This document shows, one piece after another, positions 1-64,000 of a DNA stretch of 64,000 nt; within the stretch, counting starts at the first letter, position 1, and the number at the start of each line of letters is the position of its first letter. The notes under the pieces were generated by a model that saw nothing but the letters and a program-made list of their open reading frames with translations, searched no databases and was not told where the DNA came from. Source of the DNA: Ulota crispa (Eukaryota > Streptophyta > Bryopsida > Orthotrichales > Orthotrichaceae); contig OY987247.1 of the NCBI GenBank assembly GCA_963920765.1, forward strand, positions 4,679,971 through 4,743,970, read 5' to 3'. The translations under genes and the position numbers were made by a program.

Positions 1-372
1 AAATTACTCATTAATATAAAGACACCTATTGCATTCACAAAAGTGCATTTTGACTTCTTCAAAAAGGCAACAATGATATTTTACAAATTTTGGACATGTT
101 CATCTCAACATTGAAATTATTATAAAAGGAATTTAGAAGCTTTTCTTGAAATGCTTGTTAGAAGGAAAGATATGCGTATGAATGTTTCCTACATATCCAT
201 GCAATTAATTCTTAAAAGTTCATCACCAATTTTCTTCAATCAATTTTCATATAAAATCATGAATTTTTTACAAAATAATTCACAAAAATTAGGATTTTGG
301 TTTTTAGTAACTAAACTTTAATATGCTTGATTGGGATTGCATAAGAATCGGATATCAACAATATGAGAATAA
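1..372. repeat. Foldback-family arm, partial copy
   Basis: AT-rich sequence matching the right arm of the palindromic foldback family seen intact at 19708-20555. Shared landmarks are the block ending GTTTCCTACATATCCATG near 183-203 and TGCTTGATTGGGATTGCATA near 323-342. The window edge cuts the copy on the left. No coding potential. Confidence 0.7.
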
Positions 373-378
373 AATGTC

Positions 379-380
<2 letters not shown>

Positions 381-410
<30 letters not shown>
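381..410. repeat. AT dinucleotide microsatellite
   Basis: An uninterrupted run of about 15 TA units follows the foldback arm and precedes the GGGTAAAA-type repeat. Simple repeat only. Confidence 0.9.
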
Positions 411-414
<4 letters not shown>

Positions 415-1005
415 TTCTACAATGCATGCAATCTTTTACCATGTGGATAAAAAACATGTGTGGATAAAATCTTGTGCAGGTGAAAAACATGTCTGGGTAA
501 AAAAAATTGTGTATGGAAAAACTTGCATGGATAAAAAATAGCATATGTAAAAATGCATGAGTAAAAAAATGTGTGGGTAAAAAATCAAAAATGTAAAAAA
601 ATTGCGTGAATGATCACTACGTGGGTAAAAAAGTTGTGTAGGTACAAAATAAATAATATTTTTATGTGTGAAAAACAATAATGTTCCTTTTATTGTGTGG
701 GTAAAAAACTCTTTGGGTATAAAACAAAAAATGCTTTAATGCAAGGGAATGTTTGCTAAACAAAGACATATATTTTACTACATGGGTAAAGTTTGAAATT
801 AGAGTGCACGGATAAAAAGTAAGAATTATTTTCTTGTGGGGAAATATTTTTGTGTAATTGGGCTTGAAATGATTTTGCGTCCTGTCATACCAACTGGTGC
901 ATATACTAGTGTATATATTAGAGGTTAGTATTGTAATAGTTTTGTGTGAGTAGGTCAAGCAATCTAAGTTATGAGCATGGTTAAGCATGGATTGAGAGCT
1001 GAAGT
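411..1005 (+). repeat. GGGTAAAA-rich AT repeat, copy 1
   Basis: A degenerate series of short phrases such as GTGGGTAAAAAA and TGTGTGGATAAAA fills this stretch, ending in a block that reads TTTTGCGTCCTGTCATACC near 870-890. The same phrases in the same order occur at 22125-22700, and in inverse orientation at 37215-37336 and 38223-38560. Short reading frames here are rich in Phe, His, Tyr and Thr on the minus strand because of base composition and are not genes. Transposon class unknown; no clear terminal repeats seen. Confidence 0.65.
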
Positions 1006-1205
1006 TGTGAAGGTTAAGCATGGATCAAGAGCCCAAATCAATTGTTAATGTGTCCATAGGACACAAAACATACTAATTCTTTACAATACAAATTTCTTTG
1101 GAATACTAAAAGTGGGCCTACGTTACAATACTTCTAGGTATTGTACAGTACCCTTACATAATGATACGTACATGCCTATTTTGCCATTAAAAAAAAACCA
1201 TAATA

Positions 1206-1445
1206 TATAGTAAAATTGGGGTTTTGTTGTTTTGAATCATAGGTATTGATTCTTATGCAATCCCAACCAAGCATACCATATTCTTATTCTTAAAAACCAA
1301 AATCCCAATTTTGGTGAATTATTTTGTACAAATTTCATGGTTTTATATGAAATTGATTGAAAAAAATTGGTGATTTTTTAGATTTGATTGCATGGATATG
1401 TAAGAAACATCCATACGCATATCTTTCCTTCTAAAAAGAACCTCC
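1206..1445 (-). repeat. Foldback-family left arm, interrupted by the piggyBac element
   Basis: Inverse match to the arm at 1-372 and to the left arm at 19745-19990. It runs directly into the TTAA at 1446. The same repeat resumes at 7002 immediately after the second TTAA (GTAACACAATTATGATCAAC, compare GTAACAAAAATTTTACCAAC at 19996), so the piggyBac element lies inside this older repeat. Confidence 0.8.
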
Positions 1446-4400
1446 TTAACCCTCTAACATCCATGGTCAATTCGTGGGGCGAGCAAGGCCTTTTTTGCAA
1501 TTTTGGGGGAAATGGGCTTAACAAATATTGAGAAGGCTAAGCAAAGATCCAACCGTACCGATGGGTTTAGAGTGCATGGGGTTACTGGTTAGCATCAAAA
1601 TCTGATCATTTTTCGCAATCCTAGGGTGGCATCTGTGTGTCCATATGAAATTCCGTAGAGATATGGCGGTTTAGCTACGGTCCCACAGCATATTTCTTTA
1701 CAACTTCTTCCTTTGGGTTCAGATTGGACCACGTAAGCGGTACTTTAGCGTCTTTACGGTCCCAATTGAGAACACGACGTCACAGGAACGCCATTGCGGA
1801 GCTCTCAATGAGTTCCTTCTTTGCGCACAGAGGACACCTCACAGGTTCAGCTAAACCTGAATTGCTTGGTGACAGGGTTTTAGGGTAACTCTGAAGCTAG
1901 GGTTTGGGAGAGCAGTTTTACAGTCTCTTGAGACGGCGAACCTCTACCAATGAGGCATACTTGACTAAACAAATGCAGCATGCTTCCGGTGCTATATCAA
2001 CTCGTATACCAACAACAACAACAACTACCGAAAGGACCTGTCCAGTGCCAACGTGTTGGTGTGCCAATCATAAACAGAAAAAGCAAAAACATATTGCGAG
2101 GACACAACAATCTTATCACCTTTCTTCAAGTGATCATGCACACAGAGATAGACATCAAAATACATGACTCATGGAGTAGCACAAAGAGAAATAGGGGTGC
2201 ACATAACTAAAGAAGGAGGGTACCCCCTTTCACGAGAGAGTTCAAATAAAAATTTCCAGTGCTGCCCTATTGAATTTGCAAATTTGGTATACTGCCATTC
2301 AGAATGGCGATTTCACCAAGCCATGGTTGGCACTACTAAATTCCTCGCATTTGTTGTGTTTAGAAGAGAGCAATGGCACAACATGCATACAACATGAAAA
2401 CAAAAACTAAACCCAAAATTGACTCCCTAGAAAATATGCTGACGGTGTAGGTCCTGCTTCCACTCCCGCATGTTGGCCGCAGCGCATCCACTCCTGGTCT
2501 TTGGCTGCAACAATGACATGATGAACTAGGCCCTGCAAAATAGAGTATCCGATGTTCAACTAACTGTTACAAACCAAATCTCTGAGCAAACGGAGACAAG
2601 CAACAACAAGCGTCAATTTCCCCAAGTGCCGAATTCAACACTGGCCAAAGCAATGATAGTACTAACTCACCGGTGAGCGATAGAAATTGCCGACACTGCT
2701 ACACCAAATGTCCCAGGGAGTGAAACAACTGGAAGCACTTGAACGTGCACAAACAAACCCTGTCACACTAGGGACAGATTGTGAAGGTCCTGCACTTGCA
2801 TATAGCACACACTCTGCGCAAAGCCGTCTTTTCAGGGATGTGGCAGACTACCGCTTCAAACAATGAAGGCGGGACGTTGCGTTTCCTTGGACCGCTTTGA
2901 TATGCACCAACACCTTGGTATTTGCCGTCCCATCAGCGCGAAAACAACACACAACTGAAAATCTTTATGGATCAAAGGTCTCTCCAGCAACCTCTTCAAA
3001 ATTTGCCTGTGAATTGTATACGCATTAGCAAGTGACGAGTCTAAGCACAAAAAGAATACACAATGCCACCACTTCTTGGTGGCTATCTGTGTACTGTAAT
3101 ATGATTGGGTCTGATCAGCAACATCAACTCCGCCCATCTTCTGCGAGTATAGAATTTGAATTGGCAATGTAGGGACTTCAACAATCCTCTGCCCTGACAC
3201 TCTGCTAGTTACAACTCCGCCTAGAACCATGGGATCAGCGATTGTGGCCAAGAAATACACCCCCTTTGTGTCTTGCCACAAAATTGCAGCCATCCTCCTA
3301 TCTTTGTGGACCCAGATGTGAAGTGTTCCGCGCGGTGGTTCTTGCACGTTGCCCAAGCTTGTGGAAAAGCCTTTCTGTTGCTTCCATGCGGTTCCAACAA
3401 CGTAGAACCCATGAGCAAGCAAGTCGTCAAATAGAAATGGAGAGGTAAAGAAGTTATCGCAAGTGACTATGTACCAATTTCCTTCAAGGCCAGCTGTCAA
3501 GCGATTCACTACCTGCCCTGCCATGCCTATGTGCCCTGGTGCTAAAGTTGGAAGATGGCCGTTGTCCTTCTCCACATAGATCTCCAACTTATAAACATAA
3601 CTAGTAACAGAACACGCCATCACCCAAATCTTGATGCCATGCGTGATTGGTTTGGCAGGAAGGTATTGCTTGAACAAACAAAAACAATTGTTGTAGGCCA
3701 CCATGCACTTGTCAACGGTCACATACGGGGATAGGTTCCAATAATGCTGAAATCTGCTCTCCACATGCTCCAAAATCCACCTGCACTTACCAATCGGGTC
3801 ATATCAAGGGTTCTCTTTATCAGTGACATAGGCAGACTTTGAAGTCATGTGCAAGCAACAAAGGATGTATTCAAACTGCCATCTAGACATGGTGCTCGCC
3901 ACCTCCTTGCAAAACAAAGCCCCATCACCTCTTTTCCAATAATCTCGAATAGCAGATTGCCTTCTAACACCCATGAGGCAACAGATACCGGTGAATTGTC
4001 TGAACTCCGCTAGTGTGATGGACTATGATGCAAAGCTGCCACCTTTCTGCTTCCTGGTCTTGGGATCAATAAACTCAGCATAACTGTTACTCTCCCGAAC
4101 TATTTTTTACTACAGCTCTTCATCCCAAAAGAGACCAAAATAGTCCACGGGCCCCAAAACAGTGTCTGCTAGGAGATGCTCGCTTGCACCAAGAGTCTTC
4201 CCCGTGAATGAGTGCCGACCTAAAAGAGACCATGTCCGGGCATGCCAATTTGCATCTACATACTTCTCATTCAAGTTGCACATCTGAAGTTTTGGTCCAG
4301 AACTGTAAACTCCCAGCTCGCCAAGTAAGGCCATGGGGTCGTCCTCTACCATATTGATGGAACTGGCTCCATTTGAAAATGCACCATGCTCACTTCCTAC

Positions 4401-7001
4401 ATTGGACAAGGCCGGGTCCCAATTGTGGTCAGAGTCACTGTTGGTCAACTCCCAGCCTCGTGCAGCAGCGTCCTCCACACTCCAATGCTGAGGGGTCTGT
4501 GGCATGCAATTGAAATGATCAGTCAGTTAGTCTTGAAGAGAACAAGCATTGAGTTGTTACTAGTAGTGTTGGGTACTTGGGTATGACTAATATAGACCAC
4601 AATAACAAAAAATTCATGTACAAAACGACTGGGGAAGCAACAAAGACCTCGTAGGTGTAGTCCTCACATTAAACAAAATGAATGAGAGCGGTTACAAGAA
4701 AATACCTGAATACCGGAGTTCTTCAAACCAGTGCATGGTGAAGCAAGCCATGTAGACTTTGGGGGTGCCAAATTTGTAGCTTTGATAGGGTCCTACCATG
4801 TAAAGAAAATGTTTATTTAGAACAGCTGAATTTGTACTATTCATGCAAGGTAACAGTTGGGCACTGCAAGCATATGGGAAAGGAGTGTGGAAGCAATTAC
4901 CTGTTGAAGTGGGACAGCGGATGGGAGTTGCGGACCAGGCGTTGGTATAGCCGGAATGAGCAATTCTGCCCTCTGTAAACAGCCAGCATCTGTATCACCA
5001 TAGTCTAGCTTCTCGCAAACACCATGCGGCAGGGATTGAATGCCCAAGTAATGCCCAAAGTCCACCTCAAGCAAGTCAACTCCATTTGATCCCACTTCAC
5101 CTCCCATAACAGTGCCAACAGCAAACAGACAAGGAACCGCAATTAGCTCTCCACCCCATAAAAGATTGCGGAGGAGGACACAAACTCGCGGCACTTCACC
5201 TGAACTTGCTCTTGTGACTGGTGGGAGTAAAGTGCTTGATTCATCTGGCATAGGCAGCATGTCCTCTTCTTGACTATGCATACTCGATGGCTCCACCAGT
5301 GGGACGCAACCCCTACCCCGCCCTATTCCTTGACCTTGCCCTGCTGTCGTAGCGCGCAAATTGCCAGGATCATTTGACGTTGCAGTTGGTTCCGTCTCTG
5401 CAGCACAAGATGCCGCATGTTGCCGACGGGTGTATTTTTTATTTTTTCTGGTGAAGATGGCTCCATTACAGCCCCTTCAACCTGCATGTCCCCAGATGGC
5501 AATTTGACCTTCCTCACATACTTACGCTTTGGCTTGACTCCAACGTCCTTGCTCGCCCCTTCAGCGTGCTTGTCCCCGGCTGGCACTTTCACCTTCTTCA
5601 CGTACTTGCGCTTCGGCTTCACTGCAACGTCCTTGCTACATGGTGCTTGTGGTAAATCCTTGTTACCCTCTCTGCCAACATGCCTCAGAAGGTGGGCAAC
5701 CGCATCGGGTTCTACGTGCGGTGACGAGAAGAGAGCGTCGCTCACAGCCCCTCCTTCAAGCACGTATGCTCTTCTTTCGTGAAAAACGTTTGCCGCATGT
5801 CCAACACCATGAATAACAACGTCACGGAAAGACAATTTCATGCAAGTGGACATGAAGCATTGCTGAGAAGCCATTGTCGCTTCCTTCTTCGCGTTTGGCC
5901 CTCCAACCCAAATGCCTTGCAGAGTGACAATAGAAGAGGTACCACAGTTATGCCCCACGCAAATTTTCCATCGAATCGTAACCTGCTGTACTAGCCGAAA
6001 ATGGATGTGACAGAAGGTACCTGCAATCAAGCAACCCCAGGAGGACTTCAAGCTTCTCGACGAGAAAATGCTGAGTCGTCGCCCAATTTTCCAAGATGGC
6101 ACTTGTGTGCAGAAATTGGGAAGGAGGAGGCAGGGGGCGTGGCCAAACATATCCATCGCAGCGCTGCCTTGATTGCGTTGATGTGGCGACCATATTCCCG
6201 TCCTTCAAGATGCTAGAACTACAGAGGATACGCCTTCAAATCTTGGCCATGAAACCCTTGCAGTTGTGTGACGGTTGTGGGCCTTCAATTCCTCACCCTA
6301 ATTGCAAGATTCCGTATGTTCAGAAGTAGGAAGAATCCGCCAGCGCTTCCAATTGAAACCATCTTACGCCTCTCAACGACTCTAAATGTGCAAACGATTT
6401 CCTGATCCTTCTATCCCAAGATTCAATGCAATTATCCTAAAAACGATTGCAAGGCTGAATGTGCAGATGCTTGTGGCATTGGGCATTTAGTCATGTCTAC
6501 AAAGAGAAATCTCGGTCGCAACTTCTTGCATTGCCTAGAATCAGAGACCGGGACGAGCTTCCCCCTTACGCATAGCGCCTCGGATTTGTGTTTCCCGCAA
6601 CCACTTCAAATTCCCGCCCTTGTTCTATACCCAGCAGAGGATGCGCAAGCAGATTTCAAACGTGAACGTACACATTCCCAAAGCCGGTTCCCAATCCCCC
6701 TTGGGATATGCTGACAGCGTCTAAACACCCAATCAACGCGTATAATTACTCAATCTTTATCGTATTGTACCATCTTTATCCAACATTTCCTATACTTTTT
6801 CCCGGTACCCCTCCATTCTTTCAATTCCCTTGACCACAAGGCACCCCTAAATTCAATGATCATTATCTCAGACCATGCATTGCTAATTTCCCCAGGCATG
6901 TCCTCTTTTTAAAAATCCCAAATTCCATACCATACTCTCCATATTACAAAAAAAGTGCCAAAATTGACCATGAAATGGCCAACCAGACGTTAGAGGGTTA
7001 A
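1446..7001 (-). mobile_element. piggyBac-type DNA transposon with TTAA target duplication
   Basis: A 5.56-kb element bounded by TTAA at 1446-1449 and 6998-7001. Its ends are inverted: CCCTCTAACATCCATGG on the left, and CCCTCTAACGTCTGG as the reverse complement of the right end. They share CCCTCTAAC and then TC, giving a 12-bp terminal repeat with one mismatch. A further subterminal motif CATGGTCAATT occurs near both ends (about 1463 and, inverted, about 6962). TTAA target sites and CCC-initial ends are the signature of the piggyBac superfamily. Inside, a spliced transposase gene on the minus strand retains the family DDD residues but has in-frame stops. The flanks form one continuous older foldback repeat, so the insertion and its TTAA duplication can be read directly. 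Base composition is richer in GC than the surrounding repeats. The element looks structurally whole but coding-dead. Confidence 0.93.
2700..6000 (-). pseudogene. piggyBac transposase gene (DDE_Tnp_1_7 type), decayed
   Basis: Cut-and-paste transposase of the piggyBac family. The main exon runs from 4496 down to about 2705. It contains the family's N-lobe pattern (FWDEEL, MGVRRQSAIRDYW), then VTVDKCM near 3720, TCDNFFTS near 3465 and MGGVDVADQ near 3125, which carry the three catalytic aspartates, then KKWW and LANAY. A Cys/His finger (CAICKC, FTICP, KCFQLFH) follows at 2700-2835 in a shifted frame. Upstream, splice junctions that keep frame join an exon ending at 4901, an exon 4792-4706 (29 codons) and the main exon at 4496, all phase 0. 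A likely 5' exon near 5480-5640 encodes two copies of a basic KPKRKYV(K/R)KVK motif that could bind DNA or direct nuclear import. Breaks: stops at 4112-4110, 4109-4107, 4025-4023 and 3806-3804, a frameshift before the finger, and a stop within it. It should not encode active transposase. The 5' end is uncertain. Confidence 0.9.
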
Positions 7002-7490
7002 GTAACACAATTATGATCAACTAAGAGTTCAATGTAGGGTGTGGTAGGACCAAAATTTGTAAAATAAAAACTTCAATTATTTAACTAACTTTTGTCTTAG
7101 TAAGCATATTGTCATGTTCAAAGGTACAAATATAGTCATAATATATGAGTCAAATAACAAAATTTGATTATCATGAAGAAACATCTATTTTATAAATTTT
7201 GGACATGTTCATCTCAACATTGAAATCATTATAAAAAGAATTTAGAAGCTTTTTTTGGAAATGCTTGTTAGAAGGGAAGATGTGCATTTGGATATTTCCT
7301 ACCTATCTATGCAATCAAATCTCAAAAAATCATTACCATTTTTTTAATCAATTATCATGTAAAACCATGAATTTCAATTAAATTAATTTACCAAAAATAA
7401 GATTTTGGTTTTTAATAATTAAAATTTGGTATGCTTGATTGGGATTGCATAAGAATCAAATACCAACAATATGAGAATAAATGCCATTTA
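7002..7490 (+). repeat. Foldback-family continuation after the piggyBac insertion
   Basis: This continues the repeat interrupted at 1446. It includes the centre of the palindrome and the whole right arm (GGACATGTTCATCTCAACAT near 7201, GCTTGATTGGGATTGCATAA near 7433). With 1206-1445 it makes a foldback of about 730 bp once the transposon is removed. Confidence 0.8.
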
Positions 7491-8551
7491 TATTGTTCAA
7501 TGCCAAAATGGGTCTACGTAACAATACTTCTGGGTACTATACATCTATGACGCCAATGAGAGAGTCAATTCACCCTGGCCAAGGAGGGCTGGGACAAGGA
7601 GGGTGAGAAGTCACCAGAAACTAAAACAATTGACGCAAAGCGCAGGTTTTCAGTATTATTCAAACAAGTGCTTTTTTTATTCATTCATTTTGAAGCCTGC
7701 AAAATGCTTGAGTGTCTCAAAATCTATCAAAATTTAGGTTCAGACCATAAAAGAATGGCTAAGCATAATCTCTCACATATTTGGTAGACATGATATGAAT
7801 AGACAAATGACTTTTCCAGTCACTTGGACAGATTTCCCTCAATTCCCCTCAAAAACACACACTCCTACATCACCAGAGCACACAACACTGCTCATTAACC
7901 CTTAAACGTCATTCCAACTATTTTGTGGCTTCTGAATGATTGAAAAGTGCTCTGACAGTGGAATAACATTGTTTTTCATCTAAGATTCTGTTGGAATATG
8001 AAGAATGCAATCTAGAGCATGTAGATAGATGGCTTTTGCATGCACTATGTTCACAAAAGGGTCCCACTTGCCAATTGAGTAGTAAAGATGCACCATAGTG
8101 TACTATATTTTGAATTTTGAGAATCTTTTTACCAAAACTCAATGAGTTATTAAAATCATGTGTTTTTAGTTTGAGCATAACAAGAATCTAGTTTCTCCTT
8201 GTACTTTAAGATTTTGAAAAAGTTTAAGTTTTGAAAATTTTATTATTGAGTATCTATTACCATGGAATAGTTACTTTTTCTAATTTTACCCATTGGAAGA
8301 AAAATTCCATCATGATGACCCGATAAAAAATTTGGCATAATTGAATACATATTATAATTAATATGCATTTCTTTAGCATTTGCTTCAAAATAATTACAAT
8401 AATTTCAAATTTTCCCCAAAATTTATGAACACTTTTTATACATATAGTATGCACATACCTTCTACTAAAATTATAACATTGAATTTTGATGTTGATTACA
8501 TGGCCAAAATAACTCCTAGAAGATAATTGCAATTCCATGGAATCCCATCCT
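7491..8551. other. Intergenic AT-rich stretch with an orphan TTAA end
   Basis: No gene is recognised. TTAACCCTTAAACGTC at 7895-7910 matches the left end of the 232-bp element at 30481-30712, but I cannot find a partner end before the next element at 8552. It may be a truncated copy. Sequence near 7515-7550 repeats a phrase at 1110-1140 (CTACGT(A/T)ACAATACTTCT). Confidence 0.5.
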
Positions 8552-9460
8552 TTAACCCTTTAATGACCACGCACATTTTCACAAAATCCACTGAAAACAG
8601 GGGCTATAAGCTTAGATTTGGAATTGACTTAAATATGGACCCATTTTCAATAATCCAACCGTACAAATGGGAAGTACACCTTACTTACTGTAAAGCACCA
8701 AAATTTTGGTTAAATCTACTGTTGGAGGTGAAATATTATAATGATTGAGTGAGCCATATGCAAAAAATCTCTTGTGTTTCATTCTTGTTTAGTTTCAAAT
8801 GTTAACCTTTCATGCAAGCTTTGATTGAGAAGAGCCTTACATTTCTAAAAAGCAAACTTTCCCACCTTTCCAACAAAACTAGTTTCACATAGAATAGACA
8901 AAAATAGCAATCACAAGGTGTAGCTAAGTGGACAAAAAGGGTCAAAAAACCCACTTTCTTTGCTACCCTAAAATGGTTCTACAAGAAATTTGATAACTAT
9001 TATGGAAAATCCAAAAGGTGAAAACAATCAAGAATTGGCCTTAAATGTAGGATGACAAATTTTAAAGCCAAAACAACATTTCAGTAGATTTTCAAATATT
9101 ACAATTATACTACTACCATATATGAAAACAATACAAGCATATTTCTTAAGCAATTTGAAATTTTTTTGAATTGTGCAATTGAAATATGATATTCTTCTTG
9201 CATACTTGATGTATTGTGTTGATACTTTGATCCATCTTTGACAAAAATTGAATACATATTTTGAAGCCACGCCATATAAACACCATTATTTATCAACTCA
9301 TATGCCCAATTGCATTGTTATTTTTTAAAATGGATGCAAAATTCTTGTGATCACATGTGTACTTCAAGACCAAATTCCAAATTATTGAGTGATTTCAACC
9401 TACAGGCCAAAAACCACTCCCAGCGACCAAAATATGGTCGCGTGGTCCTTAAAGGGTTAA
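8552..9460. mobile_element. TTAA-flanked non-autonomous element, 909 bp
   Basis: TTAA at 8552-8555 and 9457-9460 bracket ends reading CCCTTTAATGACCACGC (left) and CCCTTTAAGGACCACGC (reverse complement of right), a 17-bp inverted repeat with one difference. The interior is AT-rich with no meaningful coding frame. TTAA plus CCC-initial ends suggest mobilisation by a piggyBac-like transposase; that link is inferred. Confidence 0.8.
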
Positions 9461-10329
9461 AAAACATTACGTACACTTACTACAGAGAAAAAGTCCACGT
9501 GGCACTGCAACTGAACAACTCCAACAACATCCATAAGCCATATCCAAAGCCCATAGCCATATCCAAAGCCAAGTCTTACAATTCAAGCATGCATACCAAA
9601 ACATACTTCGGACAAAGCCACCTGCAGAGAGAGAGAGTAGAAGTACTGTTTTTTGTTTTTTTCTTAAGTTTCTAATATAAAAAAAAGGACAGCATTGAAG
9701 GAACCGAGCATGCTTTGTACAAGTGGAAGGAAAAACAAGACAGTCAAAACACACACACACAGCACAGGCAGGGCTGCTGCATCGTCAGACCCAACACTGA
9801 AGTTGATCCCTTCCTGCTTGCCACGAGCGGCGACTTCTCTGCTCTGCTCGAAATGGCAATTAACAAGGCCTGCCAGCGGAATGGCCACCAGTCGATGTCG
9901 ACCCAAAGAATTGTCCTCCTCGTTGGGGGCTGGAACGGCAGAAAAGGCACTCAGGCTCCGTGGAACTGGCTTGCGATTGCGGTGTGCTATTCTCCCAAAC
10001 TGGTGAACCTTTCTGTCTGTCTCTGTCTGTCTGTCTCTCCCGTCAGCGTTGTTGCCTGCAAAAGTGATAACTTACGGATTGTTGAGTGAGGTGAAACAAT
10101 GCCTTACGGATTGTTGATGTTCGGGATGCAGAAAAAAGGGGCTCCCGAGTCGAGCCTGGCTAAGAAACGCAACCACTCGCAGTCGCCAGTCAATCATCTG
10201 CACGTCATCACCGCTGTGAAGCAGGTGTTGCTATGACATGCACCGTTTCGGCAAACCACGTCTGGGTCTCCACCCCCCACTCACTCGCACCAATTGCTTG
10301 TTGCTAGCAAAGCAAAAGGTCGACGCTCT
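9461..10329. other. 3' flank of the receptor kinase gene
   Basis: No separate gene is recognised. The GC content rises towards the receptor-kinase stop codon at 10330. It contains short CA and TCTG simple repeats (about 9752-9763 and 10010-10040). Part of it is probably the 3' untranslated region of the minus-strand kinase gene; no polyadenylation site was assigned. Confidence 0.5.
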
Positions 10330-13300
10330 CTAAGGCTTCTTCTCCTCGGAAACACGCTCCTCTTGCTGCTCTTGCTGCTGCCTATCTAACACAGGCTCCC
10401 TCTGCTGCTTATCCAACACAGCCTCCTCCTGCGGCTTGTCCGCAACCCACTCCTCCTGCTCTATACCCAAATCAGGCTCCTCCTGTAGCTTACCAGAAAC
10501 CCCCTCCTCCTGTAGCTTATCAGAAACCCACTCCTCCTGCAGCTGGTTATACTCACGCTCCTCTTGCGGCTTATCAAAGACCGGCTCCTGCGTATCAAAG
10601 ATCGGTTCCTGCTTACCAGAGACCGGCTCCAGCTTATCAGAAGGCGGATTTTCAACAGCAGGCTTCGCTAGAAGGGCAGGCTCGGGCAGTTCCGAGATGG
10701 AATCCACGAGGACGGTGTCGCGGGTGACGGCGCCGACGGTGAGAAGCTCGTCCTCGGCCACGTCAGCGGCCACGTCGGCGGCGGGCACCGGGGAGGAGAC
10801 GTCTTCGAGGGAGCGGGCGTCGATGGAGTGGCGGTACTTGCGGGTGCTGGCCTCCATGAGCATGCGCACCACCTCGCGCATGGTGGGCCGGAGGGCGGGC
10901 TCGCTCTTGATGCAGAAGAAGGCCACCTTGAGGACGAGCACCATCTCCTCGATGACCACGGCGTCCGACAAGTCCAGGCGGGTGTCGAACACGGCGCTCA
11001 CGGACTTGTGCGTGCGCACCGCCTCCTGCACCCACGTCACCAGATCCCCCGCTTCCTCCTCCCTCGGCTGGATTGGCCGCCTCCCCGTCAGCAGCTCCAG
11101 CAGCACCACGCCGAAGCTATAGATGTCCGACTTCTCCGTCACGTTCATCGTATACGTGTACTCTGCACCGCCACAATAAGGTAGGAGCACCCATAAGCAA
11201 CGCTGTCCCCATAACCATCAGCTCTGAAATCTTGGAAAATCTTTGGAAGTAAATAGATGTAGTGACAAGGATGTACAACATGTGAACATGAAATATTGAT
11301 AGTGGTTGTGGGTACAATGGCAGTTTGCTCTTTAAAAATTCACAACTTATTCTCACAGTATCCAAATAGTACATTCAAAATTGCGAACTCATTATTTTTC
11401 TGTTCCTAATAGGATCCTATAATTTGCTAGCTGTTTATTAATACTCATCATGTTCAAAACCCTTAGATTGACGCTTATGGGTGCTCCTATCTTACCCCCC
11501 AGAGAAAAATTCACCACTTGGCTTCCTTCAATTCACGAAACCAATACATTCGAGCAGAAAACTGCCCCAAACAGAAAAAATGGTGCTTATATTTGAAATA
11601 AGGGAAATTTTTCTTGGATACCCTTGAAATTTGCAATATTTTCATAGATGCCCTTGCTTTCTCAGAAAGATCACAAATACTCTTGGGCCAAAAAAAATTG
11701 GCGCTTGTTTTGTTGTGCATGTCACTTCCCTTCTTCCTTTGTGCGCACACTATTTCTTTCTCGTTATGCGTGCGCACAAAGGAAGAAGGGAAGTGGCTTG
11801 CACAACAAAACGAACACCTAAATTTTTTGATGCCCCAAACAGAAAATAAGGGTTCTTAATATGAAATAAGGGAAAAATTTCTTGGATACCCTTGAAGTTT
11901 GCAATATTTTCATAGATGCCCTTGCTTTCTCAGAAATATCACAAATACCCTTGGACCAAAAAATTTAGGCATTTGTTTTGTTATGCATTCACTTCTTTCT
12001 CCTTTTGTGCGCACATTACTTCTTTCTTGTTATGTGTGCACACAAAGGAAGAAGGAAGAAGGGAAGAGACATGCACAACAAAACAAACCTCTAAAATTTT
12101 TGGTCCAAGGTTATTTGTGATATTTCTGAAAAAGCAGGGGTATCTGTGAAAATACTGCAAACTTCAGGGGTATCCATAAAATTCTCCCTTTGAACTAATG
12201 ACACTATCAATCTCCGTCGCAAATGGATCTTTGCAATGTGTTTAGGATCTGCTTTAATTACCTCAAGCACAAACTGAACATGCAAAGGCTACGAAGGTTA
12301 TTAGAAAAGTAAAGACATGAAGTTCCAAGACGGTCAGGGGTATCCATCAAATTTTCCGGATGTAATAAGCATCTTGTTGTAGAAAGAGAGTTAGCACAGA
12401 ATGGGACGATGAGGTGGTGGGGGGTGATGAGTGAATACCAGGTGCAATGTAGCCGAAGGACCCAGCGACGACAGACATGCACTTGGAGTCGCCCAAGTCG
12501 AAAAGCTTCGCCAAGCCGAAGTCACCAACATGCGCCTCATAGTGATCATCCAGAAGAATGTTGTTGGACTTGATGTCGCGATGGACGATGAGCGGCTTGC
12601 AATCATGGTGCAAATACTCCAGGCCTTCAGCGGAACCCAAAGCGATCTTATACCGCAGATCCCAATCAAGCTCGCAGTCGTCCTTGAGCAAGTGCTCACC
12701 CAAGCTGCCCTTAGGCATGTAATCATACATGAGCAGGTTATAACCCTGGTGAGAGCAGAACCCCATGAGCTTGACAATATTGCGGTGCCGGATCTTCCCG
12801 AGCGTCATGATCTCCGCGGTGAAGCTGTCGTACTGCGCCATCCCCGAGTCCAGATTGCTGATCATCTTCTTCACAGCAATAAGCTGCCCAGACGGCATAC
12901 GCGCCTTGTACACTCGCCCGCACGCGCCGAACCCGATCACCACGTCTTCGCTGAAGTTGTCGGTAGCCACCAGGATGTCGTTCAGCGTCACGCCCGACCG
13001 GGGGAGAAAATTCACGTCCTCCATCTCCTTGTCGGTGGCGCCGTGCACGGGCGCCGCGGGGCGGCGGCAGAACCAGCACGCGCCAACGAGGATGACGATG
13101 AGCGCGCACACGACCACGACGGCGATGATCCCGACCAACGCGCCGGGCGACACCGACGAGTCTTGCCACGTGGGCGGCACCGGCGCCGGCATCGTCCCCG
13201 TGGACGGACACAGCGTCGGCAGCGGTGCGCCGCACACCGACGTGTTGTCGAAGCTGCTCTCGTTCAGACGCAGAAACAATCCCCCTTCGGGTACCTGCCC

Positions 13301-15394
13301 GGAGAGCGGGTTGTTCGACACGTCGAAGAAGACGATGCTATTGAGATTCGCCAACGACGCCGGGATCTGTCCGGTTAGTCGATTGGACGACAAATCCAAT
13401 ACCTGAAGCATGTTGAGCTCCCCCAGTTCATCGGGAATGCGCCCGATGAGCGCGTTGTTGCTGAGGTTTAACCCGTATTTTAACATCTCGATCTCCCCTA
13501 ACGATGCCGGCACGTATCCGGAGAAGTTGTTCCCGCCCAAATGCAGGTTCCGCAAACCCGCGCACCCCACGAGCGTGTCCGGGATGGCGCCCTCCAACTG
13601 ATTCTCCGCAACGATGATCTCCGACGCCCAGGATAAGTTCCCGAACTCTATGGGCAACCCGCCCGTGAAGGCGTTGAAGCTCAGGTCGAGCAGTTGGAGA
13701 GACGTGCAGTTGCTAATTTCCGGCGGGATGGACCCGCGGAGACGATTCCCGGAGACGTTCAAGTAGACAAGCGGCAGCTGGCCGATCTCCATGGGCAACC
13801 CGCCGGAGAACATGTTGTTCGCGATTGATAGCACCTGCAGCTGCGAGAACAAGCTGATCTCTCTCGGGATTGCACCACTGAAGCTGTTGCTCCGAATCTC
13901 CAGCTTCTGAAGCTGCCGAAGCGCCAACACGTCGGATAGAACCTCCCCCATCATAAGATTCCCCTCCACGTCCAGGTACTGCAACGACTGACACCTGCGC
14001 AATCCCTGCGGGAATGTCCCCGTCAATTGATTAAACGCCAGATGCAGCATCGACAGCCCGCCGTTTGCGCACACCTGCGGGGGGATGCTCCCCGTGAGAT
14101 TGTTCTGGGAGAGCTCCAAGATGGTGAGGTTGCTCAGCGTCCCCAGCAACGGCGGTATCACCCCCGTCAAGTTGTTGCTGAACATCTGCAGGCGTGCAAG
14201 GTTCGGCGAATCTTGGAACGACGTGGGAAGAGAACCTGTGAGCATGTTCAGCGAGAGGTCGATGAAGGTTAGGTTCGGAGCGAACCCTGCAATGTCTGGA
14301 ATCTCCCCGGTTAATCGATTCTCGAACAGATGCAAGAGCTGTAAATTCGGCAACCGGAAGAGGCTCGCCGGTATTCCGCCCGTTAAATAATTCTCCGACA
14401 GGTCGATCTCCACGGCTGAGGTTAGGTTTCCGAGGCTGTCCGGTATAATCCCCGTGAAGTTGTTCGCGTAGATGTACAGCATCTTCAGGGATGTTAGGGC
14501 TCCAAGCTCAGCGGGGATGGTGCCCTCCAGCAAGTTTCGGTAGAGCGCGAGCAGGTTCAAGGACTGGAGATTGCCAAGCGAAGGCGGAATGGAGCCCACG
14601 AAGAAGTTGTCCCAGAGCACTACCGCCGTGAGGTTCGTCATTTGGCCGAGAATCGCCGGTATAGGCCCCGTCATCTTGTTCTGCGCCAGCCCGAGGAACT
14701 GCAAACTCACACATCCCACAATTTCAAGCGGGATCGGTCCCTCGATCTGATTCTGCCCGATTCGCAGCGTTTCCAACTGCGTCAGCCTCCCGAGCGACGG
14801 TGGCAATATCCCGCTCAGGTTATTCGTGTACCCCAGAAACTCCACAAGCGACGTCATCCGGCCAATTTGCGGAGGAATGGGACCTCGGAGCAAGTTGTTC
14901 ATGATCAACAGATGCTGCAACAAGCGTAACCTCCCAATCTCCGCAGGAATGTTGCCCGTCAGCCTGTTCGCGCTTAAATCCAGAATGACTAGCCGCGACA
15001 ACATCCCGATGCCGGGCGGAATCTCCCCGGTTAATCCATTGCCGGAAATGTTCAAGTAACGAAGCGCGGCGAGCTTGCTAATGCTCGGCGAAATGGTGCC
15101 CGTGAGGTTACAGTTGCTGAGATCCACGTCCCAGACGCGCCCCTGCGCACTCGCGCAGTACACCCCCGTCCACTCGCACGGGAACGCGTCCGTGACGTCC
15201 CAGTCCAGAAGCGCCCCATCCGGGTCACCCAAGCTCTCCTTCACCTCCAGCAACGCCACTCCATCGGCCGACAACCCCAGCACGGGTTGCTGCTGCTGGT
15301 GCAACACCAACACCACTACCACTACCACAGGTAGCCACCACCACCCCCACCGCTGCTGCCCCTTCTCCCCCATGGCTACTCCCAACACTACCAA
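10330..15394 (-). CDS. LRR receptor-like serine/threonine kinase (At2g33170/At1g17230-like)
   Basis: Membrane receptor kinase in two exons: 15394-12439 and 11162-10330. The intron 12438-11163 begins GT, ends AG and splits the Glu codon of the GYIAPE motif, a common place for the single intron of plant LRR-XI-type kinases. The product is 1262 residues. In order: hydrophobic signal peptide (residues 1-42), an N-cap with paired Cys (PCEWTGVYC), 26 tandem 24-residue LRRs of the LxxLxLxxNxLxGxIP type, a second Cys pair (VCGAPLPTLC), one membrane segment (about 751-774), then the kinase. The kinase has the GFGACG loop (about 821), AVKK Lys (about 842), HRD (938-940) and DFG (958), so it looks catalytically competent and RD-type. 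After the kinase comes an unusual tail of about 170 residues, ending in Glu/Gln-rich repeats. The Met at 15373 (GCCATGG context) is an equally good start, seven residues shorter. The extracellular ligand cannot be told from sequence. Confidence 0.95.
10335..10640 (-). repeat. Degenerate 30-bp coding repeats in the kinase C-terminal tail
   Basis: About nine to ten degenerate units of roughly 30 bp encode phrases such as SDKLQEEGVSGKLQEEP and DKPQEEAVLDKQQREPV. The tail is acidic and Gln-rich with no known domain, and is probably disordered. It keeps frame and ends at a single stop at 10330, which argues that it is translated rather than an accidental extension. Confidence 0.8.
11601..11835. 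repeat. Foldback repeat in kinase intron, partial copy
   Basis: About 80% similar to the left and central part of 11869-12189, including the internal palindrome of GTGCGCACAC and TGCGTGCGCAC around 11740-11780. It lacks the right arm. Confidence 0.7.
11869..12189. repeat. Foldback MITE in kinase intron, full copy
   Basis: Left arm starts AGGGAAAAATTTCTTGGATA. The right arm ends in the inverse (GGGTATCCATAAAATTCTCC). Arms of about 130 bp flank a smaller hairpin (TTTGTGCGCACATT, GTGTGCACACAAAG). A fragment with the same right-arm phrase GGGGTATCCATCAAATTTTCC-like sequence lies at about 12340-12358. No target duplication was settled. Confidence 0.75.
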
Positions 15395-16144
15395 ACGCCC
15401 ATCCTCTCATGCTATGCAATCAACCACATAGCCACCACTCGCTTGCTACTCCGCACCCCAACCACCACCCCCCTGTACCCTAACCCTCTCACCCCGAATG
15501 CCCTCTCTTCCGTCACCATCTCAGCACCAACACCGCGTTCCTCCTCCACGCTCTGCTCTGTCTCTATCTCTCACCGCCATCTCGGCGCGAGCTTCGAATG
15601 CTCTACTCCGCCATCACCGTCTCAGCAATGCTCCCATCCCGCCAACCTGGACTGAACTCGAGGAGTAACAAAGTGAACAAACTAAGTTAGTGATCGCTGA
15701 CCGATTCTTCGCCGTTGCGTTGTCGCGAATTTGAGCGCCACGCTTGACAGAGCGGAAGGAGGTAGCAGTACCGACGGTGACGGTGGTGCGAATCCTGGCG
15801 CTGCCGCAGGCCGTGATCGTCTGGTATCGCGGCGTCTTCTTCTGAGCCATCGCCATGATGGAGAAGGGCGAGCGACGACGGTGCGAGACGCAGTGGGCTG
15901 GCAGCAGGGGAACGAGGACGGGACGGGGACGGGCCGGGGACAAGACGGGGACGGGGGCGGGTGGGGCGCGGGTGGGGGGTGGCCTGGGTTTCCGTGTAGG
16001 TGAGCGAGGGAAGTGCGGAGTTAAGGGGTTGATGCCCGGCGGTGCTCGACTATGCCGGGTCCGGGTTGATGCCCGGTGTGGCGGTTTGGGGAATCATGGG
16101 CGCGGTTGCCGGGATAGGGGCTATCGCGGTTGGCTAATTTGCTG
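15395..16144. other. 5' flank of the receptor kinase gene
   Basis: GC-rich sequence upstream of the minus-strand kinase start with TC-rich tracts on the plus strand near 15470-15620 and G-rich tracts at 15880-16090. It presumably includes 5' untranslated sequence and promoter. No separate gene is convincing; small frames here are compositional. Confidence 0.5.
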
Positions 16145-16455
16145 GGCTCATTTTACTGCACATACTTCGATGTGGGGCCAGGGCGGAAAAGCGGAAAAGC
16201 TTCGGTGTTTTCCCAACAAGTGCTATAGTAATAATTTGCCCCCTATTTTTTTGATATTCAATTGTATCCTATTCTAGAGCTTCAGACTACAGTAGGATCT
16301 CTAAATCCAAAAATGAATTTCAAATTCTCAAATTCAATTTCTCCATAGTAAATATCTGAACTCTCACACGAACTCTCACATTTTCTGACTGTGAAACAAA
16401 CAATGCTTTTCCACCCCGGCCCCACATCGACGTATGTGCAGTAATATGAGTCAAT
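16145..16455. repeat. Foldback MITE upstream of the receptor kinase
   Basis: Inverted ends ACTGCACATAC at 16155 and GTATGTGCAGT ending at 16442, continuing inward as TTCGATGTGGGGCC and its inverse GGCCCCACATCGA. Related ends are at 50085-50115 with 50575-50625 and a single one at 25485-25515. Confidence 0.75.
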
Positions 16456-16758
16456 TTGCTGTGCCGGGCGCAGTGTGCGGATTTGCGGGGGGTAATTGAC
16501 TGGGGTGCTACCGTTCACACGGTTTTGGAATTTGGAGTCGCCTTTGACGGCAAAGAAACTAGGGGAACTGGGTGCTGTGGATTTGGGGGATCTGTCAGAA
16601 CGTAATTGTGGTGCGTTTCTTCAGGAGTGGGGGTGGAGGGGGGTGGGGGGGCTTGATTTTGTTTGAAGGGCCGGTGCACTGTAGTTTGGCGTTTTGGGGT
16701 GCGTCAATGTTCTCGTAAATCATGAAAACTCTCCTTTTTTTTTCATGAATATTTTTAT

Positions 16759-17161
16759 GGAATTGATATGGGCACACCCGGTGGTTGGTATATGCATACC
16801 TCCGGGGATAAATTTTAGATTTCTACCATCCAAAAGCTGAATTTGAGAATGTTGAATTTATATTTGGATTTAGAGACCTTGATTTCGTCTAGAATCGTGA
16901 AGGAGGTTGTAATTGAACAACACCTAATGAAAAAGCTTATATTTTTTTACAAATAAAAGCAAAAGTTATATTTTTCCCTGCGCTAAGCTTTTTCATTGGG
17001 TGTTGTTCAGTTGCAACCTTTATTATGGTTCTAGACTAAATCAAGGTCTCTAAGTCCAAATCTGAATTCAAATTTCTCAATTTCAACTTTTGGATGGTAG
17101 AAATCTAAAATTACCCTAGGGGGTGTGCATATATCAACCCCGGTGTGCCCATATCAATTCC
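16759..17161. mobile_element. Palindromic MITE, GGAATTGATATG family, copy 1
   Basis: Ends read GGAATTGATATGGGCACACC and its inverse, and homology between the arms continues almost to the centre, where CACCTAATGAAAAAGCTTAT faces its inverse. Length 403 bp. Two further copies are at 32798-33208 and 34323-34732. No coding capacity. Confidence 0.85.
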
Positions 17162-17208
17162 TTTTTTTTATCATTCATTTCATTTAGGATGGTGTGATCA
17201 TCAATACC

Positions 17209-17862
17209 TTAACCCCTAAATGCCCAAGGCCTTTCTGAACTTCTTGGCATTTTCAAGAAAGTGAACAATCAACCAACCTTTTCATAAATCTCATCAAGTT
17301 TTTTTAAACTATAACCATACAAATTTAAACTTGACATGTTAGGGATTACATGGACAAAGAAAACACAACAATATCACTTATAGTTTGAAAGATTATAACG
17401 TTTGAACATGAGGGTGTTAAAATTGCAAAAGTGACTTGAAGTTTTCTAATCCTCATTTCACATGTCAAATCTAAAAAGTTGGTTATCAAAAAGATATGAG
17501 GTTTAAGGTCATATCATGTTTAACCTCAACCAATTTACGGCTTTCAAGATCTACTCCTATATATTTTTTAAACGGATTTCTAATGCAGATTTTTCTCCAA
17601 CCTCTAGTGTATTTGAGGCTCATTTTCAAGATCTTCCAACACTAGAATACTCAAGATTGCAATGGACACCTTTGTACAAAATATTGAATAGAAAAATCAT
17701 GAACATTCATTTTCAAAATTGGATTTTTGATAATGAAAATAGACTTCAAAACAAACTTGTGTTCAAAAAGAAAATACCAAAAATAGTGATTCGATAAGAT
17801 TTTATTTGTCTTCAAAGTTTTGCAAACACCCAAATTGGGTGTCTTGGGCACTTAGGGGTTAA
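17209..17862. mobile_element. TTAA-flanked element, 650-bp family, copy 1
   Basis: TTAA at 17209-17212 and 17859-17862; ends CCCCTAAATGCCCAAGGC and, inverted, CCCCTAAGTGCCCAAGAC (16 of 18 match). The interior matches 34879-35533 throughout, for example in the phrases GTTTGA(A/T)CATGAGGGTGTTA and AATGGACACC(T/C)TTG. Non-autonomous; piggyBac-like by its target site and ends. Confidence 0.85.
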
Positions 17863-18153
17863 ATTAGATTGTTTATTTGTTTGTCATATTGAGATCTCTT
17901 GGACTGTGTGTCCCCCCATTGCCTGCTTGGTACCCTCGGAAAGCTCTTGGCAAGGACGGGTGCACGAGCTTGGTTTTGTGGCATTTGGGCCCATGGGGGG
18001 GGGAATTATTGAATTTTGAAGTTTTTTATGGATTAAAATTTTAGAAAATTACTTTTACTTTTATTTTGGTGGCGTTCTTGGTATCGTTGGAAAGCTCTCT
18101 CCAAGGAGGGGTGCAAAATTGGGCTAACAACATAGGGCCACACTAGTACCAAT

Positions 18154-18555
18154 TAAGGTAGTGTGCTCTAATTGTGACCCTCTCATGTAAAGCATCCCAT
18201 AGGTAGCTCAAGAATGGATATGATCTTTGAATGGACCTCATTAAGTCATAGAAGAAAAGGTGTATATATTGCAAGAGACAATCATATTCCTTGGTTTTTC
18301 CTCATCTCTTTACAAGTTGTAGGGAAATAGCTTTATGGGAGACCTAGTGTCACAAATAGGTGCATGCTACAAAAAGCTTTGAAAATTCAATAAAAATTCA
18401 ATAATGCTTCAAAAAATTATATGAAAAAAAATATGTTACATTTATCATCCATTTCTCTATGTTTGAAAATTAAACAAAAAAATTGCATGTCTCTTGAAAG
18501 CCCATGAAAAGGCAAACTAACCCTTAAAGTGATAGTATTAGAGCATACTACCTTA
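18154..18555. mobile_element. MITE, AAGGTAGTRTGCTCTAA family, copy 1
   Basis: Inverted ends TAAGGTAGTGTGCTCTAAT and ATTAGAGCATACTACCTTA. The interior, including ATAGGTAGCTCA(A/T)GAATGGATATG, is shared with 50964-51347. The target duplication is TA or TAA, which I cannot resolve because the ends are themselves TTAA-like. Confidence 0.8.
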
Positions 18556-18599
18556 ATCTTTGCAAGTCCTACTTCAACATGAGATCCTAGCTTAGTTGG

Positions 18600-18885
18600 G
18601 TGATTGAGGACAAAAAAGAGTACTAAAGAAAGTCATGAATATTTTATTCAAAAATATTGGTGGGACTTGTGCTAATAATTCGGTCTAGCAAAATGTTTGA
18701 CCCAACCCTTGAGTAAAGTTCCACTTTCTTTGAAGCCAAAACTTCTAAAAAGTGTTGTCATGTAAGCAATCAAGACATGGGACTTCAAACATAGTGTGAA
18801 GCACCAAATCCCAACTTGGTTTTATACCAATCAAGTTCTCAAATTTCAATGGAATGTGAGACGTGAGACACAGTGTGAATTGCCC
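18600..18885. repeat. Dispersed repeat, unit shared with 35880-36420
   Basis: The phrases ATGAATATTTTAT, GTCTAGCAAAA, TTTGACCCAA and GACATGGGACTT occur in the same order here and at 35900-36400. In the second copy a TTAA element (35972-36220) interrupts it. Class unknown. Confidence 0.7.
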
Positions 18886-19679
18886 CTAATTGTGAGTGAT
18901 AGTCTTTTCAAAGACATTTTTTGATGGTATTTTTGTTTGGATGAAAATTTGCTTCAACAATAAAAGTTTTCGTGGTATAATTGGAGAGATGTATGACAAT
19001 TGGTAGAGTGAATGAATTGTTGAGAATGATATGAAAAAGGCATTACAAAGGTTAAAGAAACAAAAATGTGTATGAGAGATATTACTAAAGTGAGATACAC
19101 AAAAAGACATGTAGGAAGCAAAATTTGCATACAAAGTGACATTTATTGGAATCAATGGTAGAAGGAAAAGAAACATGCATCAAAACTGAAAGAGTTCCTC
19201 ACGTATGATGAAATTTCACTATCCTGTCCTAAACTATGATGTCCAATTTGTGATTCAAATCTTGGAACTCTCACAAGTTTGTGAATACATTCTCCATAAC
19301 CAAAAAAATGCTAATCTTAACTAATACTATTCTACAATGTGTGCACTTAGGTTATGCACAATTCTTCTCGCAAGCATTTTCAAACATATGCACAATTGCA
19401 CCCTACTACTAATTTCAACAAATCTGCAGAAGTAGCATTTTAACCACCAATGCACAAAAAAAAGCCATAAGATAAAGGAAAAGGCAAGCTTTTAAAATAT
19501 ACATTTATAAATACATTCAACTATTTTAGATTTTTGTTGTTGTTTCAATTGTTAGATTGTAAACAAATAATTATCAGTGTACATGGTCTATTTAAACATT
19601 GTACATTGTCAAATTAGTTAAATTTTTAATAAGTACTAGTAGGTATGTCAACTCTCATAATTACCATTTTATAAATAAG
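18886..19679. other. AT-rich stretch, nothing recognised
   Basis: I see no gene, structured RNA or clear element here; short minus-strand frames are rich in Phe, Leu, Ile and Ser because of composition. Confidence 0.5.
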
Positions 19680-20780
19680 CTAACCCTTAAACATAGTACA
19701 GTCGCGTACCGACCACTAACAAATTGCTAATATGATCCAGCGAGCTTTTTTGTTAAAACATGGAATATAATCGGTTCGTTTTGGTAGGAAAAATTATCAT
19801 TGCATCCTTATGCCAAATAAAGTAAGTATACCAAATTTCAGTTCCTAAAAACCAAAAATCCATTTTTGATGAATTGTTTTGTAAGAAATTTATGGTTTTA
19901 CATGATAATTTATTGAATAATATTGATGATGAATTTTTGAGATTTAATTCCATGGACATGTAGGAAACATCCATATGCGCATCTTCCATGCCAAAACTAC
20001 CCCCTTAAGTAACAAAAATTTTACCAACAAAAGACTCAATGAAACTGTGATAGGTCCAAATTTTGTAAAATATATATTATTTTTTTAACTATATTTTCAT
20101 CAAGTAACCAAAACATGATGTTTAGCGATTCAAACTCAATTATGGTATTTGAGTCAAACAACAAATTTTGCTTTTCATAAAAAAAATATGTAATTTATAA
20201 AATTTGGGCCTATCACAATTTCATTGAGTTTTTTGCTTGTAAAGTTTTTGTTACTTAAGGGGGTAGTTTTGGCATGGAAGATGCGCATCTAGATGTTTCC
20301 TACATGTCCATGGAATTAAATCTCAAAAATTCATCACCAATATTATTCAATAAATTATCATGTAAAACCATAAATTTCTTACAAAACAATTCATCAAAAA
20401 TGGATTTTTGGTTTTTAGGAACTGAAATTTGGTATACTTGCTTTATTTTGCATAAGGATGCAATGATAAATTTTCCTACCAAAATGGACTGATTATACTC
20501 CATGTTTTAACAAAAAAGCTCGCTAGATCATACTAGCAATTCGTTAGTGGTTGGTAATTTAGCTGTACATAGTGTATTACAATATATTTTTCTCGTATTT
20601 GGAATGCATCCACACCTCTACAACATTTGAGATCAACAAAGAAGTTAGAATATAGATCAATGTTGTTCTAGTGAGCTAGTCAAGATCCTAGATGAAAACC
20701 TTTTGTTGTTAGCAAATGCTAGTTATACAGCAGCAGCGTACATACTATGTACTATGGTTATTTGATTGTTTAAGGGTTAA
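19680..20780. mobile_element. 235-bp TTAA element split by a foldback insertion
   Basis: The right part 20570-20780 matches the 234-bp element at 61463-61696 (GGAATGCATCCACACCTCTAC, GAGATCAACAAAGAAGTTAGA) and ends with the TTAA at 20777-20780 preceded by TTTAAGGG. The left end at 19680 reads CTAACCCTTAAAC, with TTAA changed to CTAA. An 848-bp palindrome (19708-20555) sits inside. Confidence 0.75.
19708..20555. repeat. Intact 848-bp palindromic foldback element
   Basis: Ends ACCGACCACTAAC and its inverse GTTAGTGGTTGGT. The two arms, each about 400 bp, are inverted copies with few differences, centred near 20130. Both arms carry the same start-like phrase (ATGGAAGATGCGCAT), so a frame of about 75 codons appears on both strands; I judge it a by-product of the palindrome. 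Transcribed, this would make a very long hairpin. Confidence 0.85.
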
Positions 20781-22084
20781 CCTTTGTAGACAATGTACAC
20801 TGTTAGGTCTATTAGACTCTAAAAACATACAAGACTGAATATTTAACCATGTTTATTTAAATTAGTTTTAGATTCTAAATAGGTGCTTGTCAAGAAACTC
20901 AAATCTTATAAATTTTGATCTCAATTGTTTTCCATCTTTAGGATAGTAAGTTTGGTAGACTATAAAGTTGTTGTACTATTAAAATGACATAGTTTTGATA
21001 CTATAAATTATTAACATTTAACATGAAATATTTGGGACTTTTCAAAATAATAATATACTCTTATACAATTTGAAACAATATACACAAAACAAAGACACAT
21101 ATGATGATGTAGGAAAATTTTAGTTTGTTGAAGACCCTAGGTGCAAATTAATAGTCCAAAGGTGCAAATTTAAACTCAAGAAAGTCAAGGAACAACATTC
21201 ACTTGTAATACAAAAGAAGCACAGAGACACAATGACCCAAATGAAAAACCCTAGACTGACTATTGAAACTTTGTGCCTATTGTTGAACTCGCATATGGTC
21301 GCAAGTTCTACTTGTAATTTTCTACATTACCATGTACAAAATAGCTTCTTTAGTTTAGTGGATCTTTCCAAATATGGATCTTACTAATACATATTACATG
21401 ACAACCTAGACCCTTGAAAGTTACTCTAGATGTTGTAAATTTGAGCTAGAAAGTTAACCAACCAAAAATGATTCTTATCATTAAATTTCTTTTCTTTTCA
21501 ACAACCATATCATCAAAACTAGGTTGTACTAGGTTCGACATGTATATAAGTTAGTGTTTGTATACAACCATCTTTTTATAAGATTGTACACAACTTCAAA
21601 GATCCTCAAAGTATACAAGAAATGAAATTGCAAAGTGTGCGCATAGAAAGATGAAACATAAATCTTCACAAGCCAAAATTGAATTTCGTACCTTTTTGTT
21701 TTCAAAAATCAAAAATTTTCACAATTAGATATCAAGTATGGAAGGTTTCTAAAAAATCAATTGAACCAAAAAGAAAACAACAAAAAGGCAATCATACGAA
21801 ATTATTAAATTTACTATAACAAAAATCTACTATAATCTATTATAGCTACAAGGTAAGAGGTGCGTCCTTTTAAATTTTGATTTAATATTTTGAAAGATTT
21901 GCACACTTCCAAACAAACTTTTGTAAATTTTCCTGTAAAAGAAAATTGGAAGTTGAATTTAATTAAATTTCATTTATGTTTCTTGACCTCTAACTTGTGA
22001 AATTAGTTGGTTGGATTGATAAAGTCTCTAAAAACATCCTCATATTTGAAACGTTCACAACCACAACATTGAAGAATCCAATCT
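20781..22084. other. AT-rich stretch, nothing recognised
   Basis: No coding frame, RNA gene or matched repeat was identified. It probably holds old, diverged transposon sequence. Confidence 0.5.
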
Positions 22085-22317
22085 ATCTACATAAAACAAA
22101 ACAGTTTATTGCGTAGCAATCCTATTGCCGCCATCTTTTTATTGCATGGGTAAATAATATGGGTAGAAATCTGCATAGGGTAAAAAACTTGTATAGGTAA
22201 AAATTTGTATGAGAAAAAAATGTATGGGTACAAAAATGTATGTGTAAAATGCGTGGGTAAATGATAAAAAATGCAACAAATTTACGCAAGTAAAAAGCAA
22301 ATACATACATATATACA

Positions 22318-22384
<67 letters not shown>

Positions 22385-22720
22385 TGCGTGAATAATTACT
22401 ATTTGGGTAAAAAATTTGTGTAGATAAAAAGTAAATACTATTTTTTTTTGCGTGAGAAAATTGTGATGTTCTTTTTATTGCGTGGATAAAAAACTCTATG
22501 GGTATAGAACAAAAAGTGCTTCATTGCAAGGGAATGTTTTATAAACAAAAACAAATGTTCTATAACATGGATAAAGTTTCAAATTGGAGTGAGCGGATAA
22601 AAAGTAAGAATTATTTTCTTGTGGAGGAAATGTTCTATGTAATTGGGCTCAAAATTGTTTTGCGTCTCGTCGGACCAACGTGTGCCTATACTAGCATAGA
22701 AGTATATGAATACAAACTTA
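22085..22720 (+). repeat. GGGTAAAA-rich AT repeat, copy 2
   Basis: Same ordered phrases as 411-1005: GCATGGGTAAATAA, then ATTGCGTGGATAAAAAACTC, TTGCAAGGGAATGTTT, and finally TTTTGCGTCTCGTCGGACC. A TA microsatellite of about 60 bp lies at 22320-22381 within it. Confidence 0.7.
22320..22381. repeat. TA dinucleotide microsatellite, about 30 units
   Basis: Uninterrupted alternating TA inside the second GGGTAAAA repeat copy. Confidence 0.95.
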
Positions 22721-22954
22721 CTTTTGTGAATTCAATATGTGCCTCTTTGTTTGTAAACAATTTTAGAGTCCAAATTGTTTTTGAGCCTTCTAACTTACAC
22801 AAAGAAGATAAGAGAAGTCTACAAACCATGTCACTAATACACACAATACAAAATTAGTTTCTTATTCTCTTGTTTGTATTTTGTTGTATTTTCAAATTGT
22901 ATTCTTATATGATCTATCTCTTACAACAGTCACACACAATGTTTTTGTAACATG

Positions 22955-23921
22955 TTAACCCCTAAGGTTCTTTGACTATGTTTCACCAAAAAATACTTAG
23001 AATGAGTTGTTTTGATAGGAAAGGCAAAAGAAATGTAAAATGATACCTTAGTGCTTTACTGTATGGTCTAGTAGTAGATTACTTCATTTTGTTACATCAA
23101 AAAGATGAAAGATATTTGCCACACTAATTGTGAAATTATAAGTTTTGAAGTGAGAAGTAGTTTTTTTAGGGTATTCAAATTCATGACAACTCTAATTTGA
23201 GGAGGCTTTTGCACCCATTAATTTTGCTATTTTTCTTGAACTCTTTCAAAGTGATTTTTGTAATAGAGCTCGCCCTATGTCTAACAACATTCACAATATT
23301 TTGAATTGGAGAACACATACTAAGAATTTAGTATAGGAAATTAGCTTCAAATACATTCTCATACAAATATGTTTTTTCAGCAATTTTTGGCTTCCACATA
23401 CAATAATCTTTTCAAAATGTGGATGGAAGAGTTTTGGATTTTAGTTGGTATTAGAGGAAGGGAAAAAGAAAAAGAAACCTAGTCAAAAATTGTGATTTTG
23501 ACAAGCTTGATCAATAGAGTGCCACATTCACCTAAGGTGAAGTAAAAGGCAAAAAGAAAAAATAGTTGCTTCCATGAAATGAGGTTGGATCAAGGTCTAA
23601 TAAGGAAATAGTTCTACCCCTCAACCTTTGGACAAGATCTCAAAATTTCAACTGCAATGTATATAATAATTGTGCCCATCCTGCCCAACAAGCAAGCATA
23701 ACTGCAATTTGCATCCTAACATTTTTTTCTACAAACCAAAATGGTTTAAAATTTGTTGAATTGGAAATATACTCCTTGGACATACTGTACATCCTCTAGT
23801 TTTTTGAGGAAACATGTTCATTATTGTATAAGAAGTAGCTTGCCCAAAAGCACTAAGACAGCATATGATTTATAAATGTACTTACTATAGCCTAGGTGTG
23901 TTTCTGTCACTCAAGGGTTAC
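22955..23921. mobile_element. Possible TTAA element, 967 bp
   Basis: The left end TTAACCCCTAAGGTTC is typical. The proposed right end reads CACTCAAGGGTTAC, so the right TTAA would have mutated to TTAC and the ends match only in CCCYTRAG. Weakly supported; no homologous copy elsewhere in the window confirms it. Confidence 0.4.
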
Positions 23922-23931
23922 CCTTTTTCTA

Positions 23932-24078
23932 GCATGGGTTTGCATGGGTTCGCATGGGTTCGCATGGGTTCGCATGGGTTCGCATGGGTTCGCATGGGTT
24001 CGCAGTGGTTTGCATGGGTTCGCATGGGTTCGCATGGGTTCGCAGTGGTTTGCATGGGTTCGCATGGGTTTGCATGGG
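23932..24078 (+). repeat. 10-bp tandem array (CGCATGGGTT)
   Basis: About 14 units of a 10-bp motif. Variant units CGCAGTGGTT and TGCATGGGTT recur as a pair, suggesting expansion in blocks. Because the unit is not a multiple of three, each strand reads as a Gly/Phe/Ala/Trp or Pro/Cys/Asn/Thr repeat peptide; not a gene. Confidence 0.95.
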
Positions 24079-24229
24079 CTGGCTGGCTAGGTACAACTGG
24101 AAATCAGGGGTTTGAATCCGGTCTTTGAGGTTATATGAGATGACCCATGCAAGGCGGCTGAGGTAATAAAATGACATTCCCTTTTGTGAAAAAGCCCTTG
24201 TAGTTAAAAAAGCTGGGCCGTCCGGAGAC

Positions 24230-25520
24230 ATCGTAGTTTATGAAATTATATCATTAGTGAGGAGCAAAGTACATGAGATTGAAATAAACCCATCGACATT
24301 CCCTTTTGTGGGGACAGGGTAGAAAGTTGCAGCTTTTTCACCTTTCCAGAAAATGTAACAACTAAGATGTTTATCATCAAGAGATTGAATTTGTAAATTT
24401 GAATTCATATTTGGATTCAAAAATCTTCATTTAGTCTTTAGCCTCGGAAAAGGATATCAATGAGCAACGAGATTATTACTTTTATCTATGTGATATTTTT
24501 TTTTGTGATTTTGCCACCTTGACCTCACAAACGCAAAACAACATGTCATCTAAGAGTCAATTTCCATGTGCAAGGATTGGAAGGTACCCTAGACCCTCCA
24601 CCCCTTGCCATGTAGGCTGGACCTCTAGGATCCCCTCCCATCAGGGGTCTAGGCTCCGGTCATGAAATTTTGATTTTGAGGGGCTGGAGGGCCTAGACCC
24701 CTATCTTGAACCTCCACTTTTTCTGAACTTTTAGAAATTTGTCCACTTAAGGACCACCATGGATTAGATTTTGTTATGCATGTGCTTTTATTTTTCAACG
24801 TCAAGCCCTCTGGATCTTCCCATGGAAAGCTCTGGAGGGTCCAGGCCCTCTAAGAGCCTCCAATTCTGGTCCAAGCACATTTGGGGAGCTCATGGAATTG
24901 GCCCTAATCCTAGCCAAGTGACCCCCCCCCTTGTGGGCCAGGGTCTACTTTATCAAATTGAGAGGGTTTGGAAATTTATCATCTAGAGATTGAATTTGAA
25001 AAATCTGAATTCCCATTTGGATTCAAAGATTGCTATTTAGTTTAGAACTCCAAAGGCAATATAATCAAACAACATCAAAACAGGGGGCAAATTAGTACTT
25101 TTATTTTGGCCAGTAGAATTGCAAAGTTTTCCCATCTTAACCCAAAAACATGGATGTGCAATAGACAAAGCCCTCTGATCCCATTCATCCAAATGGGAGA
25201 CAATGATGGAGTCCATTCACCCCAATCTCCTACAATGGGATGTGCTAGGGGTTAGATGTCATGTTGTTTTGTGGGGGACATGGTAGAAAATCTCACCTGT
25301 TTCACTCACCAAAACATGTAAAAGTTTAGATGATTATCATTGGGAGAGTGGATTTTGGAAGTTTTGAATTTGTATTTACTTGAAAAACAATGGACTGTGG
25401 AGGAGGATGAAACTGACCAACTCCAACGTAAGAAGCAGATTATAACTTTAACCCTTATTTGTAAAAAGAGCTGAGATTTTCCATTTGGCCCCATATCGAC
25501 GGAAGCTTATATGCAGTAAA
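24230..25520. repeat. Cluster of degenerate foldback repeats
   Basis: Two similar stretches, 24295-24480 and 25258-25515, share the phrases TTTTGTGGGG(G)ACA, AAAATGTAA and GATTATCAT or GTTTATCATC. The end at 25485-25515 resembles that of 16145-16455. Between them, 24560-24960 has CTAGACCCTCC-like phrases in both orientations (24590, 24640, 24690), a further degraded inverted repeat. No gene. Confidence 0.5.
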
Positions 25521-25689
25521 TCGAGCGCATCTTACGCCAGCTCCTACAGTGCAATCCAATACTTTTGACTCTAGTGCTTGGACTTCGACAGCAGAAAGGA
25601 AGATTACCAGGTCAAAAAGTTCTTTGGCAGGACGAGATTGTTTGCATTAATTTCTATTCTATTGGGTTTGGAAGGTTTTGGAGATGAAG

Positions 25690-26397
25690 TACACCAAACA
25701 GTGCATTTAGGTTGCCCCCACACTAATTTCTTGACATTTTACACTATGTGAACATTTATCAAGATTATAGTCACTTTTGTCAAGAGTTATTGTGATGAAC
25801 AATGGAGGAAGCAAGCAGAGGTTGGGGGTAGCAACAAGCGTCAAAGCCAAGGAGTCAGGAAGTAGAAACTTTATAGAGAGCCATGTGTTATTGTAGCACA
25901 ACAAGAATTGAATGCACCTCTAAGGTAGCCACCCCCATAAGCATGAGTTTAAGCACTTTAGCATGGTTAGGGCACTTGGACAAGGACAAAAATTATATCA
26001 TTAGATTGGAAATAGAGAACAAAAAATATTAGTTTAGTTTAGGAAGTTATCCACACAGTCATGTGTGCGTGGGTATTTTTCAAAGTGCTAAATCGCTGAA
26101 ATTGTAAGAACCATTGTAAGAGATGCTAAAAACAAGGCTTGTTGGTTCTTAAATAGTGAGACGGGTACTCAAAACCGTCATATCAGTCACACACAACCAT
26201 CACTTTGTCACCCATAATCATCACTTAGTTCACTCATAAGCATTTGCTTTTTTAATTATTATGGCAGTGACGCCCATGGGGACGTTCATGCTAATGGGTG
26301 TGGCTACCTTAAGTGATCAAGGGTGAGTCATGAGGTAAATTGCCAAGGTAAGGCAACCTAATTGTTAAGGCAACCTAAATGCACTATTTGGTGTAAG
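25690..26397. mobile_element. CACTGAATATTGC-family MITE carrying a nested MITE
   Basis: Outer ends GTGCATTTAGGTTGCC and GGCAACCTAAATGCAC. The outer element matches 26400-26706 and 58023-58330. Between 25923 and 26312 a second element with ends GGTAGCCACCCCCAT and its inverse TGGGTGTGGCTACC interrupts it; flanks read TAA on the left and TTAAG on the right, so the duplication is TA or TAA. Confidence 0.75.
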
Positions 26398-26399
26398 CT

Positions 26400-26706
26400 A
26401 AAAATTGCATTTAGGTTGCCCCACATTAATTTTTTGACATTTTACATTGTATTTATATTTCCTAATATTACAATAACTTTCATAAATAACTATTGTAATA
26501 AACAAACTTCAACAACAACAAGGACTTGGGCAACAAGAATAACTCTATAGAAAAACAAACTAAGAGTGTCCAAGTTGTAAACCATGTGAAATCTTAATGT
26601 CTAGAAAGTGGCATGTGCCTCCAAGTGACCAATCAATGAGTCATGAGATAGGTTTCCAAGATAAGGTAACCTAATTATTATGACAACCTAGATGCACTAT
26701 TTTGTG
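26400..26706. mobile_element. CACTGAATATTGC-family MITE, copy
   Basis: Begins AATTGCATTTAGGTTGCC and ends with the inverse-type CAACCTAGATGCACTA. It lies directly beside the copy at 25690-26397 in the same orientation. It shares the internal phrase GAGTCATGAG with the other copies. Confidence 0.7.
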
Positions 26707-26709
26707 TAA

Positions 26710-28896
26710 TTTTATAAATTAAATGTGTATGCTAACAACCTTAGAACTTCAACATTCTACATGTTTGTCCTTATAGCATTGTGACTTAAGCATCAGCTTC
26801 TTTTTTATACATACTTCAAAGTGATTCTCCTAAGATACCTACTCAAACCCTTGAGTAGCTTCTATTCCATGCAAAGCCTCCTCCGGTACAATCCAAAAAC
26901 CAATCAACTCTTCTAGAAAATGTCAAAATCCAAGGCTCTTTTGAGTACTACAATGAACTTTTTTGTGAAAGTGAGGCTTAAAAATTGGTGGAGAAAAGGT
27001 GCTAATTGCATGAGCATGGAATCAATTACAAGGCATGGAACTATGGGAGTACCCTACCCACCAATTTGATTGGCTCTAAGAGGTTAAAATTTTCTAAAAT
27101 GCACGAGTTGCAAGACGAATCTTCTTCTGTTGAAAAAGCATACTCTTGACAATTTTGATTGTACTTCACATCCTCAGAATCTAAGTACACAATCTAATGA
27201 GAACATTTTAAGAATATGTACAACACAAGCTTGTTGCGAAGATATTTGAGCAATACAAAATGTTTCATATTCCAATATTCCGTACTCTAAAACGTAATCT
27301 AGAGTCTAGAGTGGTTGTGCTGTATGGGTTTTGGTAGATTTTAGTGCTTTGACCCCTAAAAGTGTTAGCGTCCAAAATGTAGACAATGAAGGATTTCAAA
27401 TGATTAAGTAAGAATTCCATGAAATAAATGTAGTAAATCCAAGTATGCTTAGAAAGCTGAGCTTGTTTACTCTTAGATTATGTGATAGTTTAACTAGGTG
27501 CTTCTTGGTTTTTGTGCAAGAATTTTGAATTAATTTGTGGCTAGAAGGAAAATAGAAAGAAAAAAATTTGCAAAATAAAGAATGTAATCGTAGAATCTTC
27601 TTAGATTATGATTTATTTTTTCTCAAGATATACAAAAACATTAGAAAATGTTGGAATTCTTTTTGCAAAGAATTTGGTGGAACTTTGCTCCAAGTTGACG
27701 TCTAGTTTTATGTGTTAAATCCAAGTCTTAGAATTGTCCTACTTTCTAAGCACCTAAACATCCCACTTTTTTTTGCCATATCATTACTTGGAAATTGTGT
27801 CAATTTGGACATTTTTTCTAAATTTGGACGTGTTGATTTGGACATTTTTTTATATTTGTGAACATATTTTTGTCAATTTGAACACATTTAGTCAATTTGG
27901 ACAATTTTTATTACTTGTATAAGCATTTCTAACTGAACCAAGACTTGAAACTTGGCCATGGAGTGAAGCTATTAGTTCCAATAATGATGTATACAAAAAA
28001 AAGGACTCTGTTTTCTTTAATTAAAATAAAACTCAAGCTTCATTACTCTTGAAATAGTTCAATTGCTGCAAAATTTTGTATTCAAAATTTTTCATCTCAA
28101 CGAAAGCAAAATCTGAAAATTCATTAGGACTTGGAGCATGGTCAATGCAGCTTTCTTTGTGGATCACTGAAGCTTTTGTTATCTTTACTTCATTGGAGAA
28201 TACTTGGAAGGGCTTGATTGCATTGGTCTAAATATGTCAAAGGTTGCAAAATATTGAAACAAAAATAATAGAAATTGGACATGGTGTGAGCCTAAAATAT
28301 CTAATTCCTTTTACTTATATATTAATCTAATATTGAATATCAACCACGTATGAGAGCAGAAATACACAAATCATTTTAATCATTGCACCCAGCATTAATA
28401 ACGTCAACTCACTCAACTCACAAAATTGGTGATTTTGCAAGGAGCAATAATAAAGAAATTTGTAGTAATTTAGAATAATTTAATAATGTGGGTTACAAAA
28501 TTTAAAGACCATCTCAAATTGTGTGACTCAAGTGACTACAATATCAAGGAAGTTTTGCAAGCACATGATTGAATTAGAGAGTGTGAAGGAATGTCACACT
28601 ACAAAGTACGTGTCACTAAGTTGCTCCTCAAGTTGTGGCTAAAACCCTCCTTTGATACTAAGCTCTCCAAGCATGCAATATTTTCATGCTAATTGAGCAA
28701 AATTCACTCAAATCACAGTGAATGGATCTTGATTTGTTCAAAATCTTGCACTGCCTAAAAAACATATGTATGGATCTTGATTTGTTCAAAATCTTGCACT
28801 GCCTAAAAAACATATGTAGAGTTAAAAATATAAGTCATAGTTAATTTCTTGCCTTTTGATCAATCAAAATTTGAAAAATTTGAGAGACTGGACCCT
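26710..28896. other. AT-rich stretch with one orphan TTAA-type end
   Basis: No gene is recognised. A TTGACCCCTAAAAGTG motif at 27349 resembles a decayed left end but no partner was found. A perfect direct repeat of about 46 bp is at 28727-28772 and 28773-28818 (ATGGATCTTGATTTGTTCAA). Confidence 0.5.
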
Positions 28897-29935
28897 TTAA
28901 CCCCTAAATGCCCAAGGCATTAGATTGTGATGTCCGAAAAATTTCAGGAAACTTTGAAACCTTGTTGAGAGCACAGATTTTATTGTTTTCAAGTTTTTTT
29001 TTGGAAAAGTTGCGTGCTGAAGTTAGCTTCACCGTTCAAATTCAACTTCCTCCATATCTTATTCCATTTGTTTTTGATGGAAGGTTAACTACAAGCATAC
29101 ATTTTCTCTCATGAATAGTATCGTGAATAGTGTCATGAATAGTGTTGTGAATAGTGTCATGAATAGTGTCGTGAATAATGTCATGAATAGTGTCGTGAAT
29201 AGTGTCGTGAATAGTGTCATGAATAGTGTCGTGAATAGTGTCGTGAATAGTGTCATGAATAGTGTCATAGAGCCTATGAGAAGTTGCCACATTGAAAAGA
29301 TGGGCATCAAGTTGGGCAAAAGGTGAAGATTTCCCTTGGGCACTCCCTTGGGCAACAAGGCCTTTTTATTGAAATTTTGACATCTAACAAAATCTAAAAG
29401 TGCTTTTGGACTAATTTCACTTGGAATGTCTTTTGTTATAGAAATTAGGATCCTTTCACTGTTGAATTTTCTTTCATTCATAATAATTCTTGGTCAATAA
29501 TTGAGGTTGAAATTTTCTTTGTATTATACGGTTGCATTTTGATAGTTGCTCTGCAAGCTCATTTGAGAATTTTGTGGTCATGGATTTGGAAGAGGGGCCA
29601 TTGATTTTGAAGTAATAACAATAAACACTAAAGCATCCTAAGTGGTTGTTTCCCTATTTTGTATCTAAAAGTTACCAATTTGCATCAAAAGTTTCGAGCA
29701 GCTCCAAAAAAAGCAAAAAAATCCATACTCATCATCATTCAATCTCAAATATCTTCAAATCCACACGGCCATTTCAAATTCTTTTTAGGTAGTGCCATCT
29801 AAAAATCTTGAAGTTTAAGATTCAACGATTACAATTTTATTTTGATTTTTAATAATGATCTTACAAATACAATTCAAAAACCTTCAAAACTACCTTCTGA
29901 AAACGAGAAAACACCCCTAGGCATTTAGGGCTTAA
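28897..29935. mobile_element. TTAA-flanked element, about 1-kb family, copy 1
   Basis: TTAA at 28897-28900 and 29932-29935; ends CCCCTAAATGCCCAAGG and, inverted, GCCCTAAATGCCTAGGG. It matches 51862-52662 in its right half (GTGGTCATGGATTTGGAA, GTGGTTGTTTCCCTATTTTG). The tandem array at 29113-29270 lies inside and is absent from the other copy. Confidence 0.8.
29113..29270. repeat. 12-bp tandem array (GTGAATAGTGTC)
   Basis: About 13 units alternating GTGAATAGTGTC and ATGAATAGTGTC. A repeat peptide can be read in several frames on both strands because the unit is four codons long; not taken as a gene. Confidence 0.95.
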
Positions 29936-30004
29936 TGACCGTGCGACCATCAGATGGTCAATTGGCAATGTGTTTCACATATATGCTGTCGTTAAAGAGT
30001 TAAG

Positions 30005-30480
30005 GATATAGGGTGAACCGTTGATTGAGGTTTGATGGCATGCCATTTTGTAGGGCCATGTTGGAGAATGTTAACTTTTTTTTTTTTTTTAAGAGACAAG
30101 GGTAAATTAATAGTTTGCCCCTCCCCTACGTTGGAGTTGGCGAGTTTTGTCCTCCTATGTGGTTCTTCACAGAATTTGACTCTGTGAACCCAAATGTGAA
30201 CTCAAAATTTCCAAATCCAAAGTCCTGATGGTAAATATCAAAACTCTTACATGTTTTGGCTAGCAAAAGAGCTGAGATATTTTACACCAATCTTACAAAA
30301 CATCATGTCTCCTAACCGTAGCTATGAACCGTCTCCATAAGAGCATCTCCAAGGGCAATTTTTTTTTTCAATCCGATAATTTTTGCCAGATCACAGCTGC
30401 ACATAGTGCATTGGAGAATAAATGGAGGGACCAGCTCGGATTTGTCCAAGTCTTTCAGATTTGTTGCCAATTTGGCTTCC
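30005..30480. repeat. Degenerate foldback repeat, partial
   Basis: 30045-30130 and 30250-30320 contain, in opposite orientation, phrases found at 25258-25515 (CATTTTGTAGGG, GAGCTGAGAT). AGAGCATCTCC at 30342 looks like an isolated end of the GAGCATCTC family. No gene. Confidence 0.45.
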
Positions 30481-30712
30481 TTAACCCTTAAACGTCGGGA
30501 AGGCCCTCTCTAGCCGTATGTATCTATATGTATACGACAAATTCGAGAGGGTTTGAGATGGAATTAGGGGTCACTATGTAAATGGAAGTGGTCTCTCATG
30601 CAAAGGCTCTTTCAAAGCGATCTTTGGCGGCACAAAATACACAGAGGAATGTTTGGAAATTTTTAGAATACAATGCCGTATCCTAGGAGCTTGACAAGCG
30701 TTCAAGGGTTAA
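30481..30712. mobile_element. TTAA-flanked MITE, 232 bp
   Basis: TTAA at 30481-30484 and 30709-30712; ends CCCTTAAACGTCGGG and, inverted, CCCTTGAACGCTTG. It is close in size to the 61463-61696 element, but the interiors differ. Confidence 0.75.
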
Positions 30713-31052
30713 GCAGAAGGAAAATTTGTCCTAAACAACTATATCACAATAATTGCAAATGTCCCAAACAACGTTAATTGAGTCATTATATAGTTGTTTA
30801 GGACATTTGTAGTTGTTGTGAACTAGTCATTGAGGACACTTTTTTCTTCAAGTGCTTCCGCAAAAAAAATTGAGCTGCTTACAAGGGTCTAACCCACTTC
30901 AAGCATGGGTGATAAGTGTTCTAGGCCCCTCAAAGTATTCTCATGGTGTTTCATCCTAGTATGTCAAACAATGGCCCTTGAAAACACTATTCATCCTAAA
31001 TTTAATTAGCACTATCTTTTGTTTTCCTTGGTGAATGGTCAAGTTACTATTT

Positions 31053-31605
31053 AGGAAAAATATCAAATATACCCCCATATTATTTGAAATATCAAAAATA
31101 CCCTTCGGTTTTTGTAGAAATATCAATTATACCCCTAGTTCTTTGGGACCCTCAATTATTATGAAACACCAAATACACCCTTGTATTATTTGAATTAGAA
31201 ATATATCTCTAGCTCTCTTGTGCCTCTTTTTGCAAATTTTTGTAAATACTTGGATGATAATGGAAAGTACTAAAACTAAATGTAAGTTGAATGCATGCCA
31301 GATCTTGGGGGCAAGCTCTCTAAGCTCTATATAGGGTGTTTGCATGTAATTCTAATGTGGTAAAAGCCATTGTAATGATTACATATTAATTTTTGTTGTC
31401 GTTTTGATATTTAAAAAAAATTGCAGTAAAGAGGCACAAAAAACTAGGGGTATTAATGATATTCTCAAAGATAACTAGGGGTATAATTGATATTCTTACA
31501 TGAGTTCTTACACAAAGCTAGGGGTATTTTTGATATTTCAAATAATATAGGGGTATATTTGATATTTTGAAAGAATTGAGGGATGTTTTTGAAATTTTCC
31601 CTACT
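31053..31605. repeat. Foldback repeat with GGGGTAT arms
   Basis: Left arm GGAAAAATATCAAATATACC, then AAAAATACCCTTCGG and TATCAATTATACCCCTAG. The right arm carries the inverses (CTAGGGGTATAATTGATATT, TAGGGGTATATTTGATATTT). The arms enclose a centre of about 250 bp. Confidence 0.75.
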
Positions 31606-32121
31606 ATTTATGGAGCACATTCAAAGTGCAAGGGTGAGGGCATCTCCAATGGACCCGGGAAGGAGGCGCGGCATATTATGTTTGCTCTTTTAATAAACAA
31701 TACATTTAAACATAAAAATCACGATTTGAAGGGCATTGAAAATATTGTTGTGAAAACATAATAAAATTTGGGTTTGGACATTGACTAATTTAGATACATC
31801 CCATCAAATGTTAGCTAGCTCCAAAAAAATCAAAGGTTTCCAATTCAAGCGCAAATAAAGGAAATTTAGCCAAAGGGACAGCAATTGTATCTCCCCTTCG
31901 GCTGAAGTTTCTTTATTTGGGTTTGAATTGGAGAAACCCCTAAAAAATTTGGAACTAGCTAACATTTTATGGGATGTTTCTAAATTAGTCAATGTCCAAA
32001 CTCACCTTTTAACAGCAATACTTTCAATGCCCTTCAAATCATTTTTTTATTTTTATTTTTATTTTTTGTTTATTGAAAGACCAGATATGATTCACAGCGG
32101 AAGTCCATTGTATAGATTATG
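31606..32121. other. Intergenic repeats, unclassified
   Basis: 31740-31830 and 31940-32040 are inverted relative to each other (AATTTAGATACATCCCATC near 31789 against GGGATGTTTCTAAATT near 31971), giving a further small hairpin. No gene. Confidence 0.45.
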
Positions 32122-32593
32122 AGAGCATCTCCACTGATTGACGAAAAACAGGAGGACAACGTGGTCGGAACCTCTTTGCCCATCCTGGATCTCCACCAGT
32201 GGCACAGGGGGCAAATTTTTTTGAGTGGACTCACTCAAAACTGCTCCGAGAAGTTTAGCTACCGACGTAGAATGAAGTTTGAGCAAGCTAAGTTTCTGGG
32301 ACATCGTCTATATACAGACTTCCGTGATGCTCGTGATCTTGTCGCAAGCCTGTGGCAGCCCCAGCGTAAACCTTGAGACGCATATTTCTTGGAATTGTTG
32401 TAGCAAGTTGTTTATCAAGCGCAACCAGTGGAATTTGCAACCCTGCTGCGTAGAATTTCTCCCACTCTCCTCGCTTGCCAATCTCGCCAGACCGATAGAG
32501 ATGCCTTGAGGAACAAGAATTTTTGAGGGCCCTTCAAAAATAAATGCAATCTCTTCAAGTGTCAAGTTTGATGTGCTACGCTGGAGATGCTCT
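32122..32593. mobile_element. GAGCATCTC-ended element, 472 bp
   Basis: Ends AGAGCATCTCCA and its inverse GGAGATGCTCT. Similar ends bound 43032-43396 and 60767-61192. Interior more GC-rich than its neighbours, with no convincing gene. Confidence 0.7.
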
Positions 32594-32797
32594 AAGCTGC
32601 AGCTCATGTAATTTTTTCAAAAAAAGCATGCCTTTTGGACGGAGAGCCTTGTGCCAGGGGCCACGAAATTAGTGGCAGCTCTGCTAAAGAAGCAGCACAA
32701 ATACCGGAAGAGTGCCGTGCCAGCTGCCCTAAGAAAAAAACAAACCACAACGTCCTGCCTAAATATGAGTGCAAGACTTTGATGGTCCTAAAAATGT

Positions 32798-33208
32798 GGG
32801 AATTGATATGTGTACCACACCCTTTCAATTACTGTACCACACCCCAAAGTAAATTTTAGATTTTTACCATTTAAAAACTGAATTTGAGGATTTGGAATTC
32901 AAATTTGGATTTAGAGACCATTATTTTGTCTAAAACCATAAAAAAAGTTGCAATTCAACAACACTCAATGAAAAAATTTATCTTTTTTCCAAACAAAAGT
33001 AAAAGTAACACTTTTCTCCCTAACTAAACTTTCTAATTGGGTGTTGTTGAATTGCAACTTTTTTTTATGGATCTAAACTAAATCATGGTCTCTAAGTCCA
33101 AATCTGAATTCCAATTTCTCAAAAATCAGCTTTTTGAGGGTAGAAATCTAAAATTTACTCTGGGGTGTGGTACAGTAATTGAAGGGTGTGGTACACATAT
33201 CAATTCCC
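32798..33208. mobile_element. Palindromic MITE, GGAATTGATATG family, copy 2
   Basis: Ends GGGAATTGATATGTGTACC and the inverse; arms contain ACTGAATTTGAGGATTTGG and TGCAATTCAACAACAC, each mirrored in the other arm. Length 411 bp. Confidence 0.85.
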
Positions 33209-33384
33209 TAAAATTATATATTTAAGCACAAACAAAATCATTGGACACACGGCCAAGCAAAAGTCTCTATCAAATGTTGGAGAAAGTGCCTTCCATGGGG
33301 AACACCAAATATTGCAATTACTATGGAGTTGCAAACTCTCAAATTACAAAGATTTCTTTCACACAAAAAGAAATATTATGTTTG

Positions 33385-34320
33385 TTAACCCCTAAAGGAC
33401 CATTGCCCCTTCAGGGGACATGTTGGACTTTGGGCATGTACCTATGGCTAAACTACTTTGTGTGATTTTTTGAAACTTTTAGTGAAGGTGGGGAATTCAA
33501 AGATTGATGTGTGTATCAAATTTTTTCTTCATTCCAACATTTGACAAAGAAGTTATGCATGAATTTATGAAAATTTGGAGAGGATTGCCAACCCAGGCAG
33601 CCTAAAAACTTCTTTAAAATTTACATTTTTTTAAATTAAAATTTGAAATTGGTTCTTTAGATTTTTGTATAGGTGAGAAGTTTTGAATCATTCATTTTCA
33701 ATCAATGACAAGAAAGTTATGAGGAGTTTTTGTTTGCGGGCAGTTCTAGATTCTCTACTCTAAAATAAACTTTGAAATCCTTTAGTTTACTCAATTTTCA
33801 ATATTTTGGAACAAAAATTAAACCAAAAAAAGAAAATTGTTTATCACAACATTATAACTGTTGGGATTTGCAATTTTCGTTTCAATAATGAAATTCATAA
33901 CAATTTAGTGTTTTGAATCATTCTCTACTTCTTTTTACTTACTGATTTTCCCATGTGTTGTATAGTTCTAATTGATTTGAAAATTCTCCCACACATACCT
34001 AACTTGATCTTCTACATGGAAAAAAAAAGCGCAACTTTGGGTAGAGCTATTGTTTTGTTATAAGATTAGACAAAGGCTTCTGAAATTTTTGGGCAACATG
34101 GAAAAGATATTTTTTTTTCACTTTAAATGTAAATATCTCACTCTTCTCCATTTGGAATGAGCTGATTTTTTTCCCGCAAGTACCTCTTCTAGCCTGGGGC
34201 AAGATCCTATGGTTGAATTTCCCAAAAACAAAACATAAAATCTTTCTTTACTAAACCTCCTAGAAGTGGCAATTTTTAGTGAGTTTCATAGAAAAAAGGA
34301 CGCGGTCCTTTAGGGGTTAA
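33385..34320 (+). mobile_element. TTAA-flanked element, 930-bp family, copy 1
   Basis: TTAA at 33385-33388 and 34317-34320; ends CCCCTAAAGGACCATTG and, inverted, CCCCTAAAGGACCGCG (13 bp perfect). It matches 44247-45173 end to end in inverse orientation (for example GAAGTTATGCATGAAT near 33549). It ends two bases before the next palindromic MITE. Confidence 0.88.
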
Positions 34321-34322
34321 AA

Positions 34323-34732
34323 GGGAATTGATATGTATACCACACCCTTTCAATTATTGTACCACACCCAGAGCAAATTTTAGATTTCTACCATCAAAAA
34401 GTTGAATTTGAGAATTCAGAATTCAGATTTGGACTTGGAGACCATAATTTTGTCTAGAACCACAAAAAAAGTTGCAATTCAGCAACACCCAATTAGAAAG
34501 TTTAGTTAGGGAGAAAAGTGTTACTTTTACTTTTGTTTGTAAAAAAGTATAAGCTTGCTCATTAGGTGTTGTTGAATTGCAACTTTTTTGTGGTTCTAGA
34601 CTAAATCATGGTCTCTAAGTCCAAATCTAAATTTTGAATTTTTCAAATTCAGCTTTTTGATGGTAGAAATCTTAAACTTATTATGGGGTGTGGTACAATA
34701 ATTGAAAGGGTGTGGTACACATATCAATTCCC
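34323..34732. mobile_element. Palindromic MITE, GGAATTGATATG family, copy 3
   Basis: Same ends and arms as 32798-33208. Flanks are TTAAAA on the left and TTGTTAA on the right. Confidence 0.85.
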
Positions 34733-34878
34733 TTGTTAAAATGTGAATTTACTAATAGGGGCACAAAAATAAAAAACATATTACAAATAGAGGCCAGTTT
34801 CAAAATAATTACAAAGAGGGACACAATTTCAAGATTCTTTACTAAAATTTCCTTATTTAGGCTTGATTTGGAGAGATC

Positions 34879-35533
34879 TTTAACCCCTCAATGCCCCTGG
34901 AATTTTGGAGTATCTCAAAATTTGCTTGAAAATGAACAAAATTCTGGCATTTTGATCAATCTTATCAACTTTTTTAAAAATGTAACCATTCAAATTCAAA
35001 GTAGACATGTTATAGATTGCATACAAAAAGAAATCACAACTATATCACTTATGGATTGAAAGATTATAATGTTTGATCATGAGGGTGTTAAAACTGCAAA
35101 AGTGATTTGAAGTCTTTCAATCCTCTTTTTGCATCTCAAACCTAAATTGAGGGTACCAAAAAAATATGAGTATGTAAAGTACAACATGCATAACCCCAAT
35201 CAATTTACGACTTCTCAAAATCTATTCTATAATTTTTTTTAAAATGAATTTTTAATGCGATTTTTTCTCCAAGTTCTAGTGTACTTGAGGCTCATTTCCA
35301 AGAGCCTTCAACACTAGAAAGTGAAGATTTGCAATGGACACCCTTGCACAAAATCTTGAATAGACAAATCATGTTGATTCATTTTCAAGATCAAACTCTT
35401 GATGCTGAAATTAGACTTCAACAAAAATTTAGACACAATAATAACCACAAAGAAAATCTTGAAAAAACTTTGGGAATCCTTGAACAAAATTCAGAGGGGT
35501 GGAATTTCAACCCCTCAAGCGTTGAGGGGTTAA
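34879..35533. mobile_element. TTAA-flanked element, 650-bp family, copy 2
   Basis: TTAA at 34879-34882 and 35530-35533; ends CCCCTCAATGCCCC and, inverted, CCCCTCAACGC. Homologous to 17209-17862 along its length. Confidence 0.85.
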
Positions 35534-35879
35534 GTGTTTTGGAAGTTAGCTAACATTGTGATGTATCTAAATCAACCAATGTTCAAATCAAAATTTTATT
35601 GGAATTTGCAAATTATCTTTTGAAATTGTGTCCCTATCTATAATATTTTCTGTTTCTGTGCCCTTATTTGTAAATTTTTGTTGTTAAAATGTACAAATGA
35701 AAATGAGAAAGTCATGTGCAACCACCACGACAAGCAACTATGCTACGAGAGCCTCTCCACATATCAATGGCTTGGTTTTTGATTGAAAAGGTGGTTCACA
35801 ATACCATGTCCCATGTCCCATCTATGCAAGTCCTACTTCAATCCCAAATCCTAGTTTCATCGGGTTATCAAGGAAGAAA

Positions 35880-36420
35880 ACAAGCATGAAAGAAAGATAT
35901 GAATATTTTATGTAAAAGTATTGGTGGGGCTTGCAATAAAAATGGAGTCTAGCAAAAATTTGACCCAAACCTTAACCACTGAGTGTCAAAGCGGATGTTT
36001 TTTAGGTGTGGGTTCTAGGAACAACCCAATAATCAAACCTTATGATCTTTGCACCCGTATAGTAGATTTCCACAAAAATTACAAATTTGCACTTGTAGGG
36101 AATTTGCTAACAGATCTCTACGGTTAAATTTTTAGTTACAATTTATATTCCAAGTTATTTTCAGAAGGCTCTCCCACACTTGTCTAGACCCGTGTTTTGT
36201 TTGTGACTCTTAGGGGTTAAGTGAAGTCCCAACCTTTTTGGTACCAAAACTTCAAAAAGTATTGTCATCCATGTAAGCAAAATGCAATGTATTGAGACAT
36301 GGGACTTGGGACATAGTGTGAAGTGCCAAATCCCAAATTTTGACTCTACACCAATTAGATTTTCAAATTTCAATGGGACATAGGACATGAAACATAGTGT
36401 AAATTGCCCTTAAGGCACCT
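35880..36420. repeat. Dispersed repeat, interrupted by a TTAA element
   Basis: Matches 18600-18885. Host sequence stops at 35971 (GACCCAAACC) and resumes at 36221 (GTGAAGTCCC); the uninterrupted copy reads GACCCAACCCTTGAGTAAAG at 18699-18718. Confidence 0.7.
35972..36220. mobile_element. TTAA-flanked MITE, 249 bp
   Basis: TTAA at 35972-35975 and 36217-36220. Ends CCACTGAGTGTCA and, inverted, CCCCTAAGAGTCA. It is the same length as 46969-47217 but the interior differs. Confidence 0.7.
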
Positions 36421-37214
36421 ATGTAAACTCCCGTAGGGTGGTTTCTTTTTATGCTAAACCTCTTCCCTTGCGGCCCAAAGTCAACAAACATGGTTATTTG
36501 CTACCATCCCCTCTTCCATCGATGCAAGGTTATAATCCTTAAAGCATCATCAAATGCACACATTCAATAAGATGGATATGCTAAAATTGTTGCTTGACAA
36601 ATTATTTTGGTGCATCAATGCAAGTTCCACCTTGCCATTGAAGAAGAAATTATTCCATTTGTGCAAAATATTCCTTGTGGAAGAAGAGATTTGAAGATAG
36701 CAAGTTTGCATGGGACAAGCTTTCAAAGTTCTAGTAGAATCTAGCTTTGAAATTCAATGTATTTTTTTTGTAGACAATGACTCATTCACTTTGAAATTTT
36801 GTTTGTAGGTAAGCTCTTAAAAGTTTATTAGCATGTTGGTGGTTGTGAGTCTATTTGTGACATTGAAAGCCACAAAATCCTACAATAGTAATCGCAATTG
36901 CCAACTTTCTTTCTAAGGATTTTGATGCCACGAGCACTCTAGCAAATTATGCAATCTTTTAAATGGATATATGATTCAATATCACTTAAATCTTGTTATT
37001 CAATGTAATTTCTTTGAGGTTATTACTTGTGAATCATCCACATAATAACATTATAATTTTATACCCTATTGGAAGCTAAGTTAAGTGATTATTTTCAAGG
37101 ATATCTCATGATTTCACAAGGCATTATCATACATTCAAGAGTATGATCGATAGTAATTGGGAGTTTGAAAAATAAAAGTTTAGAAGGTTTTACATCTCTA
37201 AACAACAAAGGGGT
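36421..37214. other. AT-rich stretch, nothing recognised
   Basis: No gene, RNA or matched repeat seen before the GGGTAAAA-family fragment that begins near 37215. Confidence 0.5.
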
Positions 37215-37336
37215 TCTAGCATTATCATATATTGTGATGTTGTAACTAGTATAGGCATCCATTGGTCCAACGGGACGCAAGATAAGATCAAGTGAATTAC
37301 GCAAAATATTTCCTCTGCAAGAAAATGATTCTTACT

Positions 37337-38222
37337 TTAACCCCTAAAATTATTTTGTGTTTAGAGGCCCAAAACTGCTTCAAAATACTAGTCCCTTTAG
37401 CAAGGTCAAAATCTTCATTGAAACTTACTTTTTAACAAATCCAATTGTAGGATCCTTTGGTTAACTTGCACACATTCATTGTCCCAAAATTTCAAAATGA
37501 GCATCCCCACCAATTGCAAGATCAATGTGCCTAGACTTCAAAATGTAGGCTTTTCTAGTCCTCCTAAAAGGTGAAGTTTTGTTTTTCAAAAAAATTAGAG
37601 AAAAATATATATGTTGTATTTCTTGTGCAATTTTGGCAATATGTTGGAAAATGGGTTAAAAGCATACATAATTTTTTTAACCAAAATAAAGTTTGGATTC
37701 ATTTTTACAAAAATTGTAAAGTGAAAGGTATTGATGAATGAAAGATATAACTAATATGCTAATAAGTTTTGGAAGAATTTGAAAATTGTTGATCCCAATG
37801 GTGAGAATGCTCCAACAGACAATTAGTAACTTTCATTTTCATTTTCATTTGAAAATTTTCAAATTTGAGAGTAAAAGATAACTTTATATGATTTTTCTAC
37901 CCTCTTCCTACCTTCATTGCCTGCAAAATAAAAGTCCTTTTAACTCTCACTTCATTATTTCAAATTGAGTGATTCAATTTTTTTTGAGTAGGAATTAATC
38001 TATACAATTATATAAATAAATAAATAAATAAATAGATAAATAAACAAAATAATTAGAATATAATTTTTGTTACCCGGTTTGACATTGAAATTGAAAAAAC
38101 CTTATAACTTTTGCATTACTTATTGGAAGGACATGAAATAAAGCTGTACATGTAGATTATCATGAGTAGCATCTATCCTAAAAATTTCATGAAAATTTTC
38201 CAAATTATGAAGTCAATAGAGC
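37337..38222 (-). mobile_element. Truncated TTAA element, inverted twin of 39877-40816
   Basis: Starts with the TTAA at 37337-37340 and CCCCTAAAATTATTTTG and is the reverse complement of about 40816-39930 with only a few differences. The distal end is missing: at 38223 sequence returns to the host GGGTAAAA repeat, which also lies on the left side (37215-37336). Confidence 0.85.
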
Positions 38223-39742
38223 CATGCACTAAACATTTGTCCTTGTTTACAAAACACTCCCTTGCAGCAAAGCGTTTTTGTTCAATATCCATAGAATTTT
38301 TTACCCACACAGTAAAAGGAATGTCACAATTTTTAACGCAAAAATAAACTATTTATTTTCTACCAACACAAATATTTACCCACATAGTAGAATTTTTATG
38401 CAGTTTTTCTATATATTTTTATTTCTTACGGACACAATTTTGTTGTATTTTTTATTATTTACCTTAGAGTTTTTTACACACACTATTTTTTACCCATACA
38501 TTTTTTCCTCATGCAAGTTTTAACCTACGCTGATTTTTGTCTATGCAAGTTTCTTATCAAGGTAAGCTATTTTGTGAGCGTAGAACTGTGAGCCTATGAG
38601 GCGGTGAGCCAAGATTTTGTGAGCAAGAATCAATTTTGAGCTCAAAATTAATGGAAAAACTTAAAAAAACAATAAATTTCAAGAGATGAATGTTTATAAT
38701 GTGCAATTATAAGGTCCTATGTTCACATTTATAGATAAAATTTAATATTTTGACAAAAAAAATTATGCTCACTACTCACGGCTCATGAATCCATGCTCAC
38801 NNNNNNNNNNNNNNNNNNNNNNNNNNNNNNNNNNNNNNNNNNNNNNNNNNNNNNNNNNNNNNNNNNNNNNNNNNNNNNNNNNNNNNNNNNNNNNNNNNNN
38901 NNNNNNNNNNNNNNNNNNNNNNNNNNNNNNNNNNNNNNNNNNNNNNNNNNNNNNNNNNNNNNNNNNNNNNNNNNNNNNNNNNNNNNNNNNNNNNNNNNNN
39001 ATATAATTTTTGTTACCCGGTTTGACATTGAAATTGAAAAAACCTTATAACTTTTGCATTACTTATTGGAAGGACATGAAATAAAGCTGTACATGTAGAT
39101 TATCATGAGTAGCATCTATCCTAAAAATTTCATGAAAATTTTCCAAATTATGAAGTCAATAGAGCCATGCACTAAACATTTGTCCTTGTTTACAAAACAC
39201 TCCCTTGCAGCAAAGCGTTTTTGTTCAATATCCATAGAATTTTTTACCCACACAGTAAAAGGAATGTCACAATTTTTAACGCAAAAATAAACTATTTATT
39301 TTCTACCAACACAAATATTTACCCACATAGTAGAATTTTTATGCAGTTTTTCTATATATTTTTATTTCTTACGGACACAATTTTGTTGTATTTTTTATTA
39401 TTTACCTTAGAGTTTTTTACACACACTATTTTTTACCCATACATTTTTTCCTCATGCAAGTTTTAACCTACGCTGATTTTTGTCTATGCAAGTTTCTTAT
39501 CAAGGTAAGCTATTTTGTGAGCGTAGAACTGTGAGCCTATGAGCGGTGAGCCAAGATTTTGTGAGCAAGAATCAATTTTGAGCTCAAAATTAATGGAAAA
39601 ACTTAAAAAACAATAAATTTTCAAGAGATGAATGTTTATAATGTGCAATTATAAGGTCCTATGTTCACATTTATAGATAAAATTTAATATTTTGACAAAA
39701 AAAATTATGCTCACTACTCACGGCTCATGAATCCATGCTCAC
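38058..39742 (+). repeat. 742-bp direct duplication around an N gap
   Basis: 38058-38800 and 39001-39742 are the same sequence, differing only in homopolymer lengths (GGCGG against GCGG, A7 against A6, TTT against TTTT). The first copy ends exactly where the Ns begin, and the second starts exactly where they end. This is probably an assembly overlap that was not merged. Confidence 0.9.
38801..39000. other. 200-base assembly gap
   Basis: Exactly 200 unknown bases. Apparent reading frames through it are meaningless. Confidence 1.
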
Positions 39743-39876
39743 GGTATATCATTCCCCGTTTCTTATCCAAGCAAGTTTTTATCCATACATGTTTATTTAC
39801 CCACATTGTAAAAAGATTGCAGTATAAGGATCGCCAAATGGGTATATTGTATTCTATTATACAGATAGATTTGAAT

Positions 39877-40816
39877 TTAACCCCTAAAGTACCAAGGAGC
39901 CCACTTTGGGCTTTACGAGAACTTAGGCAAGCTCTATTGACTTCATAATTTGGAAAATTTTCATGAAATTTTTAGGATAGATGCTACTCATGATAATCTA
40001 CATGTACAGCTTTATTTCATGTCCTTCCAATAAGTAATGCAAAAGTTATAAGGTTTTTTCAATTTCAATGTCAAACCGGGTAACAAAAATTATATTCTAA
40101 TTATTTTGTTTATTTATCTATTTATTTATTTATTTATTTATATAATTGTATAGATTAATTCCTACTCAAAAAAAATTGAATCACTCAATTTGAAATAATG
40201 AAGTGAGAGTTAAAAGGACTTTTATTTTGCAGGCAATGAAGGTAGGAAGAGGGTAGAAAAATCATATAAAGTTATCTTTTACTCTCAAATTTGAAAATTT
40301 TCAAATGAAAATGAAAATGAAAGTTACTAATTGTCTGTTGGAGCATTCTCACCATTGGGATCAACAATTTTCAAATTCTTCCAAAACTTATTAGCATATT
40401 AGTTATATCTTTCATTCATCAATACCTTTCACTTTACAATTTTTGTAAAAATGAATCCAAACTTTATTTTGGTTAAAAAAATTATGTATGCTTTTAACCC
40501 ATTTTCCAACATATTGCCAAAATTGCACAAGAAATACAACATATATATTTTTCTCTAATTTTTTTGAAAAACAAAACTTCACCTTTTAGGAGGACTAGAA
40601 AAGCCTACATTTTGAAGTCTAGGCACATTGATCTTGCAATTGGTGGGGATGCTCATTTTGAAATTTTGGGACAATGTATGTGTGCAAGTTAACCAAAGGA
40701 TCCTACGATTGGATTTGTTAAAAAGTAAGTTTCAATGAAGATTTTGACCTTGCTAAAGGGACTAGTATTTTGAAGCAGTTTTGGGCCTCTAAACACAAAA
40801 GAATTTTAGGGGTTAA
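39877..40816 (+). mobile_element. TTAA-flanked element, 940 bp
   Basis: TTAA at 39877-39880 and 40813-40816; ends CCCCTAAAGTACCAAGG and, inverted, CCCCTAAAATTC. Non-coding. The twin at 37337-38222 covers all but its first 50 bp or so at about 99% identity, which implies a young copy or a local inverted duplication. Confidence 0.82.
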
Positions 40817-40994
40817 GTTATATTCAAAAATACCATTGTAATTGTTTAAAATTGCAAAAAAAATCTTCAAAGGGATTCCACAATACTGCTGTGCGGTGTA
40901 ATTGTGTTGTAGCCGGTAAAAAGCATACAACCACCCCTGCAACTACCCATATATGATTTGAATTCATATCTCCTTTTGCTTTTATACTTCACTA

Positions 40995-41606
40995 TTAACT
41001 CCTATATGCTTGAGGCACCAAATTTTGGTGTTGATAATACGTTGCAGTTCAATCAACCAAAGTTATTTTTGGTAATTTTTATTTTTTAAATTATTATTAT
41101 TTAAGTATAGTTTTAGCATCAAAAATTTAATTTTGAAAATGATTGATTATGATTTTTTTATTCAAGATATTGTGCAAGAGTCTTGACTTTCCACAGTGTT
41201 GAGAGCTCTTGAAAATGATCCTCAAATACACCAAACCTTGGAGGAACATTTACACTAGAAATTCATTTAAAACAATCCTAGAACAAAATTTGAAAAGTTG
41301 TAAAGTGATTGTAGTTAACATGTTATGTCCTATAACTTTTTTTGGTGACCAATTTTTTAGATTCATCATGTGGAAAGAGGGTCAAAAGACTTCAAGTCAA
41401 TTTCACAATTTTAACACCCTCATGATTAAACATTCGAATCTTTCAATCCATAAGTGATATTGTTGTGTTTTCTTTTCCTATGTGATCTCTAACATCTAAT
41501 TTGAATATGTATGGTTACAATTTTTTTAATGATGCAGCTTATTAATACTTTGATTTTTTGTTCAATTTACAAAAAACAAAAAAGGCCTCAGGAATTTAGG
41601 GGTTGA
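40995..41606 (-). mobile_element. TTAA-type element, 650-bp family, copy 3 (decayed)
   Basis: Left end TTAACTCCTATATGC. The right end, inverted, is CCCCTAAATTCCTGAGGCC, with TTGA in place of TTAA. The interior matches 17209-17862 inverted (CCCTCATGATTAAACATTCG near 41419). Confidence 0.75.
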
Positions 41607-43031
41607 ATCATTTCTCCATTTTTGATATATGTGTTTTCTAGTACTCAACTACTAGTACATATTTGCTTATTCATTTTCATAATTGAAAATTTTGTTTTTG
41701 ATGAGCAAAGTGTTTGCAAAATTGAAGGTGGAAGCATTGCCTTGAGCATGCGCCCTGCTCAATGTATCCAGTGCTTAGAACCTCTAGAAGAATAATTTTG
41801 CGATTTTGAAAACTACGAGGATATTTTTCAAAATAAGGCAAAATGTAGAGGTATTCTCCCTAGACTTTAATTTATATATGAAAGAAATACCACTATCCAA
41901 TGTATACCTCTAAAGAGTGATCGATATCCAACATTTTTTTATATTAAAGGGCACAAAAAAGTTAAGCCTTTAACTTAAGTGTGGTGTCTTTTTTTGCTAC
42001 AAGTTGCGAAATAAGAAGCATTAACCATGCTACATGTCCCAAACCTTAGAAGTCCTAGTTCATTGTAAAGGACCAAAACAAAGTAATAAAAATCTGTTTG
42101 TAAGTTTTATGCAAAAAAAAGTGGGGGCTTCATTTCCAAGTTAGATTTCCATTTTTGCTAGATTCGACTCCCAAAACCATGTTGTTCAAAGGCATTTCTG
42201 AGTGGGCCTTGGCTCTAGGTTCAATTTACAATGTGAAACATTAATTTCTTATTTTTCAACCTCTCAACTAATGAGAGTTTGAGAATTCATTAGAAGTTGA
42301 AGTTTGGGATAGAGGAGGTATTTGTAAACAAGTAGTCACCTAATTTTTGTATCTGAGGCAATGGTGTATATCATTACATAGTGTTAACCATTTTCACTAA
42401 TTTTATCTACTAAACCGCCTATGGCTGGTCCGAGGACATGACCCTTCTAATCCATGGAGGCTTTCAAAGTGAAGCTTGGGATAGGGTGAAAACTACCTCT
42501 AAGTCCCAGTTATCTACCTCTTGACCAATCACAATTTGAAATTTTATCTTACAACATCTTTAAACATAGTTGTTGAAAGTTAAATTAATTTTCACCCACT
42601 GCACTTGAAATTGTGGAACAACTATGAAATTTTTCTATTAAACTATCATGAAAAGCATTATAAACTTCCTTCAAATGAGCGTATTTTAAGGCAGAGAAAC
42701 AGGGAATCATAGTAGGGCTGGCCAAATGCAGCTAATTCTGAGCCTGTACTAAATATTATCGGATCCTGAGCTATTAACAGATATTAAATAACAATATGTT
42801 TTTTTTTGTTATTTAAAGGGCATTGAAAATTTGTTGTGTTGTTGTTTTGGCTGGATCTTTCTTCTTGAGGCTTGATTTGGAGTGCCTTTCGAATTTTGAA
42901 AGTTAGTTAGCATTTTGATGGGGTATCTAAATCAACCAATAAATAAATATAAGTTTTTATAGTTTTCACACTAAAATTTTTAATGTCCTCCAAATTAATT
43001 TTCTTCCCAAATTATAATTTAAGGTTTTATA
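41607..43031. other. AT-rich stretch, nothing recognised
   Basis: No coding frame of note. A phrase near 42880-42940 (TTGGAGTGCC, TAGTTAGCATTTTGATGGGGTATCTAAAT-like sequence) recurs near 35540 and 31940, so old repeats are present. Confidence 0.45.
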
Positions 43032-43396
43032 AGAGCATCTCATGCAGCACATTAAAATAGCCCTTTGCGTACAACTTGTAACGGTTTCTGCAATTCAAGT
43101 CTCCAATAGCACTCTACTTGTCAATGTGTAGGAGCGAGGCCTTTCAGGCTTGGCCACTTTCATGTCAAATTTGAGCTTTCTCTAGGCCCCCTTCAAGGTC
43201 CCTATCAAGCCTTGTTCACGCACTGTTCATGCTGTGACGCCAAATGTACCCTTGTGATTTGTTGCAATGCAAGTGCAAGCCCTCAAACCTCTCGGATTGT
43301 AGGGGAACTTCACTCCCTATTGCGTTACTTGCTGCTCTTGTCCCCTCCAAACCTAGTTTCGAGGCGTTTCTTTAAACGTGCTGTAGGAGATGCTCT
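43032..43396. mobile_element. GAGCATCTC-ended element, 365 bp
   Basis: Ends AGAGCATCTCATGCAGCAC and, inverted, AGAGCATCTCCTACAGCAC (17 of 19 match). Homologous, in inverse orientation, to 60767-61192 (TGATTTGTTGCAAT near 43255). Confidence 0.8.
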
Positions 43397-44246
43397 AAGA
43401 GATCAAATTTGGCTTACTGAGCTTGCTTACTAGTGCATTGCGGATGCTGTGATGGGGCATTTTACACCGTGTCTCAAGTCCCAATTCAACAAGCCTTGTA
43501 AAATTTTGAGCCCTCCACAAGGCCCTTGAGAACCCCTTTCAATGGGTCTCCTTAATCATTTTAATTTGTACTTTGGGATAACAAAAATTCCTTACACTTT
43601 GAGTACAATCATGGCTCACATTATTATTACATTATTGTAATTATTATTACTATGGAATTATGTACTAATAGCTTGTCATTATATTATTACTAGCCTAAGA
43701 TTACGCGATGATAGAATTTTAATTATTTAATTATAGTGGATTTCTAATTTATTATATATAATAATTCATCGATATTATATATGATGATTCATTGAAAATA
43801 ATTCATTTTGATAAATCATCATTATAATATGATGATTCATCAAAATGATTCATTAGTATCCTAATGAATGACCGGGGATGTCCAATTCTCATTGGGTGTC
43901 ACAATTACATACAATACATATTACCGTGGTTCTTTTTCTCTATATGAAAATCTTCAACCTAGTACTTGTGAGGGTAACATTTAGTTATGATTGTGTACAA
44001 TAATAGGAGAATAATTAAGAAATTGTGACATAGTATTAGATTGCCAATTTCTATTCATAATTTTTGTGATGTACAATAGGAAAGTCATATGAGGTAGCGA
44101 CACTTCACACAAGTACTCACATGCTTCTAATGTACCCAGCCTAGGCTCAATAAATGTTAAGAGTGTCAATTCTTACAGGCCTTGTGGAGGGTTCAAAATT
44201 TTGCTAATGTCCCATTTCAATATTAGATTCCAATCATGCTATACTA
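43397..44246. other. AT-rich stretch, nothing recognised
   Basis: Contains clustered ATGATTCATC-type phrases in both orientations at about 43765-43865. No gene. Confidence 0.45.
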
Positions 44247-45173
44247 TTAACTCCTAAAGGACCAAGCCATTTTTTTTGTGAAAAACATAAAAAATTGCCA
44301 CTTTTGGGGAAGCAAGTACAATGGTAAGAAAAAAAGCTTTTTACAAGAATTCAATTGTAAGATCTTACAGTAGACTACAAGAGGTACATGTGGTAAAAAA
44401 ACTAGCTCAATCTACACAAACATGAGTGAGATATTTACATTTGAATTGCGGATTTTTCTTTTTTTGCTACTACCCAAAAATTTCAAAAGGCTTTGACCAC
44501 TCTTAGAGCAAAAAAATTACTCTACACAAAGTTGAGGTTTATTTTTCCCATGTAGGAGACCAAGTTAGGTATGTGTGAGAGAATTTTCAAATCAATTGGA
44601 ACTATACAACACATAGCAAAAAATAGTAAGTAAAAAGAAGTAGAGAATGAGTCAAAACTCTAAATTTTTAAGAATTTAATTATTAAAATGAAAAATGCAA
44701 ATCCCAACAGTTATAATGTTGTGATAAAAAATCTACACCCTTTGGTTTTGTTTATTTTCCAAAAAAATGAAAATTGAGTAAGATAAAGGACTTCAAAGTT
44801 TATTTTAGAGTAGAGAATCTAGAACTGCCCGCAAATAAAAACTCCTCATAACTTTCATCTCATTTATTAGAATTGAATGACTCAAAGCTCCCCACTTCTA
44901 TATAAGTCTAAAGAACCTATTTCAGTTTTTTATTTGAAAAAATGAAATTTTTAAAGAAGTTTTTGGCTGCCCGGGGAGCAGCTTTATCCAGATTTTCATG
45001 CATAGCTTCTTCAATAAATGTCAGAATGAAGAAAAAATTAGATGCTCACGTAGATATTTGAATTCCTCACCTTCAATAAAAGTTTTAGAAAACCACACAA
45101 AGTAGTTTAGCCATAGGTACATGCCCAAAATCCCATTTGTCCCCTGAACAGACAATGGTCCTTTAGGGGTTAA
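44247..45173 (-). mobile_element. TTAA-flanked element, 930-bp family, copy 2
   Basis: TTAA at 44247-44250 and 45170-45173; ends CTCCTAAAGGACCAAGCC and, inverted, CCCCTAAAGGACCATTG. Inverse of 33385-34320. Confidence 0.88.
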
Positions 45174-45214
45174 AGCAAAAATGAAGTATTAAATTAGGCA
45201 CTTGAACAAGTTGT

Positions 45215-45518
45215 GTACACTGAATATTGCATTTAGGTTGCCTTGATTAGGTTGCCTTATCTTGGAAAGTTACCTCATGATTCATCATTTGGCCACTTGT
45301 AGATGCATGCTACTCTTTAGATTCTAGGATTTCACATGATTTACAACATAGATGCCGCAAATTTGTTTTTCTATAGTAGTATTGTTGTTATAAGGCTCTT
45401 TAAGAATTATTTATTGCAATAACTAGTGATGAAAATTATTGTAGCATGACTAAATATTTATATAGTGTCAAATGTTGAGAAATTAGTGTGAGGCAACCTA
45501 AACGCAATATTCAAAGTA
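45215..45518. mobile_element. CACTGAATATTGC-family MITE, copy
   Basis: Begins TACACTGAATATTGCATTTA and ends GCAATATTCAAAGTA. It matches 58023-58330 including the internal phrase TTTGGCCACTTG. TA is the likely target duplication. Confidence 0.8.
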
Positions 45519-46968
45519 CTACATAGTCAATCAAGATGCCGAGCTACTAGATGTTTATAAGGTAGGAGGCTCTAAAACCTTCCATGCATTAAAACCATCC
45601 ATTTTCCCAAATGTACGTCTTTTGTACATGCTGTTTTTTATAGGCTTCAAAAATGTACAAGTGGAGAACATTTGAAGAAGTGGATGGTTTTAGAGCCCTA
45701 TGCCACTTCCACTTCAAAATTTCATAACTATTTCCACAAAGCTCCAAAAAATATGAAACAACTTGGGATAGATGCCAATTCCTCTTGTCTTTCAAGGAAA
45801 ATTTACTAAAAAATATTTCAAAAAGTTTCACCTCCCCAAAATCCAATTTCAGCCCTTAGATGGACAGTTTATGAGCCTCCTACCTTAGGACATAATCCTC
45901 TTCAACAAAGTCGAGCAAGACCATCCAATATTGAAGATCTAAGACACTCTCAAAAGGTGAATGAAAGAGAGGCTATGACTCTTTACCTCTACCCTAGTGT
46001 GACAAGGGTTTTGTTTTTTATTAATTCAAAAGTGTAAAAAACAAATTTCTAGAAAATGTTAGGAAACAAATAACAAAATTTCTAAAAATTGAGTAAGAGA
46101 TATGACAAAAAGTTCAGTAATTGTCCTTTGGCAACACAAAATATTTTTAATAAATCCATTGTAGTACCGTACCTTCAACCGTTACCAATTCAATTAAATC
46201 CCGTTAAACCCACTCCACTTTCATTCATTGTAAACATTATAAGAAATTAACCATTTTTTGATTGTCCCTTTAAATTTGAAAGGACGCAATATTTTGTTCA
46301 AATTGAATGTATGACAAAAAGTCTAATAATTATGTACTTACAAAAACAAAATCATCATTATTCCATTTAAACAAAAACAAACCTCTTCAAGTAAAAATAA
46401 TTATTATTTTGTCATTGGAAAAACAAAACCCATGTCACACTACGGTATCCTACTTTTCAACTATTGTGTGCCATGAGGCAATGAAAGTTACAATAGAGGA
46501 TTGTGGGATAAAAAAATGTTGGAGCTAGGTAACTTTTTTTTGGCACAATATCATATACAAAGGATTGCTACATGATACCTCTTTTTAAGTATAGAGAAAT
46601 ATGAGTGATTCTTTCTTTTAACCAAAAATTAACTTTGGGATTTGGATTTACTTGCACGTGAATAGTTGTTTTTATATTTTTGAATTTTGTCTAATGCTCA
46701 ACAAACAAGATCTCTAATACAATTGAACAAACAAGATCTCTAATACAATTTATTCTAGTATTGGATTCACCAAGAATAGAAAACTAATTTTGTAGCTTTC
46801 TCTTGTTAGATTTCATGTAGAAAAAATGATTTAGAAAGAATATGCTTGATTTAAGCAACAATGTTGGATGAAACCAAAATGTAAAAGGCTACATGTAGTA
46901 TCTTTCCTCATTCAATTTTTTTCTAAAATTTCAAAGGCTTGGAGTCATGGCCTTGAAATTTCAAGCAT
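45519..46968. other. AT-rich stretch with a small hairpin
   Basis: 45560-45900 is an inverted repeat: AGGTAGGAGGCTC near 45561 against GAGCCTCCTACCTTA near 45874, and AAACCATCCATTTTC against TGGATGGTTTTAGAGC. No gene recognised. Confidence 0.5.
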
Positions 46969-47217
46969 TTAACCCCTGAGCGCTCTAGCGCCTCAAGTCT
47001 AACCTCTCCGTATTCACCAATTTGTTGTTTTTGACCATTATAATCTTCTGATATGTGCAATGAAAACTTACTAAAATTTTCATATAGCTACAAACCCTAA
47101 GCCTCGTACAATATCAAAGGCTAACTCTTTGAGATGTTATTTTTGAGCTTGTCGTGCCAAATTGTTTGCAATGAGGTTCAACACGGCTTGAATTTGGCCA
47201 GTGCGCTTAGGGGTTAA
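46969..47217. mobile_element. TTAA-flanked MITE, 249 bp
   Basis: TTAA at 46969-46972 and 47214-47217; ends CCCCTGAGCGCTCTAGC and, inverted, CCCCTAAGCGCACTGGC (13 of 17 match). Confidence 0.8.
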
Positions 47218-47984
47218 ATTAAGGTGGTTCTTGTTGTTCCACTTCCTAAGCTCCAAGTTCCATTTAATGATTGTAGAGAGTTAAAAGTTAAGATTAATAC
47301 CTTTGCAACATGTTCCAAGTACCAAGTCCCAAATCCCAATTTACTAAGAAATGTGTGTATGGTAGCACTTTACAAAAGATTTGGCACCACCAAAGTGGAT
47401 TTTAGCTCAAGAATTGGATGTAAATAAAATAAAAATCCAACTTCCAACATATATTTACTTAAAATATCATAATAAATTTTAAATGTTTTTTGTGTTTTGT
47501 TTACATTCTAACAAAGTTGGAAACTTGCATTCAACTAGGACTTACATAATTGAGTCATGGGACACAATGTGAAGTGTCCCTTAGACATCATAGAAAAGAC
47601 CCTTATAACACTCTTGTAATAATGAGCGCTTGAAGTAGTTTTAAGCTTGAATGTCGGGTCGAAGTAATTCTCAATAACCTTGATTGCTTGTGTAAAGCAA
47701 CCCTTAATTATCATAAAATTCAAAAGTAAACCATACTAGCATTTGTAAAGTTTTTGAACTTTATCAACAATTATCCGTCATTTCTCAAATTCAATATGGT
47801 TTTTCACAAACCTACATTAGATATAGCCTCCATATTTGTATAGAGCCTGGACAAAAATTGTTGCCTCCACCTTTTACTATTCAAAGACTTTAGCATATTG
47901 TAGAATTGGCATCAATTGACATTTTGTCTTGCATTACCATTGTTTAATTTTTATTGGCAATTGCAATCAAGCACGCCAAAATTC

Positions 47985-49560
47985 AATTTCATAAAACCAA
48001 AACCGAATTTTTGGTGAAGTGTTTCATATAATAATCATGGTTGTACAAGGAAAATGACCAAAAAACATTAGTGATGAAATTTGAAATTTGATTGCCGGAA
48101 TACGTAGGAAACATCCATATGCACATCTTTTGTGTTAATTTTTTTTGATTCAATATCAAAAATATGATTTATGAAGAGTTCAATGGAAGGTGATATGACC
48201 AAATTTTGGAAAATAAATATATCTATTTTTGACTAGTTTTTGGCAAAGTAAATGTATGATTGTGATCAAATGTGCAAATGTAATTAATGTATGGGTCAAA
48301 AGCAAAATTTAAATATCTTAACTTGTAAAGGCCCAATTGAGTGTTCGTTCAACAACCACTTGAGAACTTGGGTAGGGTTGTATAGAGTTAATTTTTATTG
48401 GATGTTCTCAAGATTGTAGCACAAGGTGTAAACATGTATCTCCCAAGTGGAAATATAATTTTTTTTTTCCAATTGGATGCTCATTTCAAAAGTTATGCTA
48501 TCCAAAAGGATTTGAGCAATTTGGGCATCTTTGGAGAATCTTATGCCTAAAACTCTCATCAACTTTTGAAATTTGGCAAGTATGTAACTAAAAAGTCATT
48601 GTGTACAAATGTCAAAAAAATAAATAAATTGAGGTCTCACATCACATTCTAAAGGGAGTAAAACTTTCTTAACTATGTTTGGCTAGTTTCAAAAAAAAAA
48701 GTTTTCCTCTAACTTCAGGGCCTATTATCTTTCAATTTACAAATCCAAAGCTCTTGAATTTTTTTTTTCTAACATCCCAAATGTTTGATTCTAACTTTTC
48801 ACCATTTAGATAACAAATAAAAGATGTCCTCAGTGCACAAGAAATCATGGAAGAATGACTAATGTATTGCCAATTCACTTAACCTCCTTATACTGCAGGG
48901 CAATTTAGAGTAAGCTAGATTCATAATTTGCTCTTGAAATTTTTCTTGAGTGTACCTAACAAGATTAGATATTAGTGGAAAAAAACTTTAATTCATGCCA
49001 ACCAAAAATTTGACTCCAAAGAGGCTCAAAGTTTGCTGACCCATTTGGGGAGGGATAAAAAAACTTTTTTATAAATTTTGAATGCGATAATTTTTCAATC
49101 TGTGTGGTCAAATGGGCTGAATTTTTTTTCACTCAATACTAAGATATTTTACTACAATTTTGTATGGTTGAAGTTTTGAAAATATTTTTCAAATTAAAAT
49201 TCACATCAACATATTGAAAAAACACAAGTTTTGGCAGTTTTTGGTGAAAGCACCCCTTGGGCCTTTAGGGGTTAAAGAAACATTTTTTTTACAAAATTTA
49301 GACATGAGCACCCCAACATTGAAATATTCACAAAAGAAGTTTTGAAGCTTTCTTATAGATGCTTATTAGAAGGAAAGGGGTGAATCTAGATATTTTCTAC
49401 ATATCCATGTAGTCAAATCTAAAAAATTCATCACCAATGCTTTCTGATCAATTTTCTTGTACAACCATGATCATTATATGAAACACTTCAAAAAAAATTG
49501 GGTTTTGATTTTTTGGAGTTGATTTTTGGTGTGCTTGATTGGGATTGCATGTAAAAATAA
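47985..49560. repeat. Foldback-family copy split by a TTAA element
   Basis: Left arm 47985-48317 (GTAGGAAACATCCATATGCA near 48110) and right arm 49276-49560 (GCTTGATTGGGATTGCATG near 49534) are inverted copies. The interruption is the TTAA element 48318-49275. Confidence 0.8.
48318..49275. mobile_element. TTAA-flanked element, 958 bp, in a foldback
   Basis: TTAA at 48318-48321 and 49272-49275. Ends read CTTGTAAAGGCCCAA and, inverted, CCCCTAAAGGCCCAA. The host reads CAAAATTTAAATATC then AGAAACATTT, matching the uninterrupted sequence at 7169-7192. Confidence 0.8.
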
Positions 49561-50074
49561 CATCAATAATGCTAGATTATAAAATGTTAGTTGATGTCAA
49601 TTTTGTTTTATAATATGCTAAGTCCTTTGAATGTACAAGGGGCAGCAACAACTTTTTCCAAGCAATATACAAGAATTTATTATTATGATTTTTGACTAAT
49701 TTATATGCTAAAGTTTCAACATTAAAAAAAGGTTTCTTCTTGTTTTCCCTCATTCTCATGGGTTCACTAGGAAAAATTGTGGCTAAAATTAGCTTAAAAG
49801 ATGAGGACCATTTGAAAAGTGCCACATTCGCACTCTAGCCAAATTCAAAATTAATGTCAAAAAGTAAATCTCAGCATTATAAGGGATGGGAGAGAGTTTG
49901 TCCATACCATGCCATTATGTACGGCAATACCCTCCTTAAAACAGTAAAAAGTGACAATGAAAGGTAAATGGAATTACTTTTCTTCGAGTGGAATTTCTGG
50001 GCTACTGTTTAGCACATGTCCTTTATGAATAAGAGTCAATGATGTACTCTTTGACCAGGGCCCGTCCCAGACAA

Positions 50075-50630
50075 TAGGCTCGGATTGCTGCACATATGTC
50101 GATGTGGGGCCACGATAGAAAAGCTCTAACTTTTCACCTACCAGAAAATGTAAAAGTTTAGATATTCACCAGTTGGATGAGGAAATTCTGAATTAACTTC
50201 TGGATTAAAATATCCCAATATTATCTACACTGAATATTGCATTTAGGATGCCTTACTTTAAAACGTTACCTCATAACTCATCATTTGTTCACTTGGAGGC
50301 GCATGCAACTTCCTAAATTCTAGGATTTCACGTGGTTTACAACGTGATCATCACTAACTTATTTTTCTACAACATCATTATTGTTATCAAATCCTTTAAA
50401 ATTTATTTACTGTAATAATTATTGATGAAAATTATTGCAATAGTGTAAAATGTCAAGAAGTTAGTGTGGGACCCTAAACGCAATCTTCAGCATAAGTTAG
50501 TACCTTGAAAGAGGATACAAGTGCAACGCCAAAATAGGAGACATATTATTACTTTTACCCTTGTTTGTCAAAAAACTGAACTTTTCCATTGTGACCCATA
50601 ATTTGACGAATGTGCAGTAGTCCAATCCCA
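50075..50630. repeat. CTGCACATA-ended foldback, split by a MITE
   Basis: Ends TGCTGCACATATGTCGATG near 50089 and, inverted, ACTGCACATTCGTCAAAT near 50625. Related to 16145-16455. A CACTGAATATTGC-family MITE (50225-50493) interrupts it. Confidence 0.65.
50225..50493. mobile_element. CACTGAATATTGC-family MITE, copy
   Basis: Begins TACACTGAATATTGCATTTA and ends TAAACGCAATCTTCAGC; shorter than the 58023-58330 copy. Confidence 0.75.
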
Positions 50631-50963
50631 AACAATAGGGGTCCAATTTGATGTCGATTTTGTGAATAATTTTTTTGGATGCAAGGTAACATGTATGTCC
50701 TTTTATAAGTTTTGTTACTACTAGGGTAGGGCCAGCGTGAAAATCTGCCCTAAATACACGTGACAACCAATGCTACAAGTGTATTGTGTAAAATTGTTTG
50801 TTGTTTATGGGTTTAAAAAAAAAAAAAAAATTCAAATGCCAAAAAGGAGGTTTGTTCTTGGTACTCCTTTACTCCAAGAGTCAAAATCATGAAAATTTGG
50901 GGCTGTTTGAATCAAAATTTCAGCCCAAATGGATTCAAGAACAGCCCACATGGTCACTTTGTA

Positions 50964-51347
50964 TAAGGTAGTATGCTCTAATTGCGTCCCATAGGTAGCT
51001 CATGAATGGATATGAAGTGGTTCTTGAATGGACCATTTCAAGTCATAAAAGAAAAGGTGTATTCTATAACAAGAGCCAATCATACTTCTCTGTTTGACCC
51101 ATCTCTTCACAAGTTGCAAGGGACGGTTTATGGGAGACCTAGAGTCACAAATAGGTATCCACTACAAAAAATTGTGAAAATCCATCAACAACTTAATAAT
51201 GCTTCAAAAAATATGAAAAAACTTGAGTTACATTTAACATCCATTTCTCTTTGTCAAAAAATTAGACAAAAAAAAATTCTTGTCTTGTTAAGCCTGTGAA
51301 AAAGTAGACCAACCCTTAAAATGACGGTTTTAAAGCATACTACCTTA
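50964..51347. mobile_element. MITE, AAGGTAGTRTGCTCTAA family, copy 2
   Basis: Ends TAAGGTAGTATGCTCTAAT and, inverted, TAAGGTAGTATGCTTTAA. Matches 18154-18555. Confidence 0.8.
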
Positions 51348-51861
51348 GTGCTCAAACATTGTTGTAAGCTTGGAGTGGAGAAGCTTAGATTTTTTGGCTT
51401 TGGAATGCAAAACAAAAGGACTTTGCATTGAGAAAAGCTATTGTGATGTAATTTGAGTACATACCTTATTTGGAAAGCAAACAAGTGCTACATGGACAAA
51501 ACCTCTTATAGCATAGGTTATTGATTTACTTACAAGGTTAAAGTAAAAATTTGCCATTGTTTTGAAATTAGTTTTTTATCTCCTTTGGTAGCACTACACT
51601 AAAGTAGAGTCTCTCATTTTTTTAATACAAATTTGATATTTTTGAATTCAATGCTTTGGTGGTGAATTTTAAAATCTAATGTTTCTTTCTAGGTGAAACA
51701 ATTCTGAAGTTCTCCACCCCTAGCCCACAATCACGTTGAAGCAACACATCAACATATCAACTTAGCCCACAATCACAAGCAACACATCATCACATCATCA
51801 CATCAAGTTGCCTCAAACACTTATTGTAATAAGAGAAGAATGAGGGTTGATTCTCTAGTGT

Positions 51862-52662
51862 TTAAGCCTTAAGGCCTTGGGGCCAAAAAGGTAAGGCCAT
51901 GGTACAAGCCTTGAAATTTTCATAAGTGGAGATAGAGAAAGAGAAAAAGCAAAGCAATGAAGATTACTACTCCATAATGTGGTGTTTGTTGACTATCTTA
52001 CAATATTTAAATAATTTGAACAATTACTTTTTAATAAATTTTGAAAATAGCCTTGAGGACATTATTTTACCTTTCATTTTAGGTATATCAAAAAATTGGC
52101 ATGAAAATCCTCTTGAATCTTGTATTTTGAGCATTAAGATATTTTGCAAATTTTTGGACATGGCTCTTAGTGTGATGGAGTTGGAGTTGTTTTCATAAAT
52201 TCAACTAGTGAAAAACACCATTGAATCCTCTTTCATTCATAATGATCTATTTGTTAGGTGGTAGCTCTTTGACTTTTACATTGAAAGCTCAATTGTAAAA
52301 TTGTGATCATGGATTTGGAAAGGGAGTCACTAGTACTAAAGTAGCAACAATAAAAACAAAATTATTACTAGTGGTTGTTTCCCTATTTTGTACATAAAAG
52401 TTGCCATTTTTGCATAACAAGTTTTAGGCAGCTTCAAAATAATAGTAAATTTTGTTATTGTCCATGTTCAATCACAAGTATCTTAACACAGTTGCATAGC
52501 TTTTTAGGTTTTTTTGGTAGTAAAATATAGAAGCCTTGAAGTTGAAGATCCTATAATTACAATTTTGTGTCAATGTTAAATAATGATCTTACAACAATAG
52601 TTCAAAAATTCAAAAATGCCTTCTACAATCAAGAAAAGTACCCTTGGGATTGAGGGGTTTAA
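51862..52662. mobile_element. TTAA-type element, 1-kb family, copy 2
   Basis: Left end TTAAGCCTTAAGGCCTTGG and right end, inverted, CCCCTCAATCCCAAGGG, next to TTTAAA. The right half is homologous to 28897-29935. The left boundary is less certain. Confidence 0.65.
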
Positions 52663-53647
52663 ACTTGAGATAGTGTATTGCTCCTTCATGCCTTTAACCC
52701 ATGCCAAGCACAATTTTACATCTATGAGTATGTCACACCTCCAAACTGCTTCTTAAAACTTAAACCTACCTCAACTCAAACAAGTGGGTTGTAGATTTAG
52801 AATAGATTGGTGATGAACCTGTAATGACTTCATAATGACTTCAAGCGCCTTCTAGTCAAGATTTTCCAAATTTGTTTTACTATGACTTCTCCTTATTTGA
52901 TTCACCTCAAACTTTTAACACTTTTTTACTTCCAACTTTCAAATTCCAAAATACGTACTTCGAATTTAAATTGCATGGTGAGGTGTTTGAAGTTTGAACA
53001 TGTGGAAAAGGGTGTAAGTGAGGAAGTGATATTTTGGTCCCCGACTCTAACCTTCTTCATCCTTGATCCGGAGGTCCGACCCTGTCAGAGTTAATGTGAA
53101 AGTGGCCAAACATCTGTCTAAAACAAGTACACAGAAGACTGTGGCCACAACCATTGCACAGTATTTCTAGGAGATTCACAATTTTAACTTCATGGTCACA
53201 TTGTTTCACAGATATGATTTACAACAGTGATAACGAGAAGGACCCTATTTGTAATTGAGAAAACAAAGAAAACAGTATGGATTGAATATCAATCTAAATT
53301 TACACCTTGACTCCCAGTCTGAGTATGCAATTAGCTGTAATTTAGAAACACACAACAACATCCAGTATGTATTGCACTGACACCAAATAGAAGGGATACT
53401 CTTGAACCCCTGATCATTCGAAACTGGGAAGCCAATCACCTGATTATGATAATTACACGAATCATTCCTCAATGCGGTCCTTTGATTCCATGATGTCATA
53501 TCCTGCTCACAGCACAAAAGTTGTTCAAAAGTTTCAAATATGAACCCAATATCCGAACGTTGAGATAACAGATCCTAAATTCTTGCCTACGTTGATAACC
53601 GATTTTGGGAAGTTAAAAAGATCGATTAAGTAGGCAAAGTAGACCAG
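52663..53647. other. 3' flank of the BSK gene
   Basis: No other gene seen. The part near 53100-53640 is less AT-rich and probably holds the BSK 3' untranslated region. Confidence 0.5.
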
Positions 53648-58587
<4,940 letters not shown>

Positions 58588-58870
58588 TCTAATTCCCCTA
58601 ACCCCGCCAGCGCGTTAGTCTCTTCAAATCATCTCACTTCTCACCCTTTTCGTCGAACAACACCGCTGCAAACCTGAAAGATTCACCAACAAAAGCTCAA
58701 CTCTCTTTATTCATTTCCGCCGGCCAGCCAATCTATCCGTAATAGAGGCCTCTGAACACCTGTATAATCAAGAATGCTCCTAAATGTCTTCTGCTTCCAC
58801 TTCGAGTAAGAGAATACATCATTTATGAAAAACACATACAAACCGTAGTCGAATGACCTACGTACCTCAT
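58588..58870 (-). promoter_or_regulatory. Proximal 5' region of the BSK gene
   Basis: Non-repeat sequence just upstream of the BSK start codon, expected to hold 5' untranslated sequence and core promoter. No TATA box or start site could be assigned with confidence. Confidence 0.4.
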
Positions 58871-58879
58871 GCGCAACCT

Positions 58880-59700
58880 GCGCCCCTTGAGAAATACCAC
58901 AACGCACTCTCAGAACAACGGAGGTGATGCTTGTAATAAAAGCTCCCGACTCTGCCCTAGAACCTATCGCACTGAAAATAGTGAAACTGAAAAGGGCAAA
59001 CTCTCACCCCCTCAATTCTTGTCCAAAGTCCACAAATCACAAGCAGTACTCCACAATACGTCTCAAAAAAAGAATACGCGTCCCTCAAAAAAGCATAGAA
59101 ACTCTAACACTCAACATTATCGCAATAGCGCAATCAAACTCTTCGACGGCATAACCGCTCCCACAATTGTAAGCACTGATTCATCTCTGGCGCCTTCTTT
59201 ATGATCCACAACAAGTATAATCAAAAAGGAAAAAGATTCAAACTATGTACTCAGTTCAACGCGTCTCTCTCGCTCGCTCTCTTTCTTTCTCTATGAACCT
59301 CTTAAACGCCATAACCATTTCCAGAACGTAACGATTGGTTAACCACTAGCGCCGTCACTGTGATCCACAAAGAGAACAAGCAAAAAGAAAAAAAGAGGTC
59401 CTAAGTTCGTACATATCTTCTCACTAGGTGCCTTTCTCTCTCCATGAAAACTCTTCAACTACAGAAAAACCTTTTCCAGAAATGCAACACACTAGTTCCT
59501 TACTGGCGTCATCACCGAATCTATCACCACGATTCCGCAAAAGAGTACTTATTATCAAAAAGAGAAACAAAAACGACAAAATCCAAAAGTACGCACCAGC
59601 TTCTCTTTCTCTCTCTAAACCTCTTCCGCGCCACAATGCAAAACTAACACATCACGATTTAGTTCGTCACTACGGCCACCACCAAATCCATAACCGTACC
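58880..59700. repeat. Four degenerate tandem units upstream of BSK
   Basis: Units of roughly 170-200 bp repeat the order: GTCACTGTGATCCACAA-like block, AGCAAAAAGAAAAA, GTACG, a TCTCTCTTTC tract, then CTCTT(C/A)AAC and CCATAACC. They are clearest at 59180-59350, 59350-59520 and 59520-59700. Short frames across this stretch keep no common frame between units. It may be leader or promoter sequence. Confidence 0.6.
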
Positions 59701-59879
59701 ATGAATCGACGAAGTGTACAAGCAAAAAGAAGAGAATCTTTGAGCTTCAAAAATGTGCGTCCGGGCTCCCTCCGCATTAAGCAAATTTTTGGCGCACCGA
59801 CAGCACGACGGCATCTCATCCAACACTAAAAAAAAGAAAAAGAACAGTTAAAATAATAATAAAGAACGAAAGTAAACGA

Positions 59880-60246
59880 GCCGGACAGCAAGAAAACTTA
59901 CTGGCAATGATGCTGCGACTATCTGAGATTGAAATTGTGCGCCGGCGCCATCTCCGCCTTTGTCGTGCTGTCCCCGCCAGAAGGTGAAGGAAGTGCTAAG
60001 TTATCAGCAGCAAGGGAGCGAATGAGGTGCAGGCAGAGGTAGAAAATGGAAGGAGACGAAGGGCATGGGGGTTGCAGTAGCTGTAAAAGCTTAGTTCTGT
60101 TGTACTATTCAGCAGTGCGCCTTGCGTCCTGACACTCAACACTACGCTCCACACGTGCAAAACCAGCCATTGCTGCTTTTGCTGCTGCTGCGAATCTGCG
60201 ACAGCTCAAGCATCCTCCGAACACAGCGATTGTCTTGCGCCTTGGT
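59880..60246. other. GC-richer upstream stretch
   Basis: Less AT-rich than the repeats; it could be the distal BSK promoter or an untranslated first exon. No coding frame convinces. Confidence 0.4.
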
Positions 60247-60620
60247 TGCTCTCGCCATTTTCCAGCAGTGACGTTTGATTCGGATCCGATTGATGTGCAC
60301 TTTGATTGAAAACCTTGAATGACTGACTAGCAAAGACATTCAAAGCAAATTAGTTAAAGAGTTCCGTCGTCTCCGTGACTACCAGTTCGATTTTGGACAT
60401 GGCTGGATCGGCAGTGATGGGAGAGCTTGGATTTTGCTCTGGCCATTTTCCAGCAGTGACGTTTGGATCGGATCCGATTGATGTGCACTCTGATTGAAAA
60501 CCTTGAATGATTGACTTGCAAAAGACATTCAGAGCAAATTAGTTAAAGAGTTCGTCTGCGTGACTACTGGTTCGATTTTAGACATGGCTGGATCGGCGGT
60601 GATGGTGGGAGAGCTTGGAT
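60247..60620 (+). repeat. Two direct repeats of about 187 bp
   Basis: 60247-60434 and 60435-60620 align throughout: CCATTTTCCAGCAGTGACGT, GGATCCGATTGATGTGCAC, AAATTAGTTAAAGAGTTC and GACATGGCTGGATCGGC occur once in each. About 90% identity with small indels. Confidence 0.9.
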
Positions 60621-60766
60621 TTTTTCTGCGACGGGGGCGAGGGCGAGGGAACGTGTGTGCGAGAAGGAGAGTGGACATGTCTTATGGAGTGTGCCGGAGT
60701 GTGGTTACCAACTCCATTAGAATAAGTGATTTCTTTTGCATTTTGTTAAGAAATACTCCCTTATGG

Positions 60767-61192
60767 CATCTCCTGCAACACGCTTTCCAAGCCTTGGAAA
60801 AATGAGGTTTCATGGGGAGAATGATGCGAACCTTCACGGCAAGGCTTGAAGTTCTCTTGCAATTCTGGAGGTTTTAGGGTTTGTACCTGTATTACAACAA
60901 ATCGCACGAGTACACTTGGCTATGTAGTGGGGTTGTGCGTGAATAGTGCATGAATAGTGCGTGAATAGTGCATGAATAGTGCGTGAATAGTGCATGAATA
61001 GTGCGTGAATAGTGCTTGATAGGACCGTGAAGGAGGCTTGGAGAAAGCTTGAATTTGATGAGAACAAGGCTCAATCTGAAGGCCCCACAATTGGCATAGG
61101 GACGCATCAAGTGCTATTGGGGACTTGAAACGCAAAAGCCGTTACAGCAAGGGAGCGCGAGGTTGTTTTGATGTGCTGCATGAGATGCTCTT
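60767..61192. mobile_element. GAGCATCTC-ended element with tandem expansion
   Basis: Ends GGCATCTCCTGCAACAC and, inverted, AGAGCATCTCATGCAGCAC. It is the inverse relative of 43032-43396. A 12-bp array (60943-61015) has grown in its middle. Confidence 0.8.
60943..61015. repeat. 12-bp tandem array (GTGAATAGTGCA)
   Basis: Six units alternate GTGAATAGTGCA and GTGAATAGTGCG-type phases. The related element at 43200-43240 has only about two diverged units. Confidence 0.9.
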
Positions 61193-61231
61193 AGTCCCAA
61201 AATGATCTTCCTATTACACAAACGTTATAGA

Positions 61232-61703
61232 TTAACCCCTCAAGGACCAAGCAGCCCTTTGTGGCCAGTACTATACGAGGTATTTTTCTTGTATTTGGAG
61301 TGCATCCACACCTTTATTACATTTGAGATTAACAAAGAAGTTAGAATATGTATCAATGTTGTTCTAATGAGGTAGTCAAGATCCCAAATTAAAACTTTTT
61401 GTTGGTAGCAACTGCCCGTTACATAGCAAAGTACATACTATGTATTATAGTAGCTCGGTCCTTTAACCCCTAAAGGACCGAGCATACAACTGCAACCAGT
61501 ACAAAACATGATATTTTTCTTATATTTGGAATGGATCCACACCTCTACTACATTTGAGATCAACAAAGAAGTTGGAGAATAGATCAAAGCGGTTCTAGTG
61601 AGCTACTTTAGATCCCAAATTAGAACTTCTTACTAGTAGCAAATACCAATTATATGGCAACGTATATACTATGCCCTATGGTCCTTTAAGGGTTAAGGGT
61701 TAA
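61232..61703. mobile_element. 235-bp-family TTAA MITE with a sister copy nested in its end
   Basis: Outer element: TTAA at 61232-61235, left end CCCCTCAAGGACCAAGC. Its right terminal repeat is interrupted after GGTCCTTTAA (61466) and resumes as GGGTTAA at 61697-61703. The interior matches 61480-61690 and 20570-20770. Confidence 0.85.
61463..61696. mobile_element. Nested 234-bp TTAA MITE
   Basis: TTAA at 61463-61466 and 61693-61696; ends CCCCTAAAGGACCGAGC and, inverted, CCCTTAAAGGACC. It is inserted at a TTAA in the right terminal repeat of its sister element, duplicating that TTAA. Confidence 0.88.
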
Positions 61704-62220
61704 GCTTGAAAAGAATCAAAATTTCAATTTTTTTTAATTTATGAATAGAGTTTGGTGTCTTCTTATTGTTTTGAAATTTTGAGTTTCAAATTAGTCTTCA
61801 AACTGTGGTTTCAAAGTGCTTGAAAATTGAATCTTTGAGGGGTTTTTGAACAGTAGCGATGGCCACTCGATTGTTCTCTGTAGGTCCACTTAAGTTGTCA
61901 AGTCAAACCCACTTGATGGCATGGGTTTGGTAGCACATGCCCATGCTTTTGGACTCCGTGCAGGTGTCAGATCAAAAATCCAATGGGAGAGAATTAATTT
62001 TAACTACCCTCTTGTTTTTAAGGATTTGACCATGTGCTTGCTAAAATTGCTTGCTACCTTCTTTCATCTTGCAATAAGAAGATCATTTTGGGATAGAAAA
62101 AAAAGGCCAACATGAAGATCATTTTGGGATGGAGGGAGTATAACTTTTGAGAAATGCACTGACTTTATTATTTCTATTAGAAAATTTAGGGCAAATTTCC
62201 ATGCTTAATATGGTGGAAAA
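61704..62220. other. AT-rich stretch, nothing recognised
   Basis: No gene; a 20-bp phrase GAAGATCATTTTGGGATAGA is repeated near 62078 and 62115. Confidence 0.5.
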
Positions 62221-62222
62221 CA

Positions 62223-62513
62223 TCATGACATCAAGACATCAAGACATTAAGACATCAAGACATTAAGACATTAAGACATCAAGACATCAAGACATTAAGA
62301 CATCAAGACATCAAGACATCAAGACATCAAGACATCAAGACATCACAACATCAAGACATCACAACATCAAGACATCAAGACATCAAGACATCAAGACATC
62401 AAGACATCAAGACATCACAACTTCAAGACATTAAGACATCAAGACATCAAGACATCAAGACATCAAGACATCAAGATATCAAGACATCAAGACATCAAGA
62501 CATCAAGACATCA
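62223..62513 (+). repeat. 9-bp tandem array (ATCAAGACA)
   Basis: About 32 units of ATCAAGACA with variants ATTAAGACA and ATCACAACA. No spacer sequences, so this is a minisatellite. Confidence 0.97.
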
Positions 62514-64000
62514 TAAAGCACCAAAGACCTAACAACCGTATGAGCTATTCACATGGGTGTTTTATTTTTGTACTTTTTGTTGTCAATAAGTGCATGCAAT
62601 GCCCTCCTAAGTATGGATAATTTTTTGAGGGAAACAAATGCATTGGCTGAAATCAAATCAGACAACTTCAAAGTTGGCCCCATAAGGCCCAAAAAAAACC
62701 TGGTTCATAGCACCCCTCAATAAGTTGAAATTCTTTGTAGTTATAAATAAGAAGGCCTTAGGATAAAAATTACAAAAACAAATTGGAGTTATTATTTGTC
62801 AAAAAAAAAGGCTATTAATAATCAAAACTAGCAACTATCAAACAATTTTGGCTAAAAACTTATTAGTTTATGGTGGTTTGCACTATAGGAATTGGGGAGT
62901 TGTGGGAACAACAAAGGAGGTACAAACTCATCCATGGAAGTGTGCTAGATAGAAAATAGAAATGACAATCCAATCATTTTCTTGCAAGAAGAACAAAAAA
63001 TTGGGAATTTGGATTTTTCATAGTTGGAACATGATAATCATTGTGGCCAATTCAAAGGCAGCATTGACATCTGTTCTTAATGTTGAAAAAGTACAAGTTT
63101 AGGAAATTGAAACTGAAAACTTTTTTTATGTTTAACTGGAAACAATGTTTGAGGAAATTTTTAAGCTTCACTAGCTACTATCCTTAATTTCCCATATTCA
63201 GAAAGTTTTTCAAATGCATACTCTAAATGTTGTCTTTGTTGTTATTATAACCATAGGTTTTTCAGTACTTGACTAAATTTTATCTTGAAGTTTTAATGTT
63301 TAACAAAGTTTTCTCTATTTTCCTATTACCTTGTAACGATATACTAACTGCTATTCTCCCAGAACATTAACTGAAAAGTAGGGTGTTGGATGTCAAAGAT
63401 CCCCATTGTAGATGTCATAAGTAGCTCAAGTGGCTAAAACATTCCTAAATGAATTCAAAATCCAGAATCTAACAATGTAAAATTCACAATTTTTGTTGCA
63501 ATTAAAAAACATTGGTAGGAGGTTATTTGAATATAGACACATGTGAGAACTCTAGTGACTGTAAGAAGGAGAGGTACAATTACGCCCTCCGTTATGATTT
63601 GGAAAGATGATTACATGAGAGTTAGTAAAAGCCAATGAAGTAGAATTATTTTGGGCCTTTACAAATGCTCATTCACATCTATATATATCTAAATGTACAT
63701 GCTCAAAAGTTGAGGAATTTTGATGTTGTTAACCCATATTTCTATGTTCTTCTCCACTATATGATAGATATATTCTTGTTCAAGCCTAATTTCATGGCAA
63801 AAACATATGAAAATTTTACTAGTAAGAAATTTAATAGCTATTACTTTAGCTAAGGCTTGTTTTAACCTTGAAATATATCATGTGGTGTGCTATATTTTTT
63901 TGTGGATGCATGCATAAGTTCCAATGGAACAAGGCCGTGACAAACACCCACCACAAGCCTTAGCATACTAGGTGCAATACTCAACTTGATCTACCCTCTT
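62514..64000. other. AT-rich stretch, nothing recognised
   Basis: No convincing reading frame, structured RNA or element end seen up to the window edge. Confidence 0.5.

Follow-up and report, generated by a model that had tools for sequence, protein, structure and literature searches.

A decayed piggyBac-superfamily transposon with candidate introns in a land-plant genome

Positions 1446-7001 of the window, the whole 64-kb stretch of DNA that we analysed, are a piggyBac-superfamily transposon, and this copy is shown to be dead: it cannot make transposase now. With a probability of roughly 0.83, we read it as a formerly autonomous piggyBac of a land-plant nuclear genome, whose sister lineages would have mobilised short elements. 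In its intact state, the element would have given rise to a spliced transcript and, from it, a transposase. The Cys/His finger of this protein probably bound the subterminal repeats, and its Asp-based core would have carried out cutting at the ends and joining into TTAA sites. Sister piggyBac lineages, perhaps including that of 1446-7001 itself, may have mobilised the approximately ten non-coding elements with CCCYTNAANGNC-like ends (Table 1).

Table 1. Coordinates in the window of the piggyBac element, its parts, the related empty site and the short TTAA-bounded elements
Feature	Position	Strand	Remarks
piggyBac element	1446-7001		5,556 bp; decayed, structurally whole
Left TTAA target-site copy	1446..1449	.	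sequence
Left TIR CCCTCTAACATC	1450..1461	+	12 bp
Left subterminal motif CATGGTCAATT	1462..1472	+	0 nt from TIR
Cys/His-rich C-terminal finger	2720..2845	-	shifted frame; stop 2770-2768
Exon 3, DDE_Tnp_1_7 catalytic domain	2928..4496	-	Asp codons begin 3713, 3458, 3125, 3116
Candidate intron 2, GTATTT...CCACAG	4497..4705	-	209 nt, phase 0
Exon 2	4706..4792	-	87 nt
Candidate intron 1, GTAATT...TGGTAG	4793..4900	-	108 nt, phase 0
Exon 1, open part in frame joining exon 2	4901..5476	-	
84-nt tandem duplication, two KPKRKYV motifs, transposase N-terminal part	5471..5637	-	
Right subterminal motif CATGGTCAATT	6962..6972	-	13 nt inside TIR
Right TIR CCCTCTAACGTC	6986..6997	-	11/12 vs left TIR
Right TTAA target-site copy	6998..7001	.	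sequence
TTAA-bounded non-coding element	8552..9460	.	TIR 11/12 (15/16)
TTAA-bounded non-coding element	17209..17862	.	TIR 11/12 (15/16)
Related empty site, host repeat copy without element	19799..20459	+	TTAA 20005-20008
TTAA-bounded non-coding element	28897..29935	.	TIR 11/12; right end GCCC
Weaker TTAA-bounded element	30481..30712	.	TIR 9/12, paired by eye
TTAA-bounded non-coding element	33385..34320	.	TIR 12/12; related to 44247-45173
TTAA-bounded element	34880..35533	.	TIR 10/12; related to 17209-17862
TTAA-bounded interval	37337..40816	.	886-nt inverted arms (883/886); holds assembly gap
TTAA-bounded non-coding element	44247..45173	.	TIR 11/12; left end CTCC
TTAA-bounded 249-bp element	46969..47217	.	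TIR 10/12
Two head-to-tail units	61232..61696	.	left ends 61232, 61463; second unit 234 bp

Catalytic core and element ends

The catalytic domain identifies the protein. With stops set to X, its translation matches the Pfam profile DDE_Tnp_1_7 (PF13843) at E=2.3e-64 over profile positions 2-349 of 349, and the uninterrupted ORF matches at E=5.5e-44. In the alignment with T. ni piggyBac, the Asp codons at 3713-3711, 3458-3456, 3125-3123 and 3116-3114 fall on D268, D346, D447 and D450, of which we take D268, D346 and D447 (and D450) to be the catalytic residues of that enzyme. The first-pass annotation had named three catalytic Asp motifs, and these four aligned aspartates bear it out. Among PDB entries, the transposase matches moth piggyBac at E=1.5e-24 and piggyBat at E=2.8e-23, and the main exon alone has piggyBat as its top match (E=4.8e-15). 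AlphaFold, run on the single sequence of the main exon, produced a model with a mean pLDDT of 36.7, which was set aside. A C-terminal Cys/His finger had also been noted: the pattern CxxC...CxxC...LCxxxCFxxFH can be recognised by eye, but the segment lies in another frame, contains one stop and scores 9 bits against Pfam zf-Tnp_2, where the cut-off is 24.

The ends of the element agree with those described at first pass. TTAA is present on both sides, and a paralogous empty site has a single TTAA. The 12-bp TIRs CCCTCTAACATC and CCCTCTAACGTC match at 11/12 positions, and the subterminal motif is found near both ends as CATGGTCAATT, 0 and 13 nt from the TIRs. This 11-bp motif occurs exactly two times across the 64-kb window, one copy within each element end and at asymmetric spacing. 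The coding element terminates in CCCT, which fits the piggyBac hallmark as worded in an excerpt of PMC2872659: a TIR of 12-19 bp with CC[C/T]T, and TTAA.

Short TTAA-bounded elements in the window

About ten further non-coding TTAA-bounded elements, with ends near CCCYTNAANGNC (CCCCTAAAGGACC-type), lie in the window. TTAA, a putative target-site duplication, flanks the TIR pair in nine of them and in a weaker tenth. For 34880-35533, the joined flanks match paralogous, element-free repeats in which TTAA is not kept; for the other short elements, empty-site searches of the window were uninformative.

TTAA-bounded elements with CCCYTNAANGNC-like ends are far above chance. At TTAA, 15/17 TIR pairs in the window have a left end starting with CC or CT, whereas the number of such pairs in 60 dinucleotide shuffles averaged 0.17 and never exceeded 2, and the TATA, AATT and ATAT controls together gave 0/49. 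The raw number of TIR pairs is 32 from 882 sites for the AATT control versus 17 from 374 sites for TTAA. The extended pattern TTAACCC[CT]TNA is observed 26 times (shuffle mean 0.5, maximum 3 of 200), and by the rate at which CCC follows, TTAA ranks fourth among all 4-mers and first among those made of A/T only (36/748, both strands).

Judging from their termini, the short elements are probably piggyBac-type, and only probably, because most start with CCCC and not with a literal CC[C/T]T (CCCC 13, CCCT 5, GCCC 1 and CTCC 1 among 20 ends). The excerpt of PMC2872659 counts a CCCCT end as fitting piggyBac. Position by position, a loose consensus is common to the ends of the coding element and the short elements; at end positions 4-6, the coding element has TCT versus CTA in most others. 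At E 0.01, the short elements share no interior with the coding element; they contain no copy of the 11-bp motif CATGGTCAATT, and their ends are not identical to those of the coding element.

It is doubtful that the short elements come from a different superfamily with TTAA duplication (Kolobok or Sola), which would leave a stray piggyBac beside an unrelated swarm. Sola generates a 4-bp, TTAA-like duplication. Kolobok, as the available section of PMC9587614 describes it, also duplicates TTAA. The short families have no coding member in the window (stop-free stretches reach ≤134 aa), and the prevalence of CCCC over CC[C/T]T also fits this reading. The same section, however, gives Kolobok 5'-RR termini, which the short elements lack: C is the first letter of 21/22 ends in the tabulation, which includes the coding element. 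In addition, the short ends resemble CCCTTTAAGCCCTA and CCCCTCAGTGTCCG, two TTAA MITEs of corals that the excerpt of PMC2872659 counts as fitting piggyBac.

Gene structure, decay and insertion site

The first-pass annotation had described two KPKRKYV motifs and at least two in-phase GT-AG introns. Both motifs are found within the 84-nt tandem duplication, upstream of exon 1 and in a frame that differs from it. From the sequence, two phase-0 introns are predicted, and frame and base composition agree with them. With both phase-0 junctions joined, exons 1, 2 and 3 form one open frame until the first stop of exon 3, and the candidate introns are 62% A+T (0.62) versus 52% (0.52) in the exons, with a T content of 0.35 and 0.38 versus 0.27. 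We regard it as improbable that they arose instead through decay or insertion, or are fortuitous GT-AG pairs within a broken gene. The gene does have other frame changes, and intron 1 has a length divisible by three, but such a reading has to contend with junctions that restore a single frame across three exons and with the enrichment of both candidates in T and A+T.

The predicted spliced frame is interrupted. Four in-frame stops lie in the catalytic exon (4112-4110, 4109-4107, 4025-4023 and 3806-3804) and a fifth within the Cys/His finger; two frame changes separate the KPKRKYV part from exon 1 and the catalytic exon from the finger, and either change may reflect an indel or an intron that escaped recognition. 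Because of the stops in the catalytic exon, this copy is unable to make transposase, and the earlier description of a complete-looking element fails for its transposase, which is broken by five stops and two frame changes. That these lesions are sequencing errors in an active copy is very improbable. Runs of A are a frequent place of long-read errors, one frame change lies near such runs, and at another place the assembly contains a gap that is poorly joined, but this reading requires an error at every one of the five in-frame stops, of which the catalytic exon holds four.

The two flanks of the dead element each form half of one resident repeat. We joined the flanks and aligned them to the window by BLAST and base-level alignment. 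The related empty site aligns with the joined sequence as a single match (E=3e-88, 71.5% over 674 nt) that has one TTAA where the flanks meet; the other palindrome arm of this site has TTAA at 20255-20258. Further matches span the join without TTAA, at 47944-48317 and, by loose scoring only, at 77-216. Because loose scoring gave 'spanning' matches for 23/25 random joins, we relied on BLAST and base-level alignment alone.

The neighbouring genes are of plant type, as the first-pass annotation had stated. Gap-free sequence separates the element from an LRR receptor kinase (10.3-15.4 kb) whose closest PDB entry is GSO1, which we take to be an Arabidopsis protein, and two BSK exons beyond the 200-N gap at 38801-39000 are closest to At5g41260, presumably a BSK gene. 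GC3 is 0.776 in the LRR kinase and 0.505 in BSK. Together with the empty site and the DDE_Tnp_1_7 match, these genes uphold the placing of a piggyBac in a plant host.

Two further readings are hardly credible. A domesticated, PGBD-like host gene derived from piggyBac, rather than a transposon, might have retained the catalytic Asp residues and much of the reading frame, but here the protein is interrupted by five stops, and the element retains its TTAA, TIRs and subterminal repeats at both ends. One might also suspect that the assembler had attached DNA of an animal or fungal contaminant to that of the plant, as piggyBac is best known from animals and the element has a G+C content of 0.467 versus 0.313 in the right flank (7002-9000), but gap-free sequence connects it to the LRR kinase, and contamination is very unlikely because the joined flanks match, in the same window, an unoccupied repeat copy with an intact TTAA at the exact join.

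Known relatives and piggyBac in plants

The relatives found are two PDB transposases only, each 26% identical. Trichoplusia ni piggyBac (PDB 6x67/6x68) is alike in the DDE_Tnp_1_7 core, in D268/D346/D447/D450 and in the TTAA target, and its inner repeat, according to a passage of PMC11707139, is also asymmetric at the two ends. It differs in its 26% domain identity and its 19-bp palindromes, in contrast to the 11-bp inner repeat (0, 13 nt) here, whereas 1446-7001 has two putative introns and a plant host, and is dead. PiggyBat of Myotis lucifugus (PDB 9c0f) has the same core at 26% identity. The coral CMITEs/AmiPB (Acropora) described in the excerpt of PMC2872659 share with the short elements the TTAA duplication, CCCT/CCCC ends, tandem arrays and families with related ends; they are, however, ~100 bp long with conserved interiors, whereas those here measure 232-1,039 bp (one 3.5 kb) and have mostly unrelated interiors.

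The window contains no second transposase copy, and Rfam returned nothing over it at gathering scores. Single-sequence and profile scans, which depend on exact short peptide patterns, gave 0 and 153 pattern matches in IMG/VR and 9 and 36 in GTDB genomes, none confirmed by tblastn, and tblastn against plasmids and phages gave no transposase match; none of the four sets is a collection of plant sequences. Neither the window nor the collections searched thus offer sister copies with which to compare the family.

The mere presence of piggyBac in plants is not new, because passing statements and tables in the literature already say so. A table in the available part of PMC6890710 applies a piggyBac label to a land plant, the fern Ceratopteris richardii (1,230 hits, 122,417 bp), as a repeat-annotation count; the matching passage names neither structure nor ends nor a transposase. 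PMC8086355, as excerpted, cites Bouallegue et al. 2017 as a large survey of piggyBac-like elements. A 2008 paper (PMC2528002, in excerpt) has only five cut-and-paste superfamilies described in plants, piggyBac excluded. A 2025 MITE census of 207 plant genomes (PMC12550479) recognises, in the section available, five superfamilies and one special group, and neither 'piggyBac' nor 'TTAA' occurs in its main text.

Our observations suggest that elements of the piggyBac kind were once busy in this plant lineage. We lean slightly towards the broader view that piggyBac was a major, hitherto overlooked superfamily in this lineage, with an intron-bearing autonomous family and several amplified families of piggyBac-type non-autonomous elements that together would occupy about a quarter of the 64-kb window. 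If the TTAA elements are piggyBac-type, MITE censuses of this sort would overlook an entire superfamily or file it in the wrong place. A piggyBac that occurs naturally in a plant bears on the route by which the superfamily entered plants, and ends and transposases adapted to plants would be of interest to users of moth piggyBac in rice, an application reported in the accessible part of PMC10905368.

The coding element and its insertion site

The coding element, a piggyBac-superfamily transposon, is bordered by TTAA at both ends and bounded by the inverted repeats CCCTCTAACATC and CCCTCTAACGTC, in line with the terminal repeat proposed by the first-pass annotation. When its flanks are joined at one TTAA, they align unbroken to an empty site, a copy of the host repeat that lacks the element (71.5% over 674 nt, E=3e-88). 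The other arm of the palindrome that holds this site aligns in the same way (68.6% over 656 nt). At the insertion point, the sequence is ACCCCC-TTAA-GTAACA in the unoccupied copy and ACCTCC-TTAA...TTAA-GTAACA in the occupied one; this single TTAA bears out the target duplication claimed earlier. The join is also spanned, in both cases without TTAA, by a match at 47944-48317 and, under loose scoring only, by 77-216. The plain reading is that the coding element jumped into a repeat native to the host genome. A related copy of the large palindromic repeat forms the element's flanks.

The plant host that had been deduced from neighbouring LRR-kinase and BSK genes is upheld: the sequence from the coding element to a plant-type LRR receptor kinase at 10.3-15.4 kb is gap-free, and the BSK exons (two ORFs searched) lie past a 200-N gap as seen from the element. 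The closest PDB sequence to the kinase is GSO1, and its long exon has a GC3 of 0.776 and a CpG observed/expected ratio of 1.05 (window G+C, 37%).

The 11-bp motif CATGGTCAATT abuts the left inverted repeat and recurs 13 nt inward of the right one, matching the subterminal motif noted before, and no exact copy occurs elsewhere in the 64 kb. The ends of moth piggyBac carry identical 19-bp palindromes in asymmetric placement (PMC11707139), and its finger binds a motif repeated at its ends (PMC8086355). If the coding element resembles it, the finger probably binds the 11-bp repeats, which lie 0 and 13 nt from the TIRs; cleavage by the DDE core would fall at the TIR and be followed by joining to TTAA.

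Earlier papers mention piggyBac-like elements in plants in passing (PMC8086355; PMC10813416), tabulate piggyBac among the superfamilies present in all groups studied (PMC4438587) and give it a row in the C-fern repeat table (PMC6890710). A 2008 paper lists five superfamilies for plants, piggyBac not among them, and the main text of a 2025 plant MITE census contains neither 'piggyBac' nor 'TTAA'. Among the matches listed from the largely open literature, no title or abstract opening described a native piggyBac element of land plants.

Coordinates of features in the window
Feature	Position	Strand	Remark
Coding element	1446-7001		5,556 bp
Exon 1	4901-5476	minus
Candidate intron 1	4793-4900	minus	108 nt
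Exon 2	4706-4792	minus	87 nt
Candidate intron 2	4497-4705	minus	209 nt
Exon 3 (catalytic)	2928-4496	minus
Uninterrupted ORF	2859-3803	minus
Catalytic-exon stops	4112-4110, 4109-4107, 4025-4023, 3806-3804	minus
Candidate Cys/His finger	2720-2845	minus	stop at 2770-2768
Empty site	19799-20459
Palindromic repeat	19707-20556		378-nt arms, 94% complementary
LRR receptor kinase	10336-15406	minus	two ORFs
BSK exons	~54.5-58.6 kb
Eleventh element	30481-30712		9/12, paired by eye
Long-armed interval	37337-40816		TTAA-bounded; 886-nt inverted arms (883/886)
200-N gap	38801-39000
Unpaired TTAACCC[CT]T ends	7895, 20780, 22955, 25448, 36220, 39877, 49275
Tandem arrays	60935-61019; 29112-29266		11- and 12-bp units; second lies within a TTAA-bounded element
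Tandem repeat	62220-62513		8-bp ACATCAAG, 36.8 copies

The transposase gene and its decay

The transposase is encoded on the minus strand. Its uninterrupted ORF matches Pfam DDE_Tnp_1_7 at E=5.5e-44, and with X put at stops the match extends over profile positions 2-349 of 349 (E=2.3e-64). The search of solved structures brought up two relatives, moth piggyBac at E=1.5e-24 and bat piggyBat at E=2.8e-23, each 26% identical within the domain; two extra matches (E 0.32 and 0.4) were to an unrelated yeast protein, at chance level. D268, D346, D447 and D450 of moth piggyBac, which we take to be the catalytic residues, all have Asp partners here, as the catalytic motifs claimed earlier had suggested.

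Two candidate GT-AG introns, both phase 0, flank a short exon. With both removed, exon 1 reads on in one open frame as far as the first stop of the catalytic exon, and A+T is 0.62 in both introns versus 0.52 in exons, with T also higher. These candidates agree with the introns claimed earlier (at least two, with in-phase junctions), and splicing is predicted from the sequence. The two KPKRKYV motifs reported for the N-terminal part are both present, encoded by an 84-nt tandem duplication.

The coding element is dead. What had been called complete-looking contains four stops in the catalytic exon, one in the finger and two frame changes: the candidate Cys/His finger claimed earlier is interrupted and out of frame with the catalytic exon, and exon 1 is out of frame with the KPKRKYV part. 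Either shift may reflect an indel or an intron that went unrecognised. Decay looks moderate, because five stops per ~950 codons correspond to ~0.04 random substitutions/site, a rough guide that assumes uniform change. The CpG observed/expected ratio is 0.59 in the coding element versus 1.05 in the LRR kinase; it is 0.16 at 7002-9000, a stretch that takes in part of one short element, and the two short elements sampled gave ~0.26. These values fit an insertion that postdates the surrounding repeats, although the ratio is confounded by base composition.

A swarm of short TTAA-bounded elements

The first-pass annotation of 1446-7001 made no mention of a swarm of short elements, non-coding and TTAA-bounded with inverted ends. 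We searched for TTAA pairs with 12-bp inverted repeats (≤2 mismatches, spacing 80-6000 bp, no outward continuation, any letters after TTAA) and found 17, of which 15 begin with CC or CT at the left end. Across 60 dinucleotide shuffles the mean was 3.1 pairs (max 8), and 0.17 (max 2) with such a start. Control sites gave 3 pairs/357 sites for TATA, 32/882 for AATT and 14/466 for ATAT, versus 17/374 for TTAA, and no control pair started with CC or CT. Once alternative pairings are collapsed, the 15 pairs leave ten elements that do not overlap, among them the coding element; an eleventh is weaker. TTAACCC[CT]TNA occurs 26 times versus a shuffle mean of 0.5 (max 3; 200 shuffles), and plain TTAACCC 36 times versus 10.3 (max 18). 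By the rate at which CCC comes next, TTAA ranks fourth of all 4-mers and first of those made of A/T only. Across the 22 ends of these eleven elements, position 3 is always C and position 7 always A, with G at position 10 in 19/22 and C at position 12 in 17/22. The eleven intervals cover 15,101/64,000 bases (23.6%, tandem pair, coding element and gap all counted), or 6,065 bases minus the coding element and the gap-bearing interval. The unpaired ends may belong to truncated elements of this type. By eye, the unpaired end at 7895 and the eleventh element's end at 30481 (CCCTTAAACGTC) look nearest to the right end of the coding element (10/12).

The longest stop-free stretch in the short elements is ≤134 aa, and a Pfam scan of two ORFs that lie inside or overlap them (29092-29493 and 9280-9672) gave no match. 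Several are related: 33385-34320 to 44247-45173 (longest stretches 85-86%), 17209-17862 to 34880-35533 (76% over 284 nt), and the two head-to-tail units of 61232-61696 to 20578-20732 (80-85%). In the long-armed interval, the sequence from 39001, right of the gap, repeats that from 38058, left of it (300 nt, 100%), which suggests an unmerged overlap between two contig ends; the whole may represent a recent long-TIR element or owe part of its form to misassembly. Both tandem arrays share the word TGAATAGTG.

Kolobok also uses TTAA, but its 5'-RR ends (PMC9587614) mismatch those seen. The piggyBac hallmark, according to PMC2872659, is a TTAA duplication with 12-19 bp TIRs bearing CC[C/T]T; a family ending CCCCTCAGTGTCCG is accepted there as fitting, and its coral examples are near in sequence to our short-element ends, and coral TTAA MITEs, too, can stand head to tail. 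The 20 short-element ends comprise 13 CCCC, 5 CCCT, 1 GCCC and 1 CTCC, of which the CCCT ends fit CC[C/T]T literally. We found no interior sequence or 11-bp motif common to the short elements and the coding element, which counts against a direct link. Mobilisation by exactly the coding element's family is much less probable than the broader reading, that the short elements are piggyBac-type, to which we assign a probability of roughly 0.65.
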